The notes beneath the pieces were generated by a model. That model made no database searches. It was given only the letters and a program-made list of their open reading frames with translations, and had not been told where the DNA came from. The position numbers and the translations under genes are program-made. Below, piece after piece: positions 1 to 64,000 of a DNA stretch of 64,000 nucleotides (positions are counted from its first letter, which is position 1; each line of letters starts with the position of its first letter). This DNA is from Thermaerobacter sp. PB12/4term (lineage in GTDB: Bacteria; Bacillota; Sulfobacillia; Thermaerobacterales; Thermaerobacteraceae). The stretch is from NCBI RefSeq assembly GCF_003403315.2, contig NZ_CP048407.1:372001-436000 (forward strand), in the 5' to 3' direction.

Positions 1-1168
1 GAGCAACAGGACCGGCGACAACCCGAGTGCGTCAAGAGCGGTCACGGAGCTTGGTGACGTGGAGGGCGCGATCCAGTGGGAGCGACGGTATGACCAGGAC
101 CGGCAAAGCGGAGCACGGCGGTTCTTGCTGGGGGAGGTACTGGGATGGAGCCGCGGCCGCCGTATTCGCCCCTGGTGCAGGAAGGATTCAGCTGTGTACG
201 CAGGCACCCTATGCCGCGGCGATGGACTGGCTGGGGGGGTGAACATGCGGGGCCGTCCGGCTGGGCGCCATGCCGCCGTGGGCGGACGTGCAGGCGGACG
301 GGGCCCGGGCGGACCACGAGACAGAGGCGCAGCGGGAGGCGGGGTTGGAGCGGGGCGACGTCCCCGTGGTGAGTCGGCCGGCGGCGACTGTGGATCTGGA
401 GTTTGGCAAGCTGTGGGTCTGGGGTCGGCGGCGAGGGCCTGTTGATGCGGTCATCCGACGCACTCTGCTAAACTTCGACATCCTACCTGTGTTAGCCTTG
501 CTCCAGAAAACACCTTATGGCCCTGGTCGTTTATGACAACTGTTTCTCCGTCTAGACGAGGTGACTGTTGGACGCAGACGGAAGGGGTGATTGCCTACCC
601 AAAGCACCGCTCGCCCACAGGTTACGAACCGAGCCGGGGTCTAGAAGGCCGTGGGGAAACCGGCTCGGTGGCGTGCTGAGGTTGATACGAGCCCAGCACT
701 TAGTGAGTTTATTGCAAGAGCGACATAGCGACGTCACCATGCATAGCCCGTCCCAGAGCACAGAGGCAACCCGTTGTGGCAGCGGCCGACGCGGATGACC
801 TCTGGCATGCCCCTAGTGGCTACGGGCGCATTATACGGGTCCCATTCAGAGGCGGGTGGGTCCGCACGTCCCACCATTCCGCGGGGCGTGCGGTGGTCTA
901 CGCCAAAGACGAACCCGAGGCTCCGCCTCCCGGACCTTTATGCGGTTCGTTCCGGCGCTCGGTTTGCTCCTCCAGCAGGCATCATCCATTTTGGAGGAAA
1001 CGGGCCATGTGCTGGTTTGTCCTGCTAAGCAACGTGGCATCGTCATGTCCTGTAGGGATCGCAACCGTTAAGGTGCTGAATTTTCTTGGGGATCGCCGAT
1101 TATCAAGCCGCACTTCAGGCATGACTTAACCATTACGGCGTGTGTCCTACAGGAAGGGACGACAGACA
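1..1168. other. gene-free stretch, unrecognised
   Basis: All six frames are broken by stops or give low-complexity translations that I do not recognise. A frame open from the left edge to about position 445 could be the tail of something outside the window, but it has no family-like motif. No tRNA, terminal inverted repeat or transposase motif was seen. Base composition becomes less GC-rich toward the right, leading into the AT-rich genes that follow, so this may be the decayed flank of acquired DNA. Confidence 0.4.
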
Positions 1169-2412
1169 ATGATGAGACTCTTTCTAATTTTAATTCTGTT
1201 TTAGTCCTGGTTGTGGCCCCATTTGGATTCAGCCTTGCCCATACTTCTACGATTTCTTCGTGGAACTCCGCTAATGCCACATATGAGCCTGATCGGGGGC
1301 TGTATGAATTGTTTTCGTTTGAAAGCGGTTCTGATTACTACGTGAGATGCGACTCTAATTTTACTTACAGTTCATCCGATATCAACGCCATCCAGTCTTA
1401 CTATCGCAATAACAGCCACTATCCAGGAGCTGACTGCACTGATATGACGTCAGCATGGCTTGACCACTGTTCGTCCTTAACCACCTTGCCAGATGCGCAT
1501 TTTGATCAAGATGACGATGACGGTAATGCCTTATGGGAAGAGGCAGAGGTAACGTCAGAATCCCCGCTTTCGATCAAAGCTGGTCTTGAATACACATGGA
1601 GGGCACAGTTTTGTGATTTTTCCCTGTTCGGGAATATGACAGGGGAGATGCAACATACATTTCATGAAAGTTATTGGTCAAGTTTCTGGCGTGAGTATCA
1701 AACTCAATACTGGACGGGGTATGGAACAACAGACGGCGTAAATACTTATTATACCCATGGTGGACACACGGCTGACCTTATTGCTAACCATACCTTCGCT
1801 AGTTCGAATCGTCGTCAGAACGAGGCCTTCGCTCGAGACCCCGTACCGGTTTGGCGTGCCGACGAATCGGCAAGAGTCAAGGCGGTGGCAATTAAGGACA
1901 ATGAACTGAGCAAGGAAATCGAACTCAATGTTGCGGGGCCGAGAAATGCGGATGAACTTAAAGGATATGTACGAGAAAATGAAGAACTTATCAATTCATT
2001 GGGTGGCGCGCCTGGATCCCATCGTGTGATGATTACATTCAATAAACCGATGTCATTGACTGAATTCTCGGATTTTGTGTTATCTAATAATATATCACCA
2101 GTTTCCGTTGAATTGCGTTCAACTAATTCTGACGGGTTGCGTGGTACAATATACGTGAAAGGCGCTTTGAATCTAGTTAAAGCCGTTCATGATATAGCAC
2201 CAGACCACGTCGTGCATGGTGTTATTGCAGTGGACGCTGTACTTCGAGCGGACAAAGATCGCATTCTTGACCTCAGCCATGATAGTAATGTAGCACTGAT
2301 TGACGTTCATCCGTCCATTGCATACTTGGAATTTATTCGGCAGCGTGGCATTGCAGAGGGGCAACATGTTGACATAAATGTTAAATCCATTGCTTGGTGG
2401 CTTGGTTTATGA
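1169..2412 (+). CDS. secreted protein of unknown function, signal peptide out of frame by 1 nt
   Basis: An ATG at 1169 follows an AGGAAGGG ribosome site (1151-1158) and begins a hydrophobic leader, MMRLFLILILF, that hits TAG at 1202. The long frame (open to 2412) continues the leader perfectly as VLVVAPFGFSLA-H if one T is added to the TTTT run at 1199-1202. The two together make a textbook signal peptide and a mature protein of about 390 residues. In the frame as given, the first start codon is GTG 1213. The mature protein is rich in Asp, Ser, Tyr and Asn, has a few Cys, and has an alpha/beta-looking C-terminal half. I recognise no family. It is markedly AT-richer than neighbouring genes, which suggests horizontal transfer. 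The frame break could be a sequencing error, a recent mutation or slippage-based switching. Confidence 0.6.
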
Positions 2413-2496
2413 TATATATGACAGTCGACCTTAATCCCGTCATAGGGACAGCTTGCCGCCATCCCTATTTTGACGTGGAACCGAGGTGTGTGCTTC

Positions 2497-2790
2497 ATGA
2501 AATACGTTAGGCATTTTGCCTGGGTCGCGGCCGCATATCTAACGTTCGTGCAATTGAGATTCAACCATATGTTAGCTACAGGAAATCCGCTCGATATGTT
2601 TCAGCGGGGTAGTGGAATAGGTTTTGAGGTATGGCCGTTCATCTCCATGGAGCGGTTGCGGTCGGACGAGATTGGCGCGTTTTTCTCCCTAATAAATTAC
2701 CTTTGCTTAGCCTTGATCGGGGTGCTTGGACTGTCGCTGGTGTACGCTGATGCAAAGACGCGGCAAGAAAAAGGTAATGCGCCGGATTAG
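2497..2790 (+). CDS. small membrane protein, unknown function
   Basis: A 97-residue protein. ATG 2497 is preferred over an upstream in-frame TTG at 2470 because GAGGTG (2482-2487) sits at normal spacing before it. An N-terminal hydrophobic segment lies at about residues 7-20 and a clear transmembrane helix at about 64-86, ending in a short charged tail. It lies about 85 bp after the secreted protein gene, on the same strand and with the same AT-rich composition, so the two may be co-transferred and co-transcribed. No family recognised. Confidence 0.55.
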   Translation: MKYVRHFAWVAAAYLTFVQLRFNHMLATGNPLDMFQRGSGIGFEVWPFISMERLRSDEIGAFFSLINYLCLALIGVLGLSLVYADAKTRQEKGNAPD

Positions 2791-3043
2791 CCTGGTGATT
2801 GCCGGCCGGTCAACGGGTCCGCCCTCCATGCCGAAGGGCACGCCCAGCGTGGGGGAAAGGTTCGACAAGAGCGGAAGCGGACACCCCCGACTCCGCGGCG
2901 CCCGGGGAAGGGGCCGCTGGCGACAAGGGTTTCCGTCGCCTGTCCCGACGGTCAGGGCGTAGTGCCAGTAGATGGGCGATCAAGCGGTTACCCACCGGCG
3001 GGAGACCCCGGCTGGTTCGTCCGGCAGGCGGCAGGCTGCGGGG

Positions 3044-3052
3044 TGCTACAAT
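3044..3052 (+). promoter_or_regulatory. candidate extended -10 promoter for hemE
   Basis: TGCTACAAT is an extended -10 (TG-n-TACAAT) located 36 nt before the hemE start. No convincing -35 hexamer lies 17 nt upstream, as is allowed for extended -10 promoters. The same TGnTACAAT arrangement precedes mrp at 23453, which supports both calls. Confidence 0.4.
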
Positions 3053-3087
3053 GGCAGTAGATCCGCCGACAGCCAGGAGGGGTCCCG

Positions 3088-4158
3088 TTGACGCCCAGCC
3101 AGCGCTTCCTCGCCGCCTGCCGGCGGCAGCCCGTAGACCGGACGCCCGTGTGGTTCATGCGGCAGGCGGGCCGGATCTTCCCGGAGTTCCGGGCGCTCCG
3201 GCGGCAGTACGGCTTCGTCGAGCTCATGCAGCACCCCGACCTCTGCGCCGAGATCACCGTGATGCCGGTTGAGCGGCTGGGGGTCGACGCGGCCATCCTC
3301 TTCGCCGACATCATGACGCCGCTGGCGCCCCTGGGCGTCGACTACCGCATCGAGCCGGGGGTAGGCCCCGTGGTGGGCCGGCCCCTGGGTGCGGCGGCTG
3401 ACCTGGAGAGGCTGCGCCGGTTCGACCCCCGGGACGAACTGGCCCCCGTGCTGGAGACCATCCGGCTGGTGCGGCGGGCCCTGGGCGACCGGGTCCCCCT
3501 GATCGGGTTCGCCGGCGCACCCTTCACCCTGGCCTGCTACCTGATCGAGGGCCGGCCGTCGCGGGAGTACCACCGGGCCCGCGCGCTGATGTACGGCGAT
3601 CCCGCCTTCTGGCACGGGCTGATGGAGCGGCTGGCGGAGACGGTCCTCGACTACTTGCGGGCCCAGGTGGAGGCCGGGGTGCAGGCGGTGCAGCTCTTCG
3701 ACTCCTGGGTGGGTGGACTGGGGCCGGCAGCTTACCGCCGGTTCGTCCTGCCCTACTCGCGCCGGGTGCTGGAGGGGCTGGCCGGCCTGGGGGTGCCGCG
3801 GATCCACTTCGGCACGGGCAATCCGGCCCTGCTGCCCCTGCTGGCCGAGGCCGGGGCCGACGTGGTGGGTGCCGACTGGCGGGTCGACCTGGACCGGGCC
3901 TGGGAGGCCATCGGTCCCGACAAGGCGATCCAGGGCAACCTGGATCCCGCGGCGCTGCTGGCCCCCTTCGACCAGGTGGAAGAACTGGCCCGGGAGGTGC
4001 TGCGCCGGGCGGCAGGGCGGCCGGGGCACATCTTCAACCTGGGGCACGGGGTGCTGCCCGAGACGCCCGTCGACCACTTGCGGCGGCTGGTGGACCTGGT
4101 CCACCGGGAAACGGAGCGGCCTGCGGAAGCGGAGGCCCGGCCGGCGGCGGGGGTCTAG
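3088..4158 (+). CDS. hemE: uroporphyrinogen decarboxylase
   Basis: Decarboxylates the four acetate side chains of uroporphyrinogen III to give coproporphyrinogen III, a cytoplasmic step of heme synthesis. The 356-residue product has normal family length. It carries the N-terminal signature VWFMRQAGR (residues about 20-29), which shapes the substrate pocket, plus HFGTGNP, GADWRVDLD, IQGNLDP and the C-terminal FNLGHGVLPETP. The start is TTG 3088 with GGAGGGG eight bases upstream; translation begins MTPSQRF as in homologues. No other heme genes are adjacent, but the cytochrome aa3 locus with heme A synthesis lies in the same window, so its product is needed here. Confidence 0.96.
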   Translation: MTPSQRFLAACRRQPVDRTPVWFMRQAGRIFPEFRALRRQYGFVELMQHPDLCAEITVMPVERLGVDAAILFADIMTPLAPLGVDYRIEPGVGPVVGRPLGAAADLERLRRFDPRDELAPVLETIRLVRRALGDRVPLIGFAGAPFTLACYLIEGRPSREYHRARALMYGDPAFWHGLMERLAETVLDYLRAQVEAGVQAVQLFDSWVGGLGPAAYRRFVLPYSRRVLEGLAGLGVPRIHFGTGNPALLPLLAEAGADVVGADWRVDLDRAWEAIGPDKAIQGNLDPAALLAPFDQVEELAREVLRRAAGRPGHIFNLGHGVLPETPVDHLRRLVDLVHRETERPAEAEARPAAGV

Positions 4159-4302
4159 GGGCCGGTTCCAGGGGCCAGGGGTTCGACCGGAAGGGGGGGG
4201 TTGGGCGAACCCGTTGCCGTCGCACCGTAGCGCCAGCAGGTCGCCGGGCCAGGACCGGGCAGGCCCCCGGGAAGGACCGGCTGGGGACAGGGAGGGATCG
4301 CC

Positions 4303-4734
4303 ATGAGCATGGAGATGCTCGACATGTTCTTTGCACCCATGCGGGAGGAACTGGTCCGCCTGGGCTTCACCGAGCTGCGGACGCCGGAAGAGGTGGACGC
4401 GGCCATGGCGGAGGCGGTCGAGGAGGAGACCACCCTGGTGGTGGTCAACTCCATGTGCGGTTGCGCCGGCGGCATCGCCCGGCCGGCGGTGGCCATGGCC
4501 CTGGAGCATGAGAGGCGGCCCCAGCGGTGGCTGACGGTCTTCGCCAGCCAGGACCGGGAGGCCACGGCCCGCATACGGGAGTACTTCACGGGCCAGCCGC
4601 CGTCCTCGCCGTCCATCGCCCTGCTCAAGGGCCGGCAGCTGGTCTACATGCTGCACCGCAGCGACATCGAGAACCGCACGGCGGAGGAGGTGGCCGCCGA
4701 CCTCAAGGCCGCCTTCGACCGCTTCTGCGCGTGA
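4303..4734 (+). CDS. bacilliredoxin, BrxA/BrxB (YphP/YqiW) family
   Basis: A 143-residue thioredoxin-like protein of the DUF1094 family, which reduces protein–bacillithiol mixed disulfides in the cytoplasm of Firmicutes. The diagnostic CGC active site is present (C52-G53-C54, in NSMCGCAGG), as is the family C-terminal block with IENRTAEEVAADL. The start ATG 4303 follows GGGAGGG. It lies 13 bp upstream of an OsmC-type peroxidase gene on the same strand, so the two probably form a thiol/peroxide stress operon. Its presence implies that the cell makes bacillithiol, though no bsh genes are in view. Confidence 0.92.
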   Translation: MSMEMLDMFFAPMREELVRLGFTELRTPEEVDAAMAEAVEEETTLVVVNSMCGCAGGIARPAVAMALEHERRPQRWLTVFASQDREATARIREYFTGQPPSSPSIALLKGRQLVYMLHRSDIENRTAEEVAADLKAAFDRFCA

Positions 4735-4747
4735 CGGAGGCATGCCC

Positions 4748-5221
4748 ATGCGGCACGGAACGGTGCGCTGGAAGGGCGGGAGCCGCTACGTCGGGGCCAA
4801 CGACCTGGGCCTGGAGGTGCCCTTGCAGGGGGCGCCCCGGGAGGGCGAGCGGCGGGAGGCGCCGTCGCCCAAGGACCTGGTGCTGCTGGGGCTGGGCGGC
4901 TGCACGGCCATTGACGTGGTGGAGATCCTGAACAAGATGCGTCAGCCCTTGGGCTCGCTGGTCATCGACCTGGAGGCGGAGGAGCCCGAGGAGCACCCCA
5001 AGGTGTTCCGGCAGGTGCGGCTGGTGTACCGCCTGGAGGGCCACGGCCTGGATCCCGAGCGGGCCGTCCGGGCGGTGACCTTGAGCCAGCAGAAGTACTG
5101 CGGCGTCAGCGCCATGATCGGCCGGACCGCGGTGATCCACTACGCCGTGGAGGTCAACGGCGAGCGGGTGTACGAGGGCACGGCCGGCCTGGCGGCGGCC
5201 GGTACGGCCGACGGCAGCTGA
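4748..5221 (+). CDS. OsmC/Ohr family peroxiredoxin-like protein
   Basis: A 157-residue protein related to OsmC, a thiol-dependent organic hydroperoxide reductase. Both family cysteines are present: C52 in GGCTAIDVV and C118 in KYCGVS. ATG 4748 is chosen over ATG 4742 because GGAGG at 4736-4740 is only one base from the latter and seven from the former. It follows the bacilliredoxin gene by 13 bp, probably in one operon. I cannot separate the OsmC, Ohr and YhfA subfamilies by eye; the spacing of the cysteines fits OsmC/YhfA best. Confidence 0.88.
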   Translation: MRHGTVRWKGGSRYVGANDLGLEVPLQGAPREGERREAPSPKDLVLLGLGGCTAIDVVEILNKMRQPLGSLVIDLEAEEPEEHPKVFRQVRLVYRLEGHGLDPERAVRAVTLSQQKYCGVSAMIGRTAVIHYAVEVNGERVYEGTAGLAAAGTADGS

Positions 5222-5301
5222 CCCGGCTGGTCCGAATCCGGCGGGCCCCGGGCGATCCGGTGCGCGGAGCCCGCCGGGGCGGCTTGGTGAAGGAAGAAGC
5301 G

Positions 5302-5340
5302 GCGCGTCACCCCGAGCACCCGGCGCTCGGGGCGACGCGC
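5302..5340. terminator. hairpin downstream of the OsmC gene
   Basis: Arms 5302-5317 and 5325-5340 pair at 15 of 16 positions around a 7-nt loop. There is no T-tract, so this may be a processing or transcript-stabilising hairpin rather than a strict intrinsic terminator. It lies between the convergent OsmC and TauE genes. Confidence 0.5.
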
Positions 5341-5371
5341 CGCGTTGGCGCCGCCACGGGTCCTCCGCCGC

Positions 5372-5412
5372 GGGTCTCTCCGGCCGGAGGGGTCCTCCGG
5401 CCGGAGAGACCC
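5372..5412. repeat. perfect 19-bp inverted repeat with 3-nt loop
   Basis: Arms 5372-5390 and 5394-5412 are exact reverse complements separated by GGT. Each arm contains the self-complementary CCGGCCGG. It sits between convergent genes 32 bp after another hairpin, with no T-tract on either side. It may work as a bidirectional terminator or may be a replication- or recombination-derived palindrome. Confidence 0.75.
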
Positions 5413-5626
5413 CCGCTGAGGCCCTTCCGGGTCCGGGCGGCGCCGTCGCCCGAGCCCGGCTCCCCCACGGGTACGCCGCCTCCCAGCTTCCTGCCGCCGG
5501 CCTGGGGTGCTGGGGCGGCTTGGCCTCCCACGGGCCGGTGGCGCAGCGCCGTCTCGTTGCGGCGGCCCCGCGGTGCTGGAGCGGCTCCGGCAGCGGCTTC
5601 AAGGGGGCGGCTCGGTCCGGGACGGA

Positions 5627-6517
5627 TCAATCCGTGGCGGGGTGCTGGACCTGGGAGGCGGCCTGCCGGCGGCTGCGCAGGGCGGCCTGCACCAGGAGCC
5701 CCAGGCAGACGGCCGCCACCAGGGCGTAGGCCAGCAGCCGGGTCAGGCCCGTGATGCCCGCGGCCCCGAAGAGGGTGCGCAGGTTGACCAGCAGGACCGC
5801 GGTCCCCACCATCACGCCCAGCACCTGGGCCGGCAGCCTGCGGGCCATCCAGGCCGCCAGGGGCGCTGCCACGGCACCCCCGGCCACCAGGGCGGCCACC
5901 TGCAGCCACGCCACCCCCTCCCAGCCCAGCGTGAGGGCAAAGCCCAGGGTGGCCGACACCGCCACGGCGAACTCGGCGATGGACACCGACCCCACCACCT
6001 GGTGGGGCGGCAGGTCACCGCGCACCATGAGCGCCGGGGTGGCGATGGGACCCCAGCCGCCGCCCCCCGTGGCGTCCAGGAGCCCCGCCACGAACCCCAG
6101 CGGCATCACGTACCGCAGCCGCAGCCGCGGCGGCCGCCGGTGGCGCGGCATGGCGGCCAGGGTAAACCGCACCAGGATGTACACGCCCAGGATCAGGAGG
6201 AACCCGGCCACCACCGGCCGCACCCGCTCCGCCGGCAACGAGGCCAGCAGCACCGCACCGAGGAAAGCCCCCACCGCCCCCGGCAACACCAGGCCGCGAA
6301 CGGTGGGCCGGTGCCAGTTGCCCATGCGCCAGTGGGCGAGACCCGACACGGCGGTGGTAATGGTCTCGGCCAGATGGACCGACGCCGAGGCGGCGGCGGG
6401 CGCCAGGCCGTAGAGCAAGAGCAGCGACGACGACGTCACCCCGTAGGCCATGCCCAGGGCCCCATCCACCAGCTGGGCGATGAGGCCCACCAGGGCAAAC
6501 ACCAGCAAGCGCTGCAA
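5627..6517 (-). CDS. TauE/SafE (DUF81) family membrane transporter
   Basis: An integral membrane protein of 296 residues with about eight hydrophobic segments. It has the repeated half-domain pattern of TauE/SafE exporters, including the N-terminal VGLIAQLVDGALGMAYGV and the mid-protein GFVAGLLDATGGGGWGPI, which is the repeated G-x-x-D-x-x-x-G-G signature. Members export sulfite, sulfoacetate or other organic anions; the substrate here cannot be told from sequence. The start is TTG 6517, seven bases after GGGGAGGTG on the minus strand; the open frame runs farther upstream but only as Arg/Pro-rich shadow. It is divergent from dnaE and convergent with the OsmC gene. Confidence 0.85.
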   Translation of the reverse strand: MQRLLVFALVGLIAQLVDGALGMAYGVTSSSLLLLYGLAPAAASASVHLAETITTAVSGLAHWRMGNWHRPTVRGLVLPGAVGAFLGAVLLASLPAERVRPVVAGFLLILGVYILVRFTLAAMPRHRRPPRLRLRYVMPLGFVAGLLDATGGGGWGPIATPALMVRGDLPPHQVVGSVSIAEFAVAVSATLGFALTLGWEGVAWLQVAALVAGGAVAAPLAAWMARRLPAQVLGVMVGTAVLLVNLRTLFGAAGITGLTRLLAYALVAAVCLGLLVQAALRSRRQAASQVQHPATD

Positions 6518-6931
6518 AGGGCTACACCTCCCCAGGCGACGGGCTCCAGGCGGTGGGACCGTCGGCCGCCCGTTGCCCGCGGGCGCCCGTCCCGGCCCGG
6601 GCGGGCGCCGGAGCCGGGCGGGGCGGGCGCGTGTCACGGACCACCCTATGGACCGCCCGCAGTGCCGGTGCGTGTCCGGAGCGCCCAACGGTCGCCCGGG
6701 CTGGCCGGAATGCCTGGGAATTCTGATTTGCTTCGTCATGGTGAAGCGGCGGCCGGAAGGGAGTGGGCTCTGCCTGCGGGCGGCTGCAGGCTCAAGGGTT
6801 GGGGCCGGGGGTGCGGCGGTGGTGGGCGGCGCGGGCGGGCCGGGAACCCCGGCCCGAGGCGAGGGGGCCGCCAGGAGCCTTCATGGCCCGTGGCGAAGGT
6901 GGACAGGAACCGGTCAAACGGAGGGGTGGCG
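6518..6931. other. divergent intergenic region, TauE / dnaE
   Basis: GC-rich spacer that must carry the promoters for the exporter (minus) and dnaE (plus). No -35/-10 pair with good spacing was found on either strand. The only well-defined signals are the two ribosome sites at its ends. Confidence 0.4.
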
Positions 6932-9900
6932 ATGGAACCCTTCGTCCACCTGCACGTCCACAGCGAATACAGCCTTCTCGATGGCGCCGCCCGGGTCGGC
7001 GAGCTGGCCGCGCGGGCGGCCGAGCTGGGCATGCCCGCCCTGGCGCTGACGGACCACGGCGTCATGTACGGCGCCATCGATTTCTACAAGGCGTGCAAGA
7101 AGCACGGGATCAAGCCCATCATCGGCTGCGAGCTGTACCTGGCCCGGCGCACCCGGCACGACCGGGAGCCCAAGCTGGACGACCAGCCCTACCACCTGCT
7201 GGCCCTGGCCCAGAACGAGACGGGCTACCGCAACCTGATCCGCATCGTCTCCCGCGCCTATGCCGAGGGTTTCTACTACAAGCCGCGGGCCGACCGGGAG
7301 CTGCTGGCCCAGTACAGCGAGGGCCTGATCGTCACCTCGGGCTGCATCGGCAGCGAGATCCCGCGGCTGCTCCTGGAGGGGCGGGAGGAGGAAGCGCTCC
7401 AGGCCGTGCGCTGGTACCTGGAGGTCTTCGGCGACCGCTTCTACTTCGAAATCCAGGACCACGGCCTCCCGGAGGAACGCAGGGCGTACGCCCGCATCCT
7501 GGAGCTGGCCCGGCGCTTCGACGTGCCGGTGGTGGCGACCAACGACGTCCACTACCTCAACCGGGACGACGCCGCCGCCCACGAGGTGCTGCTCTGCATC
7601 CAGACGGGCAAGACCCTGGACGACCCGAACCGCATGCGCTTTGAAGGGCCGGAGTTCTACCTCAAGACGCCGGAGGAGATGGCCGCCCTGTTCCGGGACG
7701 TGCCGGAGGCCCTGGCCAACACGGTCAAGCTGGCCGAGCGCTGCCAGCTGGAGTTCGAGTTCGGCCGGTTCCTCCTGCCCCACTACGAGGTGCCGGAGGG
7801 GCACGATGCGGCCTCCTACCTGCGTTACCTGTGCGAAAGCAAGCTGCCCGAGCGTTACCCCAACGCGGGCAGCGAGGTGCGGGACCGGCTGAACCACGAG
7901 CTTGAGGTCATCACCCGCATGGGCTACCCGGCCTACTTCCTGATCGTGTGGGATTTCGTCGACTACGCCCGCCGCAACGGCATCGCCGTGGGACCGGGCC
8001 GCGGCTCGGCGGCGGGCAGCCTGGTGGCCTACGTGCTGGGGATCACCGACATCGACCCCCTGCGCTACAACCTGCTCTTCGAGCGGTTCCTCAACCCCGA
8101 GCGGGTCACCATGCCCGACATCGACATCGACTTCGACGACCACCGGCGGGACGAGGTCATCGAGTACGTGGTGCGCAAGTACGGCCGGGACCGGGTGGCG
8201 CAGATCATCACCTTCGGCCGGATGCTGGCCCGGGCGGTGATCCGCGACGTGGGCCGGGTGATGGGCCTGCCCTACGGCGAGGTCGACAAGATCGCCAAGA
8301 TGGTCCCGGCCCAGCTGGGCATCACCCTGGACCAGGCCCTGGAGTCGAGCCCCGAGCTCAAGCAGGCCTATGACCAGCAGCCGGTGGTGCGCCAGCTGGT
8401 CGACATGGCCCGCAAGCTGGAGGGGATGCCCCGCCACGCTTCGGTCCACGCCGCCGGCGTGGTGATCGGCCGGGACCCGCTGATGGAACACGTGCCCCTG
8501 CAGCGGATGCAGGACGGTTCCACCGTCACCCAGTTCCCCATGACCACCCTGGAGGAGCTGGGCCTGCTCAAGATGGACTTCCTGGGCCTGCGCACCCTGC
8601 ACGTGATCCAGGAGACCGAGCAGATCATCCACCAGACGGGGGCGCGGGACGTGCTGGCGGAAGAACCCGGCCCGGCCGGTACGGGTGGCCCGGCCGGGCC
8701 GGGCGGGGCGGGTGGCGGCCCCGGCGGGAACGGTACCGCCGCCCGCCGGGCTTTCCGGGTGCGGGACATCCCGCTGGACGACGCGGCGACCTTTGAGGCC
8801 ATGAGCCGCGGCGACACGGCCGCCATGTTCCAGGTGGAGTCGTCGGGATTCACCCAGATGCTGCGATCCCTCAAGCCGTCCAGCATCGAGGACCTGATCG
8901 CCGCCGTAGCCCTTTTCCGCCCCGGGCCCCTGGGCAGCGGCATGGTGGACGACTTCATCAAGCGCAAGCACGGCCAGGTGCCGGTCGAATACCCGCACCC
9001 GTGGCTCGAGCCGATTCTCAAGGAGACCTACGGGACCATCGTCTACCAGGAGCAGGTCATGCAGATCGCCAGCGTGATGGCCGGCTTCACCCTGGGCGAG
9101 GCCGACCTGCTGCGCCGGGCCATGGGCAAGAAGAAGCCCGAGGAGATGCAGAAGCAGCGGGAGAAGTTCCTGGCCGGGGCCGCGGCCAAGGGCATCGACG
9201 CCGAGTTGGCAGGCCGCATCTTCGACCTGATGGAGTACTTCGCCGGGTACGGGTTCAACAAGAGCCACTCGGCCGCCTACGGCTACCTGGCCTACGTGAC
9301 CGCATACCTCAAGACCCACTACCCGGCGCCGTACATGGCGGCCACCCTGAGCAGCGTGATGAGCAACTCCGACCGGGTGGCGGAATATATCGCCGAGTGC
9401 CGCCGCCTGGGCATCCCGGTGCTGCCGCCCGACGTCAACCAGAGCGAGGCCCGCTTCACCGTGGTGCCCGACCCCGGTGCACCCGGCGGCCAGGCGATCC
9501 GCTTCGGCCTGGCGGCGGTGAAGAACGTGGGCTTCGGCGCCATCGAGTCCATCGTCGCCGCCCGGCAGAAGGGCGGGCCCTTCCGCTCCCTGGACGACTT
9601 CTGCCGCCGGGTCGACCTGCGCCAGGTCAACCGCCGCGCCCTGGAGAGCCTGATCAAGGCCGGGGCCTTCGACAGCCTGGGCCAGCCCCGCGCCCGGCTG
9701 GTGGCGGGCCTGGAAGAGGTGATGAACCGGGCCCAGCGCTGGCAGAAGGAACGGGAGACGGGCCAGGTGTCCCTGCTGGACCTGACGGCGGTCCTGGTGG
9801 GGGCGGGCGGCCGTGGCGGCGGCGGTGGAACCGGCTCCGGCGGCGCCGCCGCCGGCGACCTGGAGGTCACCGAGCTGCCGCCGGTGGACGAATGGCCGCC

Positions 9901-10525
9901 CAACCGCAAGCTGGCCATGGAGAAGGAGGTGCTGGGCCTTTACCTGTCGGGCCACCCCCTGGCCCACTACCAGCGGGAGCTGGCCCGGCGGGTGACCGCC
10001 ACCACCCGCCAGCTGGCGGACCGGGAAGACGGCGCCCGGGTCCAGGTGGGCGGCCTGGTGCAGGGGATACGCCGCATCACCACCCGGGGTGGCGATTTCA
10101 TGGCCTTCGTCCAGCTGGAAGACCTGGAGGGAACGGTGGAGGTGGTGGTCTTCCCGCGGACCTACGCCGACGCCGCCGAAGCCCTGCAGGAGGATGCGGT
10201 GATCATCGCCCGCGGCCGGGTCGACCGCCGGGAGGAAGAGGAACCGCCCAAGGTGGTGGCCGAGGAGATCTGGCCGCTGGTGACGGGCAAGCGGCTGGTG
10301 GTGGCCCTGCCGGACGGCGGGCCCGACGCCGTGGAGGGCGTGCTGGCCCGGGTGCGCGGCGCCTGCCAGCGCCATCCGGGCACCTCGCCGGTGGTGCTGG
10401 TCTTCCCGGGGCGGGACCACGCCCTGCAGGTCGACGCCCAGTACTGGGTGACGCCCCGGGCGGAGCTTCTGCAGGACCTGGCCCGGGTGGTGGGCGACAG
10501 CGGGTTCTACCTGGACGATCACTGA
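6932..10525 (+). CDS. dnaE: DNA polymerase III alpha subunit, DnaE
   Basis: Replicative polymerase catalytic subunit of 1197 residues. Domain order: PHP domain (about 1-210), palm/thumb/fingers, helix-hairpin-helix region, and an OB fold near the C terminus (VQVGGLVQGIRRI). The palm aspartates are in PDIDIDFDD (about 395-403), preceded by GPGRGSAAGSL. The PHP domain keeps the full metal-ligand set (HLHVH, TDHG, GCE, SGCIG, NDVHY), so it may be an active proofreading nuclease, as known for Thermus DnaE. Two Gly/Pro-rich insertions lie at about 575-610 and 954-976. The start ATG 6932 follows GGAGGGG. Firmicutes often also carry PolC; it is not in this window. Confidence 0.97.
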   Translation: MEPFVHLHVHSEYSLLDGAARVGELAARAAELGMPALALTDHGVMYGAIDFYKACKKHGIKPIIGCELYLARRTRHDREPKLDDQPYHLLALAQNETGYRNLIRIVSRAYAEGFYYKPRADRELLAQYSEGLIVTSGCIGSEIPRLLLEGREEEALQAVRWYLEVFGDRFYFEIQDHGLPEERRAYARILELARRFDVPVVATNDVHYLNRDDAAAHEVLLCIQTGKTLDDPNRMRFEGPEFYLKTPEEMAALFRDVPEALANTVKLAERCQLEFEFGRFLLPHYEVPEGHDAASYLRYLCESKLPERYPNAGSEVRDRLNHELEVITRMGYPAYFLIVWDFVDYARRNGIAVGPGRGSAAGSLVAYVLGITDIDPLRYNLLFERFLNPERVTMPDIDIDFDDHRRDEVIEYVVRKYGRDRVAQIITFGRMLARAVIRDVGRVMGLPYGEVDKIAKMVPAQLGITLDQALESSPELKQAYDQQPVVRQLVDMARKLEGMPRHASVHAAGVVIGRDPLMEHVPLQRMQDGSTVTQFPMTTLEELGLLKMDFLGLRTLHVIQETEQIIHQTGARDVLAEEPGPAGTGGPAGPGGAGGGPGGNGTAARRAFRVRDIPLDDAATFEAMSRGDTAAMFQVESSGFTQMLRSLKPSSIEDLIAAVALFRPGPLGSGMVDDFIKRKHGQVPVEYPHPWLEPILKETYGTIVYQEQVMQIASVMAGFTLGEADLLRRAMGKKKPEEMQKQREKFLAGAAAKGIDAELAGRIFDLMEYFAGYGFNKSHSAAYGYLAYVTAYLKTHYPAPYMAATLSSVMSNSDRVAEYIAECRRLGIPVLPPDVNQSEARFTVVPDPGAPGGQAIRFGLAAVKNVGFGAIESIVAARQKGGPFRSLDDFCRRVDLRQVNRRALESLIKAGAFDSLGQPRARLVAGLEEVMNRAQRWQKERETGQVSLLDLTAVLVGAGGRGGGGGTGSGGAAAGDLEVTELPPVDEWPPNRKLAMEKEVLGLYLSGHPLAHYQRELARRVTATTRQLADREDGARVQVGGLVQGIRRITTRGGDFMAFVQLEDLEGTVEVVVFPRTYADAAEALQEDAVIIARGRVDRREEEEPPKVVAEEIWPLVTGKRLVVALPDGGPDAVEGVLARVRGACQRHPGTSPVVLVFPGRDHALQVDAQYWVTPRAELLQDLARVVGDSGFYLDDH

Positions 10526-10724
10526 CCGCCCGGCGACAAGGCGCCGCTGCGGTCCGCCGTTCAAGGCATGGGGCACGGTCCTGCCCCTTCGCGGCGGCCA
10601 CACCGGGTGGGGGGCCGGCCGGACCGGTGCCCCGGGGCGGTGCACGTCTCCGGAGACAAAGGGGGCCCGGCAGCGGGATCCAAGGAGCATGGGGCGAGGG
10701 AGGAATCGGGGAGGAGGGGTCGGA

Positions 10725-11243
10725 TTGGCCGAAAGGGCGCCGAAGGTCTCCGGGCCGGTCCGCCTGCGGGTGGACCACCGGGCCGAGGTGATCCGCCGCC
10801 TGGAGCGGCGGGGGGTCACCCTGCGGGACATCGCGGAGATCGTCCTGGCCATTCAGGAGAAGTACGTGCCGGGCATCACCCTGGAGCAGTGCCTGGCCAG
10901 CGTGGAAGCGGTGATCGCCAAGCGGGAGGTCCAGCACGCCCTGCTGACGGGCATCGCCCTGGACGAGGCGGCGGAGCAGGGGCTGCTGGAGGAGCCGCTG
11001 CTTTCCATCCTGCGCACCGACGAGCCGCTCTACGGTGTGGACGAGGTCCTGGCCCTGGCCATCACCAACGTGTACGGGTCCATCGGCCTGACCAACTTCG
11101 GCTACCTGGACAAGGTGAAGCTGGGGGTCATCGAGCGGTTGAACAACGAGAAGAGCCAGGGGCGGGTGCAGACGTTCCTGGACGACCTGGTGGCCGGCGT
11201 GGCGGCGGCTGCCGCGGCGCGGATCGCCCACAACGAGCCCTGA
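10725..11243 (+). CDS. pgpA: phosphatidylglycerophosphatase A family (YutG-like)
   Basis: A 172-residue protein closely matching the Bacillus YutG/PgpA family from memory of its conserved blocks: RGVTLRDIAEIVLAIQEKY, CLASVEAVIAKREVQHA, TDEPLYGVDEVLALAITN and the YGSIGLTNFGYLDK block. Family members dephosphorylate phosphatidylglycerophosphate to phosphatidylglycerol, although this soluble-looking Firmicutes branch is less well characterised. TTG 10725 is chosen because GGAGGAGGGG (10710-10719) precedes it at normal distance. The upstream in-frame ATG 10689 sits one base from its GGAG and would add a Gly/Arg-rich leader. It lies 199 bp downstream of dnaE. Confidence 0.85.
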   Translation: MAERAPKVSGPVRLRVDHRAEVIRRLERRGVTLRDIAEIVLAIQEKYVPGITLEQCLASVEAVIAKREVQHALLTGIALDEAAEQGLLEEPLLSILRTDEPLYGVDEVLALAITNVYGSIGLTNFGYLDKVKLGVIERLNNEKSQGRVQTFLDDLVAGVAAAAAARIAHNEP

Positions 11244-11247
11244 CGAA

Positions 11248-11278
11248 GCTGCGGCCGGGACGCGGCTCCGGCCGCAGC
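11248..11278 (+). terminator. hairpin after pgpA
   Basis: Perfect 11-bp stem (11248-11258 with 11268-11278) and 9-nt loop starting five bases after the pgpA stop. There is no T-tract, so termination efficiency is uncertain. Confidence 0.55.
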
Positions 11279-12017
11279 GGCCGGGGTGAGGCTCCGGCCA
11301 GAACGGCCGGGGCGGCGCGGCCCCCGGGCCGGGCGGCCGGAAGGAACCCGGGTCCGGCCCGCAGGAGGGAACCCGGGCCGGGCGGGGAAATGGGCACCAG
11401 CCGCCCTTGCGGAATCCGCCGGGAGCCGGGCGCCGGGGGCCGGCCGCTGGCGGCTGGGGCCGGGGGTCCGGGGGCCGCAGGCCGGAGGCCCGGAAGAGGG
11501 AACCGGCTCCTTGAAGACGGCGGTGGAGGCTTGTGACCCTCCCGGGCGGCCGGCGGGGCGCATGGCCCCCCTGGGCGGCCGGTAAGGGGGGGTGCCGGCA
11601 GCGCCGGCCCGCCGGGCGAAGCAAACGCTGTTCCCGGCGGTGGGTTTGGCATGGTGGCCGTCGCCCCCAGCGACGAGCCCCGTCGCCGGCCCGGCGGGGT
11701 CCGGGAACGCAGCACCAGCCGGCCGCCGCCGGCGGCGGGCGCAACGGTCGCCGGAACGGGGACGGCGGGAGGGGCGCGCGGTGGAACGCGAGGGGCAACA
11801 ACTCGGGGACGGCCACGGGACATGCCCCGGCGAGCGGGTTAGGGGCGCGCGGCACGGGGAGCATGGGGTGGAATACTCCCCGGACGGGCCGGTTCGGCCC
11901 CGCGGGCACGGCGGGGCCGAACCGCCCGGGGAGCACCGGGTGCCGTTCCGGCCCGAGCCGCCCCTCGAACCTTCCGGTACACTAGGACCTTCCGGTGCGG
12001 CGGGGGCCGGGGCGCCG
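11279..12017. other. GC-rich intergenic region before the pan cluster
   Basis: About 740 bp with no convincing gene. The long frames here are Arg/Gly/Pro-rich shadows and none has a family-like motif. I checked for conserved RNA signatures (RNase P, SRP RNA, tmRNA, FMN and cobalamin riboswitch cores) and found none. TACACT at 11978-11983 could be a -10 element for the next gene, without a clear -35. Confidence 0.4.
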
Positions 12018-12422
12018 GTGGGGGAACGAGGGGAACCCCCGGCCATCCTGCTGGCCGGTCCGGGGCGGGCCGGTTCGAGCCTGGCCCTGGCCTGGCACCG
12101 GGCGGGCTGGCCGGTGGCCTGGGTGACCGGCCGCCGGGACGAACCGGCCCGCCGGCTGGCGGCGCAGGTGGGCGCCCGGGCCATCGGCTGGCAGCAACTG
12201 CTGGGGGAAGGGCTCCCCGGTCCCTGGCCGCCCGTGGTGGTCCTGGCCGTGGCCGACCGGGCGGTGGCGGAGGTGGCCGCCCGGCTGGCGGGCCGGCTGG
12301 GGGCCGTGCCGAAGGCTCTTCGCCCCCGCTACGCCCTGCACCTGAGCGGCGCCCTGGGGCTGGAGCCCCTGGCGCCCCTGGCCCGGCTGGGGCTGGCCAC
12401 CGAGGTGTTCCATCCCCTGTTG

Positions 12423-12468
12423 CCCCTGCCAGGTGGTCCCGCCCTGCGGCGGGACCACCTGGCAGGGG
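12423..12468. repeat. perfect 21-bp inverted repeat, 4-nt loop, inside coding sequence
   Basis: Arms 12423-12443 and 12448-12468 are exact reverse complements separated by CTGC. The right arm ends in the G run where the DUF2520 frame breaks. Confidence 0.9.
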
Positions 12469-12490
12469 GTACGCCACGGTGGTGTACGAC

Positions 12491-12532
12491 CCGGGCCAGA
12501 ACCGGGCCCCGGTGGGCCCGGTTCTGGCCCGG
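12491..12532. repeat. perfect 19-bp inverted repeat, 4-nt loop, inside coding sequence
   Basis: Arms 12491-12509 and 12514-12532 are exact reverse complements separated by CGGT. It begins 22 nt after the 12423-12468 hairpin and has an unrelated arm sequence. Confidence 0.9.
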
Positions 12533-13134
12533 AGGCTGGGCGCCACGCCGGTCCTCTGGCCCGGCGCCACGGCCCGGCAGCTGGCCCTGTACCACGCCGC
12601 CGCCACCCTGGCGGCCAATGGGGTGACTGCCCTGCTCTGGGCCGCCCGGGAACTGCTCCGCCTGTCGGGGTACCCCGGCATGGCGATGGCCGCCCGGGTT
12701 GCCGCCGGCCAGGACCCCGGCCGCGGCGCGGAGCCCGGTTCCACCACCGCCGCCGGTTCCTCCTGGGGTCCCCTGGAGGTCCTGGCGCGGGCGGCGCTGG
12801 AGGCGGCGGCGGAGAGGGGGCCGCTGGCCGCCTTGACGGGCCCCCTCGCCCGGGGAGATGCCGCCACGGTGCGGCGCCACCTGGAGGCGCTGGCGGGCGG
12901 GGCCGGCGCAGGCGAAGGGCTGGGCGCCTTCGATCCCGGGCCCGCGGGTCGTTACCGGCTGGCGGCCACGCTGGTTCTGGCCGCCGCCTCGGCCCGCCCC
13001 GGGGACCCGCCTGCCGGCCTTGAAGACATTGCCCGCCTGCTGGGGGCGGGCGGGGAGATGGCCGGCCGGTGAACGGTCCCGGCCGGAACCCGGTCCGCAA
13101 TCATCCCGAGGGCCATCCCGTGGGGGGAAGCATC

Positions 13135-14103
13135 ATGGCGTCGCGGGTTACTGTGCGCACCGTCCTCGAGTACAAGGAACAGGGCCGGCCGGTGGTCATG
13201 GTCACGGCCTACGACTACCCCTTCGCCCGGCTGGCCGACGCCGCCGGCGTGGACATGATCCTGGTGGGCGATTCCCTGGGCAACGTGGTGCTGGGCTACC
13301 CGGCCACCGTGTTCGTCACCCTGGACGAGATGGTGCACCACACCCGGGCGGCGCGCCGGGGGGTGGAACGAGCCTTGCTAGTGGCCGACATGCCCTTCTT
13401 GACCTTCCACCTCTCCGTAGATGACGCGCTGCGGGCAGCGGGGCGCCTGGTGCAGGAAGGGGGTGCCGAGGCCGTGAAGCTGGAGGGGGCCGGCCGCGTG
13501 CTGGAAGTGGTCCGACGCCTGACCGACGCGGGCATCCCCGTGGTGGGGCACCTGGGCCTGCTGCCCCAGCGGGTGCATGCCCTGGGCGGCTACCGGGTCC
13601 AGGGCCGGGACGAGGCCGAGGCCCGGCGGCTTCTCGACGATGCCGTCGCCCTCGAGCAGGCCGGGGCCTTCGCCCTGGTGCTGGAGATGGTGCCCCGGGA
13701 ACTGGCCGCGGCCATCAGCCGCCGGTTGCGGATACCCACCATCGGCATCGGGGCCGGGCCGGACTGCGACGGCCAGGTGCTGGTGCTCCACGATCTGCTG
13801 GGCCTGACCCAGGGCCGCGTCCCCCGCTTCGCCCGGCGGTACGCCGAGCTGGGGCAGATCGCCCTGGAGGCCCTGCAGCGTTACGCCGCCGACGTGCGCG
13901 CTCGCGCCTTCCCCACGGACGAGCACAGCTACCACATGGCGGCGGGGGAGGCCGGGTCCCGGGCCGGCGATGCGGCCACCGGCGCCGGCGATCCTGGGGG
14001 TTCCCGGTCACCCGCCCCGTCCGGCCCGGGCGAGGAGGCGCCCCGGGGCGGCCGCCAGGCCAGGGATGCCTCGTACGGCGACGCGCCCTACGGGGACCGG
14101 TAG
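13135..14103 (+). CDS. panB: 3-methyl-2-oxobutanoate hydroxymethyltransferase
   Basis: First committed enzyme of pantothenate synthesis; it transfers a hydroxymethyl group from methylene-tetrahydrofolate to ketoisovalerate to give ketopantoate. Magnesium ligands D46 (VGDSLGN), D85 (ADMPF) and E117 (KLEGA), and the catalytic E184 (LEMVP), are all in place. ATG 13135 follows GGGGGAAG and matches the family N terminus. An in-frame GTG at 13069 would overlap the upstream stop but adds an unrelated leader. After the normal end (DEHSYHM) there is a disordered Gly/Ala/Pro-rich tail of about 50 residues, unusual for PanB. It lies upstream of panC in one transcription unit. Confidence 0.96.
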
Positions 14104-14221
14104 TGGTGCACCCGGATCCCGTGCCCACAACGCGACCGGTGGGCCGCCAGGCTCCACCCTGCGGCGTCCGGCAGCGGCGCACCTGGATCGCACCCGGCAG
14201 CCACCGGGAGGAGGGACCCCC

Positions 14222-15106
14222 ATGGAACTGGTGCAGGACATCGCCACGCTGCGGCAGCACATCGCCCGCTGGCGCCGGGAGGACCCCGGGGGCCGGGTGG
14301 GCTTCGTCCCCACCATGGGCTACCTCCACGACGGGCACCTCTCCCTGATCCGCCGGGCCCGGGCGGAGTGCCGCCGGGTGGTGGTGAGCGTGTTCGTCAA
14401 CCCGCTGCAGTTCGGCCCCCACGAGGACTTCGCCCGCTACCCCCGCGACCTGGGGCGGGACCGGGAGCTGGCCTCCCAGGCCGGAGCCGACCTGCTGTTC
14501 CACCCGGCGGTGGAGGCCATGTACCCCCGGGGCGAGCCGGGGGTCTACGTCGATGTCGGGGACCTGGCCCGCCGCTGGGAAGGGGCCCGGCGGCCGGGTC
14601 ACTTCCGCGGCGTGGTCACCGTGGTGACCAAGCTCTTCCACCTGGTCCAGCCCGACCGCGCCTACTTCGGGCAGAAGGACGCCCAGCAGGCCATCATCAT
14701 CCGGCGCATGGTGGCGGACCTGGACTTTCCCCTGGACGTGGTGGTCTGCCCCACGGTGCGGGAGCCCGACGGCCTGGCCATGAGTTCCCGGAACGTCTAT
14801 CTGGATGCCGAGCAGCGCCGGGCGGCCCCGGTGCTGTACCGGTCGCTCGAGGCAGCCCGCCGCCTGCTGGAAACCGGCGAGCGACGCCGCGACCGGGTGG
14901 TGGCGGCCATGGAGGCCGTCCTGGCCGCCGAGCCCCTGGCCGAACCCGAGTACGCGGACGCCGTCGCCGCGGAGACCCTGGAGCCCGCCGATCCGGTGGA
15001 GGGCGAGGTGCTGCTGCTGGTGGCCGCCCGCCTGGGAGCCACCCGGCTGATCGACAACTTCTGGCTGGTGGTCGGCCCGGACGGCGTCCGGGACCGCTGG
15101 GCCTAG
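14222..15106 (+). CDS. panC: pantothenate synthetase (pantoate–beta-alanine ligase)
   Basis: ATP-dependent condensation of pantoate and beta-alanine, via a pantoyl adenylate, to give pantothenate in the cytoplasm. The 294 residues show PTMGYLHDGHLSLI (the HIGH-type motif, near residue 35), SVFVNPLQFGP, FGQKDAQQ and the KMSKS-like REPDGLAMSSRN (about 181-191). ATG 14222 follows GGAGGAGGG. No panD or panE gene is in the window; beta-alanine supply must come from elsewhere, and ketopantoate reduction may be done by the upstream DUF2520 protein. Confidence 0.97.
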   Translation: MELVQDIATLRQHIARWRREDPGGRVGFVPTMGYLHDGHLSLIRRARAECRRVVVSVFVNPLQFGPHEDFARYPRDLGRDRELASQAGADLLFHPAVEAMYPRGEPGVYVDVGDLARRWEGARRPGHFRGVVTVVTKLFHLVQPDRAYFGQKDAQQAIIIRRMVADLDFPLDVVVCPTVREPDGLAMSSRNVYLDAEQRRAAPVLYRSLEAARRLLETGERRRDRVVAAMEAVLAAEPLAEPEYADAVAAETLEPADPVEGEVLLLVAARLGATRLIDNFWLVVGPDGVRDRWA

Positions 15107-15470
15107 AGCACCGCCGCCGCCCGTGCATACACTGCAGTGAGACGCCGCCGGCCCATGGGGCCCGGGTGCCGGGCCCCCGGGAGCAGGACGCTACGGGCCC
15201 GTGCCGCCCCCGTGCCGGGCCCCGGGGCGGCCCGGCCCGCCGGTGGCCGGCCCGCGGTGCAGAACCCCCCGCGCCGGGACGCAAGACGGGGGACCGGTGG
15301 CGCGGGAGCACGGGTTCCGGCTCCGTCCGTCCCCAGGTGCCCCGGGACGAACTCCCTGGGATTTCCACCTCTGCTGGCCGGTTCTTCCCCCCACGACGAG
15401 CCCCGCTTACATAACGGCCCCGGGCGACCCCGGGCGGTCCGGGACGCCCAGGATCTGGATTGTCCGGCCC

Positions 15471-15499
15471 GCATTCGCCGCCACCCGGGCCCATACATC
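15471..15499 (+). promoter_or_regulatory. candidate sporulation sigma-E type promoter for yhbH-spoVR-prkA
   Basis: GCATTCG (15471-15477) and CATACATC (15492-15499) are separated by 14 nt. They resemble sigma-E -35 and CATACA-type -10 elements, and lie about 118 bp before yhbH. A second CATACACT, matching the -10 consensus more closely, is at 15126-15133 but lacks a good -35. Bacillus yhbH, spoVR and prkA are known sigma-E targets, which makes this the expected class. The rest of the 15107-15616 intergenic region shows only short GC-rich inverted repeats and no gene. Confidence 0.35.
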
Positions 15500-15616
15500 C
15501 GGAAAAACCCCCACCCTCGCCGCTGGCCTGGACCGGCGCGGCGGCAGCCCGCCGGTCGTCCACCGAACGGCCGCTGCCCGGAAGGGGCCCGTACATACCG
15601 CGAGGGGGTGAGGTCC

Positions 15617-16813
15617 ATGCCGCGGGGCGTGATCGACTGGTCCCTGCACCGCAAGGGGCCCGTCGACCAGGCGCGGCACCAGGAAAAGGTCCGCGCCGCC
15701 ATCCGAGAGAACCTGGCCGATCTGATCACCGACGACTCCTTGTTGACCACCGACGGCCGCCGGGTGGTCAAGGTGCCCGTGCGCTCCCTGCGGGAGTACC
15801 GGTTCCGCTTCAGCACGATCAACAACCCCCAGGTGGGGCAGGGGCGGGGCGGCAGCCGCAAGGGGGACGTGCTGGCCCGCCAGCCCGGCCAGCCGGGCGG
15901 GCAGGGCGACCCCCACGGGGCGGGCCAGGGGCCGGGAACCGACTACTACGAGACGGAAGTCACCCTGGACGAGCTGGAGTCCATCTTCTTCGAGGAGCTG
16001 GAGCTGCCCGACCTCAAGCCGCGCCGGCAGCCGGCCCTGGACGCCCGCCGGCCGCGGTTCACCGAGGTGACCCGGGCCGGGCCCCTCAGCCGGGCCGACC
16101 TGCGCCGTGCCCTGAAGGAAAACCTCAAGCGCCACGCCCGCCAGGGCGAGGCGCGGCTCGGCCCCTTCCGCCGCGAGGACCTGCGCTACCGCAGCTGGCG
16201 GGACGACCCGCGGCCCCATGCCCGGGCCGTGGTGGTCGCCATGCGGGACGTCTCGGGCAGCATGGGCGAGTTCAAGAAGTGGATGTCCCGGACCTTCTTC
16301 TTCTGGATGAACCGGTTCCTCCAGAGCCGCTACGCCGATGTGGAGCGGGTGTTCATCACCCACCACACCGAGGCCCAGGAGGTCGACGAGGAGCGCTTCT
16401 TCCACCTGGGCGAAAGCGGCGGCACCCGGGTCTCGTCGGCATACCGCCTGGCCCTGGATATCGTCACCGGGCGCTACCCGCCCGACGGCTGGAACATCTA
16501 CGCCATCCACTTCTCCGACGGCGACAACTGGGGGGAGAGCGACAACGGGGTGTGCGTCCAGCTGGCGCAGCAGCTGGCCGACCTGTCGAACCTCTTCGCC
16601 TACGGGGAGATCAACGAGAGCGGTTACCGCTCCCCGCTGATGACGGCCTTCGAGCGGGTGCGCCACCCCCGGTTCGTCCGGGTGAAGATGAGCCGGCGGG
16701 AGGACATCTACCCCGCCTTGAAGGCCATCTTTCGCGCCCAGCCCGGCGGGGCCGGCCTGGGCGCGGGCCCGGGAGCGGGCGCGGGGCCCGGCGGGGGAGG
16801 TGAGGGACCATGA
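15617..16813 (+). CDS. yhbH: sporulation protein YhbH (UPF0229/YeaH family)
   Basis: A 398-residue protein of the YhbH/YeaH family. The N-terminal half is basic and contains a Gly/Gln-rich linker (about 75-110). The C-terminal half is a von Willebrand A-like domain with a metal site DVSGSM (D211-M216) and the conserved FHLGESGGTRVSSAY and HFSDGDNWGE segments. ATG 15617 follows GGGTGAGGT. Members are co-expressed with PrkA and SpoVR, and their biochemical role is unsettled. Its stop overlaps the spoVR start as ATGA, implying translational coupling. Confidence 0.93.
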   Translation: MPRGVIDWSLHRKGPVDQARHQEKVRAAIRENLADLITDDSLLTTDGRRVVKVPVRSLREYRFRFSTINNPQVGQGRGGSRKGDVLARQPGQPGGQGDPHGAGQGPGTDYYETEVTLDELESIFFEELELPDLKPRRQPALDARRPRFTEVTRAGPLSRADLRRALKENLKRHARQGEARLGPFRREDLRYRSWRDDPRPHARAVVVAMRDVSGSMGEFKKWMSRTFFFWMNRFLQSRYADVERVFITHHTEAQEVDEERFFHLGESGGTRVSSAYRLALDIVTGRYPPDGWNIYAIHFSDGDNWGESDNGVCVQLAQQLADLSNLFAYGEINESGYRSPLMTAFERVRHPRFVRVKMSRREDIYPALKAIFRAQPGGAGLGAGPGAGAGPGGGGEGP

Positions 16814-18072
16814 GCAGTCCCGGCGTCACCGCCTCGGGCCCCGGGGCCGAGGGGCTCCTGCCCCACCTGGAGCGGATCTGGGCCGTGGCCCGGGACCTGG
16901 GGTTCGACCCCCTGCCCACCCACTTCGAGGTGGTGCCGGCCCCCGTGGTCTACGAGGTGGCGGCCTACGGCCTGCCCGGCCGCTTCACCCACTGGAGCCA
17001 CGGCAAGGCCTACCACTTGCTGAAGACCCGGCACGACTACGGTCTGCACCGCATCTACGAGCTGGTGATCAACGCCGACCCGTGCCAGGCGTTCCTCCTG
17101 GAGAGCAACAGCCTGTTCGAAAACCTGTTTGTGGCGGCCCACGTGGCCGGCCATGCCGACTTCTTCCACCACAACGTGTTCTTCCGCCGGGCGGGCCGCG
17201 AGATGGCGGGCCTGGCGGCCGTTCACGCCGAGCGGGTGCGCCGCTACGAGTACGATCACGGGGTCGAGGCGGTGGAGCGGGTGCTGGACGCCGCCCTGGC
17301 CCTGGAGCCCCACACTGACCCCTGGCTGGCGGAGGAGCAGCAGGTCCCGCCCCTCCGCCCCGGCGAGCCCTTTGAGGACGTGCTGCTGTTCATCCAGCAC
17401 CACGCGCCCCACCTGGAGGACTGGGAGCGGGACCTGCTCGCTATGGTGCGGGCCGAGCGGCTCTACTTCTGGCCCCAGATCCGGACCAAGGTGATGAACG
17501 AGGGCTGGGCCTGCATCGCCCACAGCCGCATCCTGCGCCGGCTGGACCTGCCCGACGGGGACTACACCGAGTTCGCCCGGCTCCACGCGGCCATCCAGGC
17601 CTCGTCACCCTTCGCCTTCAACCCCTACGCCGTGGGCTACCACACCTGGGAGCGGATCCTGGCCACCCGGGGCTGGGACGAGGCCCGGTTCATCCTGGAA
17701 ACCGAGGACGACGTGGCCTTCCTGCGCAACCACCTGGACCGCCAGGTGGCCGAAGCCTGCGACCTTTACATCTACGCCCGCCAGGGCGACCAGTGGGTGA
17801 TCGTGGAGGACGACTGGGCCCGGGTGCGGGACCTCCTGGTCTTGAGCCGCGTCCGCGGCGGGTTCCCGCTGATCGCCGTGGTGGACGGCGACTACCGGGG
17901 CCGGGGTGAGCTGCTGCTGCGGCACATCTTCGACGGCCGCGAGCTGGACCTGGATGAGGCCCGGCAGGCGCTGGCCCTGGTGGAGCGCCTGTGGCGGCGC
18001 CCCGTCCACCTGGAGACCCGGGCCGGGGGGCACGACGTGGTCCTGTCGGTGCCCGCGGGAGACAAGGGGTGA
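16810..18072 (+). CDS. spoVR: stage V sporulation protein R
   Basis: A 420-residue member of the SpoVR/YcgB family, linked to spore cortex formation in Bacillus. Conserved blocks are YEVAAYGLPGRFTHWSHGK, NSLFENLFVAAHVAGHADFF, TKVMNEGWACIAHSRI and NPYAVGYHTWERI. These are rich in His and acidic residues, suggesting a metal-binding role. ATG 16810 lies in a 4-nt ATGA overlap with yhbH, and prkA starts 8 bp downstream. Keeping the three genes in one operon is common in proteobacteria; in Bacillus subtilis spoVR is elsewhere. Confidence 0.95.
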   Translation: MSSPGVTASGPGAEGLLPHLERIWAVARDLGFDPLPTHFEVVPAPVVYEVAAYGLPGRFTHWSHGKAYHLLKTRHDYGLHRIYELVINADPCQAFLLESNSLFENLFVAAHVAGHADFFHHNVFFRRAGREMAGLAAVHAERVRRYEYDHGVEAVERVLDAALALEPHTDPWLAEEQQVPPLRPGEPFEDVLLFIQHHAPHLEDWERDLLAMVRAERLYFWPQIRTKVMNEGWACIAHSRILRRLDLPDGDYTEFARLHAAIQASSPFAFNPYAVGYHTWERILATRGWDEARFILETEDDVAFLRNHLDRQVAEACDLYIYARQGDQWVIVEDDWARVRDLLVLSRVRGGFPLIAVVDGDYRGRGELLLRHIFDGRELDLDEARQALALVERLWRRPVHLETRAGGHDVVLSVPAGDKG

Positions 18073-18080
18073 GCGCGACC

Positions 18081-20000
18081 ATGGGGACGAACCTGCACGA
18101 GCTCCTCCGCCGCCACCGGGAAGAGGAGGCCCGCCTGCGCTGGGAGGGGACCTTTGCCGAGTACCTGGAGATCGTGCGCCGGCGGCCGGAGGTCGCCCGG
18201 CTCAGCCACGCCCGGCTCTTCGACATGCTGCGGGCGGCGGGGGTGACGGAGGCGGAAGAGGGCGGCGACGGCGAGCGGCGGCCGCGGCAGATCCACTTCT
18301 TCGACGGCCAGCTCTTCGGCCTGGAGGAACCGCTCAACCAGCTCTACGACTACCTGGAGTCCGCGGCCCGGCGGCTGGAGGTGCGCAAGCGCATCCTGCT
18401 CCTCATGGGGCCCGTGGGCGGCGGCAAATCGACCATCGTCACCCTGCTCAAGCGCGGGCTGGAGCGCTATACCCGCACGGAAGAGGGGGCGGTCTACGCG
18501 CTCAAGGGTTGCCCCATGCACGAGGAGCCGCTGCACCTGATCCCCGAGTCCCTGCGGCCCCAGGTCAGCCAGGAACTGGGCGTGCACATCGAGGGCAGCC
18601 TGTGCCCCGTCTGCCGCTACCGGCTGGAGGAGGAGTACGGCGGGGACATCGCCCGCTTCCCGGTGGAGCGCATCGTCTTCTCCGAGGCGGGCCGGGTGGG
18701 AATCGGCACCTTCACCCCGTCCGACGAGAAGTCCCAGGACATCGCCGAGCTGGTGGGGTCCATCGACCTCAGCACGGTGGGCGAGTACGGCACCGAGTCC
18801 CATCCCCTGGCCTACCGGTTCGACGGCGAGCTCAACGTGGCCAACCGCGGGCTGATGGAATTCGTCGAGCTGCTCAAGGCCCAGACGGAGTTCCTCTATG
18901 CGCTTCTCACCCTCTCCCAGGAGCAGTCCATCAAGACCGGCCGGTTTGCCATGATCTACGCCGACGAGGTGGTGATCGGCCACACCAATGAGGCGGAATA
19001 CCAGGCCTTTGTCAAGAACGAGCGCAACGAGGCCCTGATCGACCGGATGATCCTGATCAAGGTGCCCTACAACCTGCGCCTGTCGGAGGAGGTGAAGATC
19101 TACCGCAAGCTCCTGGCGGAGAGCGACCTCCAGGGCGTGCACATCGCGCCCCACACCCTGGAGGTGGCGGCCATGTTCGCCATCCTGACGCGCCTGGAGC
19201 CGCCCAAGCACCCCAACCTGACCCTGATGAAGAAGCTCCGCCTGTACGACGGCCAGCCGGTGGAGGGATTCAGCCCGCGGGACGTGCGGGAGATGCGGGA
19301 GGCGGCTGAGCGGGAGGGCATGACCGGCGTTTCCCCCCGCTACGTGATCAACTGCCTGTCCAGCGCCGTGATCCGGGCGGAGAACCGCTGCCTGGGGCCC
19401 CTGGCCGCCCTGCGCGCCCTGCGGGACGGCCTCGACCACCACACCGGCCTGACCCGGGAGCAGCGGGAGCGCTACCTCAACCTGATCCACGAGACCCGGC
19501 GCGAGTACGACGAGATCGCCAAGAACGAGGTGAACCGGGCCTTCGTCTACTCCTTCGAAGAAACCGCCCGCAACCTGTTCAACAATTACCTCGACCACAT
19601 CGAAGCCTTCTGCAACAAGACGAAGCTGCGCGATCCCATCACCGAGGAAGAGCGGGATCCCGACGAGAAGCTGATGCGCTCCATCGAAGAGCAGATCGGG
19701 GTGCCCGAGAGCGCCAAGAAGGCCTTCCGGGAGGAGATCCTGCTGCGGCTGTCGGCCCTGGCCCGGCGCGGGCAGAAGTTCGACTACACCTCCCACGACC
19801 GGCTGCGGGAGGCCATCGAGAAGAAGCTGTTCAGCGACCTGCGCAACGTGGTGAAGATCACCACTTCGGCCGCCCACCCCGACGAGGAACAGCTCAAGCG
19901 GATCAACCAGGTGGTCCAGCGGCTGTGCGACCGCCAGGGCTACTGCCCGGCTTGCGCCAACGAGGTGGTTCGCTATGTCGGACAGCTGCTGGGCCGGTGA
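18081..20000 (+). CDS. prkA: PrkA serine protein kinase / AAA+ ATPase
   Basis: A 639-residue PrkA/YeaG-family protein. It has an N-terminal PrkA AAA domain with Walker A GPVGGGKST (residues 110-118) and a conserved zinc-ribbon-like CPMH...CPVCRYRL segment, plus a C-terminal kinase-like domain ending in YCPACANEVVRYVG. In Bacillus it promotes sporulation; both kinase and Lon-like protease activity have been proposed for the family. ATG 18081 fits the family N terminus. It is the third gene of a tight operon, so it is likely expressed with yhbH and spoVR in the mother cell. Confidence 0.95.
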   Translation: MGTNLHELLRRHREEEARLRWEGTFAEYLEIVRRRPEVARLSHARLFDMLRAAGVTEAEEGGDGERRPRQIHFFDGQLFGLEEPLNQLYDYLESAARRLEVRKRILLLMGPVGGGKSTIVTLLKRGLERYTRTEEGAVYALKGCPMHEEPLHLIPESLRPQVSQELGVHIEGSLCPVCRYRLEEEYGGDIARFPVERIVFSEAGRVGIGTFTPSDEKSQDIAELVGSIDLSTVGEYGTESHPLAYRFDGELNVANRGLMEFVELLKAQTEFLYALLTLSQEQSIKTGRFAMIYADEVVIGHTNEAEYQAFVKNERNEALIDRMILIKVPYNLRLSEEVKIYRKLLAESDLQGVHIAPHTLEVAAMFAILTRLEPPKHPNLTLMKKLRLYDGQPVEGFSPRDVREMREAAEREGMTGVSPRYVINCLSSAVIRAENRCLGPLAALRALRDGLDHHTGLTREQRERYLNLIHETRREYDEIAKNEVNRAFVYSFEETARNLFNNYLDHIEAFCNKTKLRDPITEEERDPDEKLMRSIEEQIGVPESAKKAFREEILLRLSALARRGQKFDYTSHDRLREAIEKKLFSDLRNVVKITTSAAHPDEEQLKRINQVVQRLCDRQGYCPACANEVVRYVGQLLGR

Positions 20001-20037
20001 CCGGCGCCCGCAAACCGGACCCGCAGCGAGCAAGCGC

Positions 20038-20065
20038 GCGCGGGAGCCCGGCGGGGCTCCCGCGC
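20038..20065 (+). terminator. terminator-like hairpin after prkA
   Basis: Perfect 12-bp stem (20038-20049 with 20054-20065) with a GGCG loop, followed by ACTGTCTTG, a weak T-containing tail. A second GC hairpin follows at about 20074-20100. It lies between prkA (plus) and the convergent DUF1657 gene (minus). Confidence 0.6.
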
Positions 20066-20131
20066 ACTGTCTTGCCCGCCCGGTGGGCCGGCGGGCGGGC
20101 GGTGAGGCGTGATCCACGGTACGGCCGGCGG

Positions 20132-20338
20132 TTACTTCTGCTTGTACTGGGGCTCCTGCTGCTGGATCTGCTGCAGCCGCTGCTTGAGGCCGTTGACGGT
20201 CTGCTCCATCTGGTTGGCCAGGTCCCGGAACAGCTGCTTGGCCTGCTGGTCCTGGGTCTCCAGCTGGTAGCTCTTCAGATCGGCAAGGATGCTCTCGGCG
20301 CTGGCCAGCGTCTGCTGCATCTTCAGGCCGACCGTCAC
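20132..20338 (-). CDS. DUF1657 small sporulation-associated protein
   Basis: A 68-residue protein starting MTVGLKMQQTLASAESILADLKSYQLETQDQ and ending EPQY plus a basic tail, the typical DUF1657 pattern (TVG-K-MHQ near the start, TQDQ-AK, EPQY at the end). It is predicted to be a mostly helical coiled bundle. GTG 20338 is chosen because GGGAGG lies eight bases upstream; an in-frame GTG nine bases farther abuts the GGGAG. DUF1657 genes usually accompany spoVA or DUF421 genes and forespore expression; here it lies beside the prkA operon instead. Its upstream region overlaps the 5' region of divergent pfkA. Confidence 0.85.
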   Translation of the reverse strand: MTVGLKMQQTLASAESILADLKSYQLETQDQQAKQLFRDLANQMEQTVNGLKQRLQQIQQQEPQYKQK

Positions 20339-20513
20339 TCCGCTCACCTCCCGGCTCTAATGTCGGCGGGCACGGCACGGGGCATGTCCGGCAATGGGTT
20401 GCTGTGATGCCGCGGGACAAGCTGCGCTACCATGGAAGGGTCAGGGCGAGGACGGCCGGCGGAGAGGCAGGGTGAATACGGCCGGCTGCCGGCCGGCAGG
20501 GGGAGGGCAAGGC

Positions 20514-21473
20514 GTGAAGCGCATCGCACTTCTGACCAGCGGCGGGGATGCGCCCGGGATGAACGCGGCCGTGCGCGCCGTGGTGCGGCGCGCCCTGGCC
20601 AGCGGCTGCCAGGCGGTGGGCGTGCAGGAAGGCTACGCCGGCCTGATCGAGGGGCGCATGGAGGAACTGGACCACCGCGCCGTGGGCGACATCATCCACC
20701 GCGGGGGCACCATCCTGCGCACGGCGCGCAGCCAGGCCTTCCGCACGCCGGAAGGCCAGGAGCGCGCCCTGGAACAGCTGCGCCGGCACGGCATCGACGG
20801 CCTGGTGGCCATCGGCGGCGACGGCACCCTGCGCGGCGCGCTGGCCCTGCACCGGCGCGGCTTCCCGGTGGCCGGCATCCCCGCCACCATCGACAACGAC
20901 CTGGCGGGCACCGACGTCACCATCGGCTTTGACACGGCGGTCAACACCGTGCTCGAAGCCATCAACCGGGTGCGGGATACGGCCACCGCCCACGGCCGGA
21001 CCTTCGTCATCGAGGTGATGGGGCGGCATAGCGGCCAGATCGCCCTGATGGCCGGCCTGGCCGGTGGTGCCGAGTCCATCCTGGTCCCCGAGGTACCCTA
21101 CGACCTGGACGACATCTGCGCCCGCCTTCTGCGCGGGCGCCAGCGCGGCAAGCGCCACAGCATCATCGTCGTGGCGGAGGGCGCCGCCCGCGGCTTCGAA
21201 GTGGCCCAGGCCATCGAGGCCCGCACGGGCCTGGAGACCCGGGTCACGGTCCTGGGGCACATCCAGCGAGGGGGCACGCCGTCGGGCCGCGACCGCCTGG
21301 TCGCCAGCATCCTCGGGGCCGCGGCCGTGGAGGTCCTGCTCGGCGGCCGGTCGGGCGTCATGGTGGGCGTGCGGGGCGACGGCTGGATGGCCACCCCCAT
21401 CGAGGAAGTCCTGGCCACGCCGCGCCCGCTGCCGGCGGGGTGGATGGAGCTGGCCGAGGTCCTGGCCCGCTGA
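20514..21473 (+). CDS. pfkA: ATP-dependent 6-phosphofructokinase
   Basis: Phosphorylates fructose 6-phosphate, the committed step of glycolysis. The 319-residue length is that of bacterial PfkA. Motifs: LLTSGGDAPGMNAAVR at the N terminus, GGDGT (101-105, the ATP-type rather than PPi-type form), TIDNDL with catalytic D127, and MGRHSGQIAL. GTG 20514 follows GGGGGAGGG. TACCAT at 20428-20433 may be a -10 element, without a good -35. It is followed 33 bp later by pyk, an arrangement shared with many Firmicutes, so the two irreversible glycolytic steps are probably co-regulated. Confidence 0.97.
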   Translation: MKRIALLTSGGDAPGMNAAVRAVVRRALASGCQAVGVQEGYAGLIEGRMEELDHRAVGDIIHRGGTILRTARSQAFRTPEGQERALEQLRRHGIDGLVAIGGDGTLRGALALHRRGFPVAGIPATIDNDLAGTDVTIGFDTAVNTVLEAINRVRDTATAHGRTFVIEVMGRHSGQIALMAGLAGGAESILVPEVPYDLDDICARLLRGRQRGKRHSIIVVAEGAARGFEVAQAIEARTGLETRVTVLGHIQRGGTPSGRDRLVASILGAAAVEVLLGGRSGVMVGVRGDGWMATPIEEVLATPRPLPAGWMELAEVLAR

Positions 21474-21506
21474 CCCCTTGACTCTCGCGTCACCGAGGTG
21501 ATCCCC

Positions 21507-23312
21507 GTGGAGTACCGTCGGACCAAGATCGTCTGTACCCTGGGCCCGTCCACCGATGATCCCCAGGTCCTGCGCCGCCTGCTGGAGGCCGGCATGGATG
21601 TGGCCCGGATCAACCTCTCCCACGGCACGGCGACCGACCACCGGCGGCGGGTGGAGATGCTGCGCCAGATGGCGGCCGAGCTGGGCCGCCACGACGTGGG
21701 CATCCTGTTCGACACCCGGGGACCGGAGGTGCGGGTCGGCCCGCTGCCGGGCGGCGCCCTGGAGCTGGACGGCGGCCAGCGGGTGGCCCTGGCCGCGGCG
21801 GAGCACGGAGAGGCGCCGGGCGGCTTGGAAGGCACCGGGTCCGGGGGGCGGGCGCCGGCCGGCTGCCCGGTGATCCCCGTCTCCTATAGCCGGGTGGCCA
21901 CCAGTGTGGGACCCGGCGACCGGATCCTGCTGGACGACGGCAACCTGGTGCTGACCGTGGAAGAGACGGACGGCGTCTACGTGTACTGCCGGGTGGACGC
22001 CGGCGGCCGCCTGCTCCAGGGCAAGAAGGCCACCCTGCCGGCAGAGAGCCTGGATCTGCCCTACCTCAACGAAGCGGACCGGGCCGACGTGCGCCTGGGC
22101 ATCGAGCTGGGCATCGACTTCATCGCCGCCTCCTTCGTGCGCTCCGCCGCCGACGTCCACGCCCTGCGGCGGGTGATCGAGGAAGCCGGAGGCGACCAGT
22201 GGGTCATCGCCAAGATCGAGAACCGCCTGGGCGTGGAGCGGCTGGACGAAATCCTGGCCACCGCCGACGGCATCATGGTGGCCCGGGGCGACCTGGGCGT
22301 CGAGCTGCCCGTCGAGGACATTCCCCTCCTGCAAAAGCAGATCATCCAGGCGGCCAACCGGGCGGGCAAGCCGGTGATCACAGCCACCCAGATGCTGGAG
22401 TCCATGGTCCACCGCCCGCGGCCCACCCGGGCCGAGAGCACCGATGTGGCCAATGCCATCCTGGACGGCACCGACGCCGTCATGCTGTCGGCGGAAACGG
22501 CGGCGGGGCAGTACCCTGTGGAAGCGGTGGAGATCATGGCCCGCATCGCCCGCCGCACGGAGGCCGCCCTGGACTATGCCCAGCGGCTGGCCCGGACCGG
22601 TCAGGAAGAACACCGCACGGTGACCGACGCCGTCAGCTACGCCTCCTGCACCGCCGCGGAAGACCTGGGGGCGGCGGCCATCCTGACCGCCACCCAGTCG
22701 GGCTACACGTCGCGGATGATCTCCCGCCACCGGCCGCGCCAGCCCATCGTGGCCATCACCCCCAGCCAGCGGGTGGCTCGCAAGCTCAGCCTGATCTGGG
22801 GCGTGCGGGCCCTGGTCTCCGCGCCCCAGCACGACGTGGACGGCCTGATGGAGCAAGCGATGCGGGGCGCGGTGGAGGGCGGGTTCGTCCGGCCGGGGGA
22901 CCTGGTGGTGATCACCGCCGGGGTGCCCGTGGGCCAGCCGGGGACCACCAACATGCTGCAGGTCCACACCGTGGGCCAGGCGGTGCTGCGAGGAACCGGC
23001 GTCGGCCAGGGCAGCCATACGGGGCCCGTGCGCATCGTGCGCGACCCCGAGGCGGCGGGTCCCTTCCACGGCGGCGAGGTGCTGGTGGCCCTGAGCACCG
23101 ACCGCGACTTCATGCCCCTGATCGAGAAGGCGGGGGCGCTCATCACCGAAGAGGGCGGGCTGACCTCCCATGCGGCCATCGTCGGCCTGCACCGGGGCAT
23201 CCCCACCATCGTGGGGGCGGCGGGTGCCCTGGAACGCTTGCAGGACGGCGAGACGGTCACCGTGGATGCCCGGCGCGGCCTGGTCTACCGCGGTTGGGCC
23301 CGGGTCGGCTGA
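21507..23312 (+). CDS. pyk: pyruvate kinase with C-terminal PEP-utiliser domain
   Basis: Converts PEP and ADP to pyruvate and ATP. The 601 residues include the TIM barrel (TKIVCTLGPS, ARINLSHG, FDTRGPEVR, IAKIENRLG, MVARGDLGVELP, TATQMLESM) and the C-terminal allosteric domain. They then add an extra domain of about 100 residues carrying LTSHAAIVGLHRGIPTIVG, the phosphohistidine-type swivelling domain found in Bacillus/Geobacillus pyruvate kinases. In the usual enzyme family the swivelling His would follow TSHA; here it is present. GTG 21507 is preferred over GTG 21498, which overlaps the GAGGTG ribosome site. A low-complexity insertion lies at about residues 98-120. Confidence 0.97.
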   Translation: MEYRRTKIVCTLGPSTDDPQVLRRLLEAGMDVARINLSHGTATDHRRRVEMLRQMAAELGRHDVGILFDTRGPEVRVGPLPGGALELDGGQRVALAAAEHGEAPGGLEGTGSGGRAPAGCPVIPVSYSRVATSVGPGDRILLDDGNLVLTVEETDGVYVYCRVDAGGRLLQGKKATLPAESLDLPYLNEADRADVRLGIELGIDFIAASFVRSAADVHALRRVIEEAGGDQWVIAKIENRLGVERLDEILATADGIMVARGDLGVELPVEDIPLLQKQIIQAANRAGKPVITATQMLESMVHRPRPTRAESTDVANAILDGTDAVMLSAETAAGQYPVEAVEIMARIARRTEAALDYAQRLARTGQEEHRTVTDAVSYASCTAAEDLGAAAILTATQSGYTSRMISRHRPRQPIVAITPSQRVARKLSLIWGVRALVSAPQHDVDGLMEQAMRGAVEGGFVRPGDLVVITAGVPVGQPGTTNMLQVHTVGQAVLRGTGVGQGSHTGPVRIVRDPEAAGPFHGGEVLVALSTDRDFMPLIEKAGALITEEGGLTSHAAIVGLHRGIPTIVGAAGALERLQDGETVTVDARRGLVYRGWARVG

Positions 23313-23452
23313 GGACCGCGGCCCCTGGGCCCGCCGCCCGCCGCGGGTTCCCCGGTGACCGGCCGGAAGGGCCTGGCCCTGCCCCCGCGGTGTCCGCCGG
23401 GCTCCAGGTGGACGGCCCCGGCGGGCTGCCGGCGGGCGCGGGCCCCCGGGGC

Positions 23453-23461
23453 TGATACAAT
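23453..23461 (+). promoter_or_regulatory. candidate extended -10 promoter for mrp
   Basis: TGATACAAT, an extended -10, lies 30 nt before the mrp start. It has the same form as TGCTACAAT before hemE. No good -35 is visible. Confidence 0.4.
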
Positions 23462-23490
23462 GGAGGCACGGAGAAAGGGGGGACGGCACC

Positions 23491-24594
23491 GTGTCCCAAG
23501 TGACGCGGGAACAGGTCCTCAGCGCCCTGGCGCAGGTCAAGGACCCCGAGCTGAACCGCAACCTGGTCGAACTGAACATGGTCCGCGACCTCCAGATCGA
23601 CGGGGGCCGCGTGGAAGTGGAGATTGCCCTGACGGTGCGGGGCTGCCCGCTGCGGTACGAGATCAAGAAGGACGTGGAGGCCAAGCTCCAGGCCATCCCC
23701 GGGGTGACCGAGACGGTGGTCCACCTGGGGGCCATGACCGACGAGGAGCGGCAGCAGCTGATCGAGAAGTTCCGGCAGCCCCGCCAGCCCAAGTCGCGCA
23801 TCATGGCCGACGACTCCCAGACGGTGATCCTGGCCATCTCCAGCGGCAAGGGCGGCGTGGGCAAGTCGACGGTGACGGCCAACCTGGCGGCCGCCCTCCA
23901 CGCTTTGGGCTACAAGGTCGGCGTGCTGGATGCCGACATCTACGGCTTCAGCATTCCCGGCATGCTGGGCATCGAGGGGCGCAAGCCCGTGGCCTTCAAC
24001 AAGGCCATCGTGCCGATCCCGGCCCACGGCATGCAGGTCATGTCCATGGGCTTCTTCGTCGACGCCGACACGCCCCTGATCTGGCGGGGACCCATGCTGA
24101 TGGGCGCCGTCGAGCAGTTCCTGGCGGACGTGCTGTGGGACGATCTGGACTTCTTCCTGATCGACCTGCCGCCCGGTACCGGCGACGTGCCCCTGAGCAT
24201 CCTGCAGAAGCTGCCGCGGGCCCAGGTGGTGGTGGTCACCACGCCGCAGCCCGCGTCGGTGACCGTGGCCCAGCGCACGGGGATCATGGCCCGCAAGGTG
24301 CAGCATGAGGTGCTGGGCGTCATCGAGAACATGTCCTACCTGGTCTGCTCGAACTGCGGCGAGCGCCACGAGATCTTCGGCCGGGGCGGCGGCCGGCAGC
24401 TGGCGGAGAAGCTGGACACGCAGTTGCTGGGCCAGCTGCCCATCCAGGAGGAGCTGCGGGAGGCCGCCGACGCCGGCAAGCCCGTGGCGCTGTACGCGCC
24501 GGAAAGCCACGTGGCGAAGGCGTTCCTCGACCTGGCCGGGCGCATCGCCCAGCTGACCCTGCCGGCCGAGCGGCTGGCGGCGGCGTCCCGGTAG
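23491..24594 (+). CDS. mrp: Mrp/NBP35-type Fe-S carrier ATPase
   Basis: A 367-residue cytoplasmic P-loop protein that binds and transfers iron-sulfur clusters. An N-terminal MIP18/DUF59 domain (KDPELNRNLVELNMVRDL, about residues 17-34) is fused to the Mrp ATPase. The deviant Walker A GKGGVGKST is at residues 119-127 and the cluster-binding C-x-x-C (C286, C289) is in VCSNCGERHEIFG. GTG 23491 follows AAGGGGGGA. It stands alone after pyk. No partner suf genes are nearby, though the heme and respiratory genes in the window illustrate the demand for iron cofactors. Confidence 0.94.
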   Translation: MSQVTREQVLSALAQVKDPELNRNLVELNMVRDLQIDGGRVEVEIALTVRGCPLRYEIKKDVEAKLQAIPGVTETVVHLGAMTDEERQQLIEKFRQPRQPKSRIMADDSQTVILAISSGKGGVGKSTVTANLAAALHALGYKVGVLDADIYGFSIPGMLGIEGRKPVAFNKAIVPIPAHGMQVMSMGFFVDADTPLIWRGPMLMGAVEQFLADVLWDDLDFFLIDLPPGTGDVPLSILQKLPRAQVVVVTTPQPASVTVAQRTGIMARKVQHEVLGVIENMSYLVCSNCGERHEIFGRGGGRQLAEKLDTQLLGQLPIQEELREAADAGKPVALYAPESHVAKAFLDLAGRIAQLTLPAERLAAASR

Positions 24595-25007
24595 AAGGGT
24601 GCATGGGGGCACCGCACTCACGAGACAGGACGCGGCCCCTTCAAACGGACACGATCCCTGCTTGATGGGGCGCCGTACGGGCCGCGTCTTGGGGGCGCCG
24701 CCTGCTGCACCCCGCCGAGCGGGGGACCTGCTGCATACCGCCGAGCAGGGGATCGTCCCGTGGGCCGTGGCCATCCCACTTGCGACCCCATCGCAAAGCT
24801 CGCGTTCCGCTCCAGCCGGCCGGGCGTCACCGGAGGATCCCGGTGACCCGGCCGGTTGCCGTGTTTTGCCGCAGGCGGAAGGTGGTTTCCGCCACCGGGT
24901 CGAACCCGTTGGCTAGTTCGCATGGATGGCAAGGCGGGTCTCATCGTGCAGCCGGGGCAGCCGGGGTAGCCGGACAACCGGCTGGAACGCCAACCGGGGG
25001 ATGACGG
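24595..25007. other. structured intergenic region after mrp
   Basis: No gene. It contains, in order, a long-loop hairpin (10-bp perfect arms 24629-24638 and 24679-24688), a tandem 24-bp repeat (24701-24750) and a strong hairpin (24816-24833 pairing with 24840-24855, two bulged bases). The density of structure suggests either mrp transcript termination plus a regulatory leader for the next gene, or a small structured RNA. Confidence 0.5.
24701..24750. repeat. tandem pair of 24-bp direct repeats
   Basis: Units 24701-24724 and 24727-24750 match at 21 of 24 positions (CCTGCTGCA, two variable bases, CCGCCGAGC, one variable base, GGG). Period 26 bp, about two and a half helical turns. Function unknown; it could be an operator pair. 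Confidence 0.75.
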
Positions 25008-25991
25008 GTGAGAGGGGACCTGGGCGACCTGGGGGTCGGAACGGGCCGCAGGCCGCGCCTGCGGCGGTGGCTAGGGTGGAGCCTGGTGGCGCTTCTTGCG
25101 CTGGCCATGGCGGCCTGCGTGGCCATTTCCTGGCAGGTGGGGCTGGGGCTGATCCATCCCGAGCGGGAGCCCGTGACGGCCGATCCCGCCAGCCGCGGCC
25201 TAGACTATGAGAACGTCGCCTTCACCAGCCGCGACGGGATCCGGCTTGAGGGCTGGTTCCTCCCCGCGACGGGCGGCGTGGCCCCGCGGACCGTGATCTT
25301 CGCCCACGGCTACGGGAAGAACCGGCTGCAGGACGACGTGCCCGCCCTGGACGTGGCGGCGGCCCTGGTCCGGGCGGGGTTCAACGTCCTGATGTTCGAC
25401 TTCCGCAACAGCGGCAGTTCGGGCGGCGACCGCACCACCGTGGGCCAGGAGGAGGTGCAGGACCTGGCCGCGGCGGTGGAGTGGGTCCGCGCCACCTACG
25501 GGCCGGACCAGGCGGTGGGCCTGCTGGGCTGGTCCATGGGGGCGGTGACGGCCATCCTCACCGCGGGCGGGGCCGAACCGGTGCAGGCCGTGGTGGCCGA
25601 CGCGCCCTTCGCCGACCTGCGCACCTACCTGGAGGAGAACCTGTCCCACTGGACCGGCCTGCCCGAGTTTCCCTTCAACTGGCTGATCCGCACCCTGCTG
25701 CCCCCGCTGGCTGGCGTCCACCCCGAGCGGGTGCGGCCCTTGGAGGCCGTGACCCGGATGGCGCCCACCCCCCTGCTGCTGATCCACGGCACCGCGGACA
25801 CGGTGATCGGCCCCCACCACAGCCGCCAGCTGGCCCTGGCGGCCGAGCGCTCGGGGGTGCCGGTGGAGCTCTGGGAGGTGGAGGGGGCGGGGCACGTCAA
25901 GTCGTACGCCACGGCGCCGGAGGCGTACCTGCAGCGGGTCGTCGCCTTTTTCGAAAGCCACCTGGGCGGCCCGTCCGGCCGGCAGGGGTAG
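25008..25991 (+). CDS. membrane-anchored alpha/beta hydrolase
   Basis: A 327-residue protein with an N-terminal hydrophobic segment (about residues 22-46) that should anchor it in the membrane with the catalytic domain outside. The hydrolase domain shows TVIFAHGYGKNR (oxyanion region), nucleophile S176 in GWSMGA, an acidic residue in IHGTADTV and His in GAGHVKSY. This is the layout of the YqkD/DUF4810-like and BAAT-like extracellular hydrolases of Firmicutes; the substrate is unknown. The GTG 25008 start has only a weak ribosome site (GGGGGATGACGG). It is preceded by a structured 413-bp intergenic region and followed by lysC in the same direction. Confidence 0.82.
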   Translation: MRGDLGDLGVGTGRRPRLRRWLGWSLVALLALAMAACVAISWQVGLGLIHPEREPVTADPASRGLDYENVAFTSRDGIRLEGWFLPATGGVAPRTVIFAHGYGKNRLQDDVPALDVAAALVRAGFNVLMFDFRNSGSSGGDRTTVGQEEVQDLAAAVEWVRATYGPDQAVGLLGWSMGAVTAILTAGGAEPVQAVVADAPFADLRTYLEENLSHWTGLPEFPFNWLIRTLLPPLAGVHPERVRPLEAVTRMAPTPLLLIHGTADTVIGPHHSRQLALAAERSGVPVELWEVEGAGHVKSYATAPEAYLQRVVAFFESHLGGPSGRQG

Positions 25992-26139
25992 GACCTCCCC
26001 GCTCGCCAGCCGGATGGAAGTACCTTCCGTACCTCTCAAATGCCCAGCATCCCGGAACCACCACGAGACCTTTACACGGATGCCGCCGGGCGAAACAATA
26101 CCGGACAAGGACTCTGGCGTTGGGACGGAGGAATGAGCC

Positions 26140-27354
26140 TTGTCCCTGTGGGTGTGGAAGTTCGGCGGCAGTTCTGTGGCGGGACCGGACCGCATCCGTC
26201 ACGTAGCCCGGCGGGTGGCGGAGGCCCGCAAGGAAGGGCACAACCTGGTTGTCGTCGTCTCGGCCATGGGCGATACCACCGATGACCTGATCGCCCTGGC
26301 GCGGCAGCTCCATTCCGAACCTCCCGCGCGGGAGCTGGACGCCCTCCTGGCGACCGGCGAGCAGGCCAGCGCCGCCTTGCTGGCCATGGCCCTGGACGCT
26401 CTGGGTGTGCCGGCCCGTTCCTTTACCGGCTGGCAGGCGGGCATCCAGACCGAGGGTGCCCACGGCAACGCCCGGGTGCGGGCCATCGCCGCCGAGCGGC
26501 TGCGGGAGGCGCTGGCGGCCGGGTTCGTCCCCGTGGTGGCGGGCTTTCAGGGGCTCAACGCCGAGGGGCACGTGACCACGCTGGGACGCGGGGGATCCGA
26601 CACCACCGCGGTCGCCCTGGCGGCGGCGCTGGAAGCCGAGCGCTGCGAGATCTTCAGCGACGTGGAAGGGGTCTTCACCGCCGACCCGCGGGTCGTGCCC
26701 GGCGCCCGGCTGCTACCCGTCATCTCGTACGACGAGATGATGGAGCTGGCTCGCCTGGGCGCTCAGGTGCTCCACCACCGGGCGGTGACCTGCGCCCAGC
26801 GCCACGGCATCGTGATCCATGCCCGCTCGACCTTCTCGGACCACCCGGGGACGCGGGTGGTGCCGGCGGGTACCGTCGAGCCCGACCGCCCGGTCAGCGG
26901 TGTCACCTCGGATCGCCACGTGGCGCGGCTGGCCCTGGTCTCGGTGCCCAACGTGCCGGGCATCGCCCACCGGGTGTTCAGTGCCCTGGCCGAGGCCGGG
27001 ATCAACGTGGACATGATCAGCCAGTCGGTGGCGCGCAACGGCCACCAGGACATCGCCTTCACCATTGCCGACGGTCACCTGCCCGTGGCCCGCCGCGTGC
27101 TGGAACCGCTGGTGCGGGAGTTGCCGGCCCAGCGGCTGGTGGTTGACGACGGCATCGCCAAGGTGAGCGCCGTGGGGGCGGGCATGGCGACCCAACCCGG
27201 CGTGGCGGCCACCATGTTCGGCGCGCTGGCGGGGGCCGGGATCAACATCGAGATGATCAGCACCTCGGAGATCAGCATCTCCTGCCTGGTCGCCCGGGAA
27301 CAGGTGGACGAGGCGGTGCGGGCGGTCCATGACGCCTTCGACCTCGGGCGCTGA
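26140..27354 (+). CDS. lysC: aspartate kinase
   Basis: Phosphorylates aspartate at the entry to lysine, threonine, methionine and diaminopimelate synthesis. The 404 residues comprise the kinase domain with VWKFGGSSVAGPDRIR at the N terminus and GRGGSDTTAVAL (about 149-160), then two ACT domains (about 265-404) for amino-acid feedback, including SVPNVPGIAHRVF and the INVDMISQS pattern. The length and layout match the Bacillus class-II enzyme, in which an internal start can also make a separate beta chain. TTG 26140 follows GGAGG at eight bases. No lysine riboswitch was seen in the 148-bp upstream gap. Confidence 0.95.
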   Translation: MSLWVWKFGGSSVAGPDRIRHVARRVAEARKEGHNLVVVVSAMGDTTDDLIALARQLHSEPPARELDALLATGEQASAALLAMALDALGVPARSFTGWQAGIQTEGAHGNARVRAIAAERLREALAAGFVPVVAGFQGLNAEGHVTTLGRGGSDTTAVALAAALEAERCEIFSDVEGVFTADPRVVPGARLLPVISYDEMMELARLGAQVLHHRAVTCAQRHGIVIHARSTFSDHPGTRVVPAGTVEPDRPVSGVTSDRHVARLALVSVPNVPGIAHRVFSALAEAGINVDMISQSVARNGHQDIAFTIADGHLPVARRVLEPLVRELPAQRLVVDDGIAKVSAVGAGMATQPGVAATMFGALAGAGINIEMISTSEISISCLVAREQVDEAVRAVHDAFDLGR

Positions 27355-28150
27355 GGCAAAACAATGAAATTGACACTCTCGCTACCATGGGCACTGTCTG
27401 ATAACCCTTCTCACTAAGTTTCAGGGAGGGCAGGGTAACCCGGGGCAGATGGATGCCCTGCGCCGGCTCTGGTGGGCCGACTCGGGAGGCCGGGCCATCC
27501 CCGGGGAGCTGGGACGGCCCTACCGGCCGGGCCTGCCGCGAGCCTGGTGCGGCGGGAAGCGGGTGGCCGCACCGGCCCAGCGGACCGGCGCCCTGGGCGC
27601 AGGTGGCCGCAGCGGGCTGCTCTGCGGCCCTTGCGGCCGGCCGGGCGGGTTCGGCCGGCGTGGGCCGGGCCGGCCGAGCCGGATCCGCTGGTCCACGGGG
27701 GTCCGGCCGGGCGGGATCCTGCGGCGCATGGAAGCGATTGGCGAACACCAGGGCGGCGGGTAGTCCGGCGCCTTCCCCCGGTCCGGGGTCGAGCAGCAGC
27801 ACGGCGTTCTCAAGAGGTGGAACCAGCGGGCGGCCGGCCACGGTCATGGCCAGGAGGGGACCGGTGAGGACGGCGGCTCCGTAGTGCTTGTGCCACTGGG
27901 AGGCCACCGCCTCCAGGGGACCGCCCCACCGGTCCTTCAGGCGCTCCACCAGCTGCCGCACCAAGGCCGGATCATGCAGAGCCGCTGCCGGCACCGCGGG
28001 CCCCCGGTCTGGGAAGGGCTGATCCGGTGGCCAGGCTTCGCTTGCAAGCCCGGCAAGAAAGAGATCCAGCCGGCGCCGGGTTCCTGGCGCCAGGGGCAGG
28101 TGGAACAGGCTTGCAAGGGCGGCCGGTACGGCCGTGGCCGGCGTACTCAT
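27272..28150 (-). pseudogene. truncated FhuF-like ferric-siderophore reductase remnant
   Basis: The first 110 or so residues from ATG 28150 match the FhuF/IucA-like pattern: PALVRQLVERLKDRWGGP, then SQWHKHYGAAVLTGPLLAMT. Intact members continue into a C-terminal domain with four Cys that bind a 2Fe-2S cluster. Here the frame turns into a Pro/Ala/Arg repeat-like stretch after about residue 145 and runs on into the antisense of lysC, stopping at 27272. No C-terminal Cys cluster was found in any minus frame nearby. I infer a 3'-truncated, probably inactive gene. No clear ribosome site precedes ATG 28150. Confidence 0.5.
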
Positions 28151-28475
28151 ACGCCGATGATACTGCAATCCGTTCGCAAAAACCAGGCGCCGGGCCCGAC
28201 CAGCGCGGTGATCCGCCAGGGGCACGGGCTACGGATGGCCGTGGGGCCAGCGACTTTCCCCACGCGGTCTCGCCGGTGCCCCAGCTGCTGGGCCAAGCCG
28301 GGGGTGTGGTCCAGATCCTGCATGATGCGGATCACCAGTCGGTGCCGCTGCGGCCGGTGGTGCCCAAGTGATGTGGAGAAACCCGGCCGGTCCGGCCCGG
28401 CCCGGCCGCCCCGGGGTTCCCCCTGCAGAGGATGTCCGGGCGGCAGCCGGGCTCAGGGACCAGGGGCAAGGCCTG
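28151..28475. other. intergenic region, nothing recognised
   Basis: Short frames on both strands (for example 28147-28335 minus) show no family motifs and no ribosome sites. No hairpin with a T-tract was found. Confidence 0.35.
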
Positions 28476-29018
28476 TCACGGCCGGTGGCCGGGCCTGCCG
28501 TCCAGCGGCGCGGCCGCCGGGAGACTGAGCAAGGGAGCGACCCGGTGGTGCTCCAGCCTGTCGCCGCGGTAAGCGGCGATGAACACGAAGGGCGGCTCGG
28601 GGGCCAGCATCCGCGGTAGGAACAGGGGGATGTTGCCCACCACCCGCGGGTCCTCCAGCACCTGCTCCACCGGCCACCAGGCCAGGCGCCCTTCCTCCGA
28701 GGCCAGCAGCTCGCCCGCGGCGGTATGGGCGAGGAAGGTGTAGATCATCTGGGGCGGCCAGGCCCCGTCCAGCTCGTGGAAACACAGGATCGCCCGCAGG
28801 GAAGGATCCTGGAGGACGAGCCCCGTTTCCTCGGCAAACTCCCGGACGATACCCTGGATGGGGTCCTCCCCGGCCTCCAGCTTGCCGCCCGGCGCGTTCC
28901 AGCGCCCCGCGTTGGGCGGCTTGCGGCGCTCCAGCAGGAGCACGCGGCCCTGGCGGACCAGAAAGCCCAGGGTGAAGACCTCGAAGACGTGGCGCGGTTT
29001 CGGTGCCGTCGTGGTCAT
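28476..29018 (-). CDS. Nudix hydrolase, MutT/8-oxo-dGTPase-like
   Basis: A 180-residue Nudix protein. The complete Nudix box is present, G45 through L67 (G-x5-E-x7-REFAEETGL), preceded by LLLERRKPPNAGRWNAPGG, the form seen in the YtkD/MutT-like 8-oxo-dGTP and related nucleoside-triphosphate hydrolases. It probably removes oxidised or non-canonical nucleotides in the cytoplasm, but Nudix substrates cannot be assigned from the box alone. ATG 29018 lacks a good ribosome site. It lies downstream of the CatE-like gene on the same strand with a 226-bp gap. Confidence 0.85.
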   Translation of the reverse strand: MTTTAPKPRHVFEVFTLGFLVRQGRVLLLERRKPPNAGRWNAPGGKLEAGEDPIQGIVREFAEETGLVLQDPSLRAILCFHELDGAWPPQMIYTFLAHTAAGELLASEEGRLAWWPVEQVLEDPRVVGNIPLFLPRMLAPEPPFVFIAAYRGDRLEHHRVAPLLSLPAAAPLDGRPGHRP

Positions 29019-29244
29019 GGGTACTCTGTTCGGCCCGCCTCCGTCGAATCCTGTTGCTTCCGACGCCCGCGCTGGGCCGCTGTGCTGGCGGGCCGGGTCG
29101 GGTGGTGGCGATTTCCCGGGAAATGTGCCGGTCCGGGTCGCGCGGGCGCGTGCGGGTGCGGCCAGGGCAGGGCGCCGGGCGACCCGGCCGGCCGGGGGAA
29201 AGGTGGAACCGGTTTACGGCGTTCGGGGCCGTAGCCTGGGCCCA

Positions 29245-30432
29245 TCAGGCAGGCGGCGCCGTCAGGTGCACCGGGATGCCACTGGGGTCCAGTACGGTCC
29301 AGCCCCGGGGCGATGGCCTGGCTTCCAGCCCCGCCCTCTGGATCCGCTCGAGCACGGTGGCCAGGGCGGCCTCCCCGGGGAGGGCCAGGGTGAAGCCGGC
29401 CAGGCCGGCGGCGCCGGGCGGCGGAGGGGGCGCGCCTTCCCCCGCCCAAATGTTCAGCCCCAGGTGATGATGGTATCCCCCGGCCGCCACGAAGAGGGCG
29501 CCGGGGAAATCCCGCTGGGTCACCTCAAAGCCGAGCACCCCGCAGTAGAAGGCCTCGGCGGCGGCCAGGCTGGCCACCTGCAGGTGGACGTGGCCCACCA
29601 CCGGGCCGTCGTCCGGCCCCTCGTCCGGGGCCTGGTCCACGGCGCCGTCCCCGGCCTGGGGCACGGCGCTGGGCTGATTGGGGTGCCCATGGGGCGTGCT
29701 GCCGCGACCTGGCCTGGATGGGGTGGCGACGGCCGCCCTGGGGGTGTTCCCGGCCCTGGCGCCGTTCCCGGGAGCCGCGCCGGAACGTGAACGGCCGGCC
29801 GATGCCACAAGGGCGGTTGCCGCAAGATCATCCAGGTCCAGCGGGGCGGTATACATGGCGATGGTGCCGTCCGGCCGGCGAGGCCACCGGTCCCGGGGCC
29901 GGTCGCAATAGAGCTCGAGCCCGTTCCCCTCGGGATCCGCCAGGTACAGCGCTTCGCTGACGCCGTGGTCGGCGAAGCCCTGAAAGCGCCACCCGCACTC
30001 CAGCAGCCGAAGGAAAGCCCGGGCCAGGGCCCCCCGGCTGGGGTAGAGCAGAGCCACGTGGTAAAGGCCGGTGGTCCGGGGTGGGCGCGGCGGCGCCCCG
30101 GGGTCCTCTTCCAGGCAGATCAGCGGCGGTTCTCCCGCCCTGCCGGCCAGGCCTGTGACAACTGCCGCTCCCCCGCGCGGTTCGGCATCCCGGCGGAACC
30201 CGGCCGGGCCATGTACGGCTGCGCCGGGCGCCGCTGCGCCGCCGTTCTGGCGGTGTTCATCCGGGTCCACAGCCGGCTCCCTTTCCCCCGGCCGGGGCAC
30301 CGGCACGGGGACCAGACCCAGCCGGTCGCGATAGAACGCCAGGGCGCGGGACAACTGGCGCACCCGCAGGTAGACCGGGCCGAGGCGCAGGCTGGCCGGC
30401 AGGGGGGTGGCCGGTGGGGGCGTGGGGTTCAT
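29245..30432 (-). CDS. CatE-like VOC-family (catechol 2,3-dioxygenase type) protein
   Basis: Two glyoxalase/VOC modules: YLRVRQLSRALAFYRDRLGL at the N terminus with TGLYHVALLYPSR and GNGLELYCDRP, then GHVHLQVASLAAAEAFYCGV with GYHHHLGLNIW and WTVLDPSGIPVHL. The order and motifs match Bacillus CatE/YfiE extradiol dioxygenases that use Fe(II) or Mn(II). At 395 residues it is about 110 longer than CatE because of two low-complexity Ala/Gly/Pro insertions (about residues 48-105 and 200-260). ATG 30432 follows GAGGAGGTG. A tandem 16-bp repeat lies just upstream and may be its operator. Substrate not determined. Confidence 0.8.
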   Translation of the reverse strand: MNPTPPPATPLPASLRLGPVYLRVRQLSRALAFYRDRLGLVPVPVPRPGEREPAVDPDEHRQNGGAAAPGAAVHGPAGFRRDAEPRGGAAVVTGLAGRAGEPPLICLEEDPGAPPRPPRTTGLYHVALLYPSRGALARAFLRLLECGWRFQGFADHGVSEALYLADPEGNGLELYCDRPRDRWPRRPDGTIAMYTAPLDLDDLAATALVASAGRSRSGAAPGNGARAGNTPRAAVATPSRPGRGSTPHGHPNQPSAVPQAGDGAVDQAPDEGPDDGPVVGHVHLQVASLAAAEAFYCGVLGFEVTQRDFPGALFVAAGGYHHHLGLNIWAGEGAPPPPPGAAGLAGFTLALPGEAALATVLERIQRAGLEARPSPRGWTVLDPSGIPVHLTAPPA

Positions 30433-30465
30433 GGCGCCGACACCTCCTCAGATTCTTCACCGGCC

Positions 30466-30497
30466 GTTGGATTCAGTGGTCGTTGCATTCAATGGTC
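30466..30497. repeat. tandem 16-bp direct repeat, candidate operator
   Basis: GTTGGATTCAGTGGTC (30466-30481) is followed directly by GTTGCATTCAATGGTC (30482-30497), 14 of 16 identical. It sits 34 bp before the CatE-like start in the divergent catE/thyX interval, with a third partial GTTGGAT at 30509. The position suggests a regulator binding site. The rest of the 30433-30756 interval shows no gene and no clear promoter. Confidence 0.6.
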
Positions 30498-30756
30498 ATT
30501 CGCACGGGTTGGATGATGGGCCGGTGCTTACCGCCATTGTCGCCCATCGACGGCCGCCGTGTCGCGGTCCGGCAACATCGGGTTGGTCCGTCGGGGGCCG
30601 GGACCGCTTCACAGGAGGAGCGCGCCCGGCCCCCGAGCAGGCGTGGGATGAGGCGCAGGTGAGCGCTGCCCCCGGAGGCCGGAAGGGAGAGGGGGCGCCG
30701 GGGTCGAAAGCCATGACATTAACCCGGCACGTCAACCCGGCAAGGCGGTGTAAGGT

Positions 30757-32778
30757 TTGTCGACGGCGGCAGAGCGGTTCACACCACGCCAGCGGGAACT
30801 GCTGGCGCGGTTCGTCAGCAATTTGGACCAGAACGTGTATGCCATCTACAATCTGCCCGAAGAAGTCGTCGCGGTGATCTTCGCCTATGTGAGCCGCAGC
30901 CCCCGCAGCTTTCGCGAAAATCTCTTGCGCCTGATGGAAGACCCGGAGCTCAACCTGCTCGGCAGCCTCCCGTCCCAGCCCGAGCCGGCGGCCGCCGGCG
31001 GGCCGGCCTCTGCTGCCGCGGCGTCCGACCCGACGGGCCCGGACCCGGCCGGACCCGATCCGGCTGGCGTCCACCTGGACGGCCCGGTGACGCTGGCTCC
31101 GGAAGCGACGGGCCCGGCGGGCGTACAGGCGTCCGGCGAAGCAGAGGGGGCGGGGCGCCCCGCGGCCACCGCTGGGGTCCGTTCTGCACCCTCTGGGGTG
31201 CCCGCCGGGGCTCCGGCCCAGCCGGCCGCGGGGGACCGCCCGCCGGTCGCAGGTTCCCTGGCCGTGGCGGCGGAAAAGGCGCGCCGCTTCCACGAGAAAT
31301 GGGTGGTCGGCTACGGCCACGCCTCGGTGGCCGAACTGGCCAAGGCCGCCGTCGGCATCGAGCGCATCTCCCGGCTGGCCAGCGCGCGCCTGGAGACGGC
31401 CAATCCCTGGCTCTCGTTCATCGAATACAGCCAGCGCTACCAAATGCCGCGGCGCGGCGCGTATGTGGTGCCGCCGGAGCTGGAGGCGGCCGGCGCGCCC
31501 GAGCTGCTGGCCGAGTTCCACCGCGTTCAGGAGGTCACCTACGACGCCTACCAGGAGCTGTTCCGCGGCCTGGTGGAGCACCTCGAACGGGTCGAACCGC
31601 CCCAACCCGGCGAGACGGCCCGGGCGCGGGCCAGCCGGCTGGAGAAGCAGGCTTTTGAAGATGCGCGCTACGCCCTGACCCTCGCCGTCGAGACCAACCT
31701 GGGGATGGTGGGCAACGGCCGCGCCCTGCGGGATGCCATCGTCCGGCTGCTGTCGGACCCCTATGAGGAGACCACCCGGCTGGCCCTGGCCATCCGCCGG
31801 GAGGTCACGCGGGTTCTGCCCACGCTGGTTCGATATGCCGAACCCAACCCGCGCCTGCAGGCGGCGGACGCGGAGGTGGCCCGGGGCGTGGCCGAGGCCC
31901 TCCAACGGCACCGCCGGGTGCGGGCAGTGGCCAGCGACCCGGTGATCCTGCTGGACTGGACGGGCCGGGGTGCGGCCGACGGGGGGCCCCCGGCAGCCAA
32001 GGCAGCCGGGGGCGCCGGGCTGCTCGCCGCGGCGCCGGGGGCCGGCGCAGCGGCGGAGGCGGCGGCCGGTGCGCCCGGGGTCCTCGGCTCGCCCGGGGTC
32101 GCCGTTGAGGAGGTGCAGTCCACGCCCGACGAGCAGGCGGCCCTGGACGTGATCCTGGGCGCCTGGCTCCATGAATACGGGTCGGGCGGCTGGCCGGAGA
32201 CCGGCGACGTGCTGGCGGCGATGACGCCGGCAGAGAAGCTGGCGCTGTTCGCAAAGGCCGTGACCGGCCTCGGGCCCCACGATCCTCCGCCCGAGGCCTT
32301 CAAGCTGGTTCGTTACCGGGTCGAACTCACCGTGTCCGAGGCCAGCTGGCACCAGCTGCTGCGCCACTCGCGGCGCATGCACTTCGCCGCCCAGGCGCCA
32401 GGGGTGGAACACGGCATCACCGTGCCGCCGCGCATCCAGGATGCGGGCCTGGCCCCCGTGCTGATGCGCGCCGTCGATGCGGCGGAGCGCCTGTTCTTCC
32501 GGTTGACGAGGGCGGGCCTGCCGCTGGCCGCCCATTACGTGGTGACCAACGCGCACCGGCGGCGGGTGGTGGCGGAGTTCGATCTCTGGCAGCTGTACCA
32601 CCTGATCACGCTGCGCGGCAAGCCGGAGGCGCAGTGGGACATCAGGCAGACGGTCCACCGGCTGGCGCAGCGGGTGATGGTGGTCCACCCCAACCTGGTG
32701 CGCTGCGCGCCGCGGCTGATGGCGGTGCTGGAGGCGGCCGGCGCCCTGGAGCCTGTTGCCAGGGAGCAGCCCCGTTGA
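30757..32778 (+). CDS. thyX: FAD-dependent thymidylate synthase family protein, two tandem ThyX domains
   Basis: A 673-residue protein, about three times a single-domain ThyX. Domain 1 (about 160-350) has GYGHASVAELAKAAVGIERIS and FIEYSQRY. Domain 2 (about 505-665) has SEASWHQLLRHSRR, APGVEHGITVPP and an RRVVAEFDLWQLYHL segment. The classical single-domain signature RHR-x2-S-x-NE-x-S-x-RY is not found whole: the RH-x-RR part is in domain 2 and the EYS-x-RY part in domain 1. Ala/Gly/Pro-rich linkers lie at about 75-165 and 405-450. It would methylate dUMP using methylene-tetrahydrofolate, FAD and NADPH. The start TTG 30757 has only a weak ribosome site. Long two-domain ThyX forms occur in some thermophilic Firmicutes. 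Confidence 0.82.
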   Translation: MSTAAERFTPRQRELLARFVSNLDQNVYAIYNLPEEVVAVIFAYVSRSPRSFRENLLRLMEDPELNLLGSLPSQPEPAAAGGPASAAAASDPTGPDPAGPDPAGVHLDGPVTLAPEATGPAGVQASGEAEGAGRPAATAGVRSAPSGVPAGAPAQPAAGDRPPVAGSLAVAAEKARRFHEKWVVGYGHASVAELAKAAVGIERISRLASARLETANPWLSFIEYSQRYQMPRRGAYVVPPELEAAGAPELLAEFHRVQEVTYDAYQELFRGLVEHLERVEPPQPGETARARASRLEKQAFEDARYALTLAVETNLGMVGNGRALRDAIVRLLSDPYEETTRLALAIRREVTRVLPTLVRYAEPNPRLQAADAEVARGVAEALQRHRRVRAVASDPVILLDWTGRGAADGGPPAAKAAGGAGLLAAAPGAGAAAEAAAGAPGVLGSPGVAVEEVQSTPDEQAALDVILGAWLHEYGSGGWPETGDVLAAMTPAEKLALFAKAVTGLGPHDPPPEAFKLVRYRVELTVSEASWHQLLRHSRRMHFAAQAPGVEHGITVPPRIQDAGLAPVLMRAVDAAERLFFRLTRAGLPLAAHYVVTNAHRRRVVAEFDLWQLYHLITLRGKPEAQWDIRQTVHRLAQRVMVVHPNLVRCAPRLMAVLEAAGALEPVAREQPR

Positions 32779-32803
32779 GGGCATCCCGGCACTGTGCTAC
32801 CAT
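32775..32803 (+). promoter_or_regulatory. tRNA-Leu promoter
   Basis: TTGAGG (32775-32780), a 17-nt spacer, and TACCAT (32798-32803) preceded by TG as an extended -10. It ends 12 bp before the tRNA. This is the best-formed vegetative promoter in the window. The -35 overlaps the thyX stop codon. Confidence 0.75.
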
Positions 32804-32815
32804 GCTGGTACGTGA

Positions 32816-32902
32816 GCCGGGGTGTCGGAACCGGTAGACGAGGCGGACTCAAAATCCGCTGGGCGCAAGCCCGTGCGGGTTCGACTCCCGCCCCCGGCAC
32901 CA
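32816..32902 (+). tRNA. tRNA-Leu (anticodon CAA)
   Basis: An 87-nt tRNA. The acceptor stem GCCGGGG pairs with CCCCGGC, with discriminator A and an encoded CCA at 32900-32902. The anticodon stem GCGGA/TCCGC encloses the loop CTCAAAA, giving anticodon CAA, which reads UUG. A long variable arm (TGGGCGCAAGCCCG) and the T loop GGTTCGACTCC confirm a class II leucine tRNA. It has its own promoter and is followed by a terminator about 75 bp downstream. Confidence 0.97.
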
Positions 32903-32976
32903 AGGGTACTACGGCGGCCGTGATGTGCCGGAGATAGCTTCGCCGTTTTTAGACAGCTTCGTTGTGTTTCGATCAA

Positions 32977-33012
32977 GGCCCGCGCCGCGGAATGCCCGGC
33001 GCGGGCCTTTTT
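32977..33012 (+). terminator. intrinsic terminator after tRNA-Leu
   Basis: Perfect 10-bp stem (32977-32986 with 32998-33007), 11-nt loop, then five T (33008-33012). Classical rho-independent form. Confidence 0.88.
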
Positions 33013-33018
33013 CACCGC

Positions 33019-33369
33019 GTGGGCCGCAACATCACCCCGAAGCCGCCCGTCGACCGGCTAGAGGAGACGGTGTCCTTCTACAGGCATGGTCTCGGCCTGC
33101 CCGTTCACACGTCCGAGAGGGATGCGCACGGGGTGGAATTCGGTTCCGTGCGCCTGTGGCGCGACCCCGCGTCCCAGCGGGGACCGCCGGAGCTCTGGCT
33201 GGAAGTGGTGACGGACGACCTTGACGCCGCCGCCCGGTACGTGGCCCGGCACGGCGTCCCGCGCCGGGACGGCGTGGAGCCTCGACGGGCTGGCTTCTCG
33301 GGGTTTTGGATCAGTAATCCGACGGTCGTCGTCCACCTGGCGTGTGCGTTACGGTTTCCTAACCATTGA
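33019..33369 (+). pseudogene. VOC/glyoxalase-fold gene remnant
   Basis: Translation from 33019 gives about 115 residues with a VOC pattern: VDRLEETVSFYRHGLGLPV, then FGSVRLWRDP, ELWLEVVTDDLDAAARYVARHG and GFWISNPTVVVHL. The only in-frame start is GTG 33019, seven bases after a terminator T-tract and without a ribosome site. The usual first beta strand is reduced, so the 5' end appears to have been lost when the tRNA unit and this gene were joined. It could also be an unexpressed short gene. No partner is evident. Confidence 0.45.
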
Positions 33370-33450
33370 TTTGCACCTCCTTTACCTTCTGGTCCCCGGC
33401 CCGTTGCTAGACTCGAGCTGCAACCGCCCAGTGGAAAGGAGAGGGTCGGG

Positions 33451-34950
33451 ATGATCGTCCCATCCACCGGCAAGTTGGGCCGGGGGCTGGTCGCCGGCGC
33501 GGTCGGCACGGCGTTGCTGACCTCGGTGGCGGCGGCCCATTCGCTCCAGGGGCCCAGTTCCTCTCAGTCGCCTTATGTGGTGCGCTCGCAGCCGGGCGTG
33601 GTCAGCCGCTCCATCCTGACGGTGGGGGACGCCGTCAACGCCAAGCCGGACGGCACTCCCTACCGGTTGGTGGGTATTCCTGATGGCCTTGGCGCCTACG
33701 ACAACGGGGACGGCACCTTCACGCTCCTGGTGAACCACGAGCTGCCCGCGGGGCGCGGCGCGCAGCGGGCCCACGGCGCCGCGGGGGCGTTCATCTCCAA
33801 GTGGATCATCGAAAAGGGAAGCCTGCGGGTCCTGCACGGTGAAGATCTGATGCAGCGGGTTGCCACCTGGGACCCCGCCACCGGCCGTTACAACGAGCCC
33901 GCCAAGGGAGTCGAGCTCTCCCGGCTGTGTTCCGCCGATCTGCCCCAGCCTGGCGCCTTTTACGACCGGACCTCGGGTGTGGGGTATGAAGGGCGCCTGT
34001 TGATGAACGGGGAAGAGAAGGGCCCGGAGGGGCGCGCCTTCGCCCACGCGCTGGACGGAACCAGCTACGAGTTGCCGGCCCTGGGCAAGGCCAGCTGGGA
34101 GAATCTCCTGGCCAACCCCGCCACGGGTCGCAAGACGGTGGTGGTCGGCCTGGACGACAGCGGCGGTGGCCAGGTTTACATCTACGTGGGGGAGAAGCAG
34201 GCCACCGGCAATCCCGCGGAGCGGGCGGGCCTGGCCAACGGGGTCCTGTACGGGCTGAAGATCGAGGGCCTGGCCCGGGAGACGGACGCCACCGTGCTGG
34301 CAGGGCCGGTGCCCTTCAGCCTGCATGCCTTCGGCGATGTCCGGAACTGGACGGGGGCTAAGCTGGAGCAGGAGTCGGTCCTCCATGGTGTGACCAGCTT
34401 CCAGCGGCCGGAGGATGGCGCCTGGGACCCCCGCAATCCCCGTGACTTCTACTTCGTCACCACGGCCAGCATGGAGGGGAAGAGCCGGCTCTGGCGCCTG
34501 CGCTTCGTCGATCCCGCCAACCCCGCTGCGGGCGGCACGGTGGAATTGCTGCTGGACGGGACCGAGGGTCCGAAGATGATGGACAACCTCACCATCACCC
34601 GCCGCGGCCAGATTCTGATCCAGGAGGACCCCGGCAACCACTCGCGCCTGGCGAAGATCTGGCGCTACGACATCGATAGCGGTCGGCTGGAGGCGGTGGC
34701 GGAGCACGATCCCAACCGGTTCGCGCCGGGTGCTGCTGCGTTCCTCACCCAGGATGAGGAGTCGTCGGGCATCATCGACGCCTCGGACCTGCTGGGCGAG
34801 GGCTGGTTCCTCCTCACCGTACAGGCTCATTACAAGCACCCCGACCCGGAGCTGGTGGAAGGCGGCCAGTTACTGGCCCTGCACGTGCCGCCGGGCGAGG
34901 GGCCCAAGGGGCCTGGGGACGACCGCCCGGGGAAGCCGGGAGCCCGGTAA
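33451..34950 (+). CDS. secreted DUF839/PhoX-like protein
   Basis: A 499-residue exported protein. A signal peptide (residues 1 to about 29, GAVGTALLTSVAAAHS) precedes a beta-propeller-like domain with the DUF839/PhoX pattern: YRLVGIPDGLGAYDN, FTLLVNHEL, LLMNGEEKGPEG, GVTSFQRPEDGAWDP and ILIQEDPGNHSRLAKIW. PhoX enzymes are Ca/Fe-dependent alkaline phosphatases; many DUF839 proteins are uncharacterised, so phosphatase activity is inference. The start ATG 33451 follows GGAAAGGAGAGGG. A C-terminal Gly/Pro tail is probably disordered. It is monocistronic, with a terminator hairpin at 35028. Confidence 0.82.
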   Translation: MIVPSTGKLGRGLVAGAVGTALLTSVAAAHSLQGPSSSQSPYVVRSQPGVVSRSILTVGDAVNAKPDGTPYRLVGIPDGLGAYDNGDGTFTLLVNHELPAGRGAQRAHGAAGAFISKWIIEKGSLRVLHGEDLMQRVATWDPATGRYNEPAKGVELSRLCSADLPQPGAFYDRTSGVGYEGRLLMNGEEKGPEGRAFAHALDGTSYELPALGKASWENLLANPATGRKTVVVGLDDSGGGQVYIYVGEKQATGNPAERAGLANGVLYGLKIEGLARETDATVLAGPVPFSLHAFGDVRNWTGAKLEQESVLHGVTSFQRPEDGAWDPRNPRDFYFVTTASMEGKSRLWRLRFVDPANPAAGGTVELLLDGTEGPKMMDNLTITRRGQILIQEDPGNHSRLAKIWRYDIDSGRLEAVAEHDPNRFAPGAAAFLTQDEESSGIIDASDLLGEGWFLLTVQAHYKHPDPELVEGGQLLALHVPPGEGPKGPGDDRPGKPGAR

Positions 34951-35027
34951 CATCCTGCCGGGGCCGGGCGCGCCGGCGGCAGGCTGGGTTGCGCCCGCAA
35001 CCGGCGGCCGATCACCGTCCGAGCACC

Positions 35028-35049
35028 GGGGGCCTCTCTGGAGGCCCCC
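35028..35049 (+). terminator. terminator-like hairpin after the PhoX-like gene
   Basis: Perfect 9-bp stem (35028-35036 with 35041-35049), TCTG loop, followed by CTTCCC. The T content is low but the stem is strong. Confidence 0.6.
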
Positions 35050-35083
35050 CTTCCCGTGGTCGTGGCCCCTTCCTGTAGCCCTA

Positions 35084-35687
35084 GCGGGCGGGGCCGCGCC
35101 TCAGCGCGGCCTCATGCGCGGCGCCCCGTCCAGGCGGATGACCTCGCCGTTGAGCATGGGATTCTCGATGATATGCCGGACCAGCAGGGCGTACTCCCGC
35201 GGGCGGCCCAGACGGGAGGGGAAGGGCACCTGCTGCTCCAGGGACTTGCGGGCGGGCTCCGGCAGCCCCGCCATCATCGGCGTCTCGAAGATGCCCGGGG
35301 CGATGGCCACCACCCGGATGCCGTACCGGGCCAGCTCCCGCGCCACGGGCAAGGTCATGGCGGCCACGCCGCCCTTGGACGCCGAATAGGCCGGTTGGCC
35401 GATCTGCCCGTCGAAGGCCGCCACGGAAGCGGTGTTGACGATCACGCCCCGCTCCCCCTCGGCGTTGGGCTCCTGCTGGGCCATGACCGCCGCCGCCAGC
35501 CGGATCACGTTGAAGGTGCCCACCAGGTTGACCTCGATGACCCGGCGGAACCGGTCCAGGTCGTGGGGCCCCTCCCGGCCCAGCACCTTCTCCGCGATGG
35601 CGATGCCGGCGCAGTTGACGACGCCGTGCAACCCGCCGAAGGACGCAACGGCCGTCCGCACCGCCTGCTGGACGCTCTCGGGGTCAG
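35084..35687. repeat. direct repeat copy 1 of the SDR gene segment
   Basis: Aligns without gaps to 37254-37857 at a constant offset of 2170 bp. Positions 35101-35642 differ from copy 2 at only three bases (35112, 35120, 35311). From 35643 identity drops abruptly to roughly four bases in five, and it ends near 35690. Confidence 0.93.
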
Positions 35688-35691
35688 GACG
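35101..35691 (-). pseudogene. 5'-truncated SDR dehydrogenase copy
   Basis: It encodes the C-terminal three quarters of the SDR gene at 37271-38038, nearly identical at DNA level, including YSASKGG and the C terminus [11 protein letters not shown]. It lacks the N-terminal Rossmann motif TGGGSGLG and the first 60 or so residues. The open frame can be extended to 35715 with an unrelated start (MFLQAAPRR), but there is no ribosome site and the cofactor site is gone, so it should be inactive. It sits between the PhoX-like gene and the SPFH gene. Confidence 0.85.
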
Positions 35692-35801
35692 CCGGGGCGC
35701 GGCCTGAAGGAACAAGGGGCTCGCTATCGAAATGGTATCAACACGATATAGTCCACAAGGACCTCAAACAACGCGTCCGCAAGAACAAGGGGGACAGGGA
35801 A

Positions 35802-36698
35802 ATGAAGGAGGTTCGGGCGCGCGCCCTTCCGGGCATCCTGGGGTTGTTGGTGGTGATCGTGCTGGAGGTTGCCGCGGTGGGCTTCTTTGTCTGGGGGGTC
35901 ACAGCGCTCGAGGGAGACGGGCCTCCGCTGCTGGGGCACGGCGGCGTGGACCTGGGGGTGAGCTTCCTCCTGCTTGCCGGAGGATGGGTCGCGGCCTCGG
36001 GGCTGGTGATCGTCCAGCCCAACTACTCCCGCTCGGTGGTCTTCCTGGGCCGGTACCTGGGCACGTTGCGGGATGCCGGCTGGTGGTGGACCCTTCCCTT
36101 AACGAGCAAGCCTGCCGTCTCCCTGCGGGTGCGCAACTTCGACAGCGAGAAGCTCAAGGTCAACGACTTGCGAGGGAACCCCATCGAGATCGCGGCCGTG
36201 GTGGTCTGGCGGGTGGTCGATGCGGCCCGGGCGCTGTTTGAGGTCGACCAGTACGAGGAGTTCGTCAAGATCCAGAGTGAGACCGCCGTCCGCCACATCG
36301 CCAGCCAGTACCCGTACGACACCTTCGAGGACCACAGCTCGCCTTCCCTGCGGGAGAACACCGACCGGGTGTCCCAGGACCTGGCCCGCGAGCTGCAGGA
36401 GCGCCTTGCCGTGGCCGGTGTCGAGGTGCTGGACGCCCGGCTGACCCACCTGGCCTACGCCCCGGAGATCGCCCACGCCATGTTGCAGCGCCAGCAGGCC
36501 GAGGCGGTGGTGGCGGCCCGGGCCAAGATCGTCGAGGGCGCCGTCGGCATGGTCGAGATGGCCCTGCAGGAGTTGCAGCGGAGCGGCCTGGTCGACCTGG
36601 ATGCCGAGCGCCGGGCGGCCATGATCAACAACCTGATGGTGGCCATCGTCGGCGAGCGGGCGGCGCAACCGGTGATCAACGCCGGAACCATCTACTGA
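35802..36698 (+). CDS. SPFH/band-7 domain membrane protein
   Basis: A 298-residue protein with two N-terminal transmembrane segments (about 10-32 and 48-66). A stomatin/prohibitin/flotillin domain follows: [39 protein letters not shown] and [20 protein letters not shown], then a coiled-coil-like stretch with [21 protein letters not shown]. Such proteins form oligomeric membrane scaffolds and help with membrane stress or protease regulation. ATG 35802 follows AAGGGGGACAGGG. A ribbon-helix-helix gene follows at 36913, a pairing I have seen with this SPFH type in other Gram-positives. It lies between the two SDR copies. Confidence 0.9.
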
Positions 36699-36912
36699 GG
36701 GCCCGTCCGCCGGAGCCGCACCGCGGTCGCACCGGGGGCCTCCGTCCCCGAAGGGGCGCGCGGGGGCGTGGGGGGTGGCGGACCCGCCGTCATACGTGGC
36801 GGAGCGCGAGCCACCGGATGGAAGACGCGGCGCACCAGTTGCGCCCATTGCCGAAAGGGGCGCCTGGGCAGGGACGGGCCCGGGAAGGGATGGGCACGGG
36901 AAGGGACGGATC

Positions 36913-37176
36913 GTGCCGGAGAAGAAGCGATTCCTCTTGCGCATCGCCCCGGAGATCTACGAAGCCCTGCAGCGCTGGGCCGACGACGAGTGGCGCAGCG
37001 TCAACGGCCAGATCGAGTACCTGCTCCGGGAGGCGCTCCGGCGGGCTGGCCGGCTGCCCGGCCCTAGGGGGCGCGACCGACCGCCCGGCACCGACGGCGG
37101 CGACACGGGGCCCTCGCCTTCGGGGAAGCCGCCGGGGGACGATTCCCGACCGGAGGGCGGCGGTAAGCGCCTCTAG
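36913..37176 (+). CDS. Arc-type ribbon-helix-helix small protein
   Basis: An 87-residue protein. Residues 2-48 ([20 protein letters not shown], then [20 protein letters not shown]) fit an Arc/MetJ ribbon-helix-helix domain; the beta strand KRFLLRI would contact DNA or pair in a dimer. The rest is a disordered Gly/Pro/Asp tail. GTG 36913 is selected because AAGGGACGGA lies just upstream and the longer frame from 36775 adds only Arg/Gly-rich sequence. It is probably co-transcribed with the SPFH gene 214 bp upstream and may regulate that gene or act as its partner. Confidence 0.78.
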
Positions 37177-37253
37177 AACCCGGGTCCCGGCGGCGGCAAG
37201 GGCGTGCGCCGTGGTGACGAGCTACCCACGGGAGTTCCAACCATTGAGGTACC

Positions 37254-37857
37254 AGCGATGGGGCCGCGCTTCAGCGCGGCCCCATGCGCAGCGCCCCGTC
37301 CAGGCGGATGACCTCGCCGTTGAGCATGGGATTCTCGATGATATGCCGGACCAGCAGGGCGTACTCCCGCGGGCGGCCCAGACGGGAGGGGAAGGGCACC
37401 TGCTGCTCCAGGGACTTGCGGGCGGGCTCCGGCAGCCCCGCCATCATCGGCGTCTCGAAGATGCCCGGGGCGATGGCCACGACCCGGATGCCGTACCGGG
37501 CCAGCTCCCGCGCCACGGGCAAGGTCATGGCGGCCACGCCGCCCTTGGACGCCGAATAGGCCGGTTGGCCGATCTGCCCGTCGAAGGCCGCCACGGAAGC
37601 GGTGTTGACGATCACGCCCCGCTCCCCCTCGGCGTTGGGCTCCTGCTGGGCCATGACCGCCGCCGCCAGCCGGATCACGTTGAAGGTGCCCACCAGGTTG
37701 ACCTCGATGACCCGGCGGAACCGGTCCAGGTCGTGGGGCCCCTCCCGGCCCAGCACCTTCTCCGCGATGGCGATGCCGGCGCAGTTGACGACGCCGTGCA
37801 ACCCGCCGAAGGCGTCGACGGCCGTACGGACCGCCTGCTGCACGCTCTCCGCGTCCG
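37254..37857. repeat. direct repeat copy 2 of the SDR gene segment
   Basis: The counterpart of 35084-35687, forming the 3' part of the intact SDR gene. Same orientation, 2170 bp apart, with the SPFH and RHH genes between the copies. Confidence 0.93.
37260..37283 (-). terminator. hairpin overlapping the SDR stop codon
   Basis: Perfect 10-bp stem (37260-37269 with 37274-37283) around TTCA; the loop contains the SDR stop. No T-tract. It ends the minus-strand catabolic operon. Confidence 0.55.
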
Positions 37858-38038
37858 TCACGTCGGTGGGGACGAACCGGCCCCGCTCGCCCAGGCGGGC
37901 GGCCACCGCCTCGCCGGCCTGGCGGTTCACGTCGGCGATCAACACGCGGGCGCCCGCCTCGGCCAGCAGCTCCGCGGTGGCGGCCCCCAGGCCCGAGCCG
38001 CCGCCGGTGACCAGGAAGTTTGCGCCCTTGACCTCCAT
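37271..38038 (-). CDS. SDR dehydrogenase, 3-hydroxyacyl-CoA dehydrogenase type II-like
   Basis: A 255-residue classical short-chain dehydrogenase. NAD(P) motif TGGGSGLG (11-18), NCAGIA, catalytic S148, Y161 and K165 (YSASK), and the PGIFETPMM loop. The overall pattern resembles the HSD10/3-hydroxyacyl-CoA dehydrogenase II branch, which fits its place as the last gene of an operon with a thiolase and acyl-CoA ligases. It would oxidise 3-hydroxyacyl-CoA to 3-ketoacyl-CoA. ATG 38038 follows GAGGAGGTG on the minus strand. A near-identical truncated copy lies at 35101-35691. Confidence 0.9.
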
Positions 38039-38133
38039 GGATGCACCTCCTCTTGGCTAAGCCCTTGCATCTCCTGTAAGCCGTAACAATAATCGGGTGG
38101 ATGAACGGGACCGTGCGGGACCTGGCACGGCTC

Positions 38134-39294
38134 CTAGCCGAGCCGCTCGATGATGGTGGCCGTGGCCATACCGTGGCCGATGCACATCACCTGCAGGCCG
38201 AACTGGCCGCCCGTGGCCTCGAGCCCCGCCAGCATCTTGGCCATCAGGCCGGCGCCCGTGGCCCCCAGCGGGTGGCCGTGGGCGATGGCTCCACCCCACG
38301 GGTTGACCTTGTCCATGTCGGGGTCCAGCTCCCGCGCCCAGGCCAGGACCACGGTGGCGAAGGCCTCGTTGATCTCGATCCAGTCGATGTCCCGCAGGCT
38401 CAGGCCCGCCCGTTCCAGCGCCAGCCGAGTGGCCGGGATCACGGCGGTCAGCTGCATGGTGGGATCGTCACCCACCACCACCCGGGCGCGGAAGCGGGCC
38501 TTCGGCCGCAGCCCGTCGGCCAGGGCCGCCTGCCGGTCGGCCACCAGCACCGCCGAAGCGCCGTCGGAGATCTGGCTGCTGTTGCCGGCGGTCACGATGC
38601 CGTTCCCCTGGGGGCGAAACACCGTGGGCAGGGCCGCCATGCGCTCGGGGTCGATCCGGTCGCGGATGCCCTCGTCCCGGGTGACGGTGACGGGCTGTCC
38701 TTCAGGGTCCAGGCCCTCAATGGGCACGATTTCCCGGTTCTTCCCCTCGCGGGCGGCCGCGCTGGCCCGCCGGTGGCTCTTGGCCGAGTAGTCGTCGGCC
38801 TCCTGGCGGCTGATCCGCCAGCGCTCGGCGATGCGCTCGGCGCTCTCGCCCTGGTGGATCAGCTCGTACCGCTCCCGCAAGGCGGGGTTCAACGTTTCGA
38901 AGCCGCCCCGGATGTCGCTGAACATGGGCACCCGGGTCATGCTCTCCACACCGGCGGCGATCACGTAGCGGGCGTCGCCGGCGGCCACGGCCTGGGCCGC
39001 GAAGTGGATGGCCTGCTGGCTCGACCCGCACATCCGGTTGAGGCTTACCGCCGGCACCCGGACGGGGAAGCCGGCCAGCAACACGCCCAAGCGGCCGATG
39101 TTAGCCCCCTGTTCGCCGGCCTGGGTGACGCAGCCGGTGACCACGTCGTCGACGGCCGCCGGGTCCAGACCGGTTCGCTCTATCAAACCCTGCAGGGCCA
39201 AGGCGAGCAACTGGTCCGGACGGGTGGCGCGGTGGACCCCGTCCCGCCGGCCAAAGGGTGTGCGAACGCCCTCCACAAGCACGGGTTCGCCCAT
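38134..39294 (-). CDS. acetyl-CoA acyltransferase (thiolase)
   Basis: A 386-residue thiolase cleaving 3-ketoacyl-CoA, or condensing acetyl-CoA. The active-site Cys is C89 in [10 protein letters not shown], the His is in [13 protein letters not shown] and the second Cys is near the end (C371, in CIGHGMATA). ATG 39294 follows AAGGAGGG; the upstream open frame is Arg-rich shadow. FadA-type degradative thiolase is favoured over biosynthetic acetyl-CoA acetyltransferase because of the neighbours (two acyl-CoA ligases, a 3-hydroxyacyl-CoA dehydrogenase-like SDR). Confidence 0.93.
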
Positions 39295-39484
39295 GGCCAA
39301 CCCTCCTTCCCGGATCCCGGCCGGGATGGGGACGAACCCGCGGCCGGGTGGGGATGATGGACCCTTCAACGCCGCCGGTCGCCGCCCCTGCCGGAACCGC
39401 CCCGCCCGGGGATTCCGGCGGACACGGCTACGCCGGCTACGGCTCCCTGTCACGGGCCACAGCGCGGGCGGGCCCAGGACCCGC

Positions 39485-41122
39485 TCAGCCGGTCCCGGCG
39501 GCGAACCGGGCTCGCAACTCGCGCTTCAGGATCTTGCCCGAGGCGTTGCGGGGCAGGTCGTCCACGAAGATGACCCGTTTGGGGACCTTGAAGGGCGCCA
39601 GGTGCTGGCGGGCGTGGGCGATCAGGTCGTCCGCCGTGGCGGTGGCGCCCCGCTTCAGCACCACCACCGCCGTCACCGCCTCGATCCACCTGGGGTCGGG
39701 CAGGGCGATCACGGCCACCTCCGAGACGGCGGGGTGGGTGTAGAGGACCTCCTCCACCTCCCGGCTGGCGACCAGCACGCCGCCCGTGTTGATCACGTCC
39801 TTGATCCGGTCGACCACGTAGAGGTATCCTTCTTCGTCCATGTAGCCCAGGTCGCCCGAGTGGAACCACCCGCCCTGGAACGCCTCCGCCGTCTCCTCGG
39901 GCTTCTCCCAGTAGCCCACCAGCAGCTGGGGCGACCGGTGGACGATCTCCCCCAGCTGGCCCGGCGGCACGTCCCGCATGTCCGGGTCGACCACCCGGGT
40001 CTCCACGTGGAGCACGGGGCGCCCGGCCGAGGCGGGGCGGGCGTCGTGCTCCTCGGGGCGGAGCACCGTGGCCAGGGGTGCGATCTCGCTCTGGCCATAG
40101 CAGTTGTAGACCGCCACCCCCGGCAGCCGCTGCCGCAGCTCCTGTAGCACCGGTACCGGCATGATGGAGGCGCCGTAGTATACCTTCTTCAGGCTCGACA
40201 GGTCATGCCGGTCGAACTCGGGGTGCCGGAGAAAGTTGATCCACACCGTGGGCGGGGCGAACATCGAGTTGATCCGCTGGCGGGCGATCAGGGGCAGGCA
40301 CACCTCGGGCACCGGCGCCGGGAGGATCCAGCCCGTGGCCCCCACCAGGAGCTGCGGCATCAGGAAGACGTGCATCTGGGCGGAATGGTAGAGGGGCAGG
40401 GCGTGCAGGCAACGGTCGTGGTGCTGGATGTCCAGTTCCACGATGCAGCTCAGGTACTCCGCCAGGAGGGCCCGGTGGGTCATCATGGCCCCCTTGGGGG
40501 CGGCGGTGGTGCCGGAGGTGTACAGCAGCTGGACCACCTGGTCCTCGTCCACGGCCGCGAAGGCGGCGTCACCGCTGGCGGCGCCGGCGGCGGAATCGGG
40601 AGCCCCGCCAGCGCCAGCGGCCGAGCCTGCACCGGGCGCGGCCCCCGATCCCTCCGCGCCCGGTCCGGCGGGCAGCACGGTCTCCAGCAGCGACTCCATG
40701 GTGGCGAAGAGGGTGGCGGCGGCCTGGTCGCGCACCGCGGCCACCGCCGGCTCCAGCTGGGCGTCGTAGAACACCGCCCGGCTGCCCGATTGGTTCAGGA
40801 TGTAAAGAAGCTCCCGGCCCGTCAGCATGAAGTTGACCGGCACATGGATGAACCCGGCCCGAGCGCAAGCGAGAAAGAGCAGGACGTAGATGTCGGAATT
40901 GCGGCCCAGGGCGGCCACCCGGTCGCCCGGCTCGAGGCCCATGGCCAGCAGGGCCCGGGCCAGGCGGGTGACGGCGGCATCCAGCCCGGCATAGGTCCAG
41001 TGGCGGTCGCCGAAGTAGAGGGCGATGCGGTCGCGGTGCTTGCGGGCGGACCGGCGCAGGGCGTCGCCGATGGTGTTCCGGAGGGCCAGGCGGAGGGCCG
41101 GTTCGTCCGGTGCAGGGAGCAT
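39485..41122 (-). CDS. AMP-forming acyl-CoA synthetase
   Basis: A 545-residue ANL-superfamily ligase. ATP loop [29 protein letters not shown] (the A5 motif), [21 protein letters not shown] (A7/A8) and the catalytic Lys in [11 protein letters not shown]. An Ala/Gly-rich insertion lies at about residues 150-180. It activates a carboxylic acid to its CoA thioester through an acyl adenylate; fatty acid substrate is inferred from context. ATG 41122 follows AAAGGAGG. It is the second of two ligases in this operon, so the pair may handle different chain lengths or an aromatic acid. Confidence 0.92.
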
Positions 41123-41185
41123 GGGATGGCCTCCTTTCCAGAGGTGGCGGGAGCTGGCCGGCAGGTGGAGCGGGCGGCGGGCGGC

Positions 41186-42853
41186 TCAGCCGCCCGCCGC
41201 CAGGTGGTCACGGAAGCGCTCCCGCAGGGCGGCCTTGAGGAACTTGCCGGTGGACGTGCGGGGAATCTCCGGCACGAAGACCACGTCGTCGGGCAGCCAC
41301 CACTTGGCGAACTTGGGCCGGAGCCAGTCCAGGAGTTCCTCCCGGGTGACCGTGTGGCCCTCTTTGGGGACCACCACCGCCAGGGGCCGCTCCTGCCACC
41401 GGGGATGGGGCACGGCGATGACCGCCGCCTCGGCCACGGCGGGGTGGGCCATCAGCTCGTTCTCCAGGGCCACGGAGCTGATCCACTCGCCGCCGGACTT
41501 GACCAGGTCCTTCTCCCGGTCCTTGATCTCCACGAAGCCCCGCGGGTCGATGGTGGCGATGTCGCCGGTGCGCAGCCAGCCGTCGGCGGTCCAGCGGTCG
41601 GCAGCCTCGGGAGCGTTGTAATAGGAGGCGGCGACCCAGGCTCCCCGGATCTCCAGCTCGCCCATGGTTTCGCCGTCCCACGGCGCCACGCCCTGGTCGT
41701 TGCGGATGCGGACCTCCACCAGGGGAACCGGCCGGCCCTGCTTGGCCCGCAGGTCGTACTGGACGCCGGCGGGAGCGTCCGCCAGGTCCGGGGGCAGGTG
41801 GGAGAGGGTGCCCACGGGGGAGGTTTCGGTCATGCCCCAGCCGTGGATCACCCGCAGGCCGTGCCGCTCCTGGAATGCCTGGATCATGCCCCGGGGCGCG
41901 GCCGACCCGCCCACCAGCATGGCCCGCAGGCTGGAGAGATCCCACCGGCCCGGGTTCTTGTCGAGCTCCTGCAGGATGCCCAGCCAGATGGTGGGGACGC
42001 CGGCGGTCAGCGTCACCCGCTCCTGGGAGAAGTCTTCCAGCAGGCTGACGGCGTCCAGGTGGGGTCCGGGGAAGACTTGCTTGGCCCCCACCATGGTGGC
42101 CGTGAAGGGCATGCCCCAGGCGTTGGCGTGAAACATGGGGACCACGGGCAGGCAGCAGTCGGACTCGCCCATGCCCACGCAGTCGGGCAGGGCCGTGCCC
42201 AGGGAGTGGAGCACCAGGGCCCGGTGGGAGTAGACCACGCCCTTGGGCCGCCCGGTGGTGCCCGAGGTGTAGCACATGGCGGCGGCTTCCCGTTCGTCCA
42301 GGTCCGGTTCGCGGTACCGGGTGGGGTCGGCGGCGGCCAGCAGCTGCTCGTAGTCGAGGAACCCGCCGGCGCCGGCCGCCTCGCCCGCGCCGGAACCCCC
42401 CGCGCCCGGACCGGCGCCCGCCGGCGCGGCGCCCACCACGATCACGTGCTCTAGCTGCACCTGGTCGCGGAACTGCTGGTAGAGGGGCAGCAGGGTCCGG
42501 TCCACGATCAGCACCTTGTCGCCGGCGTGCTGGACGATATAGGCCAGCTCCGAGGGGTGCAGGCGCAGGTTCAGGGTGTGCAGCACCGCCCCGGCGGCGG
42601 GAATGCCGAAATAGGCCTCTAGGTGCTGGTACTGGTTCCACATCAGCGTGGCGACCCGGTCGCCGCGGCCGACGCCCAGCTCCTGAAGCGCCACGGCCAA
42701 GCGCCGCGCCCGCTCGGTGAACTCCCGGTAGGTGTAGCGGTGGAAGCTCTTGTCCGGCAGGCGGGTGACGATCTCGCGGGAGCCGAAGAGGGCCTCGGCC
42801 CGCCGAAAGATGGTCAGGAGGGTGAGGGGAAAGTCCATCATCAGTCCCTGCAT
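41186..42853 (-). CDS. long-chain/medium-chain acyl-CoA synthetase, AMP-forming
   Basis: A 555-residue ANL ligase. ATP loop CYTSGTTGRPKGVVYSHRAL, HGWGMTETSPVG, WLRTGDIATIDPRGFVEIKDR and the C-terminal catalytic Lys in TSTGKFLKAALRE. The DREKDLVKSGGEWISS region is typical of the long/medium-chain fatty acid ligases of thermophiles. ATG 42853 follows GAGAGGAGG. It is 63 bp upstream of the second ligase and probably initiates fatty acid breakdown in the operon. Confidence 0.93.
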   Translation of the reverse strand: MQGLMMDFPLTLLTIFRRAEALFGSREIVTRLPDKSFHRYTYREFTERARRLAVALQELGVGRGDRVATLMWNQYQHLEAYFGIPAAGAVLHTLNLRLHPSELAYIVQHAGDKVLIVDRTLLPLYQQFRDQVQLEHVIVVGAAPAGAGPGAGGSGAGEAAGAGGFLDYEQLLAAADPTRYREPDLDEREAAAMCYTSGTTGRPKGVVYSHRALVLHSLGTALPDCVGMGESDCCLPVVPMFHANAWGMPFTATMVGAKQVFPGPHLDAVSLLEDFSQERVTLTAGVPTIWLGILQELDKNPGRWDLSSLRAMLVGGSAAPRGMIQAFQERHGLRVIHGWGMTETSPVGTLSHLPPDLADAPAGVQYDLRAKQGRPVPLVEVRIRNDQGVAPWDGETMGELEIRGAWVAASYYNAPEAADRWTADGWLRTGDIATIDPRGFVEIKDREKDLVKSGGEWISSVALENELMAHPAVAEAAVIAVPHPRWQERPLAVVVPKEGHTVTREELLDWLRPKFAKWWLPDDVVFVPEIPRTSTGKFLKAALRERFRDHLAAGG

Positions 42854-43002
42854 GGGCCATCCTCCTCTCGCAGGTGGCCGGCCCGGGCCCCCAGCGCCGG
42901 GGCCGGCGGGTGGTGGGTGCCGGCGGGGCAGCGCCGGCTACCGCGGGGATACCGCCTGATACGGCAACGCCTTGCGTCCGCAGCTGCAGCCCCTTCCCGG
43001 CA

Positions 43003-44151
43003 TCACCTCCCTGCGGGTGCCTCCCGCCTCGCCACCGCCCGCACGGCGGCGATGGGCAGGTCCCGGGAGCGCGCCCAGGCCTCCCATTCCTCCGCCGTCC
43101 GGCGGCGGAAGGCGGCGGCCAGGCGAGCCTCCACCTCCATGGGCAGGGCCGCGCCGCTCGAGGCGTCCTGTAGCAGCCCACCTCGGGCGCCGGGGGTGGG
43201 AAAGGGCGTGTCCCAGGTGGGCGTGTCCCAGGTGCCTTGTGGGTCCCCTGGTGGGGCCGTGCTTTCCTCCGGCGGAGGGTCGCTGCCGGTGCCCTGGCCG
43301 GTGTCTTCCAGCAGCTCGCCGTCTTCCAGCAGCTCGGCCAGCAGCCGCTGGGCGAAGTGGGGCTCCAGGGCCGCCACGGCCACCCAGCCTTCCCGGGCAG
43401 GGTAGCACCGGTAGAAGGGCAGGCCGCCTCCCAGCAGGCCACCGGGGGCAGTCAGCCCGTGCCGCAGGGGCTCGGCCAGGGCGGAAGCCGCCTCGGCCAG
43501 GCTGACCTCGACCGGGTGGAGGGGGAGGCCCCGCTGCCGCGCCAGCAGGAGGGCCAGGGCGGCGGCCACCGCCCGTTCGGCCCCGGCCAGGTCGGCCAGC
43601 AGGGTGCGGGGCAGGGCCGGCGGGTCGAGCAGGCCCGCCTCCGCCAGGTAGGTCAGATCGTGGCCGGGTTCTTCCTGCCGGGGCGCGGGGTAGCCCACGA
43701 TGGCCACGTGGGCCAGGTGCGGGAAGCGCCGGCCCAGTTCGGCGGGTGAAAGCCCGAGCCGGGTCAGGGCCGACGGGCGCTGGGCGGTCAGGAGCAGGTC
43801 CGCCCCGGCCAGCAGGCGGTACAGCTCCTCCCGCCCTGCCGCCGACTTCAGGTCCAGGCGGCGCACCTCCTGCCCCGCGGTCAGGGACCGGTACCAGGCG
43901 GGGGCAGCCGTGGCCAGCGGATCGCCACCAGGCGGTTCGACTTTGCAAACCGTTGCGCCCAGGGCTTGAAGCCGGGCCGCGGCCACCGGCCCCGGTACGT
44001 TGACGGCCAAGTTGACCACCCGGCAACCCTGCAGGGGAGCCAGGGACAGGGGCGGCGCGGGGGAGGGGCGGGCATGGGCGGGCACGGCCTTCACCCCGAT
44101 TCGTCGCCAGGAATGGTGGTGGACACGGAATTCGCCGCGCCGGCCTGCCAT
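43003..44151 (-). CDS. CaiB/BaiF family CoA-transferase
   Basis: A 382-residue family III CoA-transferase or acyl-CoA racemase. VVNLAVNVPGPVAAARLQALGA and VCKVEPPGGDP form the CoA-binding N-terminal fold, and the expected catalytic Asp is in GHDLTYLAEAG. A low-complexity insertion with a repeated TWDTPTWDTP element lies at about 285-310. It could move CoA between acids or epimerise 2-methyl-branched acyl-CoA before oxidation. The start is uncertain: ATG 44151 gives a His-rich leader and the homologous region begins near residue 38 with LAPLQGCRVV. Confidence 0.85.
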   Translation of the reverse strand: MAGRRGEFRVHHHSWRRIGVKAVPAHARPSPAPPLSLAPLQGCRVVNLAVNVPGPVAAARLQALGATVCKVEPPGGDPLATAAPAWYRSLTAGQEVRRLDLKSAAGREELYRLLAGADLLLTAQRPSALTRLGLSPAELGRRFPHLAHVAIVGYPAPRQEEPGHDLTYLAEAGLLDPPALPRTLLADLAGAERAVAAALALLLARQRGLPLHPVEVSLAEAASALAEPLRHGLTAPGGLLGGGLPFYRCYPAREGWVAVAALEPHFAQRLLAELLEDGELLEDTGQGTGSDPPPEESTAPPGDPQGTWDTPTWDTPFPTPGARGGLLQDASSGAALPMEVEARLAAAFRRRTAEEWEAWARSRDLPIAAVRAVARREAPAGR

Positions 44152-44215
44152 CCTGCCGGATGGTGCCGAACCTCCGGTCGAACCCGAACCCGGCCTTACC
44201 AGGCCGGTCCCGGGA

Positions 44216-45265
44216 TCAGCTGCGGCGGGCCGGTGGCGCGTCCCCGGCCGGGGCGTCGCCCGCCAGGGCCCGGTAGAGCAAGGGCAGCGAGAGGTCGTAG
44301 CGGTGGGCGATGCTGAAGTGGCCGCCGTCGAACTCGTCGTAGGCGTGGGCGATGCCCAGGTCCTCCAGCGCCCGGTGCAGCTGCCGCGCGCCCCAGAGCA
44401 GGTTGAACTCGTCCTGGCGCCCGCAGTCGATGTAGACCAGCCGCAGGCGGCGGAGGGCGCCGGCGACCCGGGGCGCCAGGCGGACGGGGTCCAGAGCCAG
44501 CCACCGTTCCCAGACGGCGGGGCGCAGGGCGCCGGTTTCCAGGTCCACCGGCAGGGCGATGCCGTGGGGTTCCGCGGGGTCGGGCGAGTAGCAGGCCGCC
44601 ATGGCCAGGATGTTCAGGGACGCCTGCCAGGTACGGTTGAGGGACCGGCCCTGGGCCCGCAGCTGGCGGTAGGCGTCCAGGTAGGCATCGAGGCCGCCCA
44701 GCTGGCGCACATGGTCGAGGAACTTGGGGAAATCGGGGAGGTAGCAGTACTCGAACGCCATGTCCCCCGAGTGGCAGGCGAAGGCCTGGAAGACCTCCGG
44801 GTGCCGCGCGGCCTGGATGAAGGACCCGTACCCGCCCGACGATTTGCCCGCCAGGCCGTGGGCCGACACGGCATAGTGCCGCTCCACCAGGGGGACCAGC
44901 TCCCGGACCAGGTAGTCTTCGTAAGGGCCGACGGCGGGGGAGTTCAGGTACTGGCTGCCGCCCAGGTAGGTGAAGCAGTCGGGCAGGGCAAAGAGGGCGG
45001 GCCCGATGCGGCCCTCGGCGTAGAGGCGCCCCAGCCGCTCCGGCAGGGTCTCCTCCCAGGGGTTGAAGTTGAGCTGGCTCGGACCCGTTCCCCCGAAGCC
45101 GGAGAGCACCCAGATGCAGGGCACCGGCCGGTCCGGCAACCCATCGGGAGGAACCAGCACCCACAGGGAGCGCTCGGCCGGGTCCCCCCAGGGGTTGCCC
45201 GCCAGCAGCCGACTGCGGTGGCGGTGTTCCACGGCCTGGAAGGGCGGGTGGTGAGGACGGTGCAC
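44216..45265 (-). CDS. esterase, enterochelin-esterase/esterase D-like
   Basis: A 349-residue alpha/beta hydrolase without signal peptide. WVLSGFGGTGPSQLNFNPW supplies the oxyanion region, GKSSGGYGS the nucleophile, and FDGGHFSIAHRYD the His. YIDCGRQDEF holds a likely acid. It resembles the esterase D/Fes family that cleaves ester-linked substrates. GTG 45265 is selected because GAGGTGAT precedes it at good spacing. It is the first gene of the minus-strand acyl-CoA operon, 64 bp before the CoA-transferase, so it may release the acid used downstream. Confidence 0.82.
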   Translation of the reverse strand: MHRPHHPPFQAVEHRHRSRLLAGNPWGDPAERSLWVLVPPDGLPDRPVPCIWVLSGFGGTGPSQLNFNPWEETLPERLGRLYAEGRIGPALFALPDCFTYLGGSQYLNSPAVGPYEDYLVRELVPLVERHYAVSAHGLAGKSSGGYGSFIQAARHPEVFQAFACHSGDMAFEYCYLPDFPKFLDHVRQLGGLDAYLDAYRQLRAQGRSLNRTWQASLNILAMAACYSPDPAEPHGIALPVDLETGALRPAVWERWLALDPVRLAPRVAGALRRLRLVYIDCGRQDEFNLLWGARQLHRALEDLGIAHAYDEFDGGHFSIAHRYDLSLPLLYRALAGDAPAGDAPPARRS

Positions 45266-45566
45266 GATGGGATCACCTCGTCGCAGCAATCTGGGTTGAA
45301 GCAGTCCGGGTGCGGGGCCGCCTTGGGCCCGGCCCCCGGGCCCCCGGTGTGGTACCTTCTAAGATAGCCCGATACCGGGATGTTTCTGGACGGCGGGCTT
45401 GCTTCCTGGCCGCGGGCAGGGCGCCGGGCGCCGGGCTGGACCCAGGGCATGGGGGAAGCCGCTTGGGCCGCGGTCCGGGCCGCATCGGCCCGCACCTGCA
45501 GGTCCTAGGACCGCGGGGCCGTCCGCGGCCCGGCCCGCCCCATCCCGGTTGCCTGGAGGGTGGCCG
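45266..45566. other. divergent intergenic region, esterase / zinc dehydrogenase
   Basis: About 300 bp between divergent transcription units. It includes a short stretch at 45343-45380, less GC-rich than its surroundings, flanked by CCCGGT and ACCGGG that could pair, with TAAGAT in the middle. It is a plausible shared control region but no promoter with correct spacing was identified. Confidence 0.35.
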
Positions 45567-46646
45567 TTGCTGCAAGGATACCTGGCCGGCATTCGCCGGC
45601 TGACCCTGCGCCAGGTCCCCGTGCCCGAGCCGGGGCCGGGGGAAGTGGTGGTCAAGATCCGGTGCGCACTGACGTGCGGCACCGACCTGAAGACCTTTCG
45701 CCGGGGCCACGCGCGCCTGCCCGTTCCGGGTCCCTTCGGCCATGAAGCGGCCGGGGTCGTCCATGCCGTCGGCGAAGGGGTGGAACGCTTCCGGCCGGGC
45801 GACGCGGTGATGTGGGTGCCCACGGCACCGTGCGGCCAGTGCCCGCCCTGCCGGCGGGGCCAAGAGAACCTGTGCCGGCACCTCTTCGATCCCGAGCGCA
45901 TGGCCCTGGGGGCGTATGCCGAGTTCATCCGCCTGCCGGCCCCCATCGTGGCCCGGCACCTGTTTGCCAAGCCCGGCCACCTGTCTTTCGAGCAGGCCGC
46001 CTTTCTCGAGCCCCTGAGCTGTGTGGTGCGGGGCTGGCGGCGGCTGGGCCGGCCCGAAGAAGTGGTGGTCATCGGCACCGGCACCATCGGGCTCTTGCAC
46101 GTCATGGTGGCGCGGGCGTTGCAGGTACCCCGCATCGTGGCCGTGGGGCGGCGGCCGGCGGGGCTGGAACTGGCCCGGCAGGCGGGGGCCACTGAAACCC
46201 TGGCGGCGGATGCCCAGGAAGCCCTGCCCCGGGTTCGCGCCCTGTTCGGCGGTGAGGGGCCGGCGGCGGTCATCGAGGCCACCGGCCGGGCGGAAAGCTG
46301 GCAGGCGGCCGCCCAGTGGGTCCGGCCGGGCGGGCGGGTGCTGCTCTTCGGCGGCCTGGCCGGCGGCACCTGGGTACACTTTGAAGCCTTCCGGCTCCAT
46401 TACGAAGAGGTCGACCTCATCGGTTCCTTCCACTACACCCCCGCCGACGTGCGGGAGTCCTACGATCTCTTGGCCCGCGGCCGGCTGCCGGTGGCGATGC
46501 TGATCACCCACCGGCGGCCCCTGGCCGAGCTGCCGGAGGTCTTCCAGGCCCTGGACCGGGGGGAGGCGATCAAGGTCGCCCTCTACCCGGAGGGTACCGT
46601 GCCGGCCGGGCCGGGTCAGGGTTCGTCATCGCAAACCCTGGCCTGA
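45567..46646 (+). CDS. zinc-dependent alcohol dehydrogenase family, first of pair
   Basis: A 359-residue MDR-family oxidoreductase. Catalytic zinc ligands C37 (ALTCGTD) and H59-E60 (FGHEAAG); structural zinc C89, C92, C95 and C103 in CGQCPPCRRGQENLC; Rossmann VVVIGTGTIGLLH. This matches the sorbitol/threonine dehydrogenase group, NAD(P)-dependent oxidation of a secondary hydroxyl. TTG 45567 follows GGAGGG. A second such enzyme follows 68 bp later and then a cupin; the three may process a sugar, polyol or hydroxy acid. Substrate unknown. Confidence 0.9.
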   Translation: MLQGYLAGIRRLTLRQVPVPEPGPGEVVVKIRCALTCGTDLKTFRRGHARLPVPGPFGHEAAGVVHAVGEGVERFRPGDAVMWVPTAPCGQCPPCRRGQENLCRHLFDPERMALGAYAEFIRLPAPIVARHLFAKPGHLSFEQAAFLEPLSCVVRGWRRLGRPEEVVVIGTGTIGLLHVMVARALQVPRIVAVGRRPAGLELARQAGATETLAADAQEALPRVRALFGGEGPAAVIEATGRAESWQAAAQWVRPGGRVLLFGGLAGGTWVHFEAFRLHYEEVDLIGSFHYTPADVRESYDLLARGRLPVAMLITHRRPLAELPEVFQALDRGEAIKVALYPEGTVPAGPGQGSSSQTLA

Positions 46647-46714
46647 GCCCCGGGAAGAGCGGAAGCCGGAGCCCCGGCGCCCGCCGGGTGCCGGGGCAGG
46701 AGGGGAGGCTGGGC

Positions 46715-47872
46715 ATGGCCGAAGGGGTGACCGGTCCGGCGACGGGGGCGCCGGTTCTTCCGGAGGCGATGCAGGTGGCCCTTCTCGACGGGCAGGGGCA
46801 GGTCCGGGTGGCCCGGCGGCCCGTGCCGCAGCCCGGTCCGGGTGAAGCCCTGGTCCGGCTGCGGGCCTGCGGCATCTGCTCCAGCGACCTGCTGGACTGG
46901 TACGTGGCGGGGAAAGCCCGGGAGGGACCCTTCGTCTTCGGTCACGAGCCGGCGGGCGAGATCGTGGCCTTCGGGCCGGGCGCGGTGCCGCCGCCCGGGG
47001 TGGATGTGGGCAGCCGGGTCTTCGTCCACCACCATGCACCCTGCATGGCGTGCGCCGCCTGCCGGCGGGGCGATTACGTCCACTGCCCCCTCTGGCGCCA
47101 GCCGGGCCTGCGGCCGGGCGGCATGGCGGAGTACGCCGTCATCGCACCCCAGGTGCTCCGGCACGACACCCTGCCCCTGCCGGAGGGCGCGGGATGGGAG
47201 GTGGGGGTCCTGGTCGAACCGGTGGCCTGTGCGGTCCATGCCCTGCAGCGGGCCGGCCTGGAACCGGGGCAGCGGGTGATGGTGATCGGCGCCGGGTTCA
47301 TGGGCCAGGTGCTGGGGCTGGTGGCCCGGGCCTGGGGCGCGGCCGAGCGGGCCGTGGTCGACCGGGTGCCGGGCCGGCTGGCCTGGGCGGCCCGGCGCTG
47401 GGCGACCCTGGTCCTCGACACCCGGGCCGGGACCCAGGCCGAGCCGGCGGAGCCGCCGGGCGGTCCGGTGCCGTGGGTCCGGGTGGCCTCCGGCCCCGAG
47501 GAGGTGGCGCGCTGCCTGGCCGAGCGCTGGGGCGAGGGCGCCGACCTGGTCCTGGTCTCGCCGGCGGGGGAGGAGCCCCTGCGGCTGGGCATCGCCTGCG
47601 CCCGGCCCGGCGGCACCGTGGTGATGTTCGCCCCCACGGCCCCGGGTCACGATCCGTCCATTCCGGGGTATGACATCTTCTTCCGGGAGATCCGGCTGGT
47701 CCCCAGCTACTCGGCGGGGCCGCCCGACACCCGGGCGGCGCTGGACCTGCTGGCCTCCGGCCGGGTTCCGGCGCGAGAGCTGGTCACCCACCGCTACCCC
47801 CTGGCCGAGGTGGCCACGGCCTACCGCCAGGTCAAGGACCCCGGCGCCTTGAAGGTCCTGGTCGAGCTGTGA
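46715..47872 (+). CDS. zinc-dependent alcohol dehydrogenase family, second of pair
   Basis: A 385-residue MDR protein, clearly paralogous to its upstream neighbour but diverged. Catalytic ligands C55 (CGICSSD) and H77-E78 (FGHEPAG); structural zinc C110, C113, C116 and C124 in CMACAACRRGDYVHC; Rossmann MVIGAGFMGQVLG. ATG 46715 follows AGGAGGGGAGG; an upstream in-frame GTG would add nine residues. Two adjacent dehydrogenases suggest sequential oxidations of one polyol, or a heteromeric enzyme. Confidence 0.9.
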   Translation: MAEGVTGPATGAPVLPEAMQVALLDGQGQVRVARRPVPQPGPGEALVRLRACGICSSDLLDWYVAGKAREGPFVFGHEPAGEIVAFGPGAVPPPGVDVGSRVFVHHHAPCMACAACRRGDYVHCPLWRQPGLRPGGMAEYAVIAPQVLRHDTLPLPEGAGWEVGVLVEPVACAVHALQRAGLEPGQRVMVIGAGFMGQVLGLVARAWGAAERAVVDRVPGRLAWAARRWATLVLDTRAGTQAEPAEPPGGPVPWVRVASGPEEVARCLAERWGEGADLVLVSPAGEEPLRLGIACARPGGTVVMFAPTAPGHDPSIPGYDIFFREIRLVPSYSAGPPDTRAALDLLASGRVPARELVTHRYPLAEVATAYRQVKDPGALKVLVEL

Positions 47873-47909
47873 CACGGCCCGGGGAGGCGGCCGCGGAGGA
47901 GGTTGCCCG

Positions 47910-48365
47910 ATGGAAGCGACGTCCAATCGTCCCCTGACGGCGGAGGAGTTCGGGCGGCTGCGGGTGCGCCGGTTCGACCCCGCCACCTTCCGCTGGGAGG
48001 GCATTCCCGACCAGGTCTACCAGGGTCCGGAGGAACCGGCCCCCCGGTTCCGCGACGTGATCCGCCGCACCCTGGTGCCCGGCGGGGCCACCCCGGCCGC
48101 CTTCGAGGTGCGGTACTTCGAGGTGGGCCCCGGGGGTTACTCGCGCTTTGAGCTTCACCAGCACATCCACGCAGTGCTGGTGCTGCGGGGCGAAGGGGAG
48201 GTCCAGGTGGGGGGCGAGGTCTATCGGGTCCGCCCCTTCGACCTGGTCTACATCCCTCCGGAGACGCCCCACCAGTTCCGGCACCGGGGGGCCCCGGGCG
48301 ACGAGCCCTTCGGGTTCCTCTGCGTGGTCGACGCCCAGCGGGACCGTCCCCGGCCGCTGGATTGA
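47910..48365 (+). CDS. cupin domain protein
   Basis: A 151-residue single-domain cupin. Motif 1 is FELHQHIHAVLVLRGEGEV, with three His for metal binding, and motif 2 is FDLVYIPPETPHQFRH. ATG 47910 follows GGAGGTTGCCCG. It lies 38 bp after the second zinc dehydrogenase, so it probably belongs to that operon and may be an isomerase or dioxygenase for the same small molecule. Function not assignable from sequence. Confidence 0.87.
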   Translation: MEATSNRPLTAEEFGRLRVRRFDPATFRWEGIPDQVYQGPEEPAPRFRDVIRRTLVPGGATPAAFEVRYFEVGPGGYSRFELHQHIHAVLVLRGEGEVQVGGEVYRVRPFDLVYIPPETPHQFRHRGAPGDEPFGFLCVVDAQRDRPRPLD

Positions 48366-48411
48366 CGGGGCCTGGCCCTGGGCCGGCTCACGGCCGGCGG
48401 GGTGGCCGCAT

Positions 48412-50376
48412 TCACCGGAAGGGTTTCAGGGAGCCGGGCTCCCGCCCGGTGGCGAAGGAGGGCACAGCCCGCCGGGTGCCGCCGGCCCGGGGAGGAACGG
48501 GGACACCCGCGGCGGGCGCGCCCGGCGCCCCAGGCGGGTAGGAGGCCGCCCCGGCCGCCAGCCCCGGCCTGCCGGCGCCGGGCGGGAGGGTGGCGGCTCC
48601 CGGCAGCCCCGGCCCCACCCCCGGTGCTGGGGGGGCCACTGGCGCCTGGGGGACCGCCGGCGGCTGGAAGATCGTACCCGCTCCGGCCAGTGGCCTAGGC
48701 GATTGCGCGGTGATCGCGCTGCCCATGGGGCGCCGGGGGAGGAACCGGTACCCCGCGCGGGCGCCGGGGGGAAGGGCCGACGGCGGCAGCCCCGCCAGAT
48801 CCTGGGGCGCCGGCCGGGGACGGAAGACCGCCGCCCGGGCCGGCGCGCCGGCCCGGGCCGTGGCCGGCCCGTCCCGCACCGGGTCCGTACCGGTTGCGTC
48901 TTGCCGCTCGGGGGGTGCCGGCTCCGGGCCCGCAGGTTCGGCCCCACCGGGCCGTTCCGCAGCCGGGGGCACGGGATGCCCCGCGGCGACCGGGTGACCC
49001 GGTGCCGCGTGGGGGTCGTGCTCCTGGCCCGGCGCCGTGGCGGTTCCGGTGGGAGGGCCCGCCGGTTTGGGTTCCCTGAGACTGTCTTCCCCCTCGGCAG
49101 GCGCGCCGGGCCAGGCGTCCCAGCCCTGACTGCGGCCGCCGGCTCTGCCGGAATGGCCCGCCTCGGCCTCCTGGCCGGGCGCAGGCGAGCTCCCGCCCTC
49201 GCCGCCGGTGGCCATGCCGGTTCCTCCGCCACCGGGGCCTTCCCCGCTTCCCGGGCCGTTGCCGTTGGAACCTGGCGGAGAGAGGCTCGGCGTGGCGCCG
49301 CCGCCTTCGGTAGGGGCGCCCTCGGTGGTGCCGCCCTCGGCGGTGGCGTGGCCCGCCGGGCCGCCGGGGTTCCCGGTGCGGGTCGGGCCGGCTTCCGGGC
49401 GTCCGGGGGCGAGCCGGGCCCAGGGCACCACGGGCTGCCGCGGCCCGCCGTAGAAGGCAACCAGCCCGGCGTAGAGAGCGGCCGCGATCACCTGGGCCGG
49501 CCAGCCCGCAGGCAGGGTCAGGCTGGCGGCCAGGGGAGCGACCAGGACGACCCCCCCGGCGGCCGGACCGGATCCCTTCGCTCCTGCCGTGCACCCCGGG
49601 CCGGCCGGTTCGTCCGGGCCGGACCTCGCGGTCCGGGCGGCAAGGGGTTCCGGCACGCCTCCGGCGGGGGGGTACACCAGGAACAGCAGCTTTTGCCGCG
49701 GCCAGGCCCGCTGGTGCACGGGCATGCAGCCGGCCTCCAACAGGCTCCGGGCCAGGTGTCGGCCCAGCCCCCAGGCCCGCCAGGGCCGGCGACCGGCGGT
49801 GGCGACCCGGCCGCGCAGGGAAACGGCGTCAAGGTGGATGTGGAGCACGACGTCGGCCGTCAGGCGGGTGAAGGCCGGTGCGGCGGCGGACGAACCGGCG
49901 CTGCCGCTCCCGGCGGCCTCGCCGGAGCCCGCAGGGGTACCGGAGGGGCTGCCGGTGCCCGCAGCCGGGTCGGGAGGGGCCGCGCCGGCCGCCGTGGCCG
50001 GCGCGGCCTGAGGGACGCGGACCTGCTGTGCCCCGCCCGCAGGCACCTGGACCACTGTTACCCCTGCCCGCTGGAGGATGGTGGCGAGTTCCGCGGCCAG
50101 CCTTTCCGCCGCACCCTCGGGATGCGGGGCAGCAGGGCCGGGCCCGCCGCGTTGCCCCGCCGGCGGAGCGGTGCGGGGGCCGGGTTCGTCCGCCGTCACC
50201 TGCAGGATCACCGTCCGCCCGTGCAGGGCCGAGTCGACCGCCGCGTAAGCAGGCCCATCCCCGCCGCCGCCCACCCAGACCCGGTGCCCCAGGCGTTCCA
50301 GCACGGTCACCCAGCCCGGGATGCCTGCGGTGTCGTCCACGTCGACCAGCCAGCGGTGGCGGACCAGCACCTGCAT
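48412..50376 (-). CDS. large Pro/Gly-rich protein with degenerate amidase-like N terminus
   Basis: A 654-residue protein. ATG 50376 follows GGAGGGGTCGCC. Residues 1-240 weakly follow the Amidase_3 fold: AERLAAELATILQRAGVTVV, then ADVVLHIHLDAVSLRG (like SIH-x-NA), then GLGRHLARSLLEAG. The first zinc His motif appears lost, so enzymatic activity is doubtful. Hydrophobic segments at about 270-310 could span a membrane. The C-terminal half is low-complexity Pro/Gly/Ala. The relation to amidases is my inference; otherwise unrecognised. It is convergent with the cupin operon. Confidence 0.6.
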   Translation of the reverse strand: MQVLVRHRWLVDVDDTAGIPGWVTVLERLGHRVWVGGGGDGPAYAAVDSALHGRTVILQVTADEPGPRTAPPAGQRGGPGPAAPHPEGAAERLAAELATILQRAGVTVVQVPAGGAQQVRVPQAAPATAAGAAPPDPAAGTGSPSGTPAGSGEAAGSGSAGSSAAAPAFTRLTADVVLHIHLDAVSLRGRVATAGRRPWRAWGLGRHLARSLLEAGCMPVHQRAWPRQKLLFLVYPPAGGVPEPLAARTARSGPDEPAGPGCTAGAKGSGPAAGGVVLVAPLAASLTLPAGWPAQVIAAALYAGLVAFYGGPRQPVVPWARLAPGRPEAGPTRTGNPGGPAGHATAEGGTTEGAPTEGGGATPSLSPPGSNGNGPGSGEGPGGGGTGMATGGEGGSSPAPGQEAEAGHSGRAGGRSQGWDAWPGAPAEGEDSLREPKPAGPPTGTATAPGQEHDPHAAPGHPVAAGHPVPPAAERPGGAEPAGPEPAPPERQDATGTDPVRDGPATARAGAPARAAVFRPRPAPQDLAGLPPSALPPGARAGYRFLPRRPMGSAITAQSPRPLAGAGTIFQPPAVPQAPVAPPAPGVGPGLPGAATLPPGAGRPGLAAGAASYPPGAPGAPAAGVPVPPRAGGTRRAVPSFATGREPGSLKPFR

Positions 50377-50474
50377 GGCGACCCCTCCTCCGGTCGGTGT
50401 CAGCATACGCACGGCCCGGAGGCGGGGTTCAGGGGGAAAGGGAGCGGCTTTGCCCAGGGCCCGGTTGGCAGGCC

Positions 50475-50960
50475 TCAGGCCTCCTGGCGGGCGCCGTTCA
50501 GCACGCCACCCAGAACACCGCCGTAGACCAGGTGGGCCAGGGCGGCCACCAGGGCGCTGCGGGCCCCGGAAAAGCCCGTGCCCAGGAAGCCGGGCGACGG
50601 AGCTGCACCGACGGCGGACAGCAGGGGCAGGATGAGCAGGGCCCCTGCGACCCAGACGGCGAGCCCAAAGGCCATGCCGGTCACCGCATTGCCGGCGGGC
50701 GCAACGGCGCGGTACACGAAGGCCCAGAGGACAGCGGCCACCAGGAGGGCCGCCAGGCCGCCGATGGACATGGCGGCCTGGGCCGTGATCCGGCCGTCGC
50801 CCATGCCCAGGCCGTCGGCGACAAAGCGGCTGAAGGCTCCGCGCTGGGTGCCCAGGATGGGCTGCAGCACGTAGACCGTCGCGATCTGCACCAGCCCGGC
50901 GACCAGTCCGGCGGTCACGACGCGGGCGGTGGCCACCTTTCGCACCGGTGCCACGGCCAT
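50475..50960 (-). CDS. small multi-pass membrane protein
   Basis: A 161-residue protein with four hydrophobic segments and small-residue-rich helices (VTAGLVAGLVQIATVYVLQP, GLAALLVAAVLWAFVYRAV, MAFGLAVWVAGALLILPLL, ALAHLVYGGVLGGVLNG). The pattern resembles DUF6789/DUF1440-like membrane proteins. ATG 50960 follows AAAGGAGTGAG; an upstream open frame is shadow. It is divergent from ctaA, so a link to respiration is possible but unproven. Confidence 0.7.
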   Translation of the reverse strand: MAVAPVRKVATARVVTAGLVAGLVQIATVYVLQPILGTQRGAFSRFVADGLGMGDGRITAQAAMSIGGLAALLVAAVLWAFVYRAVAPAGNAVTGMAFGLAVWVAGALLILPLLSAVGAAPSPGFLGTGFSGARSALVAALAHLVYGGVLGGVLNGARQEA

Positions 50961-51336
50961 CTCACTCCTTTGTCTTCTGGCGAGGGCGCGCCGGACCGCG
51001 GCCCCAGGGCTGCCGGCCCGGCGGCAGGCATCATGGTTAGGGTGACCAGGGGCCGGACCGGCCATGCGAGACCGGCCAGGCGATGCAGGATCGAGCCCGC
51101 GCCGCATTGCACCCGGCGGGTCCATGGGCTACGGTGGTCCTGGTCCGGCCCGGCGGTGCCGGGGTACGGCGCCCGCGGCGGGACCCGGTGCCGGGGAGGC
51201 TGCCGCCCGCCTGGGCCAGGGCCGCAGACCGCGTTTCGAGGCGAGTTGCGCGGGCTTGTCTGGAGGTCTCGGGCTGGATTCGGCCAGCATTCCACGAGCC
51301 ACGAGCCGGCTGGATTTCACGGGGAGGGATGCGGGT

Positions 51337-52473
51337 ATGCCCGATGGCGCGGCAGTTCCGGGGCACGGGCGCAGGCCGCCGGCCGGCAACGGCGCCTTGC
51401 GGCCCGGCGGCGGCCTGCGCTGGCTGGCGGTGGTGGCGACGGTGACCATGTTCCTGGTGGTGGTCGCCGGTGCTCTGGTCACGGCCACCGGCTCGGGGGA
51501 GGGCTGTGGCCGCTCCTGGCCGCTTTGCGGGTCGCCGGAATGGACCCTCCAGGCCGTCATCGAGTTCAGTCACCGGGTCATCTCCGGCATTGCCGCCCTG
51601 GCCGTGGTGGCGCTGGCCGTGCTGGCGCCGCGGCGCCTGGGCGGCCGCCGCGACGCCCGCTGGCTGGCGGCGGTGGCGGTCGTCTTCCTGTTCTTGCAGG
51701 CCGGGCTCGGTGCCGGCGTGGTCCTGTGGGGGCAGTCCGACGCCGTCCTGGCCCTGCATTTCGGCATCTCCCTGGTCTCCTTCGCATCGGTGGCGCTGCT
51801 CAGCCTGCGGGTGTTGCGAGGAGCGGCCGCCCCGGCGGGACGGGCCGGTCAGGAGGGCCCGGGCAGCGGCGGGCACGGCGTGCCGGCCGTGCTGCGCCGG
51901 GGGCTGTGGCTCGTGCTGGGCTACACGTACCTGGTGGTCTACACGGGGGCCTACGTGCGCCACACCCAATCCAGCCTGGCTTGCCCGGCCTGGCCGGCCT
52001 GCGGGACGGCGTGGGAGGGGGCGGCGCTGGTCCAGATGGTCCACCGGCTGGCAGCCGGCGCGCTGCTGGTGGGGCTGGGCATCCTGGTTGTGATGGCCCG
52101 CCGCCACGGTCGAGAGCTTCCCGCTCTGGTCCGGGGCACCTGGCTGGCGGCCGGCCTGGCCGTCCTGCAGGCGGCGAGCGGCGCCTATGTGGTCCTGAGC
52201 CGGCTGGAACTGGCGGCGGCCATGCTGCACAGCAGCATCATGGCCCTGCTCTTCACCGTGCTGTGCCACCTGGCGCTGGAGGCGGCGGGGCCGGCGTGGT
52301 CCCTGCACGGTGGTGTCGCGACGGCGGCCGGGCGTCCGCCATCTTCACAGCCGGGTCCGGCGGTAGCGGCCGGTGCGGGCGAACCGGCGTCCCTTGCCGG
52401 CTCGCCCGCACCGGCGTCCGCGCCCGCGGCCCGCAGCAGCCGGCCGGCGGGGGCACCCTCGGGACCGGCGTGA
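51337..52473 (+). CDS. ctaA: heme A synthase
   Basis: A membrane enzyme that oxidises the C8 methyl of heme O to a formyl group, giving heme A for the aa3 oxidase. The 378 residues include about eight transmembrane helices in two related halves. Heme-ligand and catalytic motifs: EFSHRVISG, LHFGISL, QMVHRLAAG and MLHSSIM; paired extracytoplasmic cysteines are in GEGCGRSWPLCG and LACPAWPACG. ATG 51337 follows GGGGAGGG. The C terminus has a disordered Ala/Pro tail of about 60 residues. It is convergent with ctaB, not in one operon with it. Confidence 0.93.
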   Translation: MPDGAAVPGHGRRPPAGNGALRPGGGLRWLAVVATVTMFLVVVAGALVTATGSGEGCGRSWPLCGSPEWTLQAVIEFSHRVISGIAALAVVALAVLAPRRLGGRRDARWLAAVAVVFLFLQAGLGAGVVLWGQSDAVLALHFGISLVSFASVALLSLRVLRGAAAPAGRAGQEGPGSGGHGVPAVLRRGLWLVLGYTYLVVYTGAYVRHTQSSLACPAWPACGTAWEGAALVQMVHRLAAGALLVGLGILVVMARRHGRELPALVRGTWLAAGLAVLQAASGAYVVLSRLELAAAMLHSSIMALLFTVLCHLALEAAGPAWSLHGGVATAAGRPPSSQPGPAVAAGAGEPASLAGSPAPASAPAARSSRPAGAPSGPA

Positions 52474-52511
52474 GCTCGGTACCGGCGTTAGCCGGAAAGG
52501 GCAGGCGTAAA

Positions 52512-52549
52512 GACCAACGGCGCAGGGGCCGGCCCCTGCGCCGTTGGTC
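52512..52549. terminator. bidirectional terminator between ctaA and ctaB
   Basis: A 38-nt perfect palindrome (arms 52512-52530 and 52531-52549) preceded by AAA and followed by CTT. It can form a hairpin on either strand and lies between the convergent 3' ends of ctaA and ctaB. Confidence 0.8.
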
Positions 52550-52600
52550 CTTCATGTGTCTCTCATCCCTTGCCGCTCGTACCCTTGCCGCTCGGGTCCC

Positions 52601-53542
52601 TCACATTCGGCCGAGCAGGGCGTTGACCACCTGGTGCAGCGTCACGTCCAGCACCATGGCCCCGAAGACGCCGAAGAGGTACACGATGCTGTAGCCGTAA
52701 AGGGCCCGGGCACGTCCCTCGGTGGTCTGCCGCAGCAGCCCGCGGGTGAGCCGCAGGTAGCGGGCGCCCAGTACCACGGCGACCAGGGCGTAGGCCCAGC
52801 CCAGCTGGCCCAGGGGGAGCATGGCCAGGGTAATCCCCACGGTCACCCAGGTGTAGAAGTACACCTGGCGCAGCGTGGCCTCCACGCCGGCCACCACGGG
52901 CAACATGGGGACACGGGCCCTGGCGTATTCGTCCCGCAAAGCCACGGCCAGCGCCCAGAAGTGGGGCGGGGTCCAGAAGAACACGATCAGGAACAGGACC
53001 ACCGCCGCGACCTCCAGCCGCCCGGTGGCGGCAGCCCAGCCGATCAGCGGCCCCACGGCGCCGGCCGCGCCGCCGATCACGATGTTCTGCGGCGTGCGGC
53101 GCTTGAGCCACGCGGTATAGACCAGCACGTAGAAGGCGATGCCGCCCACGGCCAGGTAGGCCGCCAGCGGGTTGACCTGCGTGTAGAGCAGCGCGAAGCT
53201 CATGACACCCAGGATCACGGCGAAGACCGTCGCCTGACCGGGACGGATCCGCCCCGCGGCGATGGGGCGCTGGCTGGTGCGGGGCATGGCGGCGTCCATA
53301 TCCCGGTCCAGCACGTGATTCAGGGTCGCGGCGGAGCCACCGGCCAGCAGGGTCCCCACCAGGGTCAGGAAGAGGGTCCAGGGATGGGGCGCCTCTCCCA
53401 GGGCGACCCACATGGAGGCCGCCGTGGTGACCAGCACGAGCAGCATGACGCCCGGCTTCATCAGCGTCAGGTAGTCGCGGAGCGCGTTGCTCCGGCTGGT
53501 GGTGATGGCGCGCGCCAGCACCGCGCTGTTGGGCATGCTCAT
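52601..53542 (-). CDS. ctaB: protoheme IX farnesyltransferase (heme O synthase)
   Basis: A UbiA-family prenyltransferase of 313 residues that adds farnesyl to heme B to make heme O, the CtaA substrate. It has about nine transmembrane segments. The prenyl-diphosphate Asp motif is in NHVLDRDMDAAMPRTSQRP and the second conserved block is FFWTPPHFWALAVALRDEYA. ATG 53542 follows GGATGGAGG; the upstream open frame is not homologous. It diverges from the ctaC operon across a 507-bp interval that should hold both promoters. Confidence 0.95.
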   Translation of the reverse strand: MSMPNSAVLARAITTSRSNALRDYLTLMKPGVMLLVLVTTAASMWVALGEAPHPWTLFLTLVGTLLAGGSAATLNHVLDRDMDAAMPRTSQRPIAAGRIRPGQATVFAVILGVMSFALLYTQVNPLAAYLAVGGIAFYVLVYTAWLKRRTPQNIVIGGAAGAVGPLIGWAAATGRLEVAAVVLFLIVFFWTPPHFWALAVALRDEYARARVPMLPVVAGVEATLRQVYFYTWVTVGITLAMLPLGQLGWAYALVAVVLGARYLRLTRGLLRQTTEGRARALYGYSIVYLFGVFGAMVLDVTLHQVVNALLGRM

Positions 53543-54049
53543 GTTCGTTCCTCCATCCGGCATGGCGAACCCGCCGGTCCAGGAATCCGCGAAGCCGCCG
53601 GATTTCGCCACCCGCGCCCTCACAACGATTAGAAAATACCGTAAACCCGGAGGTTCATGCGACCCAAGGGGTGCCCGCTCCGGCTTCAGCCCGAGGCGCA
53701 TCGGTTTCCAGCCCGATGGCCAGGACAGCGCCCGTTCGGGGACTGTTGATAGTGAGCTGCAGGAAAGAGGAGCGCGCAGGAACGATTACGCCACTATTCT
53801 ATCGGTTTGCGGATCGCTGGCAAGACGGGGCACTGGGTGGATCGGGGCACCAGGGGCCGGCCTGCCGGTCTTGTCATTTGTCGCCTTGCGGCTACGGGGG
53901 GGATTCCATACAATCCAAGCGGACTCGGACCTTATTGCGTCGCTGGTGCAACAGGGACAGATCGTCCGAATCTGACCTTGTGGTCCGGGGGGTGGGGGAA
54001 CTGTTGAACGCCCGCCGGACCGCAGCGGGGATTGGAGGCAGAGGGGGAC
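53543..54049. other. divergent control region, ctaB / ctaC
   Basis: No gene. AT-richer patches occur at 53630-53645 and 53740-53815 (TTGATA at 53748, TATTCT at 53796), which are promoter-like hexamers but not at standard spacing. It probably carries the promoters for oxidase expression in both directions. Confidence 0.4.
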
Positions 54050-54907
54050 ATGCAGCAGGTAACCGAGCGCGACAACCGGCGCGCCGGTGCTGTCATGACC
54101 CTGCTCATCGGGCTCGTCCTGGTGGCGGGTGTGGCGAGCACCGTATACGCGACGAAGCGCTGGTGGCTGCCGCCCCTGGTGTCGGCGGCTGCGGCGCCCA
54201 TCGATCGTTTGTTCAACATCATCATGGTCAGCATAGGCATTGTCTTCGTGCTGACCCAGGGTTTGCTGGCCTGGTTCGTATGGAAGGCGGCGCGCAGCCC
54301 GCGGGCGCTGTACTGGCATGAGAGCAAGCGCCTGGAATCCACCTGGACGGTGGCGACGGCCGTCATCCTGACCGTCTTCATCGTCATGGGTTATCAGATC
54401 TGGCTCACTCTTCACACGCCGACGGCCGCGGCGGCGGAGAAGTCGACGGTGGTGGAGGTCTGGGGGCAGCAGTTCTTCTGGACGGCGCGGTATCCGGGTC
54501 CCGACGGCCAGTTCGGCAAGACCGACCCGCAGTTCGTCGACTTCCAGAAGAACCCCTTCGGCATCGACCCCAACGACCCTGCGGGCAAGGATGACATCGT
54601 GATTGACGGCTCCAAGGGGCCCATCGTGATGCCGGCGGATTATCACGTCACGGTCAAGCTGAGCTCGCGGGACGTGATCCACAGCTTCTTCGTGCCCAAT
54701 CTGCGCGTGAAGATGGACGCCGTCCCCGGTCAGGTGACGGAGGTCTACGTGCAGCCCACGGAGCCGGGTCGCTACGAAATCGCCTGCGCGGAACTGTGCG
54801 GTGTCGGTCACTTCGCGATGCGCGGCGAGATCGAGGTCCTGCCGGAAACGGACTGGCAGGCCTGGCTTCAGCAGCATGCGGGCCAGCACGGCGGCACGGC
54901 TCAGTGA
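54050..54907 (+). CDS. ctaC: cytochrome c oxidase subunit II (aa3 type)
   Basis: A 285-residue subunit with two transmembrane helices (about residues 17-40 and 57-85 region, then 105-125) and an external CuA domain. CuA ligands: H in DVIHSFFVPNLRVKMD, and C-x3-C-x3-H-x2-M in CAELCGVGHFAM. No fused cytochrome c domain follows, so this is aa3-like rather than the caa3 form of Bacillus CtaC. No lipoprotein Cys is visible. ATG 54050 follows GAGGGGGA. It is the first gene of the oxidase operon ctaC-D-E-E-F. Confidence 0.94.
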   Translation: MQQVTERDNRRAGAVMTLLIGLVLVAGVASTVYATKRWWLPPLVSAAAAPIDRLFNIIMVSIGIVFVLTQGLLAWFVWKAARSPRALYWHESKRLESTWTVATAVILTVFIVMGYQIWLTLHTPTAAAAEKSTVVEVWGQQFFWTARYPGPDGQFGKTDPQFVDFQKNPFGIDPNDPAGKDDIVIDGSKGPIVMPADYHVTVKLSSRDVIHSFFVPNLRVKMDAVPGQVTEVYVQPTEPGRYEIACAELCGVGHFAMRGEIEVLPETDWQAWLQQHAGQHGGTAQ

Positions 54908-54954
54908 TCGGTAGCCTGTAAACCGTCGCCGGCTCGGAGAGAGGAGGAGCGGTC

Positions 54955-56733
54955 ATGGCGCACGGCGGAACCCAGGCCGCGGTGGCAGGGCACGCGACGG
55001 GTGCAGCCCACCACCACGAGCCGCAGAGCTTCTGGCGCCGTTACATCTTCAGCACGGACCACAAGATCATCGCCATCCAGTACCTTCTGACGTCGCTGGT
55101 CATGGCGGCGGTGGGTGGCTTCCTGGCCATGCTGATGCGCGTGCAGCTGGGCTGGCCGGGGAAGGAGTGGCCGTTGCTGGAGGCCATCATGCCCAACGCC
55201 TTCAAGGGCGGGCAGATGAATCCGGACTTCTATTACGGGGCCATCACCATGCACGGCACCATCATGGTGTTCTTCTTCCTGACGACGGCCCTGAGCGGTG
55301 GGTTCGCCAACTTCCTGATCCCGCTGCAGATCGGTGCCCGGGACATGGCCTTCCCGGTTCTCAACATGCTGTCCTTCTGGGCGTTCCCGGTGTCCATCGC
55401 CTTCGCCCTGGCGTCCTTCTTCGTCCAGGGCGGCGCGCCGGGTACCGGTTGGACGGCCTACGTGCCCCTCAGCGACCGCGAGACGGCCGGCCAGACCCTC
55501 TGGCTGATCTCGGTATTCATCCTGATGCTGGCGTTCCTGGCGGGTGGCATCAACTACATCACGACCACCCTCAACATGCGCACCAAGGGCATGTCCTTCA
55601 GCCGGCTGCCCCTGACGGTGTGGGCGCTGTTCGTCACGGCGCTGGTCGGCCTGTTCGCCTTCCCGGCCCTGATGGCGGCGTCGTTGATGCTGATCTTCGA
55701 CCGGGTCGGCGGGACCCACTTCTTCGATCCGGCGGGCGGCGGCGACCCGATCCTGTGGCAGCACCTCTTCTGGTTCTTCGGGCATCCTGAGGTGTACATC
55801 GTCATCCTGCCGGCCATGGGCATCGTGTCCGAGGTCCTGGCGGCCCACGGCCGCAAGCCGGTCTTCGGCTACAAGTACATGGTCGGGTCGATCCTGACCA
55901 TCGCGGGCTTGAGCTTCCTCGTCTGGGGGCACCACATGTTCTCCAGCGGCATGAGCCCGACGCTGGGCAGCATCTTCATGGCGACGACCCTGGCCATCGC
56001 GATCCCGTCGGCCATCAAGACGTTCAACTGGCTGGCGACCATCTACCGGTCGAAGATGCGGTTCACGGCGGCGTCGCTGTACGCCATCGGCTTCGTGTCG
56101 CTGTTCATCACCGGCGGCCTGACGGGCATCATCCTGGGCAACCCGTCCGTCGACTTGTACTTCCATGACACGTACTTTGTCGTCGGCCACTTCCACTTCA
56201 TCATGGGAGCCGCGGCGCTGTTCGGCGTCTTCGCGGGGATCTACCACTGGTTCCCCAAGATGTTCGGCCGGATGATGAACGAGCGCCTGGGGAAGATCCA
56301 CTTCTGGCTGACGTTCCTGGGGATCTACGGCACCTTCTTCCCCATGCACTTCCTGGGGACGGCCGGGATGCCACGGAGGATCTACAACTGGGACGCCTAT
56401 CAATTCCTGGGTGACGTGGCGACGCTGAACCACGTGATCTCGATCTCGGCCTTCGTCTTGGGCGCCGCGCAGCTGATCTTCGCGTACAACCTGTTCTACA
56501 GCATGTTCCGGGGTCCGAAGGCCGAGCGGAACCCGTGGCAGGCCAACACGCTGGAGTGGTGGGCGCCGTCGCCGCCGCCCCACGGCAACTGGGATGAGGC
56601 GGAACCGGTGGTCTACCGCTGGCCGTACGAGTACAGCCCGAAGGATGCCCCGGAGGGCGTGGACCACATCCCGCAGTGGGTGCCCGAACCCGCGCTGGCC
56701 ACTGCTGGCGGGGACCGGGCCGGGTCGCGGTGA
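54955..56733 (+). CDS. ctaD: cytochrome c oxidase subunit I
   Basis: A 592-residue heme-copper oxidase core with 12 or more transmembrane helices. Heme a ligand H is in TMHGTIMVFFF, and CuB ligands are in FFGHPEVYIVILPA and the HH of WGHHMFSSG. The heme pair ligands are in FHDTYFVVGHFHFIMG. The HPEVY glutamate marks a type A1 proton pathway. ATG 54955 follows GAGAGGAGGAG. It reduces oxygen to water and pumps protons across the membrane, using heme A from CtaA/CtaB encoded next door. Confidence 0.97.
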   Translation: MAHGGTQAAVAGHATGAAHHHEPQSFWRRYIFSTDHKIIAIQYLLTSLVMAAVGGFLAMLMRVQLGWPGKEWPLLEAIMPNAFKGGQMNPDFYYGAITMHGTIMVFFFLTTALSGGFANFLIPLQIGARDMAFPVLNMLSFWAFPVSIAFALASFFVQGGAPGTGWTAYVPLSDRETAGQTLWLISVFILMLAFLAGGINYITTTLNMRTKGMSFSRLPLTVWALFVTALVGLFAFPALMAASLMLIFDRVGGTHFFDPAGGGDPILWQHLFWFFGHPEVYIVILPAMGIVSEVLAAHGRKPVFGYKYMVGSILTIAGLSFLVWGHHMFSSGMSPTLGSIFMATTLAIAIPSAIKTFNWLATIYRSKMRFTAASLYAIGFVSLFITGGLTGIILGNPSVDLYFHDTYFVVGHFHFIMGAAALFGVFAGIYHWFPKMFGRMMNERLGKIHFWLTFLGIYGTFFPMHFLGTAGMPRRIYNWDAYQFLGDVATLNHVISISAFVLGAAQLIFAYNLFYSMFRGPKAERNPWQANTLEWWAPSPPPHGNWDEAEPVVYRWPYEYSPKDAPEGVDHIPQWVPEPALATAGGDRAGSR

Positions 56734-56886
56734 GCGCATCGCCCGATTCGCGGGCCAAATGCCGGTAGGTGCCGGTAGGACCCGCGGGACCGGCTGGACG
56801 GCCCGGTGCAAGGGCATCCACGCGCCATGGCGAATCGGGAGGTACCGGTGCCGGCGGCCTGCCGCCGAGGTCAGGGGGTGAACCCG

Positions 56887-57606
56887 ATGGCGACAACGAC
56901 ACGGAAGCCGTCCCGAACCCGCCCGCGCACCCGCCCAGGCCGCCCGGCGGGGCGGCCGCCGGTGCCGGTGATCCCGGGGGGCCGGGCCGGTGAGCCGGTC
57001 CGGATCCCGCCCGGGGGCCCGGGTGGCGGCGGTGGCAACGGCCGCGCGCCCGGCGGCGGCGACGAGGAGGCGGCCCGCGCCCGGGCCGCGACCATGGCCA
57101 CCTGGATCGTCGTGGCGGCGGTCACCCTGATGTTCATGGGTTTCACCAGCACGTACGTGGTGCGCAGCGCGGAGCCCGGCTGGGCGCGCCAGGACCTGCC
57201 CTCCCTGCTGTGGTGGAACACGGCGGTCCTGCTGGCCAGCAGCGTCATCATGGAGGTGGCCCGCCGCCGGGCCGCCCGTGGCGCCGTCCAGGGCGCCCGG
57301 CGGGCGCTGGCCCTCACCCTGGTGCTGGGTGCCGCCTTCGTCGCGGGGCAGGTGACGGCGTGGTTGCAGTGGCTGGCTGCGGGTATCGCAGCGGCCGTCA
57401 GTACCCATGCGGCGTTCTTCTACCTGCTGACCGGTACCCATGCGGTCCACGTGGCCGGCGGCATGGGCGCGCTGATCTACGGCATGTGGCGGTTGGGGCG
57501 GCCTGGCACGACGGCGCAGCGGGCGGCGTCGCTGGCCAACATCGCCACGTACTGGCACTTCGTCGACGTGCTGTGGATCTACCTTTTCGCCTTGCTTCTC
57601 TGGTAA
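56887..57606 (+). CDS. cytochrome c oxidase subunit III family protein, copy 1
   Basis: A 239-residue protein. A disordered basic/Gly-rich N-terminal region (about 65 residues) precedes five hydrophobic segments. It ends HFVDVLWIYLFALLLW, the canonical subunit III C terminus, and has HAVHVAGGMGALIY, the equivalent of the HG-x-HV motif. It lacks the usual SEV-like helix I residues, which copy 2 has in modified form. ATG 56887 is chosen; GTG 56878 nine bases upstream also has well-spaced GAGG, so the exact start is open. A second subunit III gene follows 16 bp later. Confidence 0.85.
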   Translation: MATTTRKPSRTRPRTRPGRPAGRPPVPVIPGGRAGEPVRIPPGGPGGGGGNGRAPGGGDEEAARARAATMATWIVVAAVTLMFMGFTSTYVVRSAEPGWARQDLPSLLWWNTAVLLASSVIMEVARRRAARGAVQGARRALALTLVLGAAFVAGQVTAWLQWLAAGIAAAVSTHAAFFYLLTGTHAVHVAGGMGALIYGMWRLGRPGTTAQRAASLANIATYWHFVDVLWIYLFALLLW

Positions 57607-57622
57607 CGACGGGGGTGTCGGC

Positions 57623-58267
<645 letters not shown>

Positions 58268-58296
58268 GTTTGCTGGCGAGGAAGGAGGGGCGCCCG

Positions 58297-58605
58297 GTGA
58301 GTGGTTCCACGGAGCATGCGCTGGAGCATGGCCACGGCCTCGAGCACGATCACGGCAACCGGCTGTACTTCACCACCTGGCTGTGGCTGCTGGTGATCAC
58401 CGTGCTGGAGGTGGGCGTGGTCCTGTTCCACCTGCCCAGGGCCCTGCTGGTGGGCATCCTGCTGCTGATGACGGTGCTGAAGTCGGTGCTGATCGTCGCC
58501 AACTTCATGCACCTGCGTTTCGAGAAGCTCAACATGATCTACGTCATCATCACGCCGATGATCTTCGCGCTGATCATGTGGTACGGCGTGGCGCTGGACT
58601 ACTGA
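58297..58605 (+). CDS. ctaF: cytochrome c oxidase subunit IV
   Basis: A 102-residue membrane protein with a His-rich N terminus and three transmembrane helices, ending NFMHLRFEKLNMIYVIITP, then FALIMWYGVALDY. This is the prokaryotic subunit IV (COX4 pro) pattern. GTG 58297 follows GGAAGGAGGGG. It stabilises the oxidase. It is the last canonical gene of the ctaC-D-E-E-F operon; a hairpin follows at 58644. Confidence 0.88.
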   Translation: MSGSTEHALEHGHGLEHDHGNRLYFTTWLWLLVITVLEVGVVLFHLPRALLVGILLLMTVLKSVLIVANFMHLRFEKLNMIYVIITPMIFALIMWYGVALDY

Positions 58606-58643
58606 GCGGGCGGGAAGGGTTCTCCGGAGGCACGGCTGCGGAA

Positions 58644-58681
58644 GGAGCAGGGCCGCGACACCCGTCGCGGCCCTGTGCTCC
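58644..58681 (+). terminator. hairpin after subunit IV
   Basis: GGAGCAGGGCCGCGA (58644-58658) pairs with 58665-58681, with a two-base bulge. No T-tract, and the next gene starts 18 bp later, so it may attenuate rather than end transcription. Confidence 0.5.
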
Positions 58682-58698
58682 CGGAGGGGGAAGGCGAT

Positions 58699-58908
58699 AT
58701 GACGCCCCTGGAACTGGCCAGCCACTGGACAAGCGGCGCGCAGCTGCCCAAGGCGTTCCTGCTGATCATGCTGGGGGTGACGTACGGGCTCATCGTGCTG
58801 CTGGGAATCGGCGCCTACCGGCTGCTGAAAGGTGGCCAGCGCCCGCCGGACGATCCCGGCAGGCCGCCGGAGCCGTCGGGGCGGGACCGGCAGACCGGCA
58901 GGCCGTAG
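58699..58908 (+). CDS. small single-pass membrane protein, oxidase-linked
   Basis: A 69-residue protein with one transmembrane helix (about 20-42, FLLIMLGVTYGLIVLLGIGAY) and a basic Pro/Arg tail in the cytoplasm. ATG 58699 follows GGAGGGGGAAGG. Its position at the end of the oxidase operon suggests an accessory or assembly subunit. No family is recognised; a hairpin separates it from subunit IV. Confidence 0.6.
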   Translation: MTPLELASHWTSGAQLPKAFLLIMLGVTYGLIVLLGIGAYRLLKGGQRPPDDPGRPPEPSGRDRQTGRP

Positions 58909-59085
58909 CGCCGTGACGGCGCGGGCAGGTCGGGATGGGCGCAGGCAGGGCCGGGCAGGGCATGGATGGATCGGGGAGATCGGACCGGAGTGCAGGCGGG
59001 CGGTGCCCCACGGCACCGCGCGCCCGTTTGACGCCGGCCATCTCACAGGTTGCCGCCCCGGCACCTACCTGGCCCGGGGACCTAC

Positions 59086-59931
59086 CTACCGGTAGCGGTC
59101 GCCCAGGAACAGCTGAACCACCAGGACGCCGTACGGAATGGGCACCACTGTCACGCCGATGGCGTCGTGGCTGGGGTTGAGCAGATTGGCCCGGTGCCCT
59201 TCGCTCGCCATGAGCTGCAGATGGGCCCGGTCCACGTCCCGCGACATGGCCAGGTTCTCCGCGCCCATGACCCGGGCCGAGATTCCCGCGCGCCGTTCCA
59301 TCTCATAGGGCGAGCCGTAGGTTGGGGATACGTGGTCGAAATAGCCGCGGGCGCGGAGGTCCTCGGCCTTCAGCCGGGCCAGCCGCACCAGATCCGGGTC
59401 GACGGCCAGGGCCGGGAGCCCGCGGTCACGGCGCGCGTCGTTCACGAGGTCCACCAGGTGTTTCTCCGCGGCCGTCAGGGCCGGCCGTACGGCGGGACTG
59501 GACGGAGACGGCGCCGCCGGGGCAGGGGTGGACGGCGCGGAACCCGGCGCATTGCCGCGGGGCGTCGGCGCCGCCGGGGCCGCCGGGGTGCTGCCGCCCG
59601 CCGGTGCCGGCGGGGTGGCGGGTCCTGCCGTCCCGCTGGCCGAACGCTGGCGGAGGATGGCCAGTTTCCAGTCGTAGTACCAGGACGGGGAGCCGGCAGC
59701 GACCGGGCGGGCCGTGTCCACGGCCTGGTTACCCGTGCCAGGGAGGGGCACGGTTTGCTGGGGCTGCTGGACCGGGGCGGGAGCCGGTGGGCTGGCGGTC
59801 CGGACCGCGGCAGGTGCGGACGGAGACCGGACCAGATACCACGATGCCTGGGCGGGGCTTGCGGTAACGGCCATCAGGAGCAGGGCCGCCGCCGTTGCGG
59901 CGGCGCGCCGCCAAAGAGAGGTCCTTTCCAT
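59086..59931 (-). CDS. secreted CAP-domain protein (YkwD-like)
   Basis: A 281-residue exported protein. A signal peptide (RRAAATAAALLLMAVTASPAQAS) precedes a Pro/Ala-rich linker (about 30-155) and a C-terminal CAP/SCP domain: KHLVDLVNDARRDRGLPAL, YFDHVSPTYGSPYEMERRAG, GAENLAMSRDV and SEGHRANLLNP. Bacterial YkwD/SafA-associated CAP proteins are found in spore coats or at the cell surface; the function is unclear. ATG 59931 follows GGGGAGGG. Expression is presumably independent, since its neighbour on the same strand starts 1.9 kb upstream. Confidence 0.88.
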   Translation of the reverse strand: MERTSLWRRAAATAAALLLMAVTASPAQASWYLVRSPSAPAAVRTASPPAPAPVQQPQQTVPLPGTGNQAVDTARPVAAGSPSWYYDWKLAILRQRSASGTAGPATPPAPAGGSTPAAPAAPTPRGNAPGSAPSTPAPAAPSPSSPAVRPALTAAEKHLVDLVNDARRDRGLPALAVDPDLVRLARLKAEDLRARGYFDHVSPTYGSPYEMERRAGISARVMGAENLAMSRDVDRAHLQLMASEGHRANLLNPSHDAIGVTVVPIPYGVLVVQLFLGDRYR

Positions 59932-60096
59932 AAAATCCCTCCCCTTTTGAGTGGAACCCAGCATCCATTGTTCAGATCTGCAGCACGAGGGGCAAACGCT
60001 TGAGTTGGCATCGTACCGGCAGAGGAGAGAAGGGACGCCGCCGGGGAGGGCTGTCCGTACGGCCAGGCATCTTTCGAAGCACATGGAAGAATCCGG

Positions 60097-61845
60097 CTAG
60101 CGGTGGGAGCCACGGGGGAACGGGCTTCTGCCCGGCCTGGCGAGCTGGCCCAGCGCCGGCACCGCCCGTGGAGGCCTCGGACCTCCCTGTGCGGGTTCCG
60201 GCGCAGGCTCCCCGGAAGGGCCCGTGGCCGGGAGCGCCTTCATCCGAGGCGCCTCCACCTCCGCGGGCGGCGTCCCCTGGGAGGTCTCCCTGGGGGGTGG
60301 AGTCACCTGCAGGTCGGCCAGCCACCCGATGTCCACGGTTGTTCCGGCCTGGGCCGGCGGCGGGGGCAGTTCCGGAGCCTGGCCGGCCTCCGCCTCAGCG
60401 GGGGCCGGTTCTCCGGACTGCCGGCCGCGGGCTTTCCCGCATAGCTCCCCCTCCGGGGTGATCTGGACGAGGAGCCGCACCCCTTCGCCGGGCCCGGTTC
60501 CACCGGAACCGGCCAGAACCAGGGCGGCGCCCCCGGCGGGAGCCACCAACAGCCGCACCATGGCCCACGCCGCAGGGTGGCGACGGGCAGGGTGCCTGGT
60601 GGCGGGTCCTGCGCCGGGCGAGGCCGGCTGGCCGGTGGTGGGGCAAAGCGAGGAAAGGTCGAGATCGACCCATTCGGCGAGCCAGTAACCGTCCCCTTGA
60701 CGCCGCCAGATACCCAGCCAGAGCCCAGGACCGCCATGGTGGACCGGAGGGGCGCCTTCAGGTTGCCCGCCCTTCCGGGCCGCCGCCGTGCCGGGTTGCG
60801 GGGCGGGTTCCTCGGCGGCGAGCCGTTCCCCGGAAGGGATGGCGGTCGCCCCTGCGGGCGCCGGCCACGTTCCCCGCGGCAGCACCAGGAGCACCACGGG
60901 CGACGTGCCCCTGCACCAGCCGGCTGAAGCCGGCCGGGGGACCGGGCCGCTCTCTGCTCCGGCGCGGGCATGGGCGGCGGGGGTGGTCGGTCCCGGAAGA
61001 AGGTCCCGGACCCCCCCGGGGCCCCTCGGCCCTGCACCGGCGGCCGTGAAGCCAGCCCCCCTGCTTCCCGCGCCCGGGAGAGAATGGCGGGAGGCCGGAC
61101 CCGGATCGCCCGGCCCGGTGGGATGGGGCACCACCGGCTCGTCGCGCCACCGCTGCCGAAACCAGAGAACGCGCCACTCCCCCGCGATCCCGGCCATACC
61201 CTGGGCCGGTCCCGCCCGGAACCAGGGGACGAACACGGCCCGTCCCCGCGGGTCGCTGCAGGGAACGGCCATTAACACCCGCTCACCCCAGAGGGGCCTT
61301 ACCCGCGCCCCCCCGGCCGGGCCGCCCCCAGGATCGATCCACACATCCACGTCACCCGGATCGGACCCCCGTGCCCACCGGGTGAGAACCACCCAGGGCA
61401 CGGCCGGGGCGTTGCCCGTTCCCCCCGCTCCTGGATGCGGGAACCGGGTCTCCCGGGCAGGGGGGCCCCATCCGGCCCAGACCAGCGGCCCGCCCGCCGC
61501 CCGGCCCGCCACGGGGCCGGCTCGTCCCAGCCAGGGGGTTCCGGCGGCACCGGCGCCCGCCACCAGAAGAGGCTGTCCGGGCAGGGGCTGCCAGCTCCAC
61601 GGAGCGCCGTCTGGCCCGAGACCGAGGAGGACCAGGCCGGCGGCCGGGTCCGGGCCCCCTGGGACCTGGCCGGGCCGTGCAGGGAGCCCCGCTTCCGGGC
61701 TACCCACCACCGGTGGTCCGGCCATCCCCGGTTCAGGCTTTGGGGTGGCGGGAGTCACCCGCTCGTCCGCCGGAAGGGACGGCCCGTTTTCGTCGCCAGC
61801 GGGACCCTGCCCTGGACCACGGCCCCAGGGGCGATTGACGTCCAT
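60097..61845 (-). CDS. unrecognised Gly/Pro/Trp-rich protein
   Basis: A 582-residue protein starting at ATG 61845, after GGGAGGGTGCG. No signal peptide or transmembrane helix is obvious. It has regularly spaced beta-like hydrophobic blocks (VWIDPGGGPAGG, LMAVPCSDPRGRAVFVPW, LGIWRRQGDGYWLAEW, VRLLVQITPEGELCG) between low-complexity Gly/Pro/Ala spacers, as in a repeat-built surface or coat protein. No family recognised. It is divergent from the Cys-rich coat-like gene. The reading could be questioned because GC-rich antisense frames are long here, but the ribosome site and the blocks of aromatic residues favour this strand. Confidence 0.5.
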   Translation of the reverse strand: MDVNRPWGRGPGQGPAGDENGPSLPADERVTPATPKPEPGMAGPPVVGSPEAGLPARPGQVPGGPDPAAGLVLLGLGPDGAPWSWQPLPGQPLLVAGAGAAGTPWLGRAGPVAGRAAGGPLVWAGWGPPARETRFPHPGAGGTGNAPAVPWVVLTRWARGSDPGDVDVWIDPGGGPAGGARVRPLWGERVLMAVPCSDPRGRAVFVPWFRAGPAQGMAGIAGEWRVLWFRQRWRDEPVVPHPTGPGDPGPASRHSLPGAGSRGAGFTAAGAGPRGPGGVRDLLPGPTTPAAHARAGAESGPVPRPASAGWCRGTSPVVLLVLPRGTWPAPAGATAIPSGERLAAEEPAPQPGTAAARKGGQPEGAPPVHHGGPGLWLGIWRRQGDGYWLAEWVDLDLSSLCPTTGQPASPGAGPATRHPARRHPAAWAMVRLLVAPAGGAALVLAGSGGTGPGEGVRLLVQITPEGELCGKARGRQSGEPAPAEAEAGQAPELPPPPAQAGTTVDIGWLADLQVTPPPRETSQGTPPAEVEAPRMKALPATGPSGEPAPEPAQGGPRPPRAVPALGQLARPGRSPFPRGSHR

Positions 61846-62277
61846 GGGTCGCACCCTCCCCATCCCCCCAGGTCCTGCAAGCTTCTACGGCGGTCCTGGC
61901 CGGGCTATGCCACCCTTCGCCACGGGATGGCGGCCCAGCGGAGCGGGCCGCGCGACCACGCCCCGCCCCACCAAAGCCCCTGGCAGGGCGCGGCGACCGC
62001 CCAAGGGGCGTGGTGCAACCGGCCTCGCCCCGGGGACACGAACCCAATCTTGGCACCAGGCCGTGGCCACCCTGGAGGGCGGCTCATATAGCGGTAGCAG
62101 GCGAGGCGGGACGACCGGCCGGGCCTTGTGGGTCCGCCGGGTTGACCCATGGGCGGGCGCCGGGGGGCAAGCAGGGGCGCGAGCCCCCGCCGCACGCAAC
62201 GCGCCGGGTGCCCGGTGGTCCAAGGGGACTGGCGGGACCGGCTGAACACATCGGCCCACGGGGCAGGAGGGATCGTC
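61846..62277. other. divergent intergenic region before the Cys-rich gene
   Basis: About 430 bp without a supportable gene. TTGGCA occurs at 62050-62055 and CATATA at 62085-62090, but spacing does not fit a standard promoter. A strong ribosome site (GGAGGG) closes the region. Confidence 0.35.
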
Positions 62278-62913
62278 GTGAGCGACGGAGTGCGGGTGCA
62301 GCAGGTCGATCAGGTGGTGCCCGGGCCATGCGACCCGGTGTACGGGTGCCCCGAGCCCACCGAGATCGTCTGCATCGAGACGGTCAAGGTCTACGACTTC
62401 TGTTTCCAGACGGACCGGCGGGAGAACGTGTGCTTCCCCATCCCCGCCGCGTTCCAGGGGATCCTGCCCTCCGACCTGGTGACCTGTGAGATCGTGCAGG
62501 TCACCTGCCAGGAGGTCTCGCGACAGGAGGACCCCAACAATCCCGGCTTTGCCGACGTGACCCTGCTGGTCACCGTGACCATGCAGTTCACCATCCGGCG
62601 CAATGACAACGTGGTCGCCCAGTTCGAGGATTCCTTTGGCTTCCTCAAGACGGTGTTGCTTTGCGCGCCGGAGGGGACGGTGATCCAGTGCGAGTCGGCC
62701 GGCTCGCGCTGCGGCCCGTGCGTGATCATCAACGGCCAGGTCTGCTGCGAGGTCGACCTGTGCCTGCTGATCCAGTCCAAGGCGCTGGTCAAGCTGCTGG
62801 TGCCGGCCTACGGCTTCTGCGTGCCGGCGCCCTGCGTCACCCTTCCCAAGCCGCCCCTGGTCTGCCCGCCGGAGAACCTGTTCCCCCCGCAGTGCGTGCC
62901 GCCCACGACCTGA
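62278..62913 (+). CDS. Cys-rich coat-like protein
   Basis: A 211-residue protein with 18 cysteines, no signal peptide and no transmembrane helix. It has a repeating beta-rich pattern: IETVKVYDFCFQ, ENVCFPIP, TCEIVQVTCQEVS, VTLLVTVTMQFTI, FGFLKTVLLCAPEG, QVCCEVDLC and YGFCVPAPC. The paired-Cys, beta-rich build resembles spore coat or exosporium proteins that cross-link by disulfides; this role is inference. GTG 62278 follows AGGAGGG. A strong hairpin follows at 62936. The neighbours are a surface-type group (Pro/Gly-rich protein, M23 domain protein). Confidence 0.72.
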   Translation: MSDGVRVQQVDQVVPGPCDPVYGCPEPTEIVCIETVKVYDFCFQTDRRENVCFPIPAAFQGILPSDLVTCEIVQVTCQEVSRQEDPNNPGFADVTLLVTVTMQFTIRRNDNVVAQFEDSFGFLKTVLLCAPEGTVIQCESAGSRCGPCVIINGQVCCEVDLCLLIQSKALVKLLVPAYGFCVPAPCVTLPKPPLVCPPENLFPPQCVPPTT

Positions 62914-62935
62914 CGAACCGGCGGCACCGGCGCAA

Positions 62936-62964
62936 GGGGCCGCACCGCTTGGCGGTGCGGCCCC
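62936..62964 (+). terminator. hairpin after the Cys-rich gene
   Basis: Perfect 12-bp stem (62936-62947 with 62953-62964) with a 5-nt loop, followed by TGCAGCTTCT. Few T residues, but likely ends the Cys-rich gene transcript. Confidence 0.62.
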
Positions 62965-63028
62965 TGCAGCTTCTGCGCCGGCTGCCAGGGGAGTCGAGCG
63001 GATGGCAAGGCGAAAGGAGGGTGGCCGC

Positions 63029-63874
63029 ATGTCACGGCCAGCCGGTCCGTGCTCCGGCTCCGGCCCCGGCCCCGCCAGGGCCGGCGCGAGGGGCACCGGG
63101 GGCCCGGGTGCCGGAGGAGCCGCCACAGGCCCTGGCCCCGGCGCCGGGCCCCATAGCCCGGCAAGCGGCGCGGCCCGCGGTCCGGCCCGCCACGTCACCC
63201 AGGGGGGCCGCGGCGGGAGCCCCCGTTCAACCCCTGGCGGGGCAAGCGGCACGTCCAGGGTTCCCGCTCCGGCCGGGCACGGCGAGCGGGATCAAGCGGG
63301 CCGGATGCCCCTGTCCCCAGCCGCCGGCCAGGCCCTGCGCCGGTGGGAGGCCACGGTACGGCCGCGGTACCCCGATCTCGACCCCCGGCTGCTGCGCCCC
63401 GATTTTTGCTTCCCGCTGCCCCGGGGCCGCTACCGGTTGGACCGGGACACCTTCGGTGATCCGCGGCACTGGACCCCTTCGGGCCCGCGCCCCAGGCCGC
63501 ATCAGGGCAACGACCTGCTGGCGGCCAGGGGGACGCCCGTCCGCTCGGTGGGGCCGGGCCGGGTCCTGGCCCGCGGCTGGAGCCCCTACGGGGGCTGGTT
63601 CATCCTGGTGGAGCTGGCCGGGACGGGCTACGCCGCCTACTACTCGCACCTGGACCGCTACGCTCCCGAGGTCCGGGTGGGGCAGCGGGTGCGGGAGGGA
63701 CAGGTCCTGGGGTACGTGGGCAACACGGGCTACGGCCCACCGGGGACCCGGGGCAAGTTCTGGCCCCACCTGCACTTCGAGTTGCGCCGGCAGGGCGGGC
63801 ACCCGGGGCCGGTGAACCCGTACCCTTATCTCCGGTACTGGGAGGCCCTGGCGGCCGCGGAAGGGGACGACTGA
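63029..63874 (+). CDS. M23-family peptidase domain protein without signal peptide
   Basis: A 281-residue protein. The first 90 or so residues are low-complexity Gly/Pro/Ala/Ser. The C-terminal domain is LytM/M23: HQGNDLLAARGTPV (H158, D162), YYSHLDRYAPEVRVGQRV and WPHLHFEL (H-x-H at about 247-249), so the zinc site is intact. M23 enzymes cut peptidoglycan cross-bridges and usually have a signal peptide; none is visible here. ATG 63029 follows AAAGGAGG; ATG 63002 upstream is weaker. It follows the Cys-rich gene by 115 bp and ends before a strong terminator. Confidence 0.85.
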   Translation: MSRPAGPCSGSGPGPARAGARGTGGPGAGGAATGPGPGAGPHSPASGAARGPARHVTQGGRGGSPRSTPGGASGTSRVPAPAGHGERDQAGRMPLSPAAGQALRRWEATVRPRYPDLDPRLLRPDFCFPLPRGRYRLDRDTFGDPRHWTPSGPRPRPHQGNDLLAARGTPVRSVGPGRVLARGWSPYGGWFILVELAGTGYAAYYSHLDRYAPEVRVGQRVREGQVLGYVGNTGYGPPGTRGKFWPHLHFELRRQGGHPGPVNPYPYLRYWEALAAAEGDD

Positions 63875-63897
63875 TCCCGGACCGGCCGGCCGAAAGG

Positions 63898-63931
63898 AAA
63901 AGGGGCCGGGCGGGGTGGCCCGGCCCCTTTT
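63898..63931. terminator. strong (bidirectional) intrinsic terminator
   Basis: AAAAGGGGCCGGG (63898-63910) pairs with CCCGGCCCCTTTT (63919-63931). It has both a 5' A run and a 3' T run, so it can work on both strands. It ends the M23 gene transcript. Confidence 0.9.
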
Positions 63932-64000
63932 GTCGTTTCCCTTGCCGGCTTTCCTCTTCGCCTCTTCTTCGCTTCTGCTGTGCCTTCTTCTTGTGCTTCT
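63932..64000. other. pyrimidine-rich window edge
   Basis: The plus strand is almost all C and T (CTTC-type repeats). The minus strand reads as Lys/Arg/Glu-rich in all frames with no stop near the terminator, so I cannot show a gene end here. It may be the tail of a Lys-rich gene outside the window. Confidence 0.3.

Follow-up and report, generated by a model that had tools for sequence, protein, structure and literature searches.

The gene at 1169-2412 of the window (the whole stretch of 64,000 nucleotides analysed here) has a frame break within the signal peptide of an exported-family protein. Its relatives carry their leaders in frame, and the gene lies at a variable, low-GC locus adjoining a dead transposase. 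Judging from the sequence of a single assembly, a real and recent inactivating change in an accessory gene of an exported family is the probable cause. Before the break, ATG 1169 would have been the start of an exported two-module protein. Through a recent change of one base at about 1196-1204, inside the hydrophobic core of the leader, the ATG frame would then have been cut short by a stop after 11 codons. The present product may be an 11-residue peptide and no exported protein, with at best a slight amount of leaderless protein made by re-initiation at GTG 1213. We infer that the change is in the DNA of the cell, that it is recent and that export was lost. Among the three causes offered by the initial annotation, inactivating mutation is thus the best supported, sequencing error is a lesser possibility, and slippage-based switching found no positive evidence.

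The features of the gene and its surroundings are listed in Table 1. Direct reading confirmed the start described in the initial annotation, where ATG 1169 with its ribosome site yields MMRLFLILILF and then terminates, the stop being TAG at 1202-1204. The long frame from 1201 reads LVLVVAPFGFSLAHTST, which comprises the remaining hydrophobic core followed by an S-L-A site of the type expected from the usual cleavage rule. In the ATG frame the hydrophobic stretch extends to 1201, and the long frame turns hydrophobic after 1198. Since the long frame is mostly polar immediately upstream (S N F N S at 1183-1197), the break was placed at about 1196-1204. All the elements of a Sec signal peptide (start, basic n-region, core and cleavage-like site) are present, distributed over two frames instead of one. 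The long frame is open over 446 codons, and its earliest ATG, GTG or TTG is GTG 1213, 47 codons in. A usual start of its own farther upstream was ruled out, because none of these three codons occurs in the 47 codons preceding GTG 1213. The protein had been given as 390 residues; 399 codons were counted here from GTG 1213.

Table 1 Features of the frame-broken gene and its neighbours (positions in the window)
Feature	Position	Strand	Remark
Degenerate UPF0236 (PF06782) transposase-like remnant	1..439	+	multicopy in the genus
Ribosome-binding-site-like AGGAAGGG	1151..1158	+	10 bases upstream of ATG 1169; read from the sequence
Mini-ORF MMRLFLILILF and stop (start of the leader, basic residue, early hydrophobic core)	1169..1204	+	
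Region confining the frame break	1196..1204	+	includes TTTT 1199-1202
Leader remainder LVLVVAPFGFSLA in the long frame	1201..1239	+	
Long ORF: end of the leader plus mature portion of the unnamed exported-family protein	1213..2412	+	399 codons from GTG
N-module, acidic stretch FDQDDDDGNALWEEAEV	1240..1812	+	from alignments
C-module, VMITFNKPMS... to terminal AWWLGL	1888..2409	+	also occurs alone
Small ORF with one clear hydrophobic segment	2497..2790	+	ATG 2497; searched as 2509-2787

The split arrangement stands alone in the genus DNA scanned. Both strands of 1.124 Mb of DNA (284 kb of the PB12/4term genome and 280 kb each from three genus genomes) were scanned for starts with a ribosome-site-like motif and an ORF of 8-21 codons. 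An early K or R together with a hydrophobic end was found at six of the 963 short-ORF starts, and a split leader (mini-ORF, then the rest of the leader in a neighbouring frame open for at least 200 codons) at one, which is the ATG 1169 site, under thresholds chosen after the case was known.

In the relatives, the leader is in one frame with the protein. An in-frame hydrophobic leader, defined as a 12-residue segment near a start codon with a mean Kyte-Doolittle value of at least 2.2, is carried by all 10 relatives whose frame spans a module from its start (G011, G070, G122, G265, G352, G143, the C- and N-module genes of G050, the C-module gene of G017, and G028), where the distinction between covering a module and starting inside it is a judgement that was a close call for L031. 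Short frames that start within a module and have no leader were excluded from this count, namely L031 (G223), L080 (N-module, G017), L099 (G087) and L030/L032 (the second copy in G028, with an internal stop), as were L101 (G299), which matched weakly (8.8e-4) and had no leader, and L100 (G136). Leaderless homologues that begin at the position of GTG 1213, which the initial annotation had named as counter-evidence, were looked for and not seen among the module-covering relatives. For example, the 401-residue protein of G011 (L002/L084), from a Thermincola ferriacetica MAG, has both modules like the window protein, but carries its own leader in one frame (MSKRTLSILILATSFFLLTLPALA...). Therefore, the leader is part of the window protein, with the break in the frame located at about 1196-1204. 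The leader pieces in two frames and the in-frame leaders of the relatives together support the proposal that a break in the frame has cut the signal peptide off from its protein, as in a frameshift pseudogene whose homologues have the full frame.

Two other ways of reading the break were considered. In one, the cell would decode it into some exported or cytosolic form, either through a ribosomal frameshift within the mini-ORF or by re-initiating at GTG 1213. The stop and the GTG are indeed near each other (1204 and 1213), but this reading is very unlikely on several counts. Programmed -1 frameshifting takes place at a slippery heptamer (X XXY YYZ) in the zero frame before the stop, and no classical heptamer was seen by eye among the mini-ORF codons. 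Nor was a ribosome site seen by eye for GTG 1213; re-initiation there would drop the hydrophobic core, and the 10 leader-bearing relatives keep the leader in one frame. In the other reading, the T run would be a slippage switch turning export on and off, as at a contingency locus. Homopolymers in the leaders of exported proteins are known switch sites in other bacteria, and the break is in or next to such a run within a leader. However, known contingency tracts are far longer than four T, and this run is neither a long simple repeat nor a slippage-prone homopolymer; 13 T runs of at least four bases occur in 1061-2800, TTTT among them. In the literature on leader frameshifts and phase variation, the matches listed concern mostly pathogens, and those listed for Thermaerobacter genomes include genome notes. 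A switch at this run is highly improbable.

The frame-broken gene belongs to a sparsely distributed family. Of the 397 other genomes sampled from the phylum, two contained relatives of the window protein, namely G011 (E 2.7e-18, 29% identity across window residues 12-293 and 26% in the full alignment) and G070 (E 5.4e-4). The break looks recent because the window ORF aligns with the G011 protein along its entire length. A three-sequence profile of these proteins gave matches in 10 of 398 genomes and a C-module profile in 11 of 398, the own genome counted in both cases. The three other genus genomes searched (G008, G055 and G158) gave no match with the window protein or with either profile. The two modules are fused in the window gene, G011 and G070, and in G050 they are in adjacent genes (L079); in L034 (G028) their order looks reversed, though the match of the C-part is weak. 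The N-module consensus over the three sequences is DxDDDxGxGLxDExEV, and the C-module occurs by itself in proteins of 188-237 residues in other genomes. At L078 (29-1908), two small membrane-protein ORFs that resemble each other, both of 138 codons, come after a C-module protein. Broken family members were also observed in other genomes (L030/L032, L031, L033 compared with L034, L080 and L099). In G070, one paralogue of the family consists of two overlapping ORFs (L033, 677-1827), and G028 has a single one of 382 residues (L034, 1372-2520).

Searches of databases and of further sequences yielded few additional clues. The initial annotation had assigned the protein to no family, which was borne out by profile and phmmer searches, with no family in Pfam, NCBIfam or PADLOC and no PDB chain matched by sequence. 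The family matches of the relatives were all under the curated cut-offs, the best being an EF-hand in L081 (0.00017). Tblastn of the plasmid set gave no match. The genome-contig search returned 35 pattern stretches and no relative for the window protein, and 12 stretches with one relative, the G011 protein itself, when the G011 protein was used; the viral-contig search returned four stretches and no relative. Similarly, in the class of G011 only G011 itself matched among 10 genomes. A structure model built from a two-row alignment had a mean pLDDT of 32.3 and a pTM of 0.23 and was set aside. That these proteins form an undescribed exported two-module family of Bacillota (fused, split or perhaps reversed, often with a small membrane-protein gene nearby) that is repeatedly inactivated is a speculative and rather unlikely proposal. 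If true, it would fit a mobile cassette for surface interaction or antagonism, whose costly exported part is lost through frame breaks.

The gene occupies a variable, low-GC spot before hemE. The GC content is 0.42-0.49 over the gene and 0.71-0.75 downstream. Homology to the other genus genomes ends upstream at -84 (G055), -115 (G008) and -186 (G158) and restarts at 2760, 2760 and 3039, respectively, and the non-homologous gap in these relatives measures about 3.9 kb, 5.7 kb and 13.9 kb. No intact copy of the family was found at this spot in the three genomes. The transposase remnant has 79% DNA identity to copies in all three of them, in G008 over 109-439 only. The ORF at 59-442 matches PF06782 at 0.0013 with 18 bits, below the curated cut-off of 24.3, and an intact copy (L087) matches the same family at 1.7e-50. 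The small ORF downstream of the gene reaches with bases 2760-2790 into the genus-conserved flank. It matched no family above the cut-off (PsaL at 0.14 in Pfam, none in NCBIfam or PADLOC), and in a ten-sequence comparison with small membrane proteins near family genes it scored E of at least 0.28 (0.06 from the side of G122). As these small membrane proteins are not detectably homologous, a conserved operon is not claimed. Over 900-2900, the promoter scan gave three hits, all on the minus strand, against a shuffle mean of 2.8, and the terminator scan gave none against 2.3 in shuffles. In G158, the segment before hemE (L025, about 6500-20000) is a variable one of about 14 kb, whose ORFs by eye resemble a transposase, a cluster for sugar ABC transport, AbrB/PIN-like pairs and an S-layer-homology-like protein. 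A tRNA-SeC (anticodon tca; L015, 6301-6395) lies about 13.7 kb upstream of the window.

Traces of the family were found at the same place in two other genomes of the genus. In G055 the remnant is a stretch of 28 N-module-like residues (phmmer 1.3e-8 against the G028 module; profile E 0.0013), which with the profile scores above 500 of 500 shuffles. In G008 there is a weaker, 107-residue N-module-like piece (2.5e-5; profile E 3.8, with one of 500 shuffles outscoring it), downstream of an ORF judged by eye to be a transposase. Neither remnant gave a score against the window's own N-module (E about 0.6). The locus appears to be an older one because of these remnants, and it probably held the family earlier and lost it. 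The remnants, that of G055 more strongly than that of G008, led to the rejection of the alternative that the low-GC segment had been newly inserted in PB12/4term alone.

A further explanation is that an error in sequencing or assembly at the short T run created the apparent break and that the cell has an intact exported protein, which would agree with the intact remainder of the ORF, as expected for a live gene. The PB12/4term genome (2.82 Mb) is a single contig, and the integrity of its frames was screened over 284 kb with 301 query ORFs (not unique), taken from three relatives and intact in a third genome. In this screen, 116 conserved stretches, 150,827 bases in total, kept a single frame across more than 85% of their query, and one place was flagged, 23386, which falls within residues 1-31 of an ORF of G055. 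In a control, 54 of 70 planted single-base deletions were detected and nothing else was flagged; this control left the odds between mutation and error unchanged. At the flagged place (23331-23390), a C run has five C against six in G055, near the start of a 433-codon ORF of G055, and G008 and G158 do not align. For another 21 query ORFs the match extended across 85% or less of the query; 18 of them had no piece in another frame and three did. At 28858-29545, a 202-codon ORF of G158 has its residues 1-71 and 107-202 matched in different frames, separated by a gap.

A second clear break was found in the window, in a Rossmann-like/DUF2520 gene (12042-13072) that precedes an ORF judged by eye to be panB-like (13069-14103). 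Its parts are in different frames at 12438-12478, where a GC-rich hairpin and a G run coincide with the break, and all three relatives have the gene in one frame. Since this break fell outside the frame screen, the screen is incomplete. A first screen for own-specific indels had given 12 candidates, and six places were re-inspected (12465, 20461 and four from a frame screen): 12438-12478 was a clear break, 23386 was the C-run difference, and the rest were read as intergenic regions or gene starts. In favour of an error are the DUF2520 break and the C run near 23386. However, the screen found no clear break and only the one flagged place in 150,827 conserved coding bases, at a sensitivity of 54 of 70. 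From the screen and the DUF2520 break together, breaks in the assembly are rare, at roughly one to a few per 150 kb, and therefore the prior for any one 1.2-kb gene to contain an error by chance would be a few per cent at most. An error at the T run is thus possible, though a doubtful explanation, and a real loss at a decaying locus is likelier than a chance error.

For annotation, a gene called from GTG 1213 would make the product look leaderless and cytosolic, although its relatives are exported. Furthermore, a two-module family that is broken in several genomes may merit a curated family entry. As a frame-broken accessory gene, the window gene is largely an ordinary case. It resembles frameshift pseudogenes of accessory exported proteins at variable loci in its one-base 5' break, intact remainder, low-GC segment, adjacent dead transposase and remnants in related genomes, and differs from them in being known from the sequence of one assembly. 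With phase-variable surface genes controlled by simple-sequence contingency tracts it shares a homopolymer within the leader of an exported protein, but here the tract has only four bases and was seen in a single assembly.
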